Below are positions 1-64,000 of a DNA stretch of 64,000 nucleotides, one piece after another. The first letter of the stretch is position 1, and the number at the start of each line of letters is the position of its first letter. Origin of the DNA: Eutreptiella sp. 'Long Island Sound 2002' (taxonomy: Eukaryota > Euglenozoa > Euglenophyceae > Eutreptiales > Eutreptiaceae); assembly GCA_964036045.1 (NCBI GenBank), contig OZ038378.1, positions 146,409,767 to 146,473,766 on the forward strand, given 5' to 3'. A program made the position numbers and the translations under genes. The notes under the pieces were generated by a model. The model saw only the letters and a list, made by a program, of their open reading frames with translations. It was not told the DNA's origin and made no database searches.

Positions 1-1480
1 CCCCCCCCCCCCGGCCCGTCCGGCTCAGGCCTCTAGGCCTCAACTTGCTTTGTCACTCGCACCCGAATATCTTTGGTGCTGCACGCCGCACAAACGGCAG
101 AAAACAGACAGAGTTTTGTCACTGACTGTTGCAGGAGGGGCGGAGGAAATTGCGCCTTGGCACCACACACAATTGGCGCGTATCGTATCGTGGCACATGC
201 ACATGTGAGAAATGTGACGAGGATACCGTGGCACGTCTGCCCATCCCACTCCGTTCGAGGGGGCAAGCCATCCCGGACCATAGACAGAAGGGGCGCGTGC
301 AACGCACGCGCAGCAGGCATGGCATCCGAGCGGCGACACACCCCGAGAAGAGCTGCCTCATCATCGATTTGGGTGGGGGGGGGGTGCCCATGTTGTGGGG
401 TGCGGAGGTAAGCGGAAGACAGGGTCAAGTGGAGGAAGTGTGGCACGCCGAATGGACTGCATCGGTCCGCTTTTGGGAACAAGGGCTGACTCCTTCGACA
501 GATCTTTGAGCACGTGCACTTTGCCTCCCGGGGGTAGGGAGGCCGGTCGGAAGGATAGCAACGATGGTGGGAAGGATAAGAAAGATGCCGTGCGTGTGCC
601 GCCTGTTGGGGTTAATGGTGCGGGTTTGTGCGTGCCATGACAGCACGGGGCAAACAGACAGCAGGTGATCCGCAGTCTAAATGCAATACGGAGTCAAGAG
701 GGAGTGTGTGGCCTAAATTGGCCTCAATTCTCTTGCGCCGAAGGCGCGGAAGAGAAAGTTGGCTTGGCCACAACGGAGGCAAGACCCCGAATAGGAGGAG
801 GGGGGGGGGGGGCGGACCCCCCTGCTGCGATGGTTGTCAGCCGTTCTAATACATCCTCGCCTCAAACCCCCCTTCCACCCGCTCCCGGTGTACAAAACGG
901 GGGGTACAGGAGCGGCAGCCACGGGACCATGGGGGGTGCTCAGGTGCAGTCCTTGACCCCAGCACCCCTTAAACATTTTGGCCCCTTGAAGGGGGGTTGG
1001 GGTGGGGGGGCTGGGACCAAAAACACCAACCGCTACCTCGTGCCAGGGCTGAGCTTCGAGGGCGGAATCTTCAATGAGCAACAAACAACATTTGTCCCCA
1101 TTTGTCCCCAGGGCGGGGGAAAGATCAACGTGGCCACAAAATCAGAAGGGGCTGCACAAATCCTGCCTTCTTTGGGGCCCAGGGAAAATGCCGAGAAAAA
1201 ACTGAGCATTTTGAGTATGAACACATGGGTGACCTGATCTCCCAGCCCCTTTAAACGCAGCACCAAAACTTTCCGGCGCCTTTGGCGCCAGCCAATTTCT
1301 CCATATTGATTTGTACGATGGTCGGGACCTCTCAAACATTTTGGCCCCCGAGAGGGGGGGGGGGTTGGGGGGGGGGGGGGTGCTGGGGTCAGGACCTGCA
1401 CCTGGGCGCACCCCGTGCATGGTCGGCCACATTACGCAAAGAAGTTTTAACCCCCCCGAAAAAGGGGGTACCAGGGTACG
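1..1480. other. gene-free GC-rich repeat stretch
   Basis: I see no supportable gene here. The stretch opens with a 12-base C run and holds many further G or C runs of 8-14 bases. A block around the words AAACATTTTGGCCCC followed by G-rich sequence occurs at about 971-1010 and again at about 1333-1385, so at least one short dispersed repeat is present. Open frames in this stretch are short, biased by the homopolymers and show no recognisable domain. Confidence 0.5.
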
Positions 1481-1705
1481 GGGGGGGGGGGGTACGGGGG
1501 TCAAAATCCCAAAGATTATTGTGGTCCTTGATGGTTTTACAAAAAGGGTTAGACGTCAGAAACCATACGTTGGGGTATGCCACGCGAACGACCCCGAAAA
1601 AAGGGGGGGGTATACGACACCTGCACCTGCGCTTGATCTGACAACCTCTCTTCGAGGTGATTTAAGCTTAAATCCTCTTGGCACCGAAAGGCGCCGAAGC
1701 AAAAG
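1481..1705 (-). repeat. dispersed repeat, copy 1 of 3 (possibly SINE-like)
   Basis: This block shares long matched words with 10222-10440 and 10560-10735: a TTTTACAA...GGGTT start, a GGGGTATGCCACGCGAA core, a GTATACG box, and the end words CTTGATCT and CAACCTCT..GAGGTGATTT. The 10.2-kb copy extends into a tRNA-Cys-like head on the minus strand. This copy has lost that head and runs instead into unrelated sequence with a GGCGCC palindrome. Confidence 0.55.
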
Positions 1706-1980
1706 TTTCTCCTCAAGCAATGGCCTGCGCTAGAGGGGCTTGTGTCGGTTGCGTGTTCCTGAAGGGGGCTCCGCGCTGTCGTGCCCGAGGGCCCGGGGCT
1801 GTGTCGCCGGTGCGCCGCAGGGCAGCACGCGGGCGACGCGCTTTGGAGGCGACGCACGCCGTGGCCGGCGGCCCAGGCCCCCGCGCCACAGAGAGTGCAC
1901 GCGTCGCGATCGGGCCTTCCGAAGCATCCCCCCCCCCCCCCCCCCAGCCCCGGCCTCGCCCACTCTGCGCTGCGCACGGG

Positions 1981-2206
1981 CTACGGCGGCGCACTCGGCT
2001 GCTTCGCAGTCGGTAGGTTGGTCCGCTCCAGCAGCCACTTGAAGGCGTCGGCGACGCCCTCGCCCGACAGCGCCGACACCTCCGCCACGCACAGCGCGTG
2101 TGGGACATGGGCCGCAGGGCGGCCATGCCCTCCCGCAGGACCGCCGTGCACACCGCGTCCGGGCCGTCCATCTTGTTCAGGATCACCAGCAGCGGGATCT
2201 TGCGGA
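1981..2206 (-). CDS. small GTPase last exon, NKMD and SA boxes, one-base frameshift
   Basis: The exon opens after a CCACAG acceptor with RKIPLLVILNKMD. It then needs a one-base correction near 2085-2100 to continue as VAEVSALSGEGVADAFKWLL, the expected end of an ARF-type domain. It closes with TAG at 1981-1983, about 13 residues beyond the final helix. Confidence 0.65.
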
Positions 2207-5200
2207 CTGTGGCGCAGTGCAGGGCACAGAGCGCGGGCGGCGCGCATCTCCCGGGCAGCCCCGGCGCCCCAGCGCCCCAGCGATTTGGTACCCCGCCCCC
2301 CCTGCGGGGGAGTCCCTTGCGGCTCAGGGGGGTCACAGTAGATGCCTCATGGGCCCATTTCACAAGATGAGCTGGCACGCCGGACGCATCGTACGGAAGA
2401 CTCGCGGCTTTATCTTATGAAATGGACCCATAAGACACATCTACCCCCAAAAAACCACCTTCTGGAAAGTCAGTAAGATAAGTCAGCACTTCGGATTTGT
2501 ATCATGTGCCTCCGGAAGTTTGATGCCCCCCGACTGGGGCACCATCATAATTCCTCCGGAGCACAAGACCCCATTTGCCGATTTATCGAACCGACTTTTC
2601 ACAAGGTAATTCTGAAATTAGCCACTGCATCGCCTTCCACAGCCCACGGGCTTGGGCTTCTCCGCTGTGGCGCGCCTGCAGCCTCCCTGCCTGCCTGGGC
2701 GGGGGGGGAGGACCCCTGGGGTCTACCGGGTCGTCCTGCACGTCCCGAAGGGCGGGGGGGGGGGGGGCAACATACGCCCAAGCGGACAGCCCCCACCCCC
2801 TTGACTCCCTGAACCCTCTGCTCCCCCACTGCCGCACCTGCCCGTCCGTGGGGAGTGTGGGGGGCTCAGGCTCTTGCCCGAGTCATGCGGCGGATGGTGG
2901 GGGATCGTCGCCCGTTGGGAAAACGACGGGACTTGGGGGAGAGGGGGCCTGGGCGTCTGGACCAATGACATTTATGATGTGCAAGGGCATGGGGTGCGTC
3001 GCAGTGGCAGGGACACGGTCAACGTGTACCCCCCAGAAAAGGCTGAGAGGCGGAAGTTTAGCCGCAAGTCCTTCTCCCTGTGGTGGCAGTTCCTACCGTC
3101 ACGCTGCGGGCCAAGAAGGGCCAAATGAACCTTTCCCTCAATGACAGCTTCAGTCCACAGGGGGAAAAAAAACAGCCACGTCTCAATCGAGCGGCTGATG
3201 CCTCTGCCTGCGTGTCTGCCAATATATACTACATCCCGAGACCAGAGGATTGGTCAACAAAGCCGGGGGCGGGGGGGTGCCATAAAGGCTGAGTGAGTAT
3301 GCCAGTCGGTTGTGCGAGCCTGAGCCCCCCACACTCCCCACGGACGGGCAGGTGCGGCAGTGGGGGAGCAGAGGGTTCAGGGAGTCAAGGGGGTGGGGGC
3401 TGTCCGCTTGGGCGTATGTTGCCCCCCCCCCCCCCGCCCTTCGGGACGTGCAGGACGACCCGGTAGACCCCAGGGGTCCTCCCCCCCCCGCCCAGGCAGG
3501 CAGGGAGGCTGCAGGCGCGCCACAGCGGAGAAGCCCAAGCCCGTGGGCTGTGGACAGGGGGGGGGGGGTTCTGGCACGACCGAGGCAGCCCGCTCGCCCT
3601 CCCCTCCCCTTACAACAACAAGGCGACAGCCGGAGGACTGCCCCTGACCTCACTCCCTCGGTCAGCGAGGGGGACTTGCTCCTCACCCCACTGCCCTCCG
3701 TCGGGGAGCATGACTTGCTCCTCACCCCACTTCCCTCCGTCGGGGAGCATGACTTGCCTTTGACCCCACTCCCCTCCATGGGAGGCCGGGTTTTCATTTC
3801 CAGGGGGGGGGGGGGGGGTCGATAGAGCCCTCCGGCCAGACCCCCCCCAAAAAGGGTTCAATTGACAGGACCCCCAAAATCCTACCGAGTCTGACCCCCG
3901 GGCCTCGGAGGTGACCCGGACCCAAAAATCGGGAAAAAAAGAAAATGGGATTTTTGGAATCAGCGCGTCGAGGGTTCAGAAAAGTCATCATTTGCCATAT
4001 ATTTGGTGAAAAAAAATCGACCAATTTTAATGCTCAAAAAAATTTTCGGCGCCTTTGGCGCCCGACTTCGCAATGACTGATTAATGGTGCCTGTCAATTG
4101 AGCCCTTTTCTCGAATCCCCCCCAGTTTTTGGGGGCTCTATTGACCCCCCCCCCCCCCGGAAGTGAAAACCCGACATGCCCGTCCACTCCCCTCCCTCTC
4201 ATCCAACCCCCCTGCATGGCAGATGCACAGGGGAGGGTCAAGGGTGCAGGACGAGGTGAGGGCTGGGGCAAGCCCCCCCTCCAGCCCCACCCTCCACCCC
4301 CGCCACCACCACCACCACCGCTCGGAATCCAGGGCTAGGGCCAGGTCAAGAACCGGGGCCCGAGCCAGAGCAAGGGCCAGGGTCCGAGCCAAGACCAAGC
4401 CAAGGCCGAGGCCAAGGTCAAATTCACCCACGGCTGGAGCAAAGGCCACGCCAAGGCAGCGACCGCGGGACGGCCACATATGGCTGGGCCAAAATTAGGG
4501 GCCGGAGCGAACCAGCAAATTGGCCACCCATCCACTAATCCACGAACCCACTCCTCCTTCCTCCTCCTCAACCACCACCACCACCACCTCCTCCTCCTCC
4601 TCCTCCTCCTCCTCCTCCTCCTCCCCTGCCCCCCCCTCCCCCTTCCAACTTGTTGTCGTCCTCATCACCGCCGCCCTCCTCCTCCTCGTCCTCTTCCTAC
4701 TGCTTCTCAACCTCCTCATCCTCATCCTCATCCTCATCCTCATCCTCATCCTCCTCCTCCTCCTTGTTCTCCTCATCGTCCTCGTCCTCATCCTCATTGT
4801 CCTCCTCCTCCTCCCCATCCATCCTCGCCCTCCCCCTCGTTGCCATCGTCCTCCTCCTCCTCCTCCTCCTCCACGTCCTCCTCCTCCCTCTCTGCGTCCT
4901 CCTCCTCATCGTCATCGTCCTGTTCGTCCTTCTTGTCTTCCTCGTCGTCCTCATGCTCGTTGTCCTTGTCCTTCTCGCCATCGTCCCCCTCGTGCTCTCC
5001 TCCCCGTCGTCCTCTTTATCATCCCTCGTTGTCCCTCATCCTCCCTTGTCCTCCCTTATCCTCCTCCTGCTTCTCCTCCCCCCCTATCGCCCCCCCCTCC
5101 GCCTCATCCCCCGCCTCCTCCTCCAAGACCAAGCTGGGGCCAAATCCAGGGCAAGAGATAGGGCAGGAGCTAGGGCAGGGTCGGGGTCACATCACAAGTG

Positions 5201-8200
5201 GATAAAGGGCTGGAGCCGGGATGGGGCTTGGGGGAAAGGCGGATCTGAGGCTGGTGTCCTGGTAGCGCCAGAGCTGGGTCGGGGTAGAGCCAGTGCAGTG
5301 GGCAGGGGTCCAGCATATGGAAGGGGCCGCCACGCACAGAAGTGGCACCACCGCCTTTTGTGGGCGCTGCTGAGGCGGCCGTGCCCCCCCACCCCCACCC
5401 CCCTCCTTCCAGTGGCCACCAGAGGTGCATCCATGTGGGATGGTCGGCCGATATGCAGAGTTGTCGGGGACGCCGTTGTGCTCCCATGGGGGGCCTGTGA
5501 GCCACCGGACCCACCCCCCCAGCCGAGAGTGAGGGGGATTGACCAACGTGCTCTGCATCAGAAAGCACACAACAATGGCACAACAAGGCTCCAGGGTACC
5601 GCAACATACACACCCCAAAATGATCGCCCAGCGCGCTGATCGTTTCGACGTATGTGCCACGGGGGGATTATTTCAAAAAAAAATTATATTGCCTTCGGCA
5701 GTGCACCTCGAAGAGAGGCTGACAGTCAGCCAATCAGTCAGTTAGACAGGCCAGCAGTCAGTCAGACAGAAACACACACTTTGGGTTTTGGTTGGCAGAC
5801 ACGGGTCCAAACAGTGAGAAGAACAATTGGTCTGAGAATTGGCAGTGGCCCAATGGTAATGCCGGCGGCCGACAATTTTTTGGTCGGCTTCGAACCCCGG
5901 TGCGGCCAATACGGCAGCGGCGTCGCGGCCGGCGTCCACCGACCAGGATTTGAACCACCGACCTGTAAATACGGCCTAAAACATGCTTTACATACCATGG
6001 ATGGTCATATTGTGTGGTCACAATATCAAAAAAATTAGTTTCGAAAACTTCGATTTTTGAGCTGCCCAAGGTGAAAAACTGCATTAGCAGGTGGTGTACC
6101 AATCCCTTGGCAGACCCCCCCCCCCCTGCGGCCAATACCCAAATAGGGTGAAAAACACGTAAATACGGCCTAAGACATGCTTTACATACCTTGGATGATC
6201 ATTTTAGGTGATCACAATATCAAAAAAACAAGTTTCGAAAACTTCGATTTTTGAGCTGCCTAGGGTGAAAAACTGCATAAGCAGGTTGTGTACCAATCCC
6301 TTGGGAGACCCCCCCCCCCACCCCCGACCTAATAGACATGCTTTACATAGCTTGGATGGTCATATTGTGTGGTCACAATATCAAAAAAACAAGTTTTGAC
6401 CACTTCGATTTTTGAGCTGCCTAGGGTGAAAAACTGCATAAGTAGGTTGTGTACCAATCCCTTGGGAGCCCCCCCCCCCCCCCCCCGTGCGGCCAATACC
6501 CAAATACGGTGAAAACCATGGTAAATACGGCCTAAGACATGCTTTACATACCTTGGAGATCATTTTAGGTGATCACAATATCAAAAAAACAAGTTTCGAA
6601 AACTTCGATTTTTGAGCTGCCTAGGGTGAAAAACTGCATAAGCAGGTTGTGTACCAATCCCTTGGGAGCCCCCCCCCCCACGGAGGAAGCCATATGCTAT
6701 TGCACGCGCACAAGAGGCGATCAGCACAAAAAGCGTAGGAAGAAAATGGCTCGTCGGTGGCCTAAAAGACCATAGGTACCTTCCTGTCACAAAGAGTGCA
6801 ACACGAAGACAACCTGTGGGCGGGACACCGACAAATGTGCAGGGGTTATGCAGCGGTATGCACCAGATGCTCTCGCTATGCACTGACCCCTGAATCTGCC
6901 ATATATCATCAAGAGTTCAGGTGTGTAATGACAGCAATGGAAATACAGAGACCCCCTCCCCCCGGGCCGGTGGCCCCACTGGAATGGGTTGTGAAGGATC
7001 TCCGCGGGGCGTGTGTGCCGATAGTATAGGAAAATCGTAGCACCAATCGGCACACGTCTCACTACAAGGTCCTGTGTGTGGTACATGCCATGAGGCATAC
7101 GCCGAACTGGACCATAAACTATGACTCTACAGCCACTTACGCAGCCGATAAAAAATAGTGTCCCGTGTTGATGGGAGGGAACATAAAATATGCACTATCC
7201 AAGCTTGTGTGGCTTCGACGTCCCATGGCGTACGGCTTACAATGCCGGGCACGGCGGAGTGCAGCGCGCGCAGAACGGCCGACCGAATGTAGCTTGAGAT
7301 CAACGAGATCCGGCACCAAGCTGTGATGCTGATCAAAATCCCAAGCCAGGAGTGCAAAAATGGTTGTACATTGAGGACAGCGCTCAAAATGATGCTGGCA
7401 ATGTGTTTATAGTCTCGGGCCCATGGGCTTTGCATCGTGACCGAATACTTGAGGCACCAGGTGTTCGTAAGACCAGATGGCTATGTGTATATGAGTGGTG
7501 GGTGTGCGTTGTGAAGATGAACTGTGATGCCCATGGCAGTGACGCTGGTGGTCATGCATTTTTCAGTGCAGGTGTGTACAGTATCTGTGATGCATGGGCA
7601 TAGGGCTGGTAGATCCCAGATTTCTGTGAGAGTGTCTGTGACGTGTTTCATGGTGGATTTTGCTGTGGGTCCGCGTGCTGCCACCATCACGTTGTCTCGA
7701 AACTGCAACAGTGAAATCGTATTTCCTGTGGGTGTGAGCCATAGTGGGCGTCCTCTTTCTGAGAACTGGAGTCTCCCCAACCGGCGCATGAGGTCAACCC
7801 GTTGCTTTACACCCCATACTGAACGGAGGTCTGCTGCTTGTGCGCTGAAGGGGCCGCCCATGGGTATCGTACCTTGTCTATCCCAAACCCGACCGGACGC
7901 TTGTGTAAATGTGTCAGTCATTAGGGAAAAGTAAACTAGGTTTTCGAGGTCTGCGTGTGCCATAAGGAAGAATCGGTCTGATGTGCCTTTGCCCGCCCTG
8001 TCCAAATTTTTATTGTCGCGGTGGATGCTCCATACCGTGTCCGCTGCGGACCAGCGTCGTCCTTTCTGAAGCCAAGTGACTTGCCTCGGAGAGGGATGTC
8101 ATTACATCTTGAGGCTTTATATTGTTAAACTGACCTAAGCAGATTGCCTCTGCAATGACCTGGCATTCCCATTCAGATAGGCCGTGAAACCAATCATTCA

Positions 8201-11200
8201 TGTCGCTGATGCGAAGAACCAGGCCACAGCCTGGTATTTCGGAAATGAGGGTTCTGAGGAGCAGTGTGAACGCGCGTGCTGCCATGCGTAAGCAAAAGCA
8301 CTCAATTTGTGGTTCAACCACAGCAGCTATGGGGCGCCATAGTATACTGCATTTCACCAATGATTTGGCTTTTCCTATGAGATACAATAGAGGTAGGAGT
8401 GATGAAGGATTGGCAGGCCAAGAATTTTTCTTCACAATGTGCTTCAGGGATTTGTGGATGCGCTGTGTGTGCGTGAGTGGTTGGTGTGTGTAACCCTTGT
8501 TGGACAGGAACTCAATTGTGGCGTCCCAGACCCACTGGTGACATGGTGACAGAAACCGAACAGCATGGCGGAACTTTTGTCTGCAATCCTGATGTATGCT
8601 ACAGAGCTCAAGGATTGTGCAACTGTGCATACCCGCTGTCGTAGGAGCCCTTCCTCGTTCCATTGTTCCTGCGGCAGGAGGGCTCCTGTGGATTGCTGTG
8701 TGTAGGATCGGTCTGCATGCAGTGTCTGCGCGAGCTGGGCAAGTGCCTGTAGAGCAACTTGGCGAGAGCCTGTCGCGGCACCCCCCCCCCCCCCGGACCT
8801 AATACCCAAATAGGGTGAAAAACACGTAAATACGGCCTAAGACATGCTTACTTAGCTTGGATGGTCATATTGTGTGGTCACAATATCAAAAAAACAAGTT
8901 TTGACCACTTCGATTTTTGAGCTGCCTAGGGTGAAAAACTGCATAAGCAGGTTGTGTACCAATCCCTTGGGAGACCCCCCCCCCCCCCGAAGGAACTCTG
9001 GGCTATGTCATGTGTGCACTGGCGGCAAACAGCACAAAGCGCAGAAAGAAAATGGACTCGTCAGTGGCCTATAAGACCATAGGTACCTTTCTGTCGCAGA
9101 ACAAGAGACACGAAGATGCCTGTGGGTGGGCCACAGAGATGCAAAGCAGTGGGTTTGCAGCGGTACGCCAGTGGCCGACGCTATGCTTTACCCACTGGAC
9201 CTGTAAATTCGACCTAAATTCTGAGTTCATAAGATTGGAAATGGTGATGGGCCCTCCCCCCGGGGGCATAGCCCCAACGGAATTCGTTTCGAGGGGTTCA
9301 ACAGCCGCGTTAGCGCTGATAGAATAGGAAAATCATGGCACCAGTCGGCACAGTGCGCGTTGCAGAGCCCCGCATGTGGCATGTGCCATGAGGCCTATGC
9401 CTGTGTCTACCATATAGCATGGCATTGAAGCCAACGATGGAGGTGAAAAAAGACCGTCTCCCGGGTGGAAGGCAGTTTATAAGTGATATTTTTGCACCAT
9501 ATAAGTGTCTGGTCTACGCCCCACGTCGTGCGGGCAACAATGCGAGGCACCGCGGAGTGCAACGCGCGCAAAACCCCCCGCCACCCTGTGCAGCCAATAC
9601 CCAAATAGGGTGAAAAACATGCAAATACGGCCTAAGACATGCTTTACATACCTTGGGTGATCATTTTAGGTGATCACAATATCAAAAAAAAAAAACAAGT
9701 TTCGAAAACTTCGATTTTTGAGCTGCCCAGGGTGAAAAACTGCATAAGCAGGTTGTGTACCAGCCCATTCACTAGGCCATTATTGGTGGAAACAGCCATT
9801 TCGTGTCTTTGGCACGGGCATTTGAGCGGCCCTCGGCAGAGCTACAAATTGCAAAAAACGTCCTTCCGTATCCTAGCAGGCATATACTGTCACAACATCC
9901 CCACTCACACCCCTCAGAGTGGGTAGCACGGGGTCACCGAGGTCGCCAAAACCGCCAACATAGCAAAAATGGCTGAAAAGTGCATAAACCGCATAAGCGC
10001 TCGTCCCACTCCGCCCCATACAAACCCCATGGATTCGGGACCCGGAAACACTTTTTCGGCTCAAAATCGAAAAAAAAACCAAAAGATTCATGATTTTCGA
10101 CCCAAAAAAAGGGGGGTCGATTTTTGACCCCCCCCCACCCCCCTCCCTCAAAAGCTCCAAAAAGTGGGTTTCAAGTGGGGGGGGTCTGGGGGGTCCGGAC
10201 CAAAAACTCATTGGGGGATGCGTTTATTGGACAAAATAATGATTTTACAAGGGGTTAAACCAACAATCTAACCCCTTGGGGTAGGGTACGCGAATAGGCC
10301 CAAAAAGGCCCAAAATGGGGGGGTATGTGGCGTTTTCCCTTGTATACGCCTGCCTGGCTTTGATCTAACAACCTCTGCGAGGTGATTCTGCAGCCAGGTG
10401 TGTTACCATTCGACCATGGGTGGATGTGACAGAAATGTGTCTCCCATTACTTGGAGCCTTCTCAGCAAAAACTTTTGACCCCCCCCCACCCCCCCCCCCC
10501 CCCACCCACCCTTAAAAAAATGTTATCCCGTTTTAGGGGATAGAGGCCTCAGAATCAAAAAATCCATTGGGATATTGTCTTATTGGGCAAAATAATGATT
10601 TTACAAGGGGTTGGACATCAAATATCATGCCTTGGGGTATGCTACGCGAATGACCCCAAAAAAGGGGGGTATACGACGCCCGCGCCTGCGCTTGATCTAA
10701 CAACCTCTCTTCGAGGTGATTTTCGTTCAGGCCGCTCTGAGGCCCGATTTCTGAGCCCGGACTGGTCTTCAGCTTGCCACTTTACAAAAGCTCTGTCATG
10801 GGAACCCCCTTTTCGTGACCCCCCCCCCCGGGGGGGTAAGAGGACTCGAACGACCTCCCCCCCCCCCCCCGCGGTCGCACAACCTTTTCCCCCCTCCCCA
10901 GCTCAGAACCTCCCCTCTCCCTGCCCCCCCTCCTCCCCCCTGAGGGGTCAACCCCACCTTAAGCAATCGTCTGTCCAAAATCAAGCGTCATCATACCATG
11001 CTCCACATTCTGGACCAACGCCGTCAATTCGGTCCACGCGAGGGGCAGCCGTAACACATCAGTGGCGTCGATGACGAACACAATCCCGTCCGCTTGGGTG
11101 GCGCGCACCGGCCACTTCCATCGATGCCTACCATTCACAGGGCAACGCGGAAGGGGAAGGGACAGGGCGGCACTCTGGGGCGCATGCATGCGACGTTCAA

Positions 11201-12566
11201 GGGCGCGGCTGCTTCAACATCACAAAGCCAGGGGCAAAAACCTGCACGAACTTGTTGCTGAAGTTGTGGCGATCTGAGCGTCTGTCAGATCCTCTTGAGG
11301 CACGTCCAATGACCTCACATCCCCCTTTGCTCACTGAAAAGCCTTTTGCTGTCCTTCTGACCGGCTCTGAGGGGGAATGTTTGCCCGGCGCATGCCCGGC
11401 GCGCTACCTTTGGATTGAGTATCCTATCTCTCGCCCCAAGTTTATCCCCGCCTAGGGAAGTCCCCCAAGTAGACCGCACTGGACCGCAAACCTTCCGTGC
11501 CAAGAACGTTGCATAGGCCGAAATATGAGAATTCAACAACACAAATGTCACTCCCACCACTTCCAACCATCACCCTTGCCATCATCACAAACCGGGTGCA
11601 AAGGATGGGCCAGATTCTTAGACACGGCGAGAAGATACTTCAGATTAATTGGTAGGGGGGGGGGGTGACAGGCACGGGTGGGAAATGGTCAACAAAAGAT
11701 GCCCGGCGCACCAAGACTCCCCCTGAGGCGCAGGCGCAGGCGTCCTCCCGCATTGCGCCCTCAGATTCTCTCATACCCTCTTCCTCATGCCCCTGCAACC
11801 CTCTAACTCCTCTCTCTTGGGCACCTGCCTTCGACCGACCTCTGTACCGCCCCCATGCCCCCTCCCTGTGTCCCTCACGAATCCTCCCTCGTAGCCCCCC
11901 CCCTCCCCTGTATAAGCTACGCCAATGTACACAATTATTACGGTCCCTACGCCTACTGTAGCTTGGACAACGGTGTGGCTTGCGCGCAACACATACAACT
12001 GCCGACACACACGTGCACAGGCCACATGTGCTGAAATTGGCAATTCAGGACCTGTGGGATGCATGGGACTTAAAAGAAATTCCTGGTGCACCAGCAGGGG
12101 CCACATGTGCTGAAATTGGTGACGACAGTGTGACGACAAACCCAGGTCTTATGTGGCCGCACTACATTTCGTACGTAATTAAATTACGTACACAATGACT
12201 ACGGTCCCTACGCCTACTGTAGCTTGGACAAGGGCGTAGCTTATACAAGGGGGGTACATTCCTCTGCGGCCTCCATGCGCTGCCTCATATCCACCTCTCA
12301 AAGCTCTCTTCCAACCTGGGCACTGGGCCCGCACCAACGTACCAACAGCTGAAAGCAACAGCAGTAGCAGCAGGAGCACAAGCAAGAGCAGCAGGCCATA
12401 CTCCATGGACCCTGAAGAATCGATGGCTTCAAATGGCACACCGCCCGACGCAACATCCATTTTGATGGACTGGACACTGCGCGATGGCAGCACGTAATTG
12501 AACTTGCCACACTCCAGACGATTCACTAATGTGGTCTTGCCACTGCCTTGCAGGCCGAACAGATAC
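1981..12566 (-). CDS. ARF/SAR-family small GTPase, split gene (frameshifted last exon)
   Basis: The product would be an ARF/SAR/SR-beta type small GTPase, a GTP-switched regulator of membrane traffic or protein targeting. Three exons fit together in phase: 12566-12411, 11127-10997 and 2206-1981. The first carries the P-loop GLQGSGKTTL and a degenerate switch II (IDSSGH in place of WDxGGQ). The second carries the beta-strand GIVFVIDATD. The third carries the guanine-specificity box NKMD and the SA box (VSALSGEG). All junctions use AG acceptors and GT donors (donor GTCC is weak), and the codon phases agree (GG+G, then G+TC). The first coding exon, with the start codon, is not found upstream of 12566. 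A one-base shift near 2085-2100, between the NKMD and SA segments, breaks the last exon. This may be a sequencing indel or a real decay mutation. The frame then ends at TAG (1981). The introns are 1283 and 8790 bases, the larger one packed with mobile elements. Confidence 0.72.
2638..2873 (+). repeat. left arm of long inverted repeat
   Basis: This ~236-base arm is repeated almost base for base in inverse orientation at 3316-3553. The differences I see are in the lengths of C/G runs. The arms enclose a 442-base spacer. The unit looks like a foldback or inverted-repeat element inside the large intron of the GTPase gene. Confidence 0.85.
3316..3553 (-). repeat. right arm of long inverted repeat
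   Basis: Reverse complement of the arm at 2638-2873, running from GAGCCTGAGCCCCCCAC to CCGTGGGCTGTGG. A transcript of the intron could fold here into a long double-stranded stem. Confidence 0.85.
3640..3785. repeat. tandem repeat, ~42-base unit, three to four copies
   Basis: Successive units share CTCCGTCGGGGAGCATGACTT and CTCACCCCACT. The first unit is diverged and the last ends in CCATGGGAGG. Confidence 0.8.
3786..4552. other. intronic sequence without gene
   Basis: No gene is visible. It contains several C runs, a GGCGCCTTTGGCGCC imperfect palindrome near 4050, and a simple GCCAAG/CGAGCC-type purine-rich degenerate repeat at about 4330-4450. Confidence 0.5.
4553..5125. repeat. polypyrimidine CTC/CAT-rich simple-sequence tract
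   Basis: About 570 bases are nearly pure C and T on this strand, built from CTC, CCT and CATCCT units with almost no purine except scattered A and G. The long open frames here (poly-Ser, poly-Leu or poly-Glu) follow from the repeat and are not genes. Confidence 0.9.
5845..5905 (+). repeat. tRNA-like segment, probable SINE head
   Basis: A GTGGCCCAATGGTAATGCC stretch resembling a pol III A box is followed about 35 bases later by GGCTTCGAACCCC, close to the B-box consensus. The arms do not form a full cloverleaf, so I read it as a tRNA-derived repeat and not a working tRNA gene. Confidence 0.3.
5965..6679 (-). repeat. four tandem copies of a ~160-200 base retroelement 3'-end unit
   Basis: Four units start with TAAATACGGCCTAA (the third lacks the first bases) at about 5965, 6159, 6329 and 6521. 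Each ends in a C run after ACCAATCCCTTGG. Between units the words GCCAATACCCAAATA recur. The same unit lies at 8826-8988 and 9621-9762. Because RT-like coding on the minus strand runs down towards these units, I read them as the repeated 3' ends of minus-strand retroelements. Confidence 0.8.
6680..8780 (-). pseudogene. 5'-truncated, decayed RT element with FRDN motif (copy A)
   Basis: This is a broken retroelement on the minus strand, related to the intact element at 38.6-45.9 kb. Reading from about 8780 downwards, a fragment at 8663-8010 carries RT motif A (SDMNDWF, in place of the D.DRMF of the intact copy). A frameshift near 8010-8040 leads to a second frame ending at 7481 with LDRAGKGTSDR, motif B (IPMGGPFSAQAAD) and motif C (QFRDNVMVA, FRDN at 7691-7702). 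A further frame at 7435-7127 resembles the C-terminal part of the intact RT protein (VLRALHSA against VLRTAFEK). About 450 bases of 3' untranslated sequence follow, then the repeated 3' units. The 5' end abuts the C run of the next copy. Stops and frame changes make it non-functional. Confidence 0.72.
8826..8988 (-). repeat. retroelement 3'-end unit
   Basis: Fifth copy of the TAAATACGGCCTAA...CCCTTGGG-C-run unit. It marks the 3' end of the truncated copy at 8989-9600 and is joined at about 8785 to the 5' truncation point of copy A. Confidence 0.8.
8989..9600 (-). pseudogene. 3' remnant of RT element (copy B)
   Basis: This stretch aligns with 6683-7300 over about 600 bases: shared words include the ACCATAGGTACCTT, CCCCCGGG and ATAGGAAAATC boxes. 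On the minus strand 9604-9407 encodes VLRALHSAVPRIVARTTW and SLPSTRDT/KLPSTRET-type words that match copy A at the protein level. Only the last ~65 codons and the 3' untranslated part remain. The conserved protein words show that this is coding debris and not a satellite. Confidence 0.65.
9621..9762 (-). repeat. retroelement 3'-end unit, shortened
   Basis: Sixth copy of the 3'-end unit, with an 11-base A run in the middle and no terminal C run. It ends at TGTACCAG and passes into unrelated sequence. Confidence 0.75.
9763..10221. other. intronic sequence without gene
   Basis: No gene or clear repeat. A and C runs occur at about 10068-10140, and the segment lies within the 8.8-kb GTPase intron. 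Confidence 0.5.
10222..10440 (-). repeat. tRNA-Cys-like SINE candidate, copy 2 of 3
   Basis: On the minus strand this repeat starts with a tRNA-like head: TGGTCGAATGG matches the pol III A box, and GGCTGCAGAATC resembles the anticodon arm of tRNA-Cys (anticodon GCA). The B box position reads GAGGTTGTTAGATC, a poor match. The body shares its words with 1481-1705 and 10560-10735. I infer a tRNA-derived SINE; the head could still be coincidental. Confidence 0.45.
10560..10735 (-). repeat. dispersed repeat, copy 3 of 3
   Basis: Shares TGGGCAAAATAATGATTTTACAAGGGGTT, in shorter matching words, with the 10.2-kb copy, and the GTATACGACG...CTTGATCT..CAACCTCTCTTCGAGGTGATTT end with the 1.5-kb copy. 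It lies about 120 bases downstream of copy 2 in the same orientation. Confidence 0.55.
10736..10996. other. intronic sequence near the GTPase exon donor
   Basis: C-rich intron sequence with runs at 10819-10831 and 10857-10870. No gene. It leads directly to the exon boundary at 10997. Confidence 0.5.
10997..11127 (-). CDS. small GTPase exon, DGIVFVIDATD strand
   Basis: This 131-base exon begins G+CAT, giving GHRWKWPV, then the ARF-type strand and DATD turn, and ends in the helix WTELTALVQNVEH. The acceptor GGTAG and the donor GTATGA are good. It lines up with the ARF segment between WDxGGQ and the NKxD strand. Confidence 0.72.
11925..12240 (+). repeat. local direct duplications in the first known GTPase intron
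   Basis: A ~50-base block with ACGGTCCCTACGCCTACTGTAG occurs at about 11939-11975 and 12200-12236. A second block, GGCCACATGTGCTGAAATTGG, occurs at about 12020-12040 and 12099-12119. The rest of the intron (11128-12410) shows no gene. Confidence 0.75.
12411..12566 (-). CDS. small GTPase exon with P-loop and switch II
   Basis: This 156-base exon encodes the G1 loop (GLQGSGKTTL), the following helix and the strand leading to a variant G3 motif ending DSSG. The acceptor is TAG|G at 12567 and the donor follows CAGG at 12410. The frame stays open upstream of the acceptor through a pyrimidine-rich stretch encoding a hydrophobic run (FLLLFLAVV), so an unspliced N-terminal membrane segment as in SR-beta cannot be ruled out. 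Confidence 0.7.
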
Positions 12567-13989
12567 CTAGACACGGGAATCAAGTTGAAGATGCGTACGA
12601 CGGCCAAAAAGAGGAGGAGGAAGCGGAGGGAGGAAAAGTGGTGGCGTGAAGGGAGGAAGGGAGATGGCAGGAGGATGGCGAAGGGGGGAGCGAGAGAAAG
12701 AAGGAGGGGGGCCTGGGAGGGAGGGAGGGAAGGAGAAGGAACCTGCTTGGGGTTTCCAGGCAGGTGATAGCAGCCATAGCCATCATGCTTGGCAAGTCCT
12801 GGACGGCTCGCGGGGGAGGGCAACTCCTTGTTAGGGAGGAGACACACAGAATCGGTGTTAGGCCCAATGGTATGCAACCGGGTGGCATTGCTGCTTGGGC
12901 TCAAGCTAAACTCAAAAAACAAGGTATCCGGTTGTCTTGTCCGCGCCGCACTTGCTGTTGCTGGGGCTCTCTCCACTGGGGCTCTCAAACATAGGTACAA
13001 AGTGTTGCCTGTGCGCAAGATTCAGCGCCGTCTCTGCCAGCCCGTGGCTATGCCCTACTCATGCCCTCTGAACAGGTTCTGGGTTAGGCAGTTCAAGCGG
13101 CCCTTGCCGCTTCCTCATGGATCTAACTTTAACTAATGGCACACTGTCCGCACCACTAGACTCTGTGATTGCATGGTGGACCATGATGGCCACCTTGCTG
13201 TATGTTCCACACACATGACAGGTGCTGATCGTGTGATCACAGCATGTAGACAGCACAAGCGTACAGAAATCATCAATGTGCTTCCACCAATGCACAGGAA
13301 TGTGCAAATGACACACCAAAATTCATACAATTCGTTCCCAATCACATACCAATCATCCCCACACCCATGCCCTTCATGCAGCCAAGCATGTTGACGAAAT
13401 GAGTGGCGAGTGAGTGAAGGAGGGGAGGGAGGGAAGGAAGGAGGGAGAGTATTTGAGGATGGGAGGGAGAGTAAGAGGGTGGGTAGATGCACAGGTAGCA
13501 GCAAAGAGAAGAGACGGATAAGTGAGGGGTGGTATGAGGGGTAGATGCATGGGTTGCACCATCAGATAAGAAGGGATGAACTGTGGTGTTTGGCAGGGGG
13601 GGGGGCTCCTAGCCCAAGCCCTGGGCAGAACAACATACACTCTTGGGGTCTGCGCAGGGCCTTGGGTTGGATCCGCCCACGCAGACTCCCCAGGGCCAAT
13701 GCGGCGCGTACTGCTCTTACATGAACCTGCACCCATTTGGGGGGCGGTGCATATACGGGGGCGTCAATCGATCTGCAAAATGCGAATGTGGTGTGCGTGG
13801 GATCAACAGCGGTCGGTGTTGGTAGACCGAATGTCCCCGCCAATAGACACTGTCGGCCATTCCGGGTCACACTTGTGGAGTATGATGTTGGGGGCCGTGG
13901 TGGCAACCAGGGGGGTTCATAAGAGAAAAAAAGGGTGTTCCTGAATGGCAGTTTTGCAAAAAGACCGGGTGTAGCTCATATATTCAACC
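12567..13989. other. region upstream of the GTPase exons, no gene identified
   Basis: 12600-12760 is a purine-rich (pyrimidine-rich on the minus strand) tract that suits an intron end. The missing first GTPase exon should lie in or beyond this region, but I cannot identify it. 13400-13560 is GGGA/GGAG-rich simple sequence. Confidence 0.45.
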
Positions 13990-14095
13990 ATATTGGTGGC
14001 GATTGGCGGTTGGCGGTTGGTGGGGATTGGCGGTTGGCGGTTGGCAACTGGCGGTTGGTGGCGGTTGGTGGTTGGCGGTCCCTTGGGGCAGTCCT
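13990..14095 (+). repeat. GGCGGTTG-type minisatellite
   Basis: About twelve imperfect 7-12 base units of GGCGGTTG/GGTGGTTG follow one another. A short G-rich array of this kind could form quadruplexes. It is internal and not a chromosome end. Confidence 0.75.
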
Positions 14096-14162
14096 TAAGG
14101 GCGGTCCTTAACAAAAAAAAAATCTAGTTCCTAAAGGACCCCCCTGGTGACAAGGCGGCAGC

Positions 14163-14225
14163 TGGTACGGTGGCTCAGGCAATTAAACGATAGTTGTGAG
14201 TTCGGTTCCTGGCAACTACGTTAAA
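14163..14225 (+). repeat. tRNA-like segment, probable SINE head
   Basis: GTGGCTCAGGCAATT resembles an A box and GAGTTCGGTTCCTG a B box, about 30 bases apart. No cloverleaf closes around them. Confidence 0.35.
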
Positions 14226-14253
14226 GCTCAGAACGTTTGGTGCAGGTGACAAT

Positions 14254-14480
14254 ATGCCCCAGTGGCAGCACTGGCATAGTAGTAAGATCGCAATGCCTGC
14301 ATATGCACAAGATCTGGTCCATCATACATATCAGGCACCCTCTTATCCACCCAGGCTACAGATTCGCCTGATGATCTATGCTGACTCACTTCTCAGTACA
14401 CACACACAAACACTGCAATGGCTTCTGCAGTGGCTCAGGGCATGTCCATGATGTGTCTTTTTGGCACCCCTGCATTGCCT
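14254..14480 (+). pseudogene. LINE reverse-transcriptase relic
   Basis: A short open frame contains LQIRLMIYADSLL followed by HTQTLQWLLQWL, the spacing and words of the catalytic block in LINE-type RT (normally YADDLLLL with a following helix). The second catalytic Asp is Ser here (YADS at 14377-14388). Nothing recognisable of the rest of the enzyme survives on either side, so this is a decayed fragment. Confidence 0.5.
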
Positions 14481-14809
14481 GTCTGGAATGCAGCTGATGG
14501 CGGTCACTTGTGCCCTGTGCTGCATTTGGAGGCCACCAGACCTGCCAGCTGTCCACCCGACATCCAGGCAGATCCCTCTTATCGGGTGCCACCGCTTAGC
14601 CCCTCCTGGATTCGAGGCCCCTTGAAGGGTTGTTCCACAGCAGGAAAGTTGTGACCGAGGAACCAAAAATTGTAACCGCGCCTAAGCGAGTGGATGTCTT
14701 GATCATATTGTTCATAACATTCCTGATAATATTCTCGAGACATTCACTCATAGCCCCCCCCCCTCGATGCACAAGCGAAATCGATGACATGTAACCGCGA
14801 GTAAAGATA

Positions 14810-14990
14810 ACATGTCGGTTCTGCGCATGCACACGCGTTGGTTATGCACGTGCACACGCATTGTGGTCATTGTGTGCATGCACACGTGTGCGCACCTGCA
14901 CATGTCATGCCTTCCGGATGCACATGTACCCCATGCATGCATACGCACGGGTATGTGCCAGGATGCACGGCAGTGCACGTCATACACACT
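14810..14990. repeat. TGCA/CACGTG-rich low-complexity stretch
   Basis: Alternating purine-pyrimidine words such as TGCATGCACACGTGTGCG fill about 170 bases. Such sequence can adopt Z-DNA. No gene. Confidence 0.5.
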
Positions 14991-14993
14991 ACT

Positions 14994-15147
14994 TGTTCAT
15001 GAGCAAATGCCACATGAATTGGATGCGCATTAGAGATATCACACAGCATGTCAACATACAACAATATGGAACAGAAATGACACGTTCAAAACATGCAGGG
15101 AAACAAAAATCACAAGAAAAAGATGTAAAAGTGGCCGCATAAATGCA
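14994..15147 (+). repeat. diverged direct repeat, copy 1
   Basis: Shares words in order with 15769-15921: AGAGATATCA, CATGTCAA, ACAACA.TATG, ACACAGGGA/GCAGGGA, AAATCACA and GCATAA.TGCAC. Identity is roughly 70% by eye. Confidence 0.6.
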
Positions 15148-15768
15148 CGTGCCAGAAATGCCAAATGGGGGGTAGGGGGCAGCATCCTGATACACCCAAT
15201 CCCCTGTGCATCTCGTGCAGGGTCACCACCCACTGCCCTCCGTGTACCTCATGTGCTTCCACCCCGGCTCATGAAACGGGGCACACGGTTCTCCACTGGA
15301 CCTATGGCTGGGGCAAACTGTGAAAGTGATGTGTGAGAGGCATACCTTGCAAATCAAGCGGCGGTCGGATAAAGCAAACGTCAAAACAGCATGTCTGAGT
15401 AGCAACAGGATGAGGCATATGGTGTGCCACAGCCAACCCCCTCCCCGTGCCCCTGGCCAACAAACACAGTGGACACAGTGTTCATTGCGCGTGTGAAATC
15501 CCAGTCAATGCATGAGGAACACCTCCTTGACCACAAGACACCCTGCCCATACATAGTGCAAAGTGGGTAAGGCTTCACTCACGTGGGCCTTACTAGCAGT
15601 CCCTCTTGCGGTCCGGTCCCTCTTCGTCTTGGAGAGTTGAACGTGCCCTCCAAGCTCGTGCCCGTGCAACAAATGGGGTGAACACAGACACAGGATTGGT
15701 ATGAGGTGCGAAGCAGGATATGTGTAGTATGTGGAAGAAACACAGGCGCCACAAGGGGCTATCCACTC

Positions 15769-15921
15769 GTTCAGGAACAAGTGTCACGTGAATGAGATGC
15801 TCGATAGAGATATCATGCATCATGTCAAATACAACAGTATGCAAAAGAAATTGTATGTTCAAAAAACACAGGGATACAGCAATCACACCAAAAAAAAGCT
15901 TAAATGGGCTGCATAAGTGCA
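15769..15921 (+). repeat. diverged direct repeat, copy 2
   Basis: Second copy of the 14994-15147 block, 775 bases downstream. The sequence between and around the two copies (14490-16046) shows no gene. Confidence 0.6.
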
Positions 15922-16046
15922 CACTCCTACAATGAGGTGAAAATGACCGATGGAGATACTTTATGCACTCAAAAAGTATGTAGACCAGAAGGCAGGAAAG
16001 TTGAGTTTGTATTGAATAAATCCCAAAAACAGCCAAAAGATGCTTT

Positions 16047-16782
16047 GGGGGCCCCCTTGCACTGTGCACGCACGCACTGCGCGCTACTAGACCAGGTTCC
16101 CCGTGAAGAGCCCCCAAGCACACCCCTTCCAAACGCCCTTGCATTACCCCTGCCTCAGGAGCAGGTCCCACTGTACACTCTGGGAGACCTCCTTCAGTGG
16201 GGGCGGGAGGTGGTCCATCTTCCACGAATGGGGTTGGGACGATGGACCCGGGGGTGCTGGGTGTGGCCGTCCAGCATAGCCCCGCTGCCGACCGTCGGGC
16301 GATGATGGCATGGTATGTCTTGGCTAGCACGAAGGATCCTTGGCGTTGATCAAGCCCGTGAGGTCACCTTCGATTATAGTACTTGGACGTGATACACCAC
16401 TTGGAGAGGATAATGGATTGTCCCTCAATCATGATGCTGAGGTCCAACATCAGCCGTGCCTGCTCGGGGTCCCCATGATGGGGAGAAAACAACATGGATA
16501 CATCACCTCTGCCTTCTCGAGGACCTATGGTGGGGAGAAATCGACCTAGAAAAGAGTGGATGTGGTAGAAATGAGCAAAAAAGTGTGAAAAATGGTGGAA
16601 ATGGGTGGAACTAGGTGAAAATCCGAAAATGCCATATCCCCAATGTGGAAGAAGCATCAAAACCTATTCTCAAACAACAATGATGCCCCCAGTATCACAA
16701 AATATGGGTCTCTAGTACGGCCACACGCCCAAATAGTTGCACTGCGCTTGCACTACGCGCGCACTGCGCTAAATGCGCCCCC
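16047..16782 (+). mobile_element. non-autonomous G5...C5 element, copy 1
   Basis: This copy begins GGGGGCCCCCTTGCACTG and ends GCGCTAAATGCGCCCCC. It shares the AGAGCCCCCAAGCACACCCCTT block near its start and the TCTCTAGTACGGCC..ACGCCCAAATAGTTGCACTGCGC block near its end with the copies at 16948 and 18741. It has no coding capacity. The flanks (TTT/TTG) do not give a clean target duplication. Confidence 0.6.
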
Positions 16783-16947
16783 TTGGTTGGCACAAATGCG
16801 CCGAGAATCTGAATCTGACTAGTTCATAGCAATGAACAAAAGAGGTGAATAGTTTGTAAGAGCTGTGCCGGATATTGCTACCACTTAGAGGAAATCATCA
16901 ATGACAAAGTGGTCCTCACAATAGCAGGCAAGTAGTGTGTAATCTAA

Positions 16948-17674
16948 GGGGGAGTCTTTGCACTGCGCGCTACTTTTAGACTATGTTCCCCCCGAAGAGC
17001 CCCCAAGCACACCCCTTGGAAACGCCCTTAGAATTAGGTGACCCAAACTGCCCCAGCTCAAGAAAGTTGCAAACTACCTTCCCTTCACATAACACACATC
17101 ATGCACAACTCAGAGCACCCTGTTGCTCCAGAGAGGAGATGAGCACACCTTTGAGGTGGAGTGTGCTTGAGGAAGAAAAAGAAGCGGAACAAATGTTCGC
17201 GTGGAAGTAAATCATCATGCCCATACTTTAGCCAAAACTCCTCGGCAGAGTGGGCATCAATACCCATATAACTGATTTGCGTCCTTAGTGACCGAGTTCC
17301 ACCACAACGCTTAATCCACCACTCAACACCATCTTTTTGCGGGTCAAGAGGGTGAGCTCTGGTGCTTTTCTCATGCACATGGAGCTACATCTCCAGGATC
17401 TTGTCTTCCGTTTGTTTGTTCATTTTTGCCACCTCCTTGTCCCGGTTTCCTCAATAGCACCGGAAGGTTGGGGCCCAAAAGAGGGCGGAAATGCTACATC
17501 ACCCCTGCATTCTCGGGGGTCCCCAACAAAGGGGAACAAAATCAGAACTCAAAACCTCCGCTACGGGTCACCATGATGCCCCTAGGGGCCCCTAGTATCT
17601 CAAAGTATGGGTCTCTAGTACGGCCAGACGCCCAAATAGTTGCACTGTGCGCGCACTGCGCTTGAGGCGCCCCC
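16948..17674 (+). mobile_element. non-autonomous G5...C5 element, copy 2
   Basis: Begins GGGGGAGTCTTTGCACTGCGC and ends GCGCTTGAGGCGCCCCC. It is flanked on both sides by TAA, a 3-base target duplication. GCGC-containing repeats sit inside both ends. The interior contains no recognisable gene. Confidence 0.72.
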
Positions 17675-18740
17675 TAAAGGTAATACAATTTGGAACATTA
17701 CTAAGTCAAGGCGCTGCTTGACACATGGAAATTGCTCGATTAGTCTGTGGGCGCATTGGCGGCCAACTAAGGCAAAATATTAAACACGAACGTCAAACTA
17801 GGTTGCAATGGGCAGCGGCACCCCCCCCACACACACAAAACACACACACCAACAAAAGGGGCATATACTATACACTACATATTGCCCCAGTCTTGGCACA
17901 TTACATCCGTCATCATTGTTGACATAGTTGTTGTGGATGCTCTGGAGCACATACAGCAGTGGTATCAGCAATTAAACAATAGGTCCTCATGCCGAAACAC
18001 ACCTTTAGGGGTACAGATGGCTCCACAACCAGAACCACTACCCTTGCCAAATAGGGTGTGGGAGGTAGAATTTGAGGCATTTTGCAAAATCTTAATTTGC
18101 AAAATCTTAGCACAATCACATCTAGAATTTTCCATATTACTGTTCTGACCCTTCAAAAGTAACGAAAAGGAAAATCATGGTGCAAACGTGCTGAGATTTA
18201 CCCTCGAACAATCAAAACAGGAATTTCAAACTTTTTCGACGCATATGTGGCAAAAATTTACCAATATGGAGTAATGGGGCATGAAAAGAGCTGGTATGGC
18301 TGGGCACAAACGCGACGACGGTTCACTAAATTGGTGCTTGTGGGCATGAAATTAGAGTGATGGTATGTGACGTTATGTGGCGTACAATTGGGAAGCAATA
18401 TCAGGAGGATTTTACTGGCAAATGATTGCATTGTGTATTTCCACTCAAAACATGACGCTCAGCTACACTATGGTGATATGCCATTGCCATCATGTCATAG
18501 ATCTCAACCCCAACACCGAGCTCGAGCACATCATATTGTTGCGCCGTAGAAAACCCCACCAAAACTTGCAAAAAGTCAAATTGTCAGCCCAAAAGATGTT
18601 TACACCCCCAAAACCTCAATTAATCAATTGTGCAACCCTTCACACTTTGGACACCAATGCACCAACCTAGCATTGGCCCAGAGGTGCAGTACAAGAGGCA
18701 CCATACTTGCAACCTTTTGTGGGCCATTTGAGCATACATA

Positions 18741-19343
18741 GGGGGAGTCTTTGCACTGCGCGCGCACTGCGCGCGCACGTCGCGCGCACTGCGCGCTACT
18801 TTTAGACTATGTTCCCCCTGAAGAGCCCCCAAGCACACCCCTTGGAAACGCCCTTAGAATTAGGTGACCCAAACTGCCCCAGCTCAAGAAAGTTGCAAAC
18901 TACCTTCCCTTCGCATAACACACATCATGCACAACTGGAAAAGCGTCCTTGTATCGGATAATCGGACTTGCTTCAATACTTCCACTTCCCAATGGAATCT
19001 TTGGCCGTCCCATGCGTGCTTGTCCCCCCCGAGTGGAAATGGCTCTTCGCCACTCTGCAGAGATATAATGTAAAGCATAAACACAATCAAGGCAAGAGAG
19101 TCGCAAACGGCATTGCGTGTAGTAAAGAGGGCGGAAATGCTACGTCAACCCTGCATTCTCGGGGATCCCCAAACAAAGGGGGACAAAATCAGAAGTCAAA
19201 AGCTCCGCCAGGGGTCACCATGATGCCCCTAGGGGCCCCTAGTATCTCAAAGTATGGGTCTCTAGTACGGCCAGACGCCCAAATAGTTGCACTGCGCGCG
19301 CACTGCGCGCGCACGTCGCGCGCATTGCACATGAGGCGCCCCC
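18741..19343 (+). mobile_element. non-autonomous G5...C5 element, copy 3
   Basis: Same ends as copy 2, with longer CACTGCGCGCG arrays just inside both termini, and flanked by ATA on both sides. Its interior is about 120 bases shorter than copy 2. The stretch between copies 2 and 3 (17675-18740) has no gene. Confidence 0.72.
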
Positions 19344-20001
19344 ATACATTGGGTTCTGCGTGTGTTTGTCGCCGTTGTTGGCGCTGTGGAAGCATGCCTC
19401 GGTGCCTAATTGCCGCAAACGTGATCTATTGTCGATATCATCCGATTGGACACAAAATCGATAGTGACGAGCTTAATGATAGTAGCGGTGTGGATGATCA
19501 TGACAGTGACACAGATGAGCATAGCGGCTTGTGGAAATTGTGCCATTTTCAAGGAGGTGCAAATTCATAGACGATCAACAGGATCCCAACAAGATGATAC
19601 TTGCTAATTTCACCAACTTATTTCTTGCTACATTACTTTGTGGTCCTCCTACAGCATTCGCCTTTCATTTTATTTTGGGCGGGTATTCTCAGCCAACGAA
19701 GCACATACTGGGACCCATTGGTGGGCAGCAGAAGCCATCAACGAACCATAACACAAAAACATGCACATCACGTGGGGAGGTGGGGGTTGCATGGCAAATT
19801 TTCATCAATCCACGAAGTGATGCACAAAATTTGGGGGGTTCGTACCACGGGCCAAGAACCGCAGGTCGCACGATGTCAGTGAGGACGAAAAACGAACAGT
19901 GAAGGCACAGCACTGGTCACCAAAACAAATTCATCAGGCCATAAAACACAAAATGGTGGCAAGGTCCTTTCGAAAGAAAAATAGACACTCAGAAAGACAC
20001 A

Positions 20002-20038
<37 letters not shown>

Positions 20039-22020
20039 AAAATTATGTCCAGATCTTGTCAGAGTGGGGCCATTACTGAAACAGTGTCAACAAAAAAGCA
20101 GAGGGGCAAGGTGGGATGACAACAGCCTTTATCCTCTTGGAAGATGCTGGTCGCTCCGCCAGGGGGTAGAACTTCCACGCGAAGGTGTTGTGGAAAAAGT
20201 ACCCAAATAGCGGAAACAAATGCGAACGAACGGGTGTTTTGAATTTTATTTGCCAAAATTTTTGCGGCGGCACCCAAAATTGGGAAGCATTATTTCATTG
20301 TTGCGATTTTTTTCTGCTGAATTCAGCTTTGCGGAGCTGTTTTTGGTTGACTGAGCAAAAAAAAAAATGCTTTTTTCTTGTGGTTGGTCTCCTTTTGGGG
20401 GGGGTTATGTTTCAGTCATTTTGGTGCCAACGAAAAGGATCTGGGGTACCTTGGACGCGGGATTGCAGTCCATTCCTGCACAGGCACACAAATGCGGATC
20501 GCTTGGACCCTGGGATTGCAGTTCATAGCAAGGACAAGCACCAACAAGCAATTGTTTCGGATGATTCAGGCCCAGCAGGTTTTCAACCAACCAGTTGAAA
20601 ATTCGTCCATGATAGTGCCCATGGCACGTGAAATGCTGCAACAACAATGCAATTTGCAACATGGTACCACGTTTTCCCAAAACCAGTTTATACATGCGTC
20701 GATACTAGTGCACAGGCCACATCAAATGCTGAAACAATGGCACAGAAAGCGCTGCAGGCGCGTACACCAAGAAGTAATGCAGCACTGTAGAGGGCAGTAC
20801 AGACATACGTGACGTCCACGAGGGAGAGCTAATACAACTTGGTGCCCATGCCTCTGGTGGCGTGGCAGCACAGTACATACGTTACGTCCACGAGGAGAGC
20901 CAACCCCCGCTGAAAAACCGATGCCAGTGTCGCAGTTTTGTGCGCGTCCTAGTTAAGAACAGTACTGGCGTGTGTGACACGTATCCTAATCAAAGGAACT
21001 GCTGGCGGGCTTTTGGCTAAGCCGTGGCTTGACAGACCCCACCTCACTCTCTTGGCAGAGAATGGGTGGACTTGGGCCATAAGAACAACCATGACCACCA
21101 ACCATGGCATCTCCAGCATCCCATGCCGGGGACAAGGGCAGGTAAAGACTGGGCAATGCATCTGACCCCAGGCACTCTGTGGTACAGAGGCACTGGGACG
21201 GCGGTTGGTGGTAAAAGACAGCCGCTGGAGCAGAAAATAGGTTGCAAATTGTGGAAGAGGGGAACCTGCTTGTGTGAGAGGCGTTACTAGAGAGAGAGAT
21301 GAACTTTTCCAATGCCTCATTGGCTGCTCACGACCACACCCAGAGTTGAGCAGGCAGGCAATCAATAGGAATGATGCATGATAATACCGACCCGCAATGT
21401 GCAAAGCAACACTCAAATAGTACAGAAATCGACAATATTCACAATATAATGCGATGCGCACACGCTGCAGGCCTGCCCGGGGTACACCCTCCCCGACACA
21501 CTAGACCACAACCCGGGGGGAGCGCAAGCAACCCCAGGGCAGTGGGCGACCCGAACATATGGAAAACATCCGGGGACCAGTTGCACGCACTGCATTCCAC
21601 TGCACTTTGTGTTCTGGCGTACAGTGGCAGTGTTAAGGTAACGTGAGGGCGTGCAGCTTGGGGACCGGGAGCTCATGAGGCACAGTGCAGCGTCCACACG
21701 GAGAGGGACCAAGCCAAAAGGGGATCGGGAATAGCAAACCGTGCTCCCAGCCCTACTCCCTCTTACGCAGGCCTCGGAGTCCCTTGCATCGTGCCTTTGC
21801 GTGGGCATTGACGAGCGTTTGCATTCCGTCGATGTGCCACGGCGAATCACACGGGACCGCTCCAGGGCGGAAGACCGACTGTGGCCAGGGTGGGGCCCCA
21901 GGAAGAGAGGACGTCCTCCGACGCGTTGCTTTCCTGGGGCCAATATGACAACTGCCCCCCGCCTGCGCCTGCTGCCCGCGGACAACTGCGGGCGTTCGTG
22001 TGCACGCGTGCTCCCACGAC
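19344..22020. other. gene-free stretch with a (CA)n tract
   Basis: No gene is supported. A 33-base CA repeat lies at about 20004-20036. A short duplication around ACGTCCACGAG..GAGAGC occurs at about 20810-20830 and 20885-20905. 21413-22020 is directly downstream of the GLT1D1-like gene and probably includes its 3' untranslated part. Confidence 0.45.
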
Positions 22021-22355
22021 TCAATCCGATTCGGTGAGGGAGGCCGTGGACTGCTTGCGCCCCCCGACGCCGCTCGGTGGGCCCCCACGTTGCAGGCCCC
22101 GCAGCAACGCACCGTACGCCGCCTGCTCCGACGCCGGGGCATAGGCCTCTTTGACGTGCCGCTGCCCCCGCGCCGCAACGGCCGAGGCCCAGTCAGGCTC
22201 GGCAAGGAGACGCTGGCCCAGGGCCACGAACTCCTCGGGGCTGCTGAAGACCAGCCCCGTGCGCTCGTGCGAGACCACCTCCACGTTGCCGGGGATGTTG
22301 CGGACCAGGACGGGGCGCCCCAACCGCATGGCCTCCATGCACGCCTGAGGCTGCC
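22021..22355 (-). CDS. GLT1D1-like exon 4
   Basis: Follows a TTCCAG acceptor and encodes the C-terminal GT-B half with EAMRLGRPVLVRNIPGN and the final helices. TGA at 22023-22021. It is GC-rich compared with the introns around it. Confidence 0.8.
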
Positions 22356-25300
22356 CTGGAATGCAGCGGGCAGGGGGGAGGATGCATGCGGGAGGGGTGC
22401 GGGAGGGTCGAGCACTGGGCTGGGGGGCGTGGACGGATGGGGCTGGTCGGTGAACGTACAGGGGGGGGGGAGGGGGTTGCCGGGGGATAGTTTTGGAAGG
22501 GGAAGATTTTAGCCACCTCCTGGAATCCTGAGGCTTCAAACGCACTTTCATTTCCTGGGAGGCTCTGGATGGTTCCTACTGTTTTCTGGTGGGCTCTGGA
22601 TTATTGCTGTTCGTTCCTGAGATAATCCCCCCCCAAAAGGTGGGACGCGCACTGAGAACAACCCTGGGTCCCACGCCGCGAAAATTTCGCCGGGGAGAAA
22701 TTGTCGCCACTTCTCTTAACGGCAAAATTTCCCCCGCAAAATTCTCCCCTCCCGAGGTTCACCCTCCCCACCCCCTCTGTAGGCATACGAGCGACGAAGC
22801 TGGCGGCTGTGGGAGGGCATGGGGGCGGGCATGGGTACGCCCAAACATTGCCATTTTTCATGCACGATGTTCACCGTGCCCCATGCACACGCTAGGGCAT
22901 GCATCTGCACGCACACCAACACACCTTCACTGGTACTAGTGTTGACGACTGCTTTGCACCTCTGCATCAACCAATGCAGATGTGTCTGGCTGAGGCTTGG
23001 TACGTATATGATGGCCTGTGAAGAGAGAATGTACAGGGCTGAGATATAGCAAGACACCAAATGTGAGTGCAGCACCCAGTATGCAGTGGAGCCCTAGCCC
23101 ACACACACACACCCACACCCACCCACGCACATTATTCCAAACTGGATCAAAAAGTTGCGAGGGAAAGACGGGAGGAATGAGATTGGATAGGATGGTGGGA
23201 GCGTGGGGTGCACGCAAATCAATGCTGACTGGAGCATCTCCCGTCGTGTAAACACTCTGGCTCACCACAAATACCGACACTTTTTTGTTTTTTTTTTCAC
23301 ACTTTTTCGAACTTGCCCCCTGCGCTACTGTTGATTGTCTTGCTCAAACTTTGTAGGATTGTGCTTCTTACTGACCATCCACCAAAAATGTCTGCTGCAC
23401 CACCACAACGGAGTCCTGGTGTTTTAGCCATCTTGTGTCGGTTGCAGCTTGCAGCTACTGCTACTTGCGAAAAGGGGTACCTCATAACACCTTACTCATT
23501 CCGCCGGCTCAGGAAACCCGAACCTATCAAGATGCTACCCCGGGCGTGACCGCAACCACATCCGCCTGTTGACACGTCTAGGCACATGCCCAATCACCTT
23601 CTGGGGGCATCACAACAAGACACAAATTCTACAAAAATACCAAGGTCTTCTCCCCTTCCAAGTCCACCCTACAAAAGTGGGCCTCAATTGTGTGTGTAGT
23701 TTGGGTGTTGCTGCGTGGGGATTGATGTGAATGTGCAGGCTCCAATGTTGGTGCGTGGGAGAGTGCAGTCTCCTGGGACCCGGCCGACCTTCTTGGCCTT
23801 GCTTCTGCCCAGGGTTTGCATGAGCTTCCCGCTGCTTGCTCCCCACACCAAAAGTCTGTGAGTGCTGCCCACCGTTCACCACTACAGGTCAGTGGTGAGG
23901 TCGCGAACACCGCTTGTTCGCCCCCACTTGGCACAGCATGTTACTGAAGAAGTAGCAAAAGGCTCCGCAGCGTCTTGGTAACCATCCCAAGGACCCCGGA
24001 GGACACATTGGTCGTCAAATTGGCGATTGTCTGAGTGCTGAAGGTGGTACAACTATTGTGGTGTGCTGCCCCTACATGGGCTCTGCATGTGGTGTGCGTG
24101 GTGGGGGGGGGGGTCCGAATTATGCGGTCCTGCTCTAAGATGGATCCCCTGGAGCATTCAGTCCTGCGATGATGTGTTGCCTGCCATCTTGGCTGTGTCC
24201 CCACCTGTTCTGGCCGTTTGGCACAGGGGAGGGGTGGGGCGGGGATGGGGGCGATCAGGGCATGGGAGGGAGGGGGGTAAAATGGCCTAAATTTGCTGTC
24301 AACGCCACATTTGTGTCAACAGAAGGAGGCGTGTTTGACTTCCTTGAAACCGCTGTTTCTTGCATATTTCCCCCCCAAAACCACCCACCCCTGCCCCCCC
24401 TTCTGCCCCAGGACATCTGCCCCCCAGCTTCTTCTGGCCGGTTTGCAGCGATGCTTTCTGGTCCATTGTGAAAAAAAGGAGGGGCTGCTGTACCGGCCCT
24501 TATTTCAAGGCGGCAATCGGAGTTTTAATTGCCAGTGGGGGGGGGGGGGGGGGGGGGGGGGTGGCACAAGGCCTTGGGGGGGGGGGGCGGGGGGCTGAAC
24601 AGCGACTTTCAATGAAATACCAGTCTCGACATCTGGTTGAAGAGCGGCTGGTCTCAGTTTGGAGCTTGGGGTGCGGTCAATGGAGGGGAGGGTTTCTCCG
24701 GCTCCCCAGATTTGGAAATTGGTGACCCCAAAATATCGCCATACAACCTTGCCATCTCCTGCCAAACCCCACCGATTTGATCAACTCTTGTCCATAACGA
24801 TTCTTTGATGCGAAAGCCGCTCCCCGCCCAACCCAAAACGGCCGCTGCTGCAAACCGCCGGTGCAGAGAATCCCTGGTCTCAATCCACACCTCCGTTTCC
24901 TTGGCCAAGGCTTGCACTTGAGCGGTCACCGCAGGCTCGGAGGGCTCACCCACGAGCATCAAATGCACCCGCGGGTCCTGCCGATGCCAGACCTGCATGG
25001 CCTGGGCCAGGTACGTCGGGTCCTTGACACGGCGCAGGCTGAGGGGCAGCAGGAAGATGCTGGCCTTCGAAGCGAAATCCCCGAGAGTAGCCATGTGGCA
25101 GGGCCCTCCAGATACCCCGCCTGAGGACAGGCCTAATGGCAGACTGGGGCCCAGGTCAAGAGGAGAGAGCGACATTGGACAAGAAAGGTCACCAATGGCA
25201 GAGGGCGGGCTTGTGGCAGCGGGGCTGGGGCTGGACCTGAGGGGGCGGCTGGGGTTAGGGTGAGAGTCAGGGCCTGGTCCAGCATGACGTTCAGTGCTTA

Positions 25301-27765
25301 ATTTGGGGCCTGGAACACCGGGAGGCTTAGTGGCAGCGATGGCACTGCCAAAAGGGTTTGGACTGCAAGGGCTAGGGCTGCAGTTCGGGCGAGGGTTAGA
25401 GGTGTGCGCAGGGGCTGGAGGGTCGGTGACTGGTGGGCTGCAATTCAGGCCGCCAGGAGGTGACCCGGATCCAGGGACGATGTCCATCGCCGCTTCAGAA
25501 GGGGTCGAATGAGGCCAGCCCACGCTCTGAGGGATGATGCTGTACCGTGCATTGGGCCAGTACGCTTGCGCTGCCGCTTGTAGGTGGTGGCCGAAGCAGA
25601 CGCAGGTCGTTGCACGCAGCACAACCTCCGTCATAACTGCCAAAGACACCGGGTCGTGCACCATTTCGTTGACATCCGTGCCACCAAAGATGAGCACCAG
25701 CGGTGTACTTGAGGGCAACACGTGTGCACCACCTGGCGGGGTGGGGGTGTTCAGGGAGGCGGTTGATGAGCGCGAAGCAAAGCGAAACTACACCGCTTGG
25801 GGTCACGGTCAATCTTACAACTTGAAATGCGGTGCAAGACTGTTAGGTTTGGCGGCGGGGCACGCCGGGGACAGGCAGACAAACAGGCACAGGGACAGAC
25901 AGAGGGACAGACAGACAACAGGCACACACGTGCATGAAGCGAACGAACGGAGCAACAAAGCAGTTGTCGGCGGGTTTGCCTTGGCAAGCTGCAAACAACA
26001 AAAATTTTCTTTTCTTTCGCAACCAGGCGCCTTTCTGGAGCAGTTGGGACACCGAACTGTTTGTTTCTCGGTCCAGAGCAGCACAACCACCCCGTGTGCC
26101 AGCGTGTGCGGTACAACCCTGAACGACAGCGGCACTGCGTCCGGTCGTGTGTGATGTGCACGCACGGCATGAGGTCCTAGTGCATCAGGCTGTGCGATCG
26201 CGATTTGGTATTGAGTGCGAAGGTCAGGTGCAGGATGAGTTTGAGCTGGACTGCCGATTGTGAGCACAACCATGGCTCGCTTGTGAACCCGAGACTGTGT
26301 CATGTGACTCCACGCGACGACAGACACAAGCCCGCGGGTTCCCCTGGGCTCGTCCAGTTCGCAGTATCTTTGGTTGTATCAACGCCGTACCGGCACCTAT
26401 GTCAAGGGAATGTCTGTATTGGTATTAGACTCCAGCCACGTCACTCCTATTTCAACCCTCCGTTTACTGTCGCACACGCACGAGTGGCATGGGAGTTACT
26501 GTGCCACATATGTGCATATGCACATTGGAGTAAAGTTCTTGCTCCCATTGAACGCTTGACAAAGCACCCAGCAAACGCCAAGGTAGCAAATGGTTGCTCT
26601 GCATACACCAAGTCCTCAAAATCACTGATGTTGCTCACTGGACAAGTATTGAAATGCCGTGATGTCGAAAAAGAGAGATAATGTGGGCACCGAGTTTTCT
26701 CCCGAGTAGCTGGACATGATTAATATGAAACACATTGCTTGCATCTCATCCCCCCTGAATTTCTTGTGGTAATGGTGCGCATCAATTCAACTATGGCTGA
26801 GTGAACTAAAGTCCCCGGGGCACTATTCAAGGGTTGCAATTGCCTTATGGGTATCCCGGAAGCAGAAAGGAGTAATGAGGCTACATAAGTCCTATTGCAT
26901 TGGGATCTACGACGTGGCAGCGCAACCTTGTTGTATCACGGTCCTTAGATTGGGGAAGAGGAACATGGACACATAAGCCCAGGCATATTGGGTTCCAGAA
27001 GTGCAAAGGAGTGAAGCGGCTACATAACCGTGGCCGACGAGGTTGCTTGTCATGGTGCTCCGAATAGGCAAAGGTATTAATTAGCCTTTGGAGACGACGC
27101 CACGGGCCCGGCACAAGTTCTTCGGACTTGGGGAAAGCACCGAGACTATGGCCACACCACACAGACAAGTGCTACATGTGCAACCCTAGGTCATTCTGCC
27201 GCCACCACCGGCGGCTTGAAAATCCATACAAGGTTTGTCGGAAAACGACTTGCTCACACCATTTTGCAGTACGAGAGCCCAGTGTCCTAAGTTTCCATAT
27301 TCATGAGCCAAGGAAATTGTTGTGGGCAAGGCACCCATGATTTATGTATTATGTACCGCTTTATGCACCATCAATCGACTGCAACCTCCTCCTGTAGCAT
27401 CAAAAGTGATGCATGTGTGTGTTGTATTTGTGATCACGGAATACGAATAATCCCTTTGGAAAACACACAATCGATAGAGAGGGGGGAGCTGAGAAAGGAA
27501 CTGGGCTCGGAGCAGTCTCAAGGAATGGCGATGCAAGGCACAAAAAGACACCTTTACCGATAAGATGGCGGCCTGCCCGCATTGCATGCAGCGCAATGCA
27601 CACATCTACAGCTTGCAGTTGCTGCAATTGAACAGGCCCGAGAGGCTGGTTGCTGTCAATGACTGTACAGCGGTATGACAGGTCACGTAACATGGCCACG
27701 AGACGGCCAGTAGTGGTGCGGTTGCCCGAGGCAATAGTGCATGGTGCAATCAGAGCAACATCCAT
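22021..27765 (-). CDS. GLT1D1-like glycosyltransferase (GT4-type), four exons
   Basis: A cytosolic GT-B fold glycosyltransferase related to GLT1D1 (glycosyltransferase 1 domain-containing 1). The exons are 27765-27560, 25732-about 24874, 22989-22925 and 22355-22021. Exon 1 gives the N-terminal Rossmann start (TGRLVAMLRDL) and RAGRHLIG. Exon 2 continues LVLIFGGTDVNE and carries LSLRRVKDPTYL and VHLMLVG. Exon 3 carries CKAVVNTSTSEG, the acidic nucleotide-sugar loop. Exon 4 carries ACMEAMRLGRPVLVRNIPGN and ends with TGA. Junction phases agree at 1/2 (G+GT) and 3/4 (G+GG). Exon 2 contains a ~95-residue Pro/Ser-rich in-frame stretch (25465-25090) absent from the animal family as I know it; it may be a loop or an unrecognised in-frame intron. 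The donor of exon 2 is not canonical in the place that best fits the protein. The reaction product is unknown. Confidence 0.8.
22925..22989 (-). CDS. GLT1D1-like exon 3 (micro-exon)
   Basis: A 65-base exon between a CCTCAG acceptor and a GTGTGT donor encodes QTHLHWLMQRCKAVVNTSTS followed by Glu. The NTSTSEG block corresponds to the NSSVSEG block of the family. Confidence 0.75.
24874..25732 (-). CDS. GLT1D1-like exon 2 with Pro-rich insertion
   Basis: The acceptor CGCCAG precedes GTGGTGCAC. It carries the conserved GGTDVNE and RRVKDPTYLAQA blocks. The 3' limit is uncertain by about 30 bases: the protein fit favours ACCAG at 24874, while a canonical GT lies slightly earlier at GGAG|GTGTGG. Confidence 0.7.
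25858..25925 (+). repeat. GACAG/ACAGGCACAG short tandem repeat
   Basis: Imperfect 8-12 base units of GACAGACAGA and GGCACAGG type within intron 1 of the GLT1D1-like gene. Confidence 0.65.
27560..27765 (-). CDS. GLT1D1-like exon 1
   Basis: Starts at an ATG (27765-27763) and runs to a GTAAAG donor, encoding the N-terminal Rossmann strand and helix through RHLI. The open frame beyond the donor has no family match and is intron. Confidence 0.75.
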
Positions 27766-30700
27766 GCCATTCCTACGGCGACAATCGCACGTGCCTCGTG
27801 CTCACTCAGCACTAGCCTTGATACTCCCTTCAGGAAATGCGGCTTCAGCCTCACTTCTGTTTTCAATGGCTCGAAACTGAAACAACGATGTGTCCTCGCA
27901 ATTGCACGGCCCAAAAGATTGTAAATACTTTGGTGGCGGTGGGACTTCTGGAAGGGGGAGGTCAAAGAGTTGGCTGGCCCACGGTCGGGCAAATGCTGAT
28001 GGGGCATGATTCATGCTGACCCGAACCACCCTTTGTACCGTCATATTGCCAGAATCGTCATGAAATCTTTTGTCCGGGCCACTTGCTTCAATGGTGCGCA
28101 CACAACTCAACACAAAATACTTCCCGGTTATCATGGTTTAGCATTTGCACCTTTCCATGCCTTTCATCTTGAAGAGCTCACAACTAGCCGCTTGCTAGAC
28201 CTTTTGGACCACGAAACAATACAACCATCTACCTACAGCCCACAACAACCTCTTGGGACCTCGGGATAACTTTGTTCATGGGTCTCCTGAACCATTTGCA
28301 TACTGTATGGAAGCAACACCATCCGCCCTATTTGGTAGAAAGTCTCGGCAAAGACCTTCAAGCAAACCATCTTGCACTCCTCTCACAATGTCCTTGAAGG
28401 CATTTTTCAACCACGTTTAACAGTCCCGATTGGTTAACAAGCCCCCACATGCCTCATTGTTCAACTCACATGCCTCAAGTTTCGCCTTAAAAATGTAACA
28501 TTGACGTCTACATGCGTAGTCCAACCAAGGTGGTCGTTGTGCAAGCCACGTGTATCGCAATGGCGCAATAAATTATTTCACCAGGATCCGAAGCACTCTC
28601 CGAATCTTTCCCATGAGAATAAGCCTACGGGCCTAGCCAGGGCGTCCAAGGGCTTGAAAGCCCTCAATCAGCATTGCGGAGCCAAATCGAGAGTTTAGCA
28701 CAATGCAATGCAATCGCTGTAATTTGGTTGATCTTCGTGCATTGTGCACTTCTTGATCCTCTTGCGCACTTTTGCATTGGAGGTTCAGGTTCTTTTCACG
28801 TTTGGTGTTTCCAGTCCCATCGGTACTATGTCTATTGTCCGTTTGTGCGTGGTAAATAGTCTCTTTTTGTTGATTATCAAATCCAAACATTCAATAAGTG
28901 ATGTAAGGATCGTTAGACCCTGCTCAGTGGTAAAACATTGGGTTCCCATACAACCTTGAAATGTGCCCCCAAGGGTTTTTCAATTTTTTCCACTTTGAGA
29001 TTGTTCCTTTGAAAAGGACATTCATTTACTCAAAAGAAAATTGTACGGATCAAATCATCAACTCTCCACCAAGTTTATTTCAAGCGAAACTTGCTGGTTC
29101 ATTTCATTCGCTTGATGAGCGACTTGCAAACGCCGAGCAGGGAGGCGCCAAACTTTTTGGCCAAGCAACATCGCGGGCCAATCGAGCTCACTCTTGTGAC
29201 TCCTTGTGAGTGGGATGTTTGGATGGTTGGCATTGGGCACGGCATGGATGTTGCATTGTGCAATGCCCAAATTACACAATACGACACCTTCATACCTATC
29301 AATCAACTCGGGAGGAAATGTTAGTGGCTCATTTTGGGCTACAATTGTTGGCACGGTCAAACACGAGGCAGCAAAGCGACTATCAAGTGGCATGGGTGGC
29401 ATGTGCGCTTTCACACCTCGCTAGGTCCACACAATGGGCACACATACAAAAACTGTTTTTGAGCAGTGGTTGTTGGATGGGTTTTGGACGCAAAGATCAA
29501 CCAACAAGAACAATGATTGCAAGCCCAAAGCTTGCATAGTGGAAGAGGGCCTGCATATGCAAAATTCCGCAATAGTAACACTGCACGACAAGAGATTTCG
29601 ATCCAAAATGACATTAGATCGGGCACTTTTCATTTGACCCTCCATTTGGTGCTCGCGCCGCTCTTGAAGCCTTGAATGTGTTTCGGTTTGTACAGGAAGC
29701 GGAAGCTGTAAAATCTTGCACTGCAACGTACCAGGAGAACTGGTCTTTTCATCCGCGCAAGGTGGTCCGGGGCTTGCCCTCCGGTGCCGCGAAAAATTGC
29801 ATCGGCTATCAGACAACTAGTGGCCATGTGCCCCGTTGAAACTAGGGCAATGAGACAAGCCACGTGCAAATGTGTGAATGCCATTTATTCTTTTGGCACA
29901 CTCGAGCCCCATCCTTTGGTGAAACTCTAGGGTACACAACTGACCGTACTCTTGCAAGCACTCTGCTACACCCTTGTGGCACATCCATGTCTCTCTACTC
30001 CATCCAGAAGATTGACAGACTTGGTTCTTCGTGCTTGGCTTGTTTCAAAGCAAAATGCAGGGAGCACCCACCAACACTAGGATTGGCAAAAGCCCAAGTG
30101 TTTCTGTTTCGCGGACTGAATTAACATCTAGTAAAGCCTCAATTCTTATAGATGAGAAGTTTTGAGTTTGGCTTTGCAAAGGAAGGGGGTACAATCAAGT
30201 CAGGTGCACAGCGCTGGGGTCTCACCCTTGTACCTCACTCACAGGTCACGCTCTCCTGTCATAAGTCAAAATATTGACAACAGAACCTGGCGGCCATACT
30301 GCTGTCGGCCAATGATACGTCTCCTCTTCATCCGTTGCATCAACGACATGGGGTTTGCGTGGTTATGAACTGCCTGTAATGCACACTGCGCAGGCCAATT
30401 CCGTAGCTCAGTTGATAGAAGTGGACAATCATGAGCACGGAGTCGCAGGTTCGAGACCGCAGGTCTGTCCTACGATGTGGCATTTTGCATCAATTTTTGA
30501 ATGCTGCCATCGGTGTATCATGATGCATGTGAGAAGGATGAAATGCTTCTGCAATACGGGGTTTCCTGAGCTGCTGCCCCTCACCTTGTAAACCCCACAG
30601 AGAAAACCTTTCGGACGGTGCACGGGCGAACCTTTCGTCCTTATCTCACCCCAGTCCGTGTGCTCATGCACTCCCCGTCAGTCTTCATGTGTTCCAACCA

Positions 30701-33700
30701 GCACTTGAACATGCTCCACGGACATGCTGTTGACAAGCCTCACGTAGTTCCTACACAGCTCGGAACCGCCCCATCGTTGCAGCCAGTCCCTGCTGTACTC
30801 CAAGGGAGCGCACACAACGTGTTGTTTGGCACAGCGCTTTCTTTGTGATCTCCGCGCGCCCCCTGCGGGGTCTACAAGCGCGTTTTGCACATTTCCCCAC
30901 CCTGTGGGGTTCGGCAACTCAGCACCCTGACTCAGCGACTGGTCTGGCAAAGGCACAAAACAAAGGCACACATTTCTGACAGTGGCCCATCGGTTGTGGC
31001 CGTCGTTTTTGTTTTCATTTTGGTGTTTTGGGGGTGAATGACCGGTTGGCGATGGTGGGCTGGTTGGATGGGGTGAAAATCGTGAGATATGAGGGAGATT
31101 GCGAGGTGGGGAAAAAAAAGGTGGCAGAGGCCGCTGTCAAGGAACGGTCCGGTGTCTCCACACTGCAGGCATGGGCCCAACGCGTGCCAGGGGCGCCGGC
31201 CCAGGTTCCGGCCCCGCAGCCCGACCCGCAGCATGGTGAAAACCAACTCTGGCCGCGTTCCACCGCGATTCGAGTGCGAGAATGCGATTGCGCGACGGAA
31301 AGTGTTAGACACACACAAACTTGGCGGAGTATGGATAATTGCTTGCGACCAAGACATTGCAACGCATTTCCCTGAGGATTGCATCTGATGGTCTGATCTC
31401 AACAATCCGGGCACGGTTGACCCGTGTGGCGTGGTTGCAGTCAGTGCCCACAACTCCCTGTTTCGTTTCATCCCGGCTCCACTTAGGCAAGTGAAATGTG
31501 ATGCACTGCCTATGGGGATTGACTACGATAAGTTTGCTTGCTGCAAAATGTCGGCGGAGCCCGCCCCTGAAGTCCAGGCCATTCAAGAAAGCAGTGAAAA
31601 GGTAAGCGGCAATGTACTCCGCGACTTGGCACGAGGCGCCACTCATTCATGACAGCATGTCAGTCACCAGACAAGCATGCTCGCTGTTACCATTGTGTTG
31701 TCCCATTGTTCGGGGTTTCCCCTCCCAGTCAGTCGTCAGTCGTCAGTTACACCCATGCGTGGCACTTGCTGTACTGTAAGTGTTACACCTCTGTGAGCAG
31801 GTGTCCCCTAGCTTGTACAGAAATTCAGGATTTCGAGGGAATGCCAATCAGTGCTTGGCACGTTTCCGCTTCATGTCGCGACGAGGGTTCTACCGGCCTA
31901 TTGTGTTCCACTTTGCTTGTTGCTCAAGTCGTGCGACACACCGCCCCGCTGAAGAGTTACATCAAGAGCAGGACGAAACACCAGAGAGATAGCATTTGTG
32001 GGGGGGATGGATATCCACACTTTCCAAAGGGAACCGGCGATGACCTCGAATCTCATGTTATGCCGCTGAGCAATACCTACGTCATGTGCTTGTTCCGGCA
32101 AAAGCACATAGGTGACAACAACCCAAATCCACCTCGGCGGGACACCGTCCGAGCCGCATGAAGAATTCTTCGCCGACTAAGGGTCGCGCGAAGGCACGGT
32201 GCATGCATGCATGCATGACTTGTTTGGCTTGCAAGGCAAAGAAAGCATTGCCAATGCGAAAAAAACAAACATTTATGAAGTTGTGAGGGGTATTGTCGGT
32301 GAAGCGTGAGCGCTAGTTTGGAGAGAGTTGCGAAGAAATTGAAGGGTCCATGCCTGGCGCCACTAGCTTGGTCGATAGCTATTTACTGATCACCCTTGGC
32401 AACGGATTCAACACGATGATTATTCTTCAAAGATTGTTCTATTTGCGATTTCTTGGGATGTCAAAGCTCCCAAAGTGCAAGAAAGGAATTTGCGAGAAGC
32501 GAAACGTGCGAAACAAGTGATCGCTTTTATGGATCGTGTCAAGTCCTTCCGGAATCCAATCCACAAACGTTAGCTCGGCTAGCATGCGAGCGCAAGTCAT
32601 CATATGCTAAGTGATGCTAAGTGACAAATAGACATTCGCAAAGTGGCACCAAGGCGACCATCGCATCCTTCGATCCTTGGGTGAGCCGGAACATCGAACT
32701 CCTAGTGGTGAGAACATAGAAACATAGAAACATGGAACGGAACATAAAAAGCGATTTTAATGTGCAAGTACATACACGGTATGCTTTCGTAACTTGACGC
32801 GTCCGCCTATTTGGGTTCTCGCCGTTCCGACTAGGTTACCGTGTTCAGCTTCGGCGCAAACTTGAGCCCATTGGACCGAACCGCTCTTGGGCACCTTTGT
32901 GACCAAATCTTATCTAGGTCACCTCATGCATGCACGTCGTCGGGCGGTCGGCTCTTAGCCGGGGCATGGGCACAAAAAGGCCAAAAGACCACTTTCATGA
33001 TATTTTTATGCTCTTCATTCCCATAATTATCAAAAATCGCAAGTCGTTGAATTGCGCACGTTGAGGGCTAACAATCGGAGAGGACTAAATCATCGGGATG
33101 TCACTCGATTTTTGGTTGTCATGTCGTTGGGAGGCTCGAGCGTGATACGTTGTTGGAACCAGTATCGAACGTGTCTTTGTGCACGGAACACGCGTTTTCA
33201 AGGGACGATTGAAACATGGACCAATTGGACACGATGACACATCGCGGTGCTTGTCGTTATGGTGAAGTGGGGCTCGACGTTGATGCTCATCCACAAGTCC
33301 TCGCAAGAGGGTGCAAATGCAAAAAATGCTTTCCGCATGTCCCCGAAAGCGAGTATGTGGCATATCACATGAGGGAGCGGCATGGGGACGATTGAGATGT
33401 GTGATGCAACACATAAGAGCGGTTATGCGTATGTCGGATGATGCCTCGGGGGATGGGGGCATCTTCGTGTTCGTTTTGCGTCCTCCCCTCGAGAGACTCC
33501 GTTGTGTTCCAACCACCAAATTGTAGCCCTTCAAGAACATGTTTTGAAGTTTTTCTTTTGAGATGTTTGTCGTTTGACTTGGTAGAAGAAGAGTTTGCTC
33601 GCTAGGCAATGGATGATTCATTCAAAGTGCCACCGGCCCAAATAGCAGTACACGCCGGTAGGCTTGGGAGGGAAGAGAATGAGTATGCCCTCGTTGGAGG

Positions 33701-33852
33701 CGGATTGCTTGCGAATCCGTTTTTGTCTTTTTCCTTCCACCTTGCACTTGTGGTACCCACCTCTCCAAAGGGTGCAAGGCAAGATAAAAAGGAAAGCGTC
33801 CTTGAACAAATTCCTCTCCCTCCTCCACGGGAGCGCAAATATAAGTACATCA
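27766..33852. other. 6-kb gene-poor stretch
   Basis: Only short open frames without recognisable domains are present. 30395-30470 is tRNA-like. The sequence has few long C/G runs and is more balanced in composition than 1-5 kb. It may hold promoter sequence of the GLT1D1-like gene at its left edge, but I see no firm signal. Confidence 0.4.
30395..30470 (+). repeat. tRNA-like segment, SINE head or decayed tRNA gene
   Basis: CGTAGCTCAGTTGATAGA matches the A box and D arm of a tRNA almost exactly, and GCAGGTTCGAGACC matches the B box and T arm, at normal spacing. The acceptor ends do not pair and the anticodon arm is poor, so a SINE head or tRNA pseudogene is more likely than a working gene. 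Confidence 0.5.
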
Positions 33853-33888
33853 TATGGGATGCAGCGTTCTAGGGCGTGGTGCGGAACC
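33853..33888 (+). repeat. left 36-base terminal inverted repeat
   Basis: TATGGGATGCAGCGTTCTAG and 16 further bases, identical to the reverse complement of 38099-38134. It is preceded by CATCA. Confidence 0.92.
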
Positions 33889-34039
33889 ACCCCAATTTTG
33901 GGTGTTGTTAATATGGTTGGAACCCGGAATTTCACATGTTACATGGGTGCACTATGATGCAACAATGTGCCTTCCATGTTTCGTTTGCTCGATATTGCCC
34001 GTTTTGCACTTTTTGCGATTTGATCTTTGTGTGCTCTAA

Positions 34040-34192
34040 CTAGTTATCACGGGGTTAGAACGGGGTTAGAGCACTAGTTATCGCGTGGGTTATCGCGCGA
34101 TAACCTAGTTATCGCGGGGGTTATCGCGGGGGTTATCGCGCGATAACCTAGTTATCGCGTGGGTTATCGCGTGGGTTATCGCGCTTCATTTT
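34040..34192. repeat. left subterminal TTATCGCG/GTTAGAGC array
   Basis: Nested copies of GGTTATCGCG and its inverse CGCGATAACC form palindromes, mixed with GGTTAGAAC and GTTAGAGC words. They are the likely binding sites of the transposase and lie immediately before the first gene. Confidence 0.85.
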
Positions 34193-34241
34193 ATGTTTCC
34201 CCTTTTCGCTTTAGCTCTCAAAGCTTTCATATTCTTTGATA

Positions 34242-36191
34242 ATGGCCCTTGCTGCTGCCCACGCTTGGTGCGAGCACCATCAAAAGCTCCTTGGGGTCCG
34301 TCGCCTTGGCGGTACTGAGGGGTTTACGATGGGTGATGCCAATGTGAGGCGCCCTGTGGCGACCCGCTTTGAACATGGTGTGGACTTTGGACTCCTTGTC
34401 CATAAGTCCCCCTTCATGGCGGACAACCGAGACCCCCTGGTTCTCAGCAACTACATCTTCGAGTTGCTAGAGGTAAATCCAGGGGTTGCTGGATTTTTGA
34501 TCCAGCTTCATCCGGACGATGTGGACGCGGTGGTGGAGTCCGTCACCGCCCATGCCGAGAAGGGTGCGGGGACGAAGACGACCCTCTATGTGGGTCAGGA
34601 GGAGGAGGAGGAGGAAGTGGAGGAGGAGGAGGAGGATGCGGGGGGGGTGGGGGCTGGGGGGAGGAAGGAGAAGCCCCACAACCCCCTCATGATTAGTGTC
34701 CAGAAGGTAAGGATCCGACCTGGTAAGGGGAAGGGGCAGTCGGATGGTTGGTTCCCCCAACCCCTCACCCACAACACCCGCCGGGTCTGCACTGACGACC
34801 CCGAAAACAAGCTCCCCATGCACTCCCTTTGCCCCACAAGGGAGTGGGAGCGTGAGTGGTATGGGGTCACCACTCCCAACATTGTTTCGGGGCAGGGGGT
34901 GATTCTTTTTCCATTTGGGGCAACACCCCCCCTTATTGGGGAGGCGGAGGAGGTGGTTGCCGCCGAGCCCTTGGGGGCCTTTAATAGGGACCCCAATGAC
35001 CTTGTGCTCACCGTGGGGGGGAAGCTGGTGGTCAACCACCTCCTGGAGCACGATTTTTTGAGTGATGTGCAGCTCCAAAGTCTTTTGGATGATTTGGATA
35101 GGGTGCCTCTCTCAGAGAAGGCACCCATTTTCAATGAGAACCCCCCCATTGTCGGCAGGCCCCAAGATTCTGGGACCCGCCGTACATTGTATGGCAACTA
35201 TGGGGGTGCCAACCACCACAGGCACAACCCCCACAAGCTCCATGATCTGCCAGTCCTCAAAAGGGTGGCAGATCGTGTGCTTGAGACGGCGAAGAAGACT
35301 GTGGTGGGGGGGGTTGGATGGAGCTGCACCATCCTTGACATGGCCGAAATTTCGAGCTATGACCACACCCCCCAGCACCTCCATCGCGACGCCCCCCCCT
35401 ACACCATTCCTGAAGGCACATTGATTGTCAATTGCCTTATTATGCTAACCCATAATCATGAGGAGGAGGATGGGTCACATTTTCTTTTTGTGCCCTCCAG
35501 CAGTTCGGGGTTCCCTGACCCTTGGGTGGAGAGGGCTGTGCCATTCAAGAGGGGCACTGCCTTTTTTTTTAATGCCCTTGATGTACACCGGGGGTCGGGG
35601 ATTCCCAAGGCCTCCCCCACGGGGGTGTCCCACCCCCGCCTCATGGCATTTTTTGCCATTGAGCTTACCCAAGGGGGGAATCTTCGATTCCCCAACCTGC
35701 ACGTGACCCAGTCCATTAAGAGGCCCCAGCTGGGGGCACGTGCTGGCCGGGTGGCCAGGACAGTCCAGTGTGATGGGGCGGTTAGGTGTAGGGGGAAGGT
35801 GGTAGCCAATTGCTACGGATGCAATCGGCTGATTTTGTGCACCGCCCACAAAGATGGCCTTTGTGTGCCATGCCAGGAGGGGGAGGAGGTGGAGGGGGGG
35901 GAGGAGGAGGAGGTGGTGGTGGACCCCAATGGGGTCAGCATTGAGCAATCTGCTCAGTGCTTGCTCCCGGTGGGAACAACCACCGGGCATTTTTTGTTGT
36001 CGGGGTGGGGGATTGGGAGGGAGGTGATTGCCCCCCTCACTTCAAACTTCAAAACCCTCCCTCATTTCGCGCCCAGGGCCTCTTATTCTTCATGGACAAT
36101 GCTGTCAATGAGGCCCTGCGGGCTCTCAACACAGCCAACCTGCGGCGGTACACCGATCTGCAGTGCCCCAAGGCCCGGCGGCGGCGTTTGA
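34242..36191 (+). CDS. 2-oxoglutarate/Fe(II)-dependent dioxygenase, transposon-borne
   Basis: A 649-residue protein with a double-stranded beta-helix dioxygenase core. The Fe(II) ligands H381, D383 (HRD) and H449 (DVHRG) and the 2-oxoglutarate-binding R466 are all in place and properly spaced. An acidic Glu run lies near residues 120-130. A Cys-rich module at about 509-544 (C-x6-C, C-x2-C, C-x2-H, C-x2-C pattern) looks like a zinc-binding unit, followed by a second acidic stretch. The family includes prolyl hydroxylases, AlkB and TET/JBP enzymes; the sequence does not decide which. On a transposon, oxidation of methylated DNA or of chromatin proteins is an attractive inference. The start is ATG at 34242, shortly after the subterminal array. 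The last 33 codons overlap the next gene in another frame, so an intron near 35950-36076 joining the two genes into one protein is possible. Confidence 0.78.
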   Translation: MALAAAHAWCEHHQKLLGVRRLGGTEGFTMGDANVRRPVATRFEHGVDFGLLVHKSPFMADNRDPLVLSNYIFELLEVNPGVAGFLIQLHPDDVDAVVESVTAHAEKGAGTKTTLYVGQEEEEEEVEEEEEDAGGVGAGGRKEKPHNPLMISVQKVRIRPGKGKGQSDGWFPQPLTHNTRRVCTDDPENKLPMHSLCPTREWEREWYGVTTPNIVSGQGVILFPFGATPPLIGEAEEVVAAEPLGAFNRDPNDLVLTVGGKLVVNHLLEHDFLSDVQLQSLLDDLDRVPLSEKAPIFNENPPIVGRPQDSGTRRTLYGNYGGANHHRHNPHKLHDLPVLKRVADRVLETAKKTVVGGVGWSCTILDMAEISSYDHTPQHLHRDAPPYTIPEGTLIVNCLIMLTHNHEEEDGSHFLFVPSSSSGFPDPWVERAVPFKRGTAFFFNALDVHRGSGIPKASPTGVSHPRLMAFFAIELTQGGNLRFPNLHVTQSIKRPQLGARAGRVARTVQCDGAVRCRGKVVANCYGCNRLILCTAHKDGLCVPCQEGEEVEGGEEEEVVVDPNGVSIEQSAQCLLPVGTTTGHFLLSGWGIGREVIAPLTSNFKTLPHFAPRASYSSWTMLSMRPCGLSTQPTCGGTPICSAPRPGGGV

Positions 36192-37750
36192 AGGCGGTTC
36201 AGCGGCTGGTGCGAGTTCTATTGGGTGACCCAGACGTCGTGTGTGGCACCAACACCAAAGGCGAAGTTTGTTTAAGTGGTGGGGCGTGCACTGCCCTGTC
36301 TGGCCCACTTGGCGGCCATCTTGCATTAACAGCTCAGGAGCATGAGGCCCTGAGCATGCTACGCATGGCATGCAGCATGCATCTCTCCCAACGGGCCCTT
36401 TTGCGAATGCCCCGCCGTTGCACACAACGGGACCTAAGGAACGTTCGGCAACGGATCATGCCCTACTTTCCCCAAACCACCATTGTAAAGTCTACCACAG
36501 GCCGCAATAGGGCAGCTGCCCATGTGCCTTTGCAATCAATTGTGCAAAATGCAATATCTATGGCCCGAGTTATTGGGAAACCCCCCCCTAGTGGCGTTGC
36601 CATTATTGTTATTTCAGTTGATGCGACTTCCTTGTGGAAGGCATCCTCTACCCGTGCGGATGTATGGGTTAATGTATGGGGGGGGGCAAAATATGCTTCG
36701 AAGGTGAAGCTATGGGCCTCATGGTTTTGCATGGATGGCGGGGATGAACAGGCTTTTTTGAGAAGCCTGGACATCTCCGCCAACCTCAACCAAGAGGTGA
36801 GGGATGTGGAAGAGGACGTTGTCCTCTTTCAAAACCAATTTTTGACTTGCACTGTCATTTTGACAGGGGATGGGAAGGGGATGCAAGCAATGGGGGGGGC
36901 TGGGTCTAAGTGTTGGTTGTGCAAAGACCCCAATGGGATTGTTGAGCAAAGGGGGGTGGAGTCCACCTCAAGATGGGGGTCATTCTTGAGAAGTGTGACC
37001 CCTGATAGGCGGCCGGGGGACTACCAACATGCAGCATGCCGCATCCTAAACGGCATTGCAAAGCGCATTGAGACCACCCTTCAGGCCCTCCCCCCTGGTA
37101 CCCCTGGTAAGGCCCAAGCTCTTGCAGCTTTGCAGGCCTTCAAACAAGCCCTCAAGGATGAGACCTCAGGCATCCCTCTTAGGGAACGCCTCCCTTCGGC
37201 CTCGAGGGCCACAGAAAAAGATTTCGATCTAACAAGCACCAAAGTTTTCCTAACCTCCCCCCCCTTCCAAAGGCAATTTGTGGAATGCCTCAAAGAGCAT
37301 GTCCCCACGGTGAGGACCCCTGGGGGACCTATGTTATGGGTTGTTGTGCATGTCATGGTGAAATGCATTGAGGGTTTGTATGAGCTTTGGAGGGTGAGGG
37401 AGTTGTACACTCTAACCCAAGTGGAACGCCACCGTGCGTTGACCACAAAATTTTCAAAAGCGCGGGGAGACTCAGGTTGGTCCCCCACCAGGTGGATCCA
37501 TTGGTGCTTGGCACATTCCACCTTTTTTGCCGAGAAATGGAGGAACATTTTTCAGTTTTCCTCCATCCCAACGGAGTATCGGCATGGGCCTTACAAGAGG
37601 AGGCTCAAAAATTGTTTTAAGGGTTGGTCCTTGGTGAGGCCAAGTATGTCCCTCCGCCACATGCACCATTGCATGTCCATGAACGCCCTGGAGCAAGGGC
37701 TTTTGGGGCTGGAGGCAGCCAAGGCCTCAGACATTGATGACTTTGTATGA
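36092..37750 (+). CDS. transposase-like protein of unassigned family
   Basis: A 552-residue protein from ATG 36092 to TGA, lying between the dioxygenase gene and the right subterminal repeats. It has an RNase H-like pattern: a strand ending in Asp (VISVDATS, D177), a second Asp after a strand (ILTGDGKGM, D260) followed by a zinc-type CWLC pair, and a basic C-terminal block with AEKWRNIF (E481) and RHGPYKRRLKN. A DDE/D transposase is inferred from these and from the position between inverted repeats. The N-terminal third is basic and could bind DNA. An in-frame extension upstream to 35957 lacks ATG. I considered KDZ and Plavaka-type transposases but the motifs do not match what I know of them. 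Confidence 0.6.
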   Translation: MDNAVNEALRALNTANLRRYTDLQCPKARRRRLKAVQRLVRVLLGDPDVVCGTNTKGEVCLSGGACTALSGPLGGHLALTAQEHEALSMLRMACSMHLSQRALLRMPRRCTQRDLRNVRQRIMPYFPQTTIVKSTTGRNRAAAHVPLQSIVQNAISMARVIGKPPPSGVAIIVISVDATSLWKASSTRADVWVNVWGGAKYASKVKLWASWFCMDGGDEQAFLRSLDISANLNQEVRDVEEDVVLFQNQFLTCTVILTGDGKGMQAMGGAGSKCWLCKDPNGIVEQRGVESTSRWGSFLRSVTPDRRPGDYQHAACRILNGIAKRIETTLQALPPGTPGKAQALAALQAFKQALKDETSGIPLRERLPSASRATEKDFDLTSTKVFLTSPPFQRQFVECLKEHVPTVRTPGGPMLWVVVHVMVKCIEGLYELWRVRELYTLTQVERHRALTTKFSKARGDSGWSPTRWIHWCLAHSTFFAEKWRNIFQFSSIPTEYRHGPYKRRLKNCFKGWSLVRPSMSLRHMHHCMSMNALEQGLLGLEAAKASDIDDFV

Positions 37751-37816
37751 AAAAAGACCATACATGCTTTGTGCCAAGTGTTTTCTGTTGTTTGTCCTAG
37801 TGAGGGATGGAGGAGG

Positions 37817-37944
37817 GGTGCGCGATAACTACCCGCGATAACTACGCGATAACTGAGTTATCGCGCGATAACTAGCGCGATAACTAGTTAGAGCAGGGTG
37901 CTCTAACTGCGTTCTAACTCTGTTCTAACTGTGCTCTAACTCTT
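37817..37944. repeat. right subterminal CGCGATAAC/GCTCTAAC array
   Basis: Mirror of the left array: repeated GCGATAACT, one GTTATCGCGCGATAAC palindrome, then four GTTCTAACT/GCTCTAACT words. It starts about 65 bases after the transposase stop. Confidence 0.85.
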
Positions 37945-38098
37945 TGACCCCCCCCCCCAAAAACCACCCCTACAATGAGGGTTATGTGGGGAAAGAAAGG
38001 GGATGGGGGGTTTTTGAGGGTGCTGAATCCATTTTTTTAGGTGGTTTGCCCCAAAATTAAGGGTAGGTGGGTGTTCCAGAAATTGCGTTCTAACTAGG

Positions 38099-38134
38099 GG
38101 TTCCGCACCACGCCCTAGAACGCTGCATCCCATA
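38099..38134 (-). repeat. right 36-base terminal inverted repeat
   Basis: Exact inverse of 33853-33888, followed by GATACG. Confidence 0.92.
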
Positions 38135-38639
38135 GATACGCACACCGAAATCCTCTCATTCGGGGGCTCGTAATGAAATACGAATGAATAAAGAAGCACG
38201 GTACTTGAAAAACATAGGGTAGAGTCGGAATGGAGTTTGGAATGGAGCGGTTTAAGGTCATACATGGCGTAAACCACAACGAGACGTGATGAGCGGACAA
38301 AGTGCATGTGTTGCTCGTTCGTCGCCCATTTCTTGATCCTTGTACCGCCGTGGAACGAGTACCACGGCACAGCTTCGGGCCAAAATACCCACCCTCCCCC
38401 TTGTTGTGGAGCTAGTCCCCGCCGAGGACCCGACTCCAAGGATGTGTTAGAAGACCGGAGGGGGGGGGCGTCGAAACCCCCCCCCTCCCCCCTCCGCCCC
38501 TAGATGTGTAAGATGTTGGCCAGCAATAGCAAACCAATTGTCCATGAACCTTCTTCAAAGAAAAAAAATCAAAAGCGCACCCGGGGATGTAGTGCGACAA
38601 CCAACATTCTTTACAAGGAAAATTGTTCAAAGCGCATGC

Positions 38640-38711
38640 ACCCCGTGATGTTTTGTGACATAGCGAAGGAAAACCAAAGATCCGAAAGAATGTTGCTGAA
38701 AACTAGTGAAA
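38640..38711 (+). repeat. left terminal direct repeat (72 bases)
   Basis: Begins ACCCCGTGATGTTTTGTGAC and ends CTAGTGAAA. One mismatch to 45869-45940 (T at 38661 against A). Confidence 0.92.
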
Positions 38712-39007
38712 GACACCGTCAGACACCGTGGTAAATCCTATGTGTAGACAATCCGCCGGAGGAGTGGTGCTCGTTATGTGTTTGTCACGACGTGTTTGCA
38801 CGATACGATCACACTCCAACAGGTCATGGCCATTTGAGAATTTTCTTTGCCTTGCTCCGCGTGTTGTCGTTGTACCGAAGCTCAATTTTAGCCGTACCGT
38901 TCACGGCGTTTACGAGTTGAGATAAATCCGCCGCACCCATCACATACAAGAACACATCTTGCACTCCACCGAATACCTTGCTCTATCGACTACTACCACT
39001 CCCTACG

Positions 39008-39160
39008 ATGACGATCACATGCTTTGCTTGCGGCCAAGAAGGCCATATGGCTCGGAATTGTCCTACAAAAACACCGAATGATTCTTCTTCGTCCACTAAG
39101 ACAACCGGTACATGGCCCGATGGCCGTCCAAAATACTATTGTCCCTACCACTATACAAAA
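39008..39160 (+). pseudogene. gag-like N-terminal part, cut by an insertion
   Basis: From ATG 39008 the frame encodes a CCHC zinc knuckle (CFACGQEGHMARNC) within the first 20 residues, a Ser/Thr-rich linker, then YYCPYHYTK. The matching HHPDEC half of what looks like a second zinc-binding site (C-x2-H...H-x4-C) lies beyond the insertion, in the same frame, at about 40298. The insertion between 39160 and 40286 is a multiple of three but contains a stop (TAA at 39440). Confidence 0.7.
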
Positions 39161-39286
39161 ATTGGGCCTATGACCCGGATATCTGCGCTGTATCCCGGGG
39201 CATATGCCCCGGATATCGACCGTAGGGAGATATCCGGGGCATATGCCCCGGGATACAGCGCAGATATCCGGGTCATTAGGCCCAAT
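39161..39286. repeat. 57-base near-perfect palindrome
   Basis: Arms of 57 and 58 bases differ by one inserted A. The loop is GACCGTAGGGA-like at 39218-39228. It would extrude as a cruciform or form a stable RNA hairpin. Confidence 0.9.
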
Positions 39287-39604
39287 TCTTATATCCGGGG
39301 CATTAGGGCCCGAGGATATCCGCAGATATCCGGGGCATATGACCCGGGATCCTTGCGCGCAACCCTTCCCTCGCCCTTGATGCCTCAACACTTCAAGTGG
39401 AACAAATCCGAGACACACTTTCTCTCATGGTGCTACAAGTAAGCTCTCTACAAACATGGAATATAGGCACATATAGATGGTCTATTGGGGGCCAATCATG
39501 TCTCTGACACAAGATTCGCAGGCCCAGGAACCAAACTTCGGAGGAAACCTGAGCTTGGCACAAGACATATGGTACACAGCATGGCAACTGTCACACGTGA
39601 CCGA

Positions 39605-40063
39605 TCATTGGCCACCAATTGCATTCTTCTTAATGGCATAATCACAACGGTAACATTGCATTTCCTTTTTCACCTGCACGTCCTTTTTCACCTTTTTTTG
39701 GGGTTGCTCTTCAAATGCAGCCTGGGCAAAAGGAGATGGAATACTGGACAAATCTTGACTTACTGGGGCCTTGGCAGGTGTTGCTGGGGCAGCCCAGGCA
39801 CGAGAACGGTACATCTCACGTTCATATACCATGCTCTCTTTCTCATTGAGCACATATATAGAAGGTTCTTTCTCACTCAATTGTGTCAACGGGAAGGTGG
39901 CATACTCCTCCTCCGCTGTTAGATCAATGACGATCTTCGGAGAGGATGGAGAAGGTGTCCGATCCTTCCGTTTCTTCTCTACTTTGACTGGACTGAGGCT
40001 AACACACACGACCTCACGCTTTGGTGACAAAGTGGCACTATTAGAGGCCTTCTCTTCCTTAGC
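39605..40063 (-). other. exon-like open frame with a SUMO-interaction-type motif
   Basis: The minus-strand frame is open for about 153 codons without an ATG. It encodes a Lys/Pro-rich peptide with KIVIDLTAEEE, the pattern of a SUMO-interacting motif followed by acids, then KKVKKDVQVKKE and a CYRCDYA pair before its stop. The composition looks protein-like. It could be a captured exon or the remnant of the inserted element's own gene. I do not recognise a family. Confidence 0.35.
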
Positions 40064-40149
40064 TCATTGGAACCACCTCGGAAAGGCGGTTTCATTGATT
40101 GGTCACAACCCTAGGTCATTCTGTTGTTCCCGGTGATTAATCTACAAAT

Positions 40150-40284
40150 TTGATGATTTGCTACATGCCCCAGGGATATCAGCAGATATCCGGGGCATAT
40201 GACCCAGGATATCACCGCTGCTGTATCCCGGGTCATATGCCCCGGATATCTGCGGATATCCTCGGGCCCATGCCCCGGATATAA
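40150..40284. repeat. right-end palindromic repeat of the insertion
   Basis: Two inverted blocks of GATATC.GC(A/G)GATATCCGGGGCATATG type, whose outer part (40225-40284) is the inverse of 39289-39350 apart from a CATTAGGG/CATGGG difference. Confidence 0.8.
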
Positions 40285-40285
40285 A

Positions 40286-41188
40286 AAGGAAGTCGCGCAT
40301 CATCCGGACGAATGCAAGTTCAAGGGACAGCCTTCCCATTCCCATAGAAGTTCAACCACGGTGGAACAAGTTACCGACGTGCTCATTCGTGCATTGCCCC
40401 AATTTAAGGAATCGGTTATCAAGGCGACCGTCCCTAGCGGCGTAGAAGTCATCTTCCCGCGCGACACGATCCATGATGACGTGAAAAAATTGCAAGCTGC
40501 TCTACCAGAAGTACGGATAGCCTACCCAGTGGATACCAGGATTATCGTGGCGTGCTCATGCCCTACGACACGACAAGCCATTCAGGACCAATTGAAAAAT
40601 GCAGTGGATGCTGGTAAGCCGATCCAAACCAAGCAGTTCACCAATGCTACCTCTACCACGGGCCCGTTAGACTTCTCTCAACCTACAACACCCGGTATTG
40701 TGTTTGGTGCCGCGCCGGCAGCGGCGGCACAACAAAACACGCAGCCCACGACCCCGATCTCTCCACCACCTCTCGAGGGTGACGTACCTATGGCACCATC
40801 GATGGACGATTCGGTACGCACCGAGTTCAACCGCATTGATGGCGAAATTGCTGGTATTCGCAACGATATTTCTGGCCTAAACTCCAAAATTGACGGCTTC
40901 GGAAGCCAATTGGCCGAGGCGATGAAAAAACCTGTGCTGGCTGCACAGCGACCTAAAGATGCTTCCTGTCCCGATGTCGTACCGCAGAGCTACGTGTGGA
41001 CTGTGACACGGCGTTCTACTTTTGAAAAATGGCAACCACTCAAAACGATGGTCACAGCCGTGGCCGACGGAACCTTCCGCGGACTTGCTTGGTCAGCAGA
41101 AGGAATCCCACTTACGGATTGGACTATTGAAGCGCCGTTCCAGTGCGCCATGTCCGAGGACACTGCCCGCAACGTGGCGGCGCAGTAG
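40286..41188 (+). CDS. gag-like protein, second part with coiled coil
   Basis: The frame resumes with KEVAHHPDECKFKG, giving the other half of the zinc site. It continues through a mixed alpha/beta stretch (VKKLQAALPEVRIAY), an Ala/Pro/Gln linker, and a heptad-repeat coiled coil (FNRIDGEIAGIRNDISGLNS) that probably drives assembly. It ends at TAG (41186-41188), after which the same frame stays open for another 1.6 kb. A nucleic-acid-binding structural role is inferred from the zinc sites and the coiled coil. Confidence 0.65.
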   Translation, partial: KEVAHHPDECKFKGQPSHSHRSSTTVEQVTDVLIRALPQFKESVIKATVPSGVEVIFPRDTIHDDVKKLQAALPEVRIAYPVDTRIIVACSCPTTRQAIQDQLKNAVDAGKPIQTKQFTNATSTTGPLDFSQPTTPGIVFGAAPAAAAQQNTQPTTPISPPPLEGDVPMAPSMDDSVRTEFNRIDGEIAGIRNDISGLNSKIDGFGSQLAEAMKKPVLAAQRPKDASCPDVVPQSYVWTVTRRSTFEKWQPLKTMVTAVADGTFRGLAWSAEGIPLTDWTIEAPFQCAMSEDTARNVAAQ

Positions 41189-42829
41189 GAACCCGACCCT
41201 GCTCAATGCGTGGAGACCCAGGACGATACACCAGAACTACATGTTGGCCATCGTGACATCCTCCGCTGGACGTGCGGTTGTGCTATGCTTGACCCCCATC
41301 CCTTTGCTGCACCAGATGAACAGTACCGAAAGGTCTATGTTCTCGCATGCAACTGGCGGATACCCTCATGCCGTTATACGTGTGACTCCTGGAACTCTAT
41401 GCTGGAATTACCAGAGGCTCATCAACAGCTGAGTTCGCTCATTGCTGATCTGCGCGCACAGCGCAATTTTGCACAAGCAGACGCGGTGCACAGTTTTGTA
41501 GGAGTGATTCGCCTGAAGTCTGCCCTCAACATGCGACTCATGGACCTACTGCAGCAACGTGAGGCTCTTGCACACGACGGCACGGAGCACACACTACCAT
41601 GTTTCCAATTGCTTGCTGACTGTGAGTCCTCACCCCGTCCTGTTAGGGCGCTGGCATATGCCGTGGAAAAGTTTGCAGCCCTCAAAGACCTGTGGTGCTA
41701 CTTTACCTCGGCCAAAAGCGTACGACGCTGGGATACCACCTCTCCTATGCACGTGCTACATTTCCTGCAATGGGCAGCACATTGGCTTGATGCCCAGCGT
41801 TATTATCTAAATGTGAAGCTCACCTGCGCGCGCGCCACAGACACACACTTACAGCCTCAGAGCACATTCTCGGTGTGCGAACACACGATCACGCAGTTTG
41901 TTGCCCAGGCCCCGACCCGCTGTCGTGTCGACCGGCTCACCCACGGCCACCACAGCAGACCACCCAGAGCCGTGCCATACAAACTGCGCATGAGACTGCT
42001 GGCGCAAGCAGCTAAAGTGTGGGGCATTGACACCATGGTTAACTGGCAGCCCACGGCTGCAATACCTTTGCGACACCACGTGTCACCCTACCATCACTAT
42101 TTGCAGCTGGGTGCACACCACGACATAGCCACGCTCGCGACAGATGTTCGCCGCCTCAGTGCGATGTGGCTGCTTGATGATACTCCCTCCCCCCCTGGGC
42201 ACTCAACCTGGGAACAGCAGCAACTTGTGCACCTTGCTGCCTTGCTCAACTCTACCCATCCCTGCCGCCTAGTGGTGTTGGTCATCAGCACCCATGGCAT
42301 GTATGTGCCTGTCACCACACTGTCCGCACAGCACTGCTCATACACCATTTCACGTGGGGTAACCAAGCAGAACACACGGTGGGACATGCTGTGTATCCAA
42401 AACCAACCGGCTGCGGACCTGTGGCCTGTGGCACACGCCACTGTGGTTGCACGCGTTGGGCCTTATCTGAAACGATGGGGCCTTACGCTGTGGCCTACAC
42501 CAGCACACACTGCATGCTCCACACTGCCGCACGATGTGGCCTCCCGCCTTGAGGTGCAGCACTTACCACAGTGCGGGAAAATGGTGTTCTGGACAGTCTG
42601 GAAAAGAGAGTGCTCTGTGCGAGAGCAGGCGCTCCGCACACGAAATTGGCGCCAGACAGTCCTGGAGTCCTGCCTCCGAGTGAATCAGGTCCTACACCTG
42701 GCCCCATGTACACACCTGCGTCGACTGTATGACATACTACACATGCCAACACACAATCATCTCACTGCCGTTGGCACCTGGTTGTACGGTGCCTACAGCG
42801 TGGCGGACGGCAGAATTTATTTCGGCTAG
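41189..42829 (+). CDS. unknown retroelement region ending in the first half of a GIY-YIG nuclease
   Basis: This frame continues directly after TAG 41186-41188 and shows no suitable ATG at its beginning, so it is probably made by read-through or as part of a fusion. The first ~500 residues, rich in His, Trp and Cys, match nothing I recognise. The last ~20 residues are LYGAYSVADGRIYFG, the GIY and YIG strands of a GIY-YIG nuclease, cut by TAG at 42827-42829. The missing residue is the position after YIG that is commonly Gln in this family (YIGQT). Confidence 0.6.
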   Translation, partial: EPDPAQCVETQDDTPELHVGHRDILRWTCGCAMLDPHPFAAPDEQYRKVYVLACNWRIPSCRYTCDSWNSMLELPEAHQQLSSLIADLRAQRNFAQADAVHSFVGVIRLKSALNMRLMDLLQQREALAHDGTEHTLPCFQLLADCESSPRPVRALAYAVEKFAALKDLWCYFTSAKSVRRWDTTSPMHVLHFLQWAAHWLDAQRYYLNVKLTCARATDTHLQPQSTFSVCEHTITQFVAQAPTRCRVDRLTHGHHSRPPRAVPYKLRMRLLAQAAKVWGIDTMVNWQPTAAIPLRHHVSPYHHYLQLGAHHDIATLATDVRRLSAMWLLDDTPSPPGHSTWEQQQLVHLAALLNSTHPCRLVVLVISTHGMYVPVTTLSAQHCSYTISRGVTKQNTRWDMLCIQNQPAADLWPVAHATVVARVGPYLKRWGLTLWPTPAHTACSTLPHDVASRLEVQHLPQCGKMVFWTVWKRECSVREQALRTRNWRQTVLESCLRVNQVLHLAPCTHLRRLYDILHMPTHNHLTAVGTWLYGAYSVADGRIYFG

Positions 42830-45800
42830 ACTGGCGCCATTCAAGGCGAAACATCAGTGGGAAACCGATTCCTCCAGGAGGTTGCAGATGCACGCGCGTG
42901 GCACAAACTGTATGGCTCCAAAGGGGTCAAGGGGCCCACATACCTACATACCATGCATACCACGGGAACACACAACTGGGTCGTGGTGCTTATCCGTCCA
43001 ACCCCCCGCGCACAAGCTACACGAGGGGAGCAGCAACTGATTGCAGAGTTCCCTAACAACCTCAACGACCGTAAATCACGGCGCAAACCTTACATGCGTT
43101 GGCTCGTGCGATCTGGCTTGCACAAGCAACTGACCGAATCTGCACTGACTGATCATGGCCGCTGGCAACAGTACCTAACTGCGGGACGGATCACACTACA
43201 CCCCTTGGATGCACTCCGCATCCTGGTTGAGGCGAAACGTGCACTTCCGCCTGTCAAATTTTCCCCATTACAAACCCGACTCCTGGCATATTGGAAGGCA
43301 CACGCGCATTTCGCACTCCCCAGATCCATAACTCTGCATGTGCCGTTTGTTACAAAGACTGAAAGACTCCAACTACGCAAGGCCTGCGCTGAGTTCTTCC
43401 GCGACACCCCGTACCCTAGGGCCCTTGGGGCCTACCTGGCTGCAGTGCTGGGTATACCCCTCACCATCCCACCCAAGATGCTACGTGTTTTTTGCAAAGA
43501 CCGACTCGTTCACAGCTCACAGCACTACCTGCAGGCTGCACAGGACACTGAGCGATGCGGATGTGTGAAAGACCTACAGGCTACACACTGTGAGGGTGCC
43601 TGCTTGTTCAAGAAGGACACACTGGTGTCTCAGTTCGGTCCGCGCTATCAGGTCGTGCTCAGTGCGCAAAACAACTACACGACCATACCCTCTCGCTGGA
43701 AGCTACACCAGGAGTTATCGTCATCGCTGAACGCTATCCGAGAGAAGCTACCGAAAATCCGGATTTTCCCCTTTCGACGGCTGGCCGCCCGTATACACGA
43801 TATTACCTCGGCCATGATGCACGGGCATGCCAACCTCCAGCGTACCCTGCCCCCCCAGAACCATATCAAGTCCTTTCATAAGGAACACCCCGAATGGGTG
43901 CCTGTGCGCCTCGACAAAAACACGCACTGCTTTGCACTAGTCTGCTACACCTTTTTCTGTCAGCTAGTAGTAAAGAGCCTGAACGCCGGGAACTACCGCC
44001 TGTTTCACACCTTCCCCTCTCCTACCCATTTGTATGCCACATACCTCGTGTATTTCTACACGTTGGTATTATGTGTTCCCGTGCTCCGGAAACACGTTGC
44101 ATTTGCGCACATGCGCACCCGTCTGTCGCAGATGTCCCCACCGCTGAAAGGTTATCGCTTCTCTACCTACCAGGGGACCCCCCCCCCTTCGACAGATGAT
44201 AAGGAGGATTGGGAATCCTTCAGACAGTCCGTCTTTGCACACGCAACAGCCGAAGCGTCCCGTGCTATTACCCTCTCCCCCTTTCAGCCGAACACAGGGC
44301 CACCTCCTGACGCGACCCCGTCGAAGAAGAAAAAATGGACGGTACCCGGGGTCATCCTCTCCCTGAAAAATAAGAGTCTCACGACCTCGCAGCGCCTACA
44401 ATTAGAGCTGGCGAAGCTCAGGGAAATTTTTACCCAAGCAAGCCATCCCCTGGGCACCTTGCTCCGCAAGGGCGGCAGGTGTCTCTCGCTCCTCCTCCGA
44501 GTATACACCCACACCTTCGTTAGCCTAGAAATCCTGGACCAGGCACACCTGGTGCAGGGCTTCCTGCGCCCTGCCAGGGAAGAGTACAAGCGTCTAGGAA
44601 TCCCAGTCGGTGGGTTTGAGCTGGACATAGATCGCATGTTTCCAAGCATCATTCGCGACCAGGTACCGTCCGCATGGCAGTCGCTGAGCGACCGATATGA
44701 TGCCCTAAATCCCCTCCGACGGGGTGAATCAGCCAGGTTTGTATCACTGGCCAAGGGCAACGCCCGAGACATGGACTGTCTTGGTATGAAAGACCAGAAG
44801 TATTACGACACCTTCAGCATATCTGAGGTACACGACCTTATGAAGGTCGATCTTTTTCTGAACTCCTTTTTTCAATTAGGACATGAATTATGGGAGCAGT
44901 TCTCAGGTGTCGCGATAGGAGGAGCCATGTCAGCACAGAATGCAGACGCCTATCTGGTGTCTATTGAAAGCCTGGTCCCATGGGGACAGTTCCTGCCCAC
45001 GCACGTAAAACTTGGCCGATTCCGGGATAATATTTTTTGCATCTGCCCTCTCCACGAAATTCCATTCTGGATGGCCAAGATCAAGTGTGTACCGAGCGAA
45101 CTGTACCGACTAGATCTGTCTGTAGAACAGGCTGGCAGAAGCCTGTGTTTCCTTGAAGTTCAGATAGATTGCCACGATGAGCACATTGAGTGGGGTATGA
45201 AAAATAAAGTGCTCCTCTCCCAGCTGACTGATTGCCCACCTACGCTGCGATACCCATCTGTACATGAGCCGCATGCGTCGCAGACCGTGCACGGGATCGC
45301 CAGCGCTGTAGCACAAAAATCTCTGGAGCTCGCCACGACAGTGGCGCATCGGGTAAATAATTTCCGGCAAGCCTACTGGGAATTTTCGTCCAAAAACTAC
45401 CCTAAGTCCTGGTGGGAAGGAGTCCTCCGCACAGCTTTCGAAAAACAACAACCGCCATACGTAGGCCAGCCACCGCTGCACTGGTCTATGGTCAGGGATA
45501 ACTGGACTTGGGAGTGCCCCGTACCCCCTGGGTACGCATGGCTGCACCCCACCTCTACCCTCCCTACACTCGATCTCAGGGCTGAGACGCCCAGTCTGCA
45601 GGCTTTCCAGCGCACGTCCGCTGGGCACCATCTCATTCCAATTAAAACATTTCCTTTGCCATACACAGATCGCACACAGCAGGTTGTCCTGCAGGTGCTG
45701 CCCACACCAGAGCCACCCAGAAAACGCCAGAAAACAATATCGTTGCCCACACCACCTCAGCAATCCACAGGTCGCATCACCAGAAGTCGCCAAGCACCCA

Positions 45801-45877
45801 TCTTCCTGTATGATATGACACCGCAACGGAGGCCACGTAGAGGGTCTGTACGTCAACGACAGCCCCGCACCCCGTGA
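42830..45877 (+). CDS. GIY-YIG (second half) plus reverse transcriptase with FRDN active site
   Basis: The frame continues after TAG with TGAIQ, then the GIY-YIG catalytic Arg (NRFLQEV, 42866), the metal-binding Glu (RGEQQLIAEF, 43028) and the following Asn pair. RT motifs lie in the second half: A (FELDIDRMFPSI, D at 44624), B (SGVAIGGAMSAQNAD, about 44906-44950) and C (RFRDNIF, FRDN at 45020-45031), where YxDD is expected. The C-terminal tail is basic (PRKRQK, RRPRRGSVRQRQ). The length, about 1015 residues, and motif order suit a full polymerase. TGA at 45875 lies inside the right terminal repeat. Confidence 0.78.
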   Translation, partial: TGAIQGETSVGNRFLQEVADARAWHKLYGSKGVKGPTYLHTMHTTGTHNWVVVLIRPTPRAQATRGEQQLIAEFPNNLNDRKSRRKPYMRWLVRSGLHKQLTESALTDHGRWQQYLTAGRITLHPLDALRILVEAKRALPPVKFSPLQTRLLAYWKAHAHFALPRSITLHVPFVTKTERLQLRKACAEFFRDTPYPRALGAYLAAVLGIPLTIPPKMLRVFCKDRLVHSSQHYLQAAQDTERCGCVKDLQATHCEGACLFKKDTLVSQFGPRYQVVLSAQNNYTTIPSRWKLHQELSSSLNAIREKLPKIRIFPFRRLAARIHDITSAMMHGHANLQRTLPPQNHIKSFHKEHPEWVPVRLDKNTHCFALVCYTFFCQLVVKSLNAGNYRLFHTFPSPTHLYATYLVYFYTLVLCVPVLRKHVAFAHMRTRLSQMSPPLKGYRFSTYQGTPPPSTDDKEDWESFRQSVFAHATAEASRAITLSPFQPNTGPPPDATPSKKKKWTVPGVILSLKNKSLTTSQRLQLELAKLREIFTQASHPLGTLLRKGGRCLSLLLRVYTHTFVSLEILDQAHLVQGFLRPAREEYKRLGIPVGGFELDIDRMFPSIIRDQVPSAWQSLSDRYDALNPLRRGESARFVSLAKGNARDMDCLGMKDQKYYDTFSISEVHDLMKVDLFLNSFFQLGHELWEQFSGVAIGGAMSAQNADAYLVSIESLVPWGQFLPTHVKLGRFRDNIFCICPLHEIPFWMAKIKCVPSELYRLDLSVEQAGRSLCFLEVQIDCHDEHIEWGMKNKVLLSQLTDCPPTLRYPSVHEPHASQTVHGIASAVAQKSLELATTVAHRVNNFRQAYWEFSSKNYPKSWWEGVLRTAFEKQQPPYVGQPPLHWSMVRDNWTWECPVPPGYAWLHPTSTLPTLDLRAETPSLQAFQRTSAGHHLIPIKTFPLPYTDRTQQVVLQVLPTPEPPRKRQKTISLPTPPQQSTGRITRSRQAPIFLYDMTPQRRPRRGSVRQRQPRTP

Positions 45878-45940
45878 TGTTTTGTGACAAAGCGAAGGAA
45901 AACCAAAGATCCGAAAGAATGTTGCTGAAAACTAGTGAAA
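45869..45940 (+). repeat. right terminal direct repeat (72 bases)
   Basis: Same sequence and orientation as 38640-38711. The polymerase stop codon is read within its first nine bases. Confidence 0.92.
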
Positions 45941-48900
45941 AACGTACCTCTCAAAACTGCGGAAAAAATATTTTGGTCGTCGCACCCGAGCTCTTGTTCC
46001 GGGACGGAATGGAACGGTCCCGGGGAATAGAGCCCCTCTTGTGGAACGGTTAACACGCAACGGTTTTGGACCAAAATACCCCCCTGCCCCCCGTGGTCCG
46101 TGCCTAAGCTCCCTAGTGCCACATGACGAGGCCGGGTGATAAAATTGAAAAGATTAGAATAGACAGTCTCGGAATAAAATACGTTGGACCGGTGAAAAGT
46201 AGCGGTTGCCCTATTGTCGTCAATTTTATTGATTTCACGGTAGGAAAAATTGACAATGGTCCCGGTTGTCGTTCACTCGTTAAAAATTCTTGCTACGGCA
46301 AAGCCCAAAGGGTCACCACAATTTCAAAAACAGCCCATGCTACATTTGCGTTGACGTCGCAAATGCCCTCGCTCAACACGTCCCCCTTCCCCCCAAACTA
46401 GAAATCTCGCCAATTTGCCAAACGAGTAGAGCGACACATGTGTTTCTGACATTGTTCGTGTGTGTGCGTTTCTCTTTTGTGGTGCTCTTGCGTCGGCCGT
46501 CGGTCAATTAGAGGACGTTGTTATCAAGCACCGTGTGTTCAACAATCCCGTGTTGGAGACCGTTCCTCTTTCGCCTTGTAGGTTGAAGCTTCTTCGTCAG
46601 CAAAAAATTCTCGCCACGTGCGCTGTCAATCCAAAGGTGGCAAGCCACAGGTTTTGCAAGGGCTGCATCCCAAAGTATGTGTGTTTGCACAAAATTGGGG
46701 GGGTTGGCAGCTTTAGATGGTTTCTTCCGAATCTCCTTCTTATTTGAGCCTTGTTCTTGACTCGACCGCGATTGGGTGCCCATCCAAACAATTGCAAAAT
46801 GAAGATTCTCAGCGTTGAGGGTGGTCATGTGCAGGGCAAACTACGGTTTGGTGTTTAAGGGGAATGTGTGGTCACCGCGGTTGTGGTTGACATGCCTATC
46901 TTTGGTCCGGAAACCAGTTTTTTTTCACACAACAACGAGAGATTCAACATCTGTGACTCGTTTCAAGGAACACGGAGATCGGCTCTAGTGTTACAACTGC
47001 GGCTTTTCTTATTTTTGTCATGCCCTTCGTACTTCCGGTGCAAATGTTTATCCAGTGTTACTTCTGCCCTCAGCCTCAAATGCATTTGTGAAGCACAGCC
47101 ACTTTCTTGTGCCCTTGGTGTGCCCTTGGTATTGTGGCTTTTCCACCGCATGGTCCATGCGAATGCATTTCCGTTGCAAGTGTGGCCGAAACTTGTTGGT
47201 CTTCTTTCTTGGGCCACACATATGAACCCGCAGCGCCGCAGTAATGAACTCGTTTTGGGGAAAATGGATTCCACTCACTGTTTTCGGATCGTCATGTTAA
47301 TCAGCTGTTGAGCCAGCACTGTCCACGCTCGCATTATGTTTGATATTTGTCAGCCAGTGTGTCCTCTTGTGCTTGGGGTTGCGCTGCACGCTGCACGCTT
47401 TCTTCTCTAGGCTGAATCCAAATGGGATTGCCGTCACTGTGCCCAGCATTAACGGCCGCGCAGGCCGAAACTGGGAGCCACCATTCATGCGCTCGGGCAT
47501 GGTCGTGCGAAGCAAACTGTGAACAGAGACCGTTGACAGAGGTTCGATCGCCGGGAGTCGGGCAAACGCAGGGAGTGACACCATCGGGGGTGGCTGAGCG
47601 TTCGCTGACTGAGCCTCAGGTGGCTGAGAAGATGGGACCGTCGCCGGCAGCCTGTCCTTTTCTGGATGAACAGGGGTTGAGGTGTACCTTTGCCTCCGTC
47701 GAAGCTAATCCGCCTTGCCCAAGCCCTGCGAAGTCACAAGTTGCATCCAGATCATCGTGGTACAGTGGTCGGGGTGCCATGAAGAATGCGCAGTTCTATG
47801 TCTGGTATGGGGGGCCCCATGAGGCGCCTCCTGGCTCCTCCCCTCCACTGCCAGCATTCGATTGCGTCGGCGGCATGGAAGCCGCCCTTTGTCTAAGCCC
47901 AGCCGCATGGAGGAAAATGCATTGCCATTCTTGGAGCCTTCTTCGGCCTGGCCAGCCGCAGGCGCCGTCAAAAGCAAAAACCCTTTGAGCCTTTTTATGG
48001 CTTTCTCCCAGTGCATTGCGTATTGTGGCACAGGGATGCGGCTTTGTCGAGGAGGCAGATGAGGGGTGATGTTTGAAGTGAATGGGATGGTGTCCTTTGC
48101 ACTTGCATTTGCGGGGCGTGTAGGGCCCCCATCTTTGTAGCTTTGCTTTGTAGAGCTCAGAGAAGCGCCATTCGTGGACCACGCGACCAATATTCTTGGA
48201 CGATACAAATGCCATGTCTGGACCACAGTCACCACATACTGCACTCCACATCTACGGTCCCAATCCACACTTTTGCACCGCATTGCTTTCCAAGACCAGC
48301 TGAGCACTCCGGTGCCACACAACTGTACCGTTGTTGTTCACGTTGCTATGGAGGCACTCGGGCACTCTCCGGATGCAAAGTGACCCCACTGAGGTCAACT
48401 GCCAAAAACGGGCCCCTTGGAGCCACAAGCATCAAAAGTCAGAGATTAGAATTCTAATCTCAGAACGAGTTTCGAGCAGGTCTCTAGGGCAGTGTTCCAC
48501 TGGATTCCGAATACCATAACCCAACCCATGACTGTAGCCCAGAAGCAGCAAGCGCACAGCAAAGGCCCAAGGCGAGAGTCATAATGTTGGGTTGAGGCGG
48601 GTCCCCAAAAAAGGTAAGTTGTGAGGGAGGAGCGTACCTGGCCTGCCCATCCTGCCCTGTTGCTAGTGCTCTGTCGCTCCTTTGTGCATCAAACATGCGT
48701 CTCAGGGTATCCGTGAGCAACCCACTTCGCCCATGAGCCCTAAGGCCCAGGGGAAGCAGGTGCGACTGATGTATGCTCAGGCGCGTTGTGCGTATGTATG
48801 ATGGCCGGCAGCAGTTACCGTGGAACTGATGGGTGGGTTCCCGCTCCATCCCCTGCCCCTCCCCCTGCATGCAATTCTATCGATGGTATATACCGGCTTC

Positions 48901-51166
48901 CTGTTGTGCCCTTGTGGATCGCCAACCCCTGCCAGGATCCCGCCGCTTGGATGCAGCAGGATCCAAGTGTCCCTTCACACAGTCTTTTGAAGGCCCACAT
49001 AATTGCACTGGATTGTTCAAATGGTTCACACTTCTTTGTGTTCATCATTGTAAGTATCGTCACCATGTGCAGCAGTGCTGGTCTGCTCCTGGGTGGATTG
49101 GAACATGAGAGAAAAGTATATGTAAATTCCCAACTGGCTGCTGTCACCGGTGACACTGTCTCATCAAACTGCGGACAACAAGTAAGACAAGGGGCACAGG
49201 TGGCAATCCTGAGCTCATAATGCAGCTCGATGACGGCATGGAAATGCCTGTCTTTGTACAGTTGCCCAAACCAAACAAGGCCACTGGGTTTTCGCTCCAA
49301 CTGTAGCATGGGACAGCGAATTAGGGATTGTGGTTGGGTGGATTTGGAGCTGATTCACTGCCCCTACCTCTGCCCACCTTCGGACTGCAATGTTACCATT
49401 AGTGGTGTATGTTTGTAAGCGGCACGTTTTGCTTTCAAGGACAGTCGAGCCACCTAAGTTGGCTGCTGCTTGGGGCGTTCTAGTGCCCTGCTTTGCCTTG
49501 TTGAGAACCTCGTCTATCCATTACAACACAAGTGTGTTGCGGACACGTCTCCCTAAGGTTTTTGTATTTATGGCTAAGGTTTTCTTGTGTCTCTTGTTTT
49601 GTTTCAATTCTGTCATTTTCGGCAAGTGCACGTCACAGAGAGTTGGTCATAATTATACCCTCCCCGCCCCCCCCCCCTTGCGCAAAGAACGTTTTCCCGA
49701 AATAGCAGTTGCAGTTGTTTCAGCGACTTTTAGAACCTTGCATCTTTTGGAGTCGCACTGTTTGGAATATGAATGGGTGTATTTGCTATGGTCTGGCGTG
49801 GTTCGCTGGCAGGGGATGAGATCTGTTTGCTTTACATGAAGGGGTTTTGTATGCTACACCACTCCCCAAATGGTCCATTTTAGTGTACAATGCCCTGGGC
49901 ATGTGGGTCATAGTGTCGTGCCAATCCCGTGTGCAAACAACATTGTGTGTTGTTGCCACAAATTTTGGTGTTTTTGGTGTTGTTTGCCCAAGGGGTGAGG
50001 GGGTACCATGAGAATGTTGTTCATGTGTGTGCAGTGCAAAGATTTATAGGCTGGCAACTACCTGCACCCCAGGCTAGGGTTTTTTCCACCAGCTGCCCGG
50101 CTTTTTCAGTGGAAGTGAGTGGAATCACACTTATGGGATCCATGTAATAAGAATTTGTGTGAAAGGGGGTAGAAAGGGTGTTGTTGGTCAGTTGATGGGT
50201 TTGGCTGGCACAATGTACACACACACAAATGTTTTGCAGCCACTTTACGGCTCACCACTTCTTGCCCTGGCTTGTCCTTTTCCAGGTGGGTCTTGGATTA
50301 TGATCACAGGTAATCATGTGATGACTAGTATGTCTCTCAGGGACATTGGTCTCTTTGCCAAAATTTGCAGGTTTCCTTTCAATGTGTGCAAGTAAGGACA
50401 CCCACCCCTATTTTGAGGGTGAGAAGCTCAAAACACTATGTTTGTAAGACACTTAGATGGGTAGGGGTGGGTTTCGGGCCCCAGTAAAGGGTTGGAAGGG
50501 CTAAAAATAGGGTACGGCATCATCCTCCCCCCCGCCCCCGTGTCCAACGCATGCCGTGTCCAACGAACGCAACATTGTCGCGCGCACCGAACGGCGTGTC
50601 CAACAAACACTCCCGTTCTGGTGGTATATCTTGAGGACAAATTTGTTCGTTGGACACGGGGGGGGGAGGGGGTGCACAGATTGCGAAAAATAGGCAATCT
50701 ATGGACAAAATAGGTGATTTGAGTTTGGTCGGGGGGGGGGGGGGGCAAAGGGTAGGGATGGGCTATTTTTAATGGTAAAGTGGCCATTTTAGCACCCTGG
50801 GTCGGATCGTATCAACAGCGATGTCCTACCCCATTTTTTTTCACAATTTTGCCCTGATACAACTCTCCCACTGTCCCAACCCTCTCCAAAACATGATTTT
50901 TTTTTACCTTCCCACCCCAACAATAGGGGAGGGGGGGCAAAAAGAGCATCCGGTAATGGGGGTAGGGGTGCAGTGCAGGCGGGCTAAGACCTGACCAGAA
51001 CAGGCAAAAAAATCCAGAAAAAAGGTCATAAAGGGCCTAAAACATGGTTCACATGAAAAGTGACAATGCCATTGGTCACAATACCAAAAATTTCGGTTTC
51101 ACATGTCACAACCATGAAAATTTTGGCCACCATGAAATGTTCTCAGCAGTTTTTTGTGTTGATTGA
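45941..51166. other. gene-poor stretch with scattered exon-like minus-strand frames
   Basis: No complete gene is supported. Minus-strand frames at 49309-48815, 48251-47796, 47584-47297 and 46828-46508 have protein-like composition; the second has Cys pairs (CGDCGPD, CKCKGHH). I cannot join them with consistent phases or place them in a family. They may be exons of an unknown gene or decayed element coding. From 49.3 to 51.1 kb the sequence is T/G-rich with C runs at 49669 and G runs at 50731. Confidence 0.35.
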
Positions 51167-51469
51167 GGCGGCGCACCGTGTGCTGTGCGCGCTGTGCCCG
51201 CGCTGTGCGAAAAGTCGGCTGTTTTCCACCACCGGTAGCCACGGATCCCAGGGTCCTCAATTCTGCACCCTACACCCCCCCTGCAGGTACACCAGGGATC
51301 TTTTTTGGAGTCTGATGCTTGCCACGGGTCCAGGGTACTGAATTCTGCACCCCAGATGCTGTTTTGAATGGATTATGCATGCTTCTGTAGGTGGATAGTT
51401 TTCAGGGGTGTTCCCAGGGTAAACAACGTAATAGTTGGCGCTGCGCGCACGCTGTGCGAAAACGCCCCC
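51167..51469 (+). mobile_element. small G/C-ended element with TGA target duplication, copy 1
   Basis: 303 bases from GGCGGCGCACCG to AACGCCCCC, flanked on both sides by TGA. It shares its ends and much of its interior (GTCTGATGCTTGCCACGGGTCC, CATGCTTCTGTAGGTGG) with 59836-60056. CTGTGC/GCGC repeats sit inside both ends, as in the 16-19 kb elements, so the families look related. Confidence 0.72.
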
Positions 51470-51559
51470 TGAGAATTGCTTGTGGGTCGCCGTATCCCTG
51501 AAAGTTGCGGAAGCGAATGAAAAATTCCAACCACAATGCTTGAGAAAGCTGGCCGGGTT

Positions 51560-52066
51560 TTGGCCTACCATGGAGTGTGTCAAAAGGTGCTTGGAAATCA
51601 GCAGGTGTCGCCACCATCATACCCAAAGTGTTTGTGACGTCGCATCGCAGTAAGGGCCCTGTTAAAGTTTTCGCTGGTTTATGGTGTTGGAAGGGGTGCG
51701 AAAGGACGTACAACACCATCCCAGTGCTGGTACAAACAGGGAGATCCACTGTTGCCAGCCCTCGTTTCAACGAGAGCAGGCCTCATCATAACCATGTTGC
51801 AAAAGGAGCGGCTACAAATCACCCGCCTGATATATGCTGATGCTTTATTGTTGGTCTTCAGAGGTGACGAGGTAGACAGGGAGTCACCAAAGGTGACAGG
51901 TTTCAGATTTTTGCACTTTTTTCAGGCCAAAGTGGAACACGAGTTGGAGGAGTATGGAGTGGAAATATGCCCCGTAGGACCGTCACTTGGCAACCGTCCC
52001 CCAGGGGGTGGTGGGGGAGTGTCTTCCCTGGGGTGGGGCAGGACAAAGGGGGGGGAGGGTATGTGA
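51560..52066 (+). pseudogene. LINE reverse-transcriptase relic
   Basis: One frame contains KQGDPLLPAL (51734-51763), ITMLQ, ITRLIYADALLLV (YADA at 51833-51844) and a downstream helix, matching the QGDPLSP and YADD blocks of LINE RT at normal spacing. The second catalytic Asp is Ala. The upstream part of the domain is broken by stops. It is a decayed insertion and is not the same lineage as the FRDN elements. Confidence 0.65.
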
Positions 52067-52203
52067 AGGGAAGGTAGCTTGCATTTGTCTTCAGCTGGGG
52101 TAGTTTGGGTGACCTAAGTTTAGGGGCGTTTGGAAGGGGTGTGCCTGGGGGCTCTTCGGGGGCAACCTAGTCTCAAAGTAGCGCACAATGCAAGGATGCC
52201 CCC
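52067..52203 (-). repeat. fragment of the 16-19 kb G5...C5 element family
   Basis: On the minus strand it reads GGGGGCATCCTTGCA, then the AGAGCCCCCAGGCACACCCCTT and GACCCAAACT.CCCCAGCT words of the element start. The other end is missing, so the copy is truncated. Confidence 0.65.
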
Positions 52204-55200
52204 AGACCCTCAACCTAGAGTGCCGCCAAACCTGTTGCCAAGGTGGCAGTTAAGCCTGCAGCCAAGCTTGCGGCTGGCGAGCCCATTCCACTGGCCCGTG
52301 TTGAGCATGTGCAGCTCCACAAAGTCATTTACGCGCGCCGGAAGAAGTGGCGCACAGTGCCTGCCTCTCAGTGGAGTGCATCCCAACAGGCGGTTTCCGG
52401 GTCATTTTGTGGATCATATGCCCTCGTGTTTGCACGTCTTGCTTCGTGTCACAGGTCCGTTGTGTTCCCCCAGGGGGGGGGGGGGGGGCACAGGGGAACC
52501 GTCAATTTGGCTATGTTCCCCTGGGGATGTGGGGATACTGTCGCGCGCAGGCGGGTACTGATCAAAGGGGGGTGGGGGTAGTGTGGGTTGGTGACCGGAT
52601 GCGGCCAGTGCTTCCAACAGTGAATTTCACGGCCAATTCATCTCCTGAATCGGCAATATGCCCTTTGGGTGGGGTACTCACCAACTCCAATCTGCACTTT
52701 TCAGAATGCAGTCTTGCCTCTGGGGGAATATTTGACATGGTGCATGCGCAGTGCAGAAATCGAAGTGCAGCAGACCCCAAGCAGCCATCATTGCCAATGG
52801 TTTTGGGCAGTGCACCCTACTCTTAAACTTTTTCAACACCATTTGAAACTACTAGAGCCGATGGGGGCTCCAAAGGTAGTGTCGTATGGTTTCTACCAAT
52901 GACAACACTTCATGTAGCCACACTACTCCTCTGTGCTTGGAGAGCCCCACACAACAGGGGTCATGTAGCCAAGTTGCTTCTCTCTACCCTGGAGACCCTG
53001 ATGGAGCCTTTTTTCATGCATGGGGTGTGCTTGCGGTGCAGGCACCCTCCCCTGTAGCAGGCGCTAGCAGGGCTGAACACATGAGGCTTGTTGGGTCACA
53101 AATGATTTTCTGAAATGGGTTTTTCAATATGCTGGCCGGACATCACCCACTCAAAGCTTTAAAAGATGGCAAAAACGCTTGTGGGGGCAACTGCGTTATG
53201 AAACTGGGGGGTCTACAATTTGCATCACAATTTTTGGCCAATTGTCATTTGGGTGTGCGGTATTGGTTTGGTGGGACCAGTTGGTGGGATCAGAAAAGGT
53301 GTGTCTGCAGCAGCTGATTGCCATCTATGCACAACTTCATGTCCTCAATAGAAGAGTGTGTGCACGTCGACAAATGTCACAATGTTGCGGTACGCATGGC
53401 ACATTGAATTGAGAATGTGTGCCGTGACAAAGTATGTATAAAGCCACGCTGTGGGTGCGGGAAGCCATAATGAGACATAATCTATCTGAGCGTCCTGTTT
53501 GCATATAATTGTTTATTTTTTCACTGCAAAATGATCCTAGAGTTCAAAAAGTAGTCCAACACATTCTCAGCAAAAGAAAGCAAAGCAAGTTATCAAAGAG
53601 ATCAAGATGAATGATTAGTTCACAATGCCGTAAACATTAGTAAACCAATAAGGGCTGGATATATGAACAAATGCCATAGATAGACAACGATTATATCAAT
53701 ATTGACTGTGCAAGAACGTTTCCAGCTACGGCAGTATGTCATGAGAAGTGAAATGTTCATCTTGATGTGCATTCGTTTGGTGAGAAATATAGTGTCTAGT
53801 CACACAAGACCTTCCATGTTGAGGGCGTGGCAAGGAAGTGCGTGCTAGTGACCTCACATTTACACCAGAACTAAATAACAATATTTAATGAAGTTTAGAG
53901 ATACCTAGGTTCTTGGGTAGGTGACCACTAGGTAGCATCTGCATATTGCACAAGGAAAGTGTCTCCTTTATTTCCTTAGATACCTTTTACATGCATGTTG
54001 ATGCCTGTTTTCATGTCGGAGGTACATGTAAAGTTCATGTTATTTGCATCATCACAGTTACTTAGTTTATCAGAACCCTAAAGCATTAATACAAATGAGG
54101 GTAAAGATTTGAATAGAACGTAGATTGGACTTTTCGCACTCAGAATGCTTCCCAATCATACTGAAGAGACCTTAGCCTAGTCAATGGGCCCTCAAAAGAC
54201 CTAGTAGCTGCTGTTTCTAACTTGTCCCTGATGGACTAGGTAATCACCAGTTAATCAACCTAGTGCGCCAAAAGAAAAAAGCACAAAAACCCATTGCAAT
54301 GTTGACATCTCATCGTTCAATGATAGCTTTGAAAATGCACTGCTGGTACTACGTTTACAGCATATTGGTAAATGCATGGATAAAAACAAGAAAACACGTG
54401 GAAAATTTCTTGAAGAATAGTAGTCACGACCAACTACACGTCGTTGACCAGTCTAAACATAAGTTGTCAACAACTATGGTAGAGTCAATGGCGCGATCAG
54501 CCATCACTACATATAGAGCGGTTCGATAAATGTCGGAACCAAAGACCATATCGAAAAAATACACCTTGCAAGTCTACAAAATGAAAACAAAAAAGAACAA
54601 TTGATCCTGAAGGTGCAAATGTTAAAGATTCGCGAAAATGTTTACGATCTAATAGTCAAAACGGCAACCTACAGGCAAAAGATAAGGTACATCCAATGAC
54701 GTAGAAAAGCGAACAAAAAACAACCCATGGGGAGGAGAGCAACTGGCAGGAGGGCAGGGGAACAGGCACAGGTGCGCCTGCTCACAGACATGGGTTTCAC
54801 CCTGGCAAGGTGGGGTGACAGGCTCGGATCCTAGAGTTGACCTTAGCCAACCAAGCGGCCTGACAAGAAAAATTACGACTTCTTGACCAGAAAGCCACAA
54901 CACCAAAAAACAGAAAGAAAGGATATGTCTCCTTTTGTTGTCCATAGGCCTATGTACAGAGGTCAGGGGGCGGGAAGGTGGGCTGACGTGAGTTCTGGCG
55001 CCCTGCCTTCCGGTCATGTCCCTTGCCTATCCTGCCAGAACAAAAGGAGGGCGCATCCCTGCTGGCTTGTGAGGGAGATCTCCTCCTGGTGACACATTAC
55101 CCCCAGTTGACGACTGCAGGGTGTGGGGCAGAAAACAACAATCCCTGCCCGATGGTACGTTGGGGATCACCCCAATCAATCAGACAGTGGTGTTTGTTTT

Positions 55201-55574
55201 TCGGAGTTTTTTTTTTGTATTTTTGATAAGTTTTGGTGCCCCATTTCAGTGGTGGAGCACGAGGTTTATGGCAGTGAGGCAGCGTCGCCTTTGTGATGGG
55301 GCCAAGGGATCGAAGCATCCGTCCACCGCATGTCTGGGCCAGTTGCGCTGTCCACGTGTGATTTCCACGTACCTTCCATCAGATCTGCTCAGCGGACCAT
55401 TTTGGCCAAAGCCTAGATGCCAGCAGCCCGGCATCATGTGCCTGCCTCACCTGATACACCCAAGCTCTGAGGATGCAGCATCAAGATGGCACAAAGCGCT
55501 CCCCCCCCTCCCCCTTCCTCCCTCGCTGAACCCCTCAGCCCGGCACCCCAGGTCCTGACCCAATGGGAAAAATA
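52204..55574. other. gene-free stretch including an AT-rich island
   Basis: No gene is supported. 53410-54720 is clearly richer in A/T than anything else in the window, has no C/G runs, and holds one 88-codon frame (54263-54529) without a known domain. 55100-55560 leads up to the glycosyltransferase gene. Confidence 0.5.
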
Positions 55575-55790
55575 ATGACCGTGTCACCAGCCATGTCAAC
55601 CGCGTCACCAACCGCGTCAACCGTATCAAGTGTGCCACGACCGGTGTCATCCGTGTCATGCGTGTCATGCGTGTCAACCGTGCCAACCGCATCACCAACC
55701 CAGTCACCAACCGCGTCAACCGTATCAAGTGTGTCGCGACCGGTGTCATCCGTGTCAACCGTGCCAACCGTGTCACGACCCGGTGGGTAT
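55575..55790 (+). repeat. minisatellite of 9-base CCGYGTCA-type units
   Basis: Some twenty imperfect units of ACCGTGTCA/ACCGCGTCA, with larger 60-75-base duplications. The array lies just upstream of the glycosyltransferase start and, if translated, would give a Val/Ser/Thr-rich leader. I take it as untranslated. Confidence 0.8.
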
Positions 55791-55877
55791 GTTTGCATGC
55801 GACCTGTCAATTCCTCGTCTCCTCATTCCGCCCTTTCCGTGCTCAATACAGAGAAGTGCTCCTGCCCTGCACACACC

Positions 55878-57527
55878 ATGGGGTTGATGAAACATGGGAT
55901 GGTCGGCGCGATTCTCGTGGCCGTCTTTGCAATCAGCTTCAACACGATCATTCAGCGCCTCATCCGCAACATGACCCTCCCCGACGTGCCCGAGATGGTG
56001 CCGCCAGCATATCCTCCGTGCACTGACGAGGAGCTGGTTGACAAGGTGACCCTTGTTGTCACCGTCAAGGACACCTGCGGTCAGAGCAAGGACATCATCG
56101 AGAGGCTGGCAGACCTGTACCCGGCGGACATGAGGTTCATCTACGCGTACCCCGACATCCGGGGCTGTCGCGACATCGCGGTCGAGGAGTTCAGTACGAA
56201 GCTGTTCAACAACGTCACCATCGTGAAGATCGGCCGGGGCGACGCCCCAATCGTTGGCTTCCTGAAGGCGCAGCCCCACATCCGGACCGAGTACGCCGTG
56301 CTCATGCACAACGACGCCTACCCCATGGACCATCAGTTCGTGTGCGAGCTGTACCGCGCCCTCGAGGCCCACCCCAGGTACCCCATCGCCGCCCCCCAGA
56401 TCTACGAGGTCGGGGACTCCGGGATCTACGTCCCCCACGGCCACCACGAGAACCTGCACGTGCGCCCCACGTCCAGCGGCACGGGGCACCGCATCGACTA
56501 CGACCTCAGCCTCGACCTCCTGACGATGCGCACCCCCTCCGACTTCCGCTCGGCCGAGGGCCCGCAGGTGGACTTCCTCGAGGACCACGCCTTCTTCGCC
56601 CGCACCGCCGGCTTCGAGAAGCTGCTCGACAGCGGCGGGTCGTTCACGATGGAGTACATGGACATGATCCTGAACATGCGCTCGCGCAACACCTCCGCGT
56701 GGTACGTCCCGACGGCGCGCTGCGCCTTCGACGTCCAGCTCGACAAGATCGTGTGGCAGGACCTGCCGTACTTCGCGTACAAGCGCAGCGAGCAGATCGG
56801 GGACCAGGTGCGGCGGTACCTGACCAACAAGTGGAGCATCGAGTTCCCGAACACCGGGATCTGGAACTACGTCCGCTACGTCTACCTGTCGAACATCATC
56901 CTGAGCGCCGAGATGCTGCCCGCGACGTGGGAGGACCAGGCGGCGCTGTTCTACACGTGGTTCGAGAGCCTGGGGTTCAACCGCTACAACGGCGAGCTGC
57001 TCCCCGACTTCATCGAGGCGCCGCGGCCTGGGGTGGTCAACGTCTCGCGGCTGGTCGGGGGCGGCCTTCCCGCGGACGTGCCCAGGGACCGGGTGCCACC
57101 GTCGGCCGCCACCGACTTCCTGCCGTTCCAGTCCAAGAAGTCGATGTTCGTGCCGGAGATCGCCTTCAAGGACCCCCACAGCGCGCTCGGGGTCCGCACG
57201 CAGTCCTGCGACGCGGCGGACCCGTCGTCCTGGGAATCCTGTGGGCTCGTGGTCGAGGACGAGGGCGAGTGCCGGTGCTGGAACTACGTCGTCCCGTACA
57301 ACTTGGAGTGGGCGCAGGGCATCACGCGGTTCTTGGACGTCCTCAAGATTCCCTCGCGGGCGTTCATGTACGCGCAGATGCGCTACTTCCCCCGGAAGAT
57401 CGACAAGAAAAGCGTGGACGTCATGTGCGACGGCCACCAGAGGGACTGCAGCCTTGAGGCGGAGTTCACGCGCTCGTCGCGGATCCTTAAGTGGTCGTGG
57501 TTTGGGCAGCCTGTCTGGCAGGTTTGA
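55878..57527 (+). CDS. type II membrane GT-A glycosyltransferase
   Basis: A 549-residue single-exon protein, markedly GC-rich in third positions compared with its flanks. Residues about 6-25 (GAILVAVFAISFNTIIQ) form a signal anchor, giving a Golgi-type type II topology. A GT2/GT-A fold follows: KVTLVVTVKDTC at the first strand, a nucleotide-binding strand with ENI-type acids, and MHNDAYPM (N145, D146) in place of a canonical DxD. EDHAFFAR (E235, D236) gives the likely catalytic acid block. The lumenal C-terminal third has paired cysteines (CRCWNY, CDGHQRDC). The ATG at 55878 is chosen because it places the anchor at the N-terminus; the frame is open further upstream only through the minisatellite. 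Substrate and linkage are unknown. TGA stop. Confidence 0.78.
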   Translation: MGLMKHGMVGAILVAVFAISFNTIIQRLIRNMTLPDVPEMVPPAYPPCTDEELVDKVTLVVTVKDTCGQSKDIIERLADLYPADMRFIYAYPDIRGCRDIAVEEFSTKLFNNVTIVKIGRGDAPIVGFLKAQPHIRTEYAVLMHNDAYPMDHQFVCELYRALEAHPRYPIAAPQIYEVGDSGIYVPHGHHENLHVRPTSSGTGHRIDYDLSLDLLTMRTPSDFRSAEGPQVDFLEDHAFFARTAGFEKLLDSGGSFTMEYMDMILNMRSRNTSAWYVPTARCAFDVQLDKIVWQDLPYFAYKRSEQIGDQVRRYLTNKWSIEFPNTGIWNYVRYVYLSNIILSAEMLPATWEDQAALFYTWFESLGFNRYNGELLPDFIEAPRPGVVNVSRLVGGGLPADVPRDRVPPSAATDFLPFQSKKSMFVPEIAFKDPHSALGVRTQSCDAADPSSWESCGLVVEDEGECRCWNYVVPYNLEWAQGITRFLDVLKIPSRAFMYAQMRYFPRKIDKKSVDVMCDGHQRDCSLEAEFTRSSRILKWSWFGQPVWQV

Positions 57528-59835
57528 CCCTCTTCTACGTATGCCACCAGCGCCTGGAACTGAGCTTCGGTCAGACTCAACCTCGTGCCACTCAATAAGA
57601 TCCGCGCCTGTCATACTCAAACCCCAGTAAGAACCTGCTGAGTGCCGGGCCCGGCTCAGTAGGAGTCTCATTCTGATCACCCCTGAACAGGCGGACGTTT
57701 GTGGCAAGTCGACCCTCTGACCAGCGAAACATGGCGCTGCGATCAGCCTCCATTTCCATGGGCTGCCCGCAGTGCCCTTCCCATCCTTCAATTTTGTAGT
57801 GGAAGGCACCCACGTGCATTGTGTCAGCGTGTAGCCGCCCCACCAGCCGGGGGCTGAACCATGGCCCACGCGCATAATCATATGCTCAGTGGCAGTCACC
57901 GTGTACAACTTTTTGTACAAGGAAGCGTGGGTCTGTTCACCGCAAGCTGCAGTCGGTGCACTGCAAATTGCCGGGGGTTTGCCACAGCTGGCAGGCGGTT
58001 GGCTGGACGTCAGTTCGCTGACCAAAGGCGGCAGTCGGACCACCGCAAGCTGCCGTCAGCTGGTTGCAGGCGGCGCTTGGCTGGCCACCAGTTGCTTGTG
58101 TTGCAGCCCCACCATGCGTCAAGATTGCGCGCTGCCTGACTCGCACACGGGTTTGCAACTTCGCTACATCATTGTCTATTCACATGCTTTTATACGTGCA
58201 CATTACATGGGGCGCATTTTGCATTGGTGCTCATGAAACACCGGCAGATGTCAATGGCAACGTCTTCCTTAGAATACCGTGGGGTTCTGCCTCAACTTCA
58301 CGGCAGGCTGAAGAGGGGGAGAGGTGCAACAGCACCCCCCTGTGTTCCTGGGGTTGCATGCCCCGGCTGCTGGGGAAGGGTGGCAGCAAAATTGCTGCAA
58401 GCACCATCAACACAGCGTGCTTGGGCGTGTCGCCTGTTTGGGATCGCAGGGGCGTGGCCACGATTTCTTCTCTTGTTGCTTCCATTATCTACCTCTTTGG
58501 ATTTTGGTCTCCCTTCATGGCATCGGAGCCGCATTGCACTGATGCCAGGGGGTATTTCACAATCTCCTCCACCCTTCGGCTCGGACTACGGTCACACTGA
58601 GGGGCGGGCGACACTGTGCTCTTCCAAGCGATTATTTCATGGGAGGGATTTTTGAGAGCTCACCTCGACACTTGGTGTGCCTGTCCCCATCCCCGTGTGT
58701 CCACCGCAGTGAACACCAGGTGTTCGAATCGTAGCAGTTTGGTGCCCAGTGCAAATCCCGGCAGGACATTGCCTGGGTCCTGAGTATGCTTTGTCCCGCG
58801 ACCATAAGGCGTCGGTACCGCTTGTGCATTTTGTTGTTCAGGGGACACATGGGGCAGGGGTTGCAGAATCACAAAGCAGTGCTGCCAAAGCATGCGCACG
58901 CGCGCTTTGTTGACGCGCCCACTGCCAGTGGATTCTCTCCTCGGCAGCGATATTTCGTATTTCTTATCGAGATGATTGATGATGGCGATGATGGTTAGTG
59001 CAGGTCTCATTGAGCCAGGGTGTGTGTGTGTGTGTGTGCGTGTGTGCACTGTGCGCCTGATCCCGGTCTGGTCCGACCACTCGGGGACTGTAAGTCAGCG
59101 CAGTGCAACCTCTGATCCATTTTCCCATCAAGCACTGGACACTGGGACACTCACAGTGGCCTACCCATCCTGTGTGCCTTTTTTCTAACTGCATGGCTGT
59201 TTGGGTTGGGGTTCTGCATTTCCATGGTTATGATCCCCCTCTGTAATGCATGTGTGTGTTTGTGCAGCGCTCCTGGAGATGGCTTTTGCACAGGTAAGTG
59301 GTGTAAGGCCACCCAACACCCTGGCCAACATGCTACCCAACACCACACCTGACATGTAGGACAGCCCAATATGACAACATGCCAGGGTTCGAAATGTATC
59401 TTCTCATATCCGGTGATCGATGCTGGATTGATTCTAGATGTACAACAAGTCCATTGGGCATGCTCCAAGCCCCAAACCAAAACAATTTGAATCAAGCGAA
59501 TGTTTGCAAGAAAAAAAGCTGATGTGGCCGGGGGAAAACCCACCTGATTGATACCGGCTTGACAAGTCCCTCCCCACTAAGTTTCGAAAAAAAATGTTGA
59601 TCGATTTTGATATCATATGGGTTTGCACCATTGGGGATCTTCACGCATCCGGTACAAAATGATGAACAATCAATAATTGCTGAAATAGGTGAGTCTCACG
59701 AAACAATTCGGAAAAACCATTTACTTTTCCCAAAAGAGTTTCCCAACCTCTACCTGGGACCTCAGCCGCAGAACAGGTCCAACATCATACTTCATCTGAT
59801 TGCAACTCGCCGTTTTTAAGATAAATCCACCATAT
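57528..59835. other. gene-free stretch
   Basis: No gene supported. About 57940-58120 has degenerate GCAAGCTGC.GTCGG repeats. A (TG)n tract lies at 59021-59045. Confidence 0.5.
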
Positions 59836-60056
59836 GGGTGCGCACCGTGCGCTGTGCAAAAAGTCGGCTGTTTTTCACCACCGGGAGTCTGATGCTTGCC
59901 ACGGGTCCCAGGGTCCTGAATTCTGCACCCCATGCTGTTTTGAATGGATCATGCATGCTTCTGTAGGTGGGTGCTTTTCAGGGGTGTTCCCGAGATAAAC
60001 ACCGTAATAATTGGTGCTGTGCCCGCGCTGTGCCCGCGCTGTGCGAAAACGCCCCC
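59836..60056 (+). mobile_element. small G/C-ended element with TAT target duplication, copy 2
   Basis: 221 bases from GGGTGCGCACCG to AACGCCCCC, flanked by TAT on both sides. It matches 51167-51469 but lacks about 80 internal bases. CTGTGCCCGCG repeats lie at its right end. Confidence 0.75.
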
Positions 60057-61890
60057 TATGGCACACCATGAGCCACTGGTGTCGCACAATCGGAAGTGAA
60101 AAGAGTGCTTAATGAAAGCACAGAAGTCTAGCAGCACAGGACTCTTAGCACGGACACCAGACACACACAAGACACCGTCCAAGCCTGTTTTGCCTCTCAC
60201 GAATGATCAATGTCCAATTGTATTGAAATTTGTTCAGCCTTCTTCTTTTGTCAGCGCTATGTTGTGGAAAGAACACAGACACGTGTTTGGTAATTGCAGA
60301 GAAATAGTCGCTGGGAAGTCTGAGGTGCACCGATGGAGCGGCCTCCAAACCCTGGGTGTTGGCAAGGAATTCTGGTGATCAGTCAGGTTTTGGAAACGTT
60401 GAGTTTTCAACAAATACTTTGATACTCAAATATCCCTTCAAGCTAAGGCATTCGTACATTATTGGCCCTTAAATCTGGCAGATTTACCTGCATGCCCGGA
60501 CCAAGGCAGCCATGTCATACCACCGGACCACACCATGCCGTACCATTCCATCTGCAGGAGTTACTGGCTGCCATGCCCGAGTGGGGGCTTCCCCTCCACC
60601 GAACACGAACCCGTGGGTCGCAGGGCTGCCTGGGATTTTCAACTGCGTAATGGAAGACCTGGAAGCATAGGGATGCTGGCCAACTAGGATCTTGGGTAAA
60701 GGCAACTGCAGCGATAAGCAAAATTAGCACCGACGACGAGAGTTGGCCAGTGTTGACGTCAGGGGGTATGGGGCGGCTGCAGCAAGCGGACAAGCAATGC
60801 ATCAACCAAGCAGCACTGCAGCAACAAGCAACCCCAGAGTGGCAAGTTGAACGAACCCGTTTGTACCTGGTATGTACTACCCTGTTTACTTCCATGCACA
60901 CGTGAGGCACGCAACAGTACACCACAGACCAAGGATTTCCACTTGTACTGGCAAGTATTGCATCTGTGTCCCCATATCCCTCATCATATGTACGCTTGTT
61001 TTGTTCACCTGTGCACCTGTACATCTACCCATGGTATTCCCCACACCCACGTGTGTCATGCCATACCCAGCCCTTATACAACGAGTAAATGTCCCCCATA
61101 CACATCCATATGTATGGGGCCCGATGTGTAAACAGGCCATATTACTCAGCCCCCCAGTATTCCCAAGCCCATACCACCGTAGGCTGATGGGAGCCCCAAG
61201 CTACATGGTCACCTTGGTGCACCTGTTTCCATGTGGCCAGATAGCAAGCACACTGGACCCTTATACCACCCGATACTGCCTGATGATACCACAAGATAGA
61301 TCCATTGTCATGCTGCCGACTGAAGTTGCCGGTCGCCATGATGGGATTGGGGTTGCCCACCCAGCTGTGTAGCGGATGTTTTTGTCTTCACTGGACACCC
61401 CCTTCCTTTCCCACCCCTTGCTCACCCCCGCTCCACCCCCGACCTAACGGGGCCTTCCCCCGGGCCGGGGGGTGCAGGGAGTTGCCCCACAGAGCTTGGT
61501 CACGGTTACCTTCTCTTGCCCCAGGTGGGCAACAGCACATAAAATCCGCCTGCAATGTGTTGTGCGCGTGAGTGACAGGCACGGACACGGACAGGGACAG
61601 AGATGGGGACGGGGACAGGGAAGGGACACCATGGTATCGTCCCACAATACTGGCAGACACACAAAAACATGTCAGATCGTGTCAGATCCGGTACCACAGT
61701 CATTTGTGGGATCATCGTAGCACTGGACAGCTCTGAGCCTTGGTTCCGAAGGGTTACCTTGAGTAATGCGAAGTGAGCAGGCTACGCCAGCTCATCTTGG
61801 TCTGAGCAAAAAAAAAATACTGGCAGACACACAAAAAAGGGGTAGCAAAATTTTTGCTTATTTTTTCAAACCAACCCACACCGACGAAAA
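60057..61890. other. gene-free stretch upstream of the decarboxylase
   Basis: No gene supported. GGACACGGACAGGGACAG-type short repeats lie at 61578-61625, and the word ATACTGGCAGACACACAAAAA occurs at about 61645 and again, in part, at about 61819. Confidence 0.45.
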
Positions 61891-62007
61891 ATGGTCTCCA
61901 GCAGGTGCGCTTGCAAATCACGGGGAATAAACTCAGACAACACCTCGCTCTCTGCAGTTCCGCTCCCAGATGTAGTTTGTGGCCCGTGGCCCCTTTTTTT
62001 TTTGCTG

Positions 62008-62697
62008 ATGGGGCACCCAAACACCTTCACATTCCTTGTTTTGCTGTTCCATCTTCTGCATGGCCCCGGCCTTGGCGCCCATGCCGGTGACCCGGTCATA
62101 GGCCGTGTCCTGGGATCACACATCCTCGTTGACCTCACCAGTGTCGCCAACACCACCCTCCTGAACAGTGCACCTGCTCTGGAGGACCTCTTCCGCTCAG
62201 CTGTTGACGCCGGGAACTTGACCCTGATCTCTGACGGCATCCGGTTCCACCAGTTCCATCCCATTGGGATCACGGGGGTGGTCCTTCTGGCGGAGTCGCA
62301 CATGAGCATCCACACCTGGCCCGAGCATGGCTCTGCAACCCTTGACATCTTCACGTGCGGTGATCACGCTTACCCTGAACTGGCAGTGGATGCGTTGCTG
62401 GCGGGGCTCCAGCCGCGCTACAAAACAATCACTCGACTTGCAAGGACCAATGGCTATGCTGGCTGGCTGGGGGTGCAGGCCCTCTGGGTGGTGTACGACG
62501 TGCTGCACTGCGTTGTGGAAGCGTTCGCTGTGGACACCGGCGGCCACATGTGCGGAATTGTTGTTTCAGGCTGGGGAATGGTGGTCGTTATGGTTGTGGG
62601 ATTGCTGCTGCTTGGAACGATGGGCGCTGCCCTCTGCGTGCGTCGGGGCCGGAGGGAGCAATTGGCGGCAGAGGCACACAAGCCCAAAGGTCAGTAA
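62008..62697 (+). CDS. membrane-anchored prokaryotic-type S-adenosylmethionine decarboxylase
   Basis: AdoMet decarboxylase makes decarboxylated AdoMet, the aminopropyl donor for spermidine and longer polyamines. This protein is of the small bacterial/archaeal (SpeH/SpeD) type: LGSHILVDL opens the domain. The self-cleavage site is AE|SHMSIHTWPEHG (E96/S97, Ser becoming the pyruvoyl group), with H102 and C117 (FTCG) at the +5 and +20 spacing of the family. Unusually, the 229-residue protein has a hydrophobic N-terminus (TFTFLVLLFHLLHG) that reads as a signal peptide, and a C-terminal membrane segment at about 180-200 (VVVMVVGLLLLGTMGAAL) followed by RRGRR. I choose ATG 62008 because it starts the signal peptide; ATG 61891 is in frame and would add 39 residues. 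The C-terminal half after residue ~150 is not part of the standard enzyme. TAA stop. Confidence 0.82.
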   Translation: MGHPNTFTFLVLLFHLLHGPGLGAHAGDPVIGRVLGSHILVDLTSVANTTLLNSAPALEDLFRSAVDAGNLTLISDGIRFHQFHPIGITGVVLLAESHMSIHTWPEHGSATLDIFTCGDHAYPELAVDALLAGLQPRYKTITRLARTNGYAGWLGVQALWVVYDVLHCVVEAFAVDTGGHMCGIVVSGWGMVVVMVVGLLLLGTMGAALCVRRGRREQLAAEAHKPKGQ

Positions 62698-64000
62698 TAC
62701 AATCACCAGTTTTGATCCCTGGATTGGAAGCGCTGTCCTGAGGCCCTTTGTGGATGGCGACTGGAGCGGGAGAGGGATAATGAGAAGAATGACAAAAGGG
62801 AGATGGAGGAGGGCAAGGAGAGGGCGGGGGTACTGGAGACGGAGGAAAAGGTGGAAGTAGAGGGACCAGCAGAGGCGAAGGGCGAGGGGAGGCACCGGGA
62901 GAAAGAGACGGAGATGGAGGGCATATGCGCTGACTGATGCCTGACGCATCGTACGGTGGCCTCGGGCCCTGCTGACGAGGGCGCACATGATGCCCGTGGC
63001 CACCCCGCTGGGTCTGATTGGAGACGGTGTACAGACTGCAATGGCTGTGGCCCCTCCAAACGCCCCTCCCCCGGCTGGGGGCAAGGCCCTTGCGAAGGCA
63101 TGTGGCTGCAGCAACAGCGCTGATGTGCGGCTATCTGGGCCACTGCCCCTGGAAGGGGGCCTTGCTGCACCAGCGGGACCATTACCTCTGCCCCGTTCCA
63201 TAGGACATGTCGTGGATGCGCCGCTCTGATCAGGCATCTGCTATATGCATTGCTTCGAGTTAGTCATGGTCATAGCCCTCAATTGCGCGTTGCATTCAAA
63301 GGCTTGAAGCGCTTGTGGGTGCTGAAGGTACTGCAGGTGCTTCGGATCTGCCACACACATGTGGCTGCAGCACACAAACCGTGGGGCAACTGAGGACAGA
63401 CACTGGGGGTCCAGCATGCAGCTCTCAGCACGCAGCATGCAAGGGCGTGCACCTCCCGGGGGGGGGGGAGGACGACTTTCCAGATCTCCTGTTACCGATA
63501 GAGCCGACGCCCGTGTTTGAGGCCGCCTCTCCATCTCCTGCTGCTTTCCCCCCCTCCTCTCACATGCCCCTCTTTCCCCCTCATCCCATGCGGGTAAGTG
63601 ATGAATGTGAATGTGCGGGAGAGGATCTGTCTGAGTCTGTAGTGTCAGGTCGGGATGCCCCTGATTCTGGTGAGCTAGCTGAATTCAAAGTTCAGATGGC
63701 ATAGTTTGTGCCCAGCAACTCAGCCCCCTCGGGGACGGGTGCGGATGATTCACAATGGGTGTGCAGCTGTGTTGAGCTGCCAGGATATGCCAGGGGGTGG
63801 GTCCCTGTGTGTTCTCCATTGCATTCAACCATGCTGTACACTATGATGCAGGTGGACATGTCCTCTCAGGACCAGGTGATTCATGGCAGAGCGTCCACTG
63901 AGGAAACATAAATTGCCCTATGGAAGGAACCTCTTGTCATACAGGATCGAGCCAGTCTAACCACCATGCTGGCCTGACGCTGATGTCAGGTAGGGTGTAG
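62698..64000. other. region downstream of the decarboxylase, no gene identified
   Basis: GGA-rich sequence at 62760-62920, then a plus-strand frame at 63315-63704 with an acidic, Pro/Ser-rich composition and no recognisable domain. A TGTGGCTGCAGCA word recurs at about 63102 and 63361. Confidence 0.4.

Follow-up and report, generated by a model that had tools for sequence, protein, structure and literature searches.

The window, a 64,000-nucleotide stretch of the genome of Eutreptiella sp. 'Long Island Sound 2002', contains a DNA transposon that carries an oxygenase-like gene, OX1, beside the gene for a predicted DDE transposase, TP (Table 1). The element proper spans positions 33855-38132 and is 4278 bp long. 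A previous reading of the sequence alone (the sequence-only reading) had described perfect 36-base inverted repeats at its ends. The inverted match is indeed 36/36 (33853-33888 against 38099-38134), but the true terminal inverted repeat (TIR) is 34 bp. The outer TA on each side is a target-site duplication and not part of the element, because 17 of 18 copies with two ends carry an exact 2-bp duplication of varied sequence. A 36-bp TIR was therefore rejected. The 9-mer GTTATCGCG forms an array before OX1 and an inverted array near the right end. Counted together with its complement, it occurs 16 times in the element and is absent from the remaining 59,718 bases.

Table 1. Features of the transposon copy in the window. 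Positions are those of the window.
Feature	Position	Strand	Remarks
Left target-site duplication, TA	33853-33854	.	2-bp duplication in 17/18 two-ended copies
Left TIR, 34 bp	33855-33888	+	starts TGGGATGCAGCG
Subterminal GTTATCGCG array before the oxygenase gene	34077-34183	+	9-mers: 8 forward, 2 reverse
OX1, oxygenase-like ORF, 649 aa	34242-36191	+	departs from the family sequence after residue 600 (nt 36041)
OX1 key residues	H381 35382, D383 35388, H449 35586, R466 35637	+	
OX1 Cys/His module	35769-35873	+	residues 510-544
Deletion join, 5-nt filler	36041-36047	.	lacks 2832 bp that complete copies have here
TP, predicted DDE transposase, 552 aa	36092-37750 (ORF2 36092-37747)	+	
TP residues	D177 36620, D260 36869, C274/C277 36911/36920, H470/H475 37499/37514, E495 37574		
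Inverted GTTATCGCG array near the right end	37821-37884	-	9-mers: 5 reverse, 1 forward
Right TIR, 34 bp	38099-38132	-	
Right target-site duplication, TA	38133-38134	.	

Several other features are found in the window. Directly downstream of the element, the region 38978-45877 contains a zinc-knuckle ORF (CFACGQEGHMARNCPTK) and, after it, two long ORFs, 41210-42829 and 42857-45877. It is perhaps a retroelement; scans of its three ORFs gave no Pfam match. Perfect inverted repeats of 24-48 bp, made of GATATCCGGGGCATATG-like units, are located at 39170-40270, and at 2636-3554 there are long inverted repeats that match perfectly over 73 and 173 bp. An ORF at 61891-62697 contains an S-adenosylmethionine decarboxylase domain (PF02675, 6.9e-30) with hydrophobic stretches on both sides. 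A 654-aa ORF at 55563-57527 has only a weak Glycos_transf_2 match (0.13).

The sequence-only reading had proposed a search of the source genome for other copies. In this genome (2.28 Gb in 2205 contigs), at least 39 further places match the first 2.19 kb of the window copy at 99-100% (40 scored of 3319 candidates, including the window). The copy set consists of the window copy and 39 fetched loci, 14 of which were extended outward. Both ends are within reach in 18 of these 40 sequences, a two-ended copy being defined by both TIRs within reach with at most six mismatches per repeat. Among the 18, only L017 is without an exact 2-bp target duplication. The duplication of L028 is uninformative, as it sits in an AT repeat. 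The 17 duplications are CC, TG, TA, TA, CA, CA, TC, AG, TT, AA, TA, CT, AT, AT, AG, TT and TA; they have no fixed sequence, and TA accounts for only four of them. The mean divergence from the majority sequence is 0.54-0.65% by gene, so the burst is recent. The copies, their TIRs and 2-bp duplications, and the same gene order at the locus of a second family strongly support the original proposal that the element is a transposon and carries an oxygenase gene next to its transposase gene.

In 6 of the 39 fetched loci (L010, L014, L018, L025, L040 and L044), a truncated family member directly adjoins the copy. The junction is common to L018 and L025, which may represent one event, and L010 contains the same 1413-bp piece twice. 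The copy in L044 is inserted inside an oxygenase gene of the second family, at C17. This insertion and the six abutting loci suggest that the element often inserts into its kin.

Half of the two-ended copies (9 of 18) are 7099-7111 bp long; the other nine measure 2824-6975 bp. Compared to a 7111-bp copy at C3 (L031 and L050), the window copy lacks 2832 bp, with a 5-nt filler at the join. The missing segment encodes the last 108 residues of OX1 and two additional genes, M1 and M2. The window copy derives by internal deletion from a DNA transposon of 7.1 kb. In complete copies the gene order is OX1, M1 (coiled coil), M2 (possibly oxygenase-like) and TP, between 34-bp inverted repeats. The earlier description of two intact genes is therefore only half right: ORF2 is open over 552 aa, whereas ORF1 leaves the family sequence after residue 600 and ends in 49 other residues. 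The transposase frame is still open in the window copy, and oxygenase function has probably been lost. L026 (C5:59120208-59124807) has another internal deletion, with OX1 and the TP start in one 942-codon frame.

OX1 is 708-710 aa long in 27 of the 40 copies. The TP start was located in 17 copies, with a protein of 552 aa in six of them and of 550 aa in one. Both OX1 and TP are full-length in four copies, L012, L017, L022 and L045. Of the other ten copies with a TP start, five (L010, L016, L020, L026 and L031) break TP at 218 aa after the same poly-G tract, for which slippage, a sequencing error or a frameshift site are possible causes. Gene models that run OX1 into TP make up 15 of 92 database proteins, all in that order, and are not proof of fused proteins. 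The protein searches scored only part of the 7997, 7991 and 5874 candidates drawn; among the matches listed, the nearest transposase cluster represents 275 sequences, and the two nearest oxygenase clusters represent 220 and 491.

The catalytic residues of a 2-oxoglutarate (2OG)/Fe(II) dioxygenase that had been named from the sequence, H381, D383, H449 and R466, are located at exactly these residues of ORF1. The Cys-rich zinc-type module was likewise found, with Cys/His at 510, 516, 524, 527, 533, 536, 541 and 544. The HxD...H metal ligands and the 2OG-binding R of the superfamily are present in both the window OX1 and the oxygenase of the second family, OX2. In Pfam, OX1 matches PhyH (E 0.016) and 2OG-FeII_Oxy_3 (E 0.055), both below the cut-offs. 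A profile of 30 OX1 and OX2 sequences compared with the PDB reached FtmOx1, a PhyH-type 2OG dioxygenase, at E 0.16-0.33. OX1 resembles this type in its HxD...H...R arrangement, a similarity that is weak (E 0.016 in Pfam, 0.16 with the PDB profile). It differs from the type in its length of 708 aa, its Cys/His module, its conserved C-terminal part and its place on a transposon, and its profile scores are below the cut-offs. The AlphaFold model of OX1 (mean pLDDT 30.4) is too poor for a fold search.

TET/JBP is absent from the Pfam families listed to E 10 for OX1. The PE-type fungal TET/JBP proteins are also matched by HHpred or structure only (PMC12730594). The oxygenase may help the element by acting on a protein (a histone, a repressor or the transposase itself) or on RNA, and not on a DNA base. 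Its best weak profiles, PhyH and the P4H-like 2OG-FeII_Oxy_3 and not TET/JBP, are in line with such a substrate, and the Cys/His module might bind either protein or DNA. However, the fungal precedents are TET/JBP DNA oxygenases (PMC12730594), and we consider a protein or RNA substrate unlikely.

M1 is a predicted coiled-coil protein of 339 aa from the first Met (L020), with up to 446 codons from stop to stop (L035). Its only Pfam match is ATG16 at 0.02. M2 is 187 aa long from the first Met (L031), contains FTGGEFWVE...FNTRALHAPLPWEGERW and has no match in Pfam. It is possibly a second oxygenase-like protein, but shows HxH where an oxygenase would show HxD. The complete element has GTTATCGCG arrays before OX1 (189-329), M1 (2553-2712) and TP (4847-5006), and an inverted one near the 3' end (6801-6864). 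Inspection by eye also revealed, shortly upstream of the coding starts of OX1, M1 and TP, a pyrimidine-rich stretch that precedes a CAG or TAG. The Euglena spliced-leader 26-mer has 2292 + 2415 = 4,707 matches in the genome with at most one mismatch, and the reversed control has 0 + 0, in keeping with a euglenid host. These features make trans-splicing of the OX1, M1 and TP transcripts plausible.

TP shows the pattern D, D, CxxC, Hx4H, E. Its E495 is located 20 residues after H475, and the same spacing between the His and the E is found in RAG1. In the CMCT clade, which includes EnSpm/CACTA, Plavaka, ESTA, Transib and RAG1, the stretch from the second D to the E includes C(2)C and H(3-4)H (PMC12730594). 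Members of this clade duplicate 2-5 bp and in most cases have CA..TG ends (PMC12730594). The pattern of TP and the 2-bp duplications are consistent with the clade. In contrast to its usual ends, the element ends with 5'-TGGGATG..CATCCCA-3'; the TG..CA resembles PlavakaA, which has a 2-bp duplication and the ends 5'-TGT..ACA-3' (PMC12730594). On these motifs the element is a candidate member of the CMCT clade. Sequence searches of Pfam and the PDB with TP gave no match, and its AlphaFold model (mean pLDDT 38.6) is too poor for a fold search.

Additional transposon groups were rejected. The sequence-only reading saw no KDZ signatures in the transposase, and our analysis agrees: the duplications are 2 bp instead of 7-8 bp, and the CxxC and Hx4H motifs are present. 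KDZ duplications are 8 bp in Zisupton and Dileera and 7 bp in Kyakuja (PMC12730594). Membership in ESTA was rejected because ESTA duplicates TA only. IS3EU has similar features, a TIR longer than 30 bp and the stated ends TAYGG..CCRTA, which the element matches (TATGG..CCATA) if the duplicated TA is included. However, the TA lies outside the element here, and IS3EU duplicates 6 bp instead of 2 bp (PMC12730594), so membership was rejected. PHROGs and NCBIfam scans gave no families, PDB sequence searches nothing better than E 0.07, scans of viral contigs no relatives and the Rfam scan nothing at the gathering score.

To analyze selection within the burst, the main test used variants seen in at least two copies. 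TP has 6 nonsynonymous (N) and 15 synonymous (S) variants (omega ~0.14, p 2e-5). The other genes have 28 N/17 S (OX1, omega ~0.62, p 0.084), 20 N/13 S (M1, ~0.61, p 0.115) and 10 N/5 S (M2, ~0.75, p 0.39). Singleton variants gave an omega of 0.75-0.81 in all four genes. With variants in at least three copies, and fewer copies of TP, the N/S counts are 14/9 for OX1 (p 0.15), 2/6 for M1 (p 0.008), 4/2 for M2 (p 0.52) and 3/7 for TP (p 0.004). TP is clearly under purifying selection in the recent burst. For OX1, no significant purifying selection was found among the burst copies, and the case for it therefore rests on the deep comparison with OX2.

OX2 was found via the database proteins P0035 and P0078 and is ~26% identical to OX1. 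It occurs at no fewer than 74 places in the genome (74 scored of 3401 candidates); 55 of the 74 are without a stop, and 16 have one common score. The two oxygenases have the HRD, H, R and Cys/His residues in common, and their C-terminal regions are conserved in part. This C-terminal region is the part that the window OX1 has lost. At C17, the second-family locus downstream of L044 contains the OX2 C-terminus, a coiled-coil ORF, an M2 homologue, further ORFs plus 3.7 kb, and a transposase gene, TP2. The M2 homologue is 32% identical to M2 over 152 aa (E 1e-22) and shares HxHxRD, GGE, FNxxAxH and PWxGE with it. TP and TP2 are 23% identical over 370 aa (E 8e-9), and D177, D260, C274, C277, H470, H475 and E495 are the same in both. 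The coiled-coil ORF has no tblastn match to M1 and only weak coiled-coil profiles. This order comes from one locus, rearranged upstream and with other ORFs between the M2 homologue and TP2; a search for the ends of the second-family element found none.

The order of oxygenase, coiled coil, oxygenase-like protein and transposase at a locus only ~23-32% identical argues against chance capture. Three of the four genes match across the two distant families, and one recent capture event would not account for this. Chance capture was therefore rejected as the main reading, since the second family carries an oxygenase too. It is thus very improbable that the element carries the oxygenase as a passenger, a gene taken once from the host that does nothing for the element. 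The lack of significant constraint on OX1 in the burst would fit a passenger, as would the window copy, which keeps TP and the TIRs after losing the OX1 C-terminus. But the catalytic and Cys residues are kept in the oxygenase of the second family, and the full OX1 frame is present in most first-family copies (27/40).

In L062 and L064 (C17:48741801-48747000), an ORF with a weak piggyBac-type match (DDE_Tnp_1_7, 0.0065) lies next to a frame that contains a further HRD motif (IPHRDFALSVKQ). This may be an oxygenase-bearing transposon of another type.

We propose that the 7.1-kb transposon, with its predicted oxygenase, coiled-coil, possibly oxygenase-like and DDE transposase genes, uses the oxygenase to erase a silencing mark, which would allow its expression and movement. 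The chance that this proposal as a whole is right appears to us to be even. OX1 would be brought to the GTTATCGCG arrays by its Cys/His module and would oxidize a mark at these CpG-rich sites before the genes of the element. Its substrate would be 5-methylcytosine or a modified thymine; a chromatin protein seems less likely. The arrays before OX1, the middle genes and TP, and the inverted array at the 3' end, may be promoters, protein-binding sites or both. Once the mark on its own DNA or chromatin is erased, the element would be expressed and mobile, and TP would cut and paste it. Relief of silencing by OX1 is plausible by analogy to fungal TET+ transposons. It is the role proposed for the oxygenase of those transposons, whose function has not been experimentally validated, as their author states (PMC12730594).

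In a bolder version, an old transposon lineage would own an eraser kit of two oxygenases, the zinc-module oxygenase and the HxHxRD protein, which together rewrite DNA modification at the CpG-rich arrays. Anti-silencing would then have evolved independently of fungal TET/JBP. This version is tentative and somewhat doubtful.

The oxygenase may also write a mark instead of erasing one, a modified base that labels the element or its targets for the transposase. JBP enzymes make base J, and base J is made in Euglena, which would fit a writer. Kin adjoins the copy in 6/39 loci and one copy lies inside a second-family oxygenase gene, which would fit as well; however, these insertions may reflect copy number only. 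The duplications are without sequence preference and no TET/JBP profile is listed for OX1, and we find a writer quite improbable.

An oxygenase cassette of another enzyme class, kept in two distant families, would imply repeated recruitment of oxygenases by transposons. The genome of this culturable alga also offers many near-identical copies, some with the oxygenase and some lacking it, as a direct test bed for the unproven anti-silencing idea.

The closest known systems are the fungal TET+ DNA transposons, which have TIRs, a dioxygenase gene beside the transposase gene and several families per genome (Kojima, 2025, PMC12730594). The element described here is likewise a DNA transposon with TIRs and an oxygenase gene beside its transposase gene, with more than one family in the genome. 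Unlike the fungal transposons, which have fungal hosts and TET/JBP enzymes, it is found in a euglenid host and its oxygenase has no TET/JBP profile listed. In complete copies the pair is joined by two more genes, one for a coiled-coil protein and one for a possible second oxygenase-like protein. The earlier suggestion of an undescribed system is right only in part, because DNA transposons with oxygenase genes have already been described from fungi (PMC12730594); the host, the oxygenase class and the gene set differ. In the literature searched, largely open-access papers, oxygenase-bearing DNA transposons were found only in that paper, in fungi. Within this scope, the new features are the euglenid host, the lack of a TET/JBP match for the oxygenase, the four-gene set of complete copies with its second oxygenase-like gene, and another, deeply separated family with a similar set.
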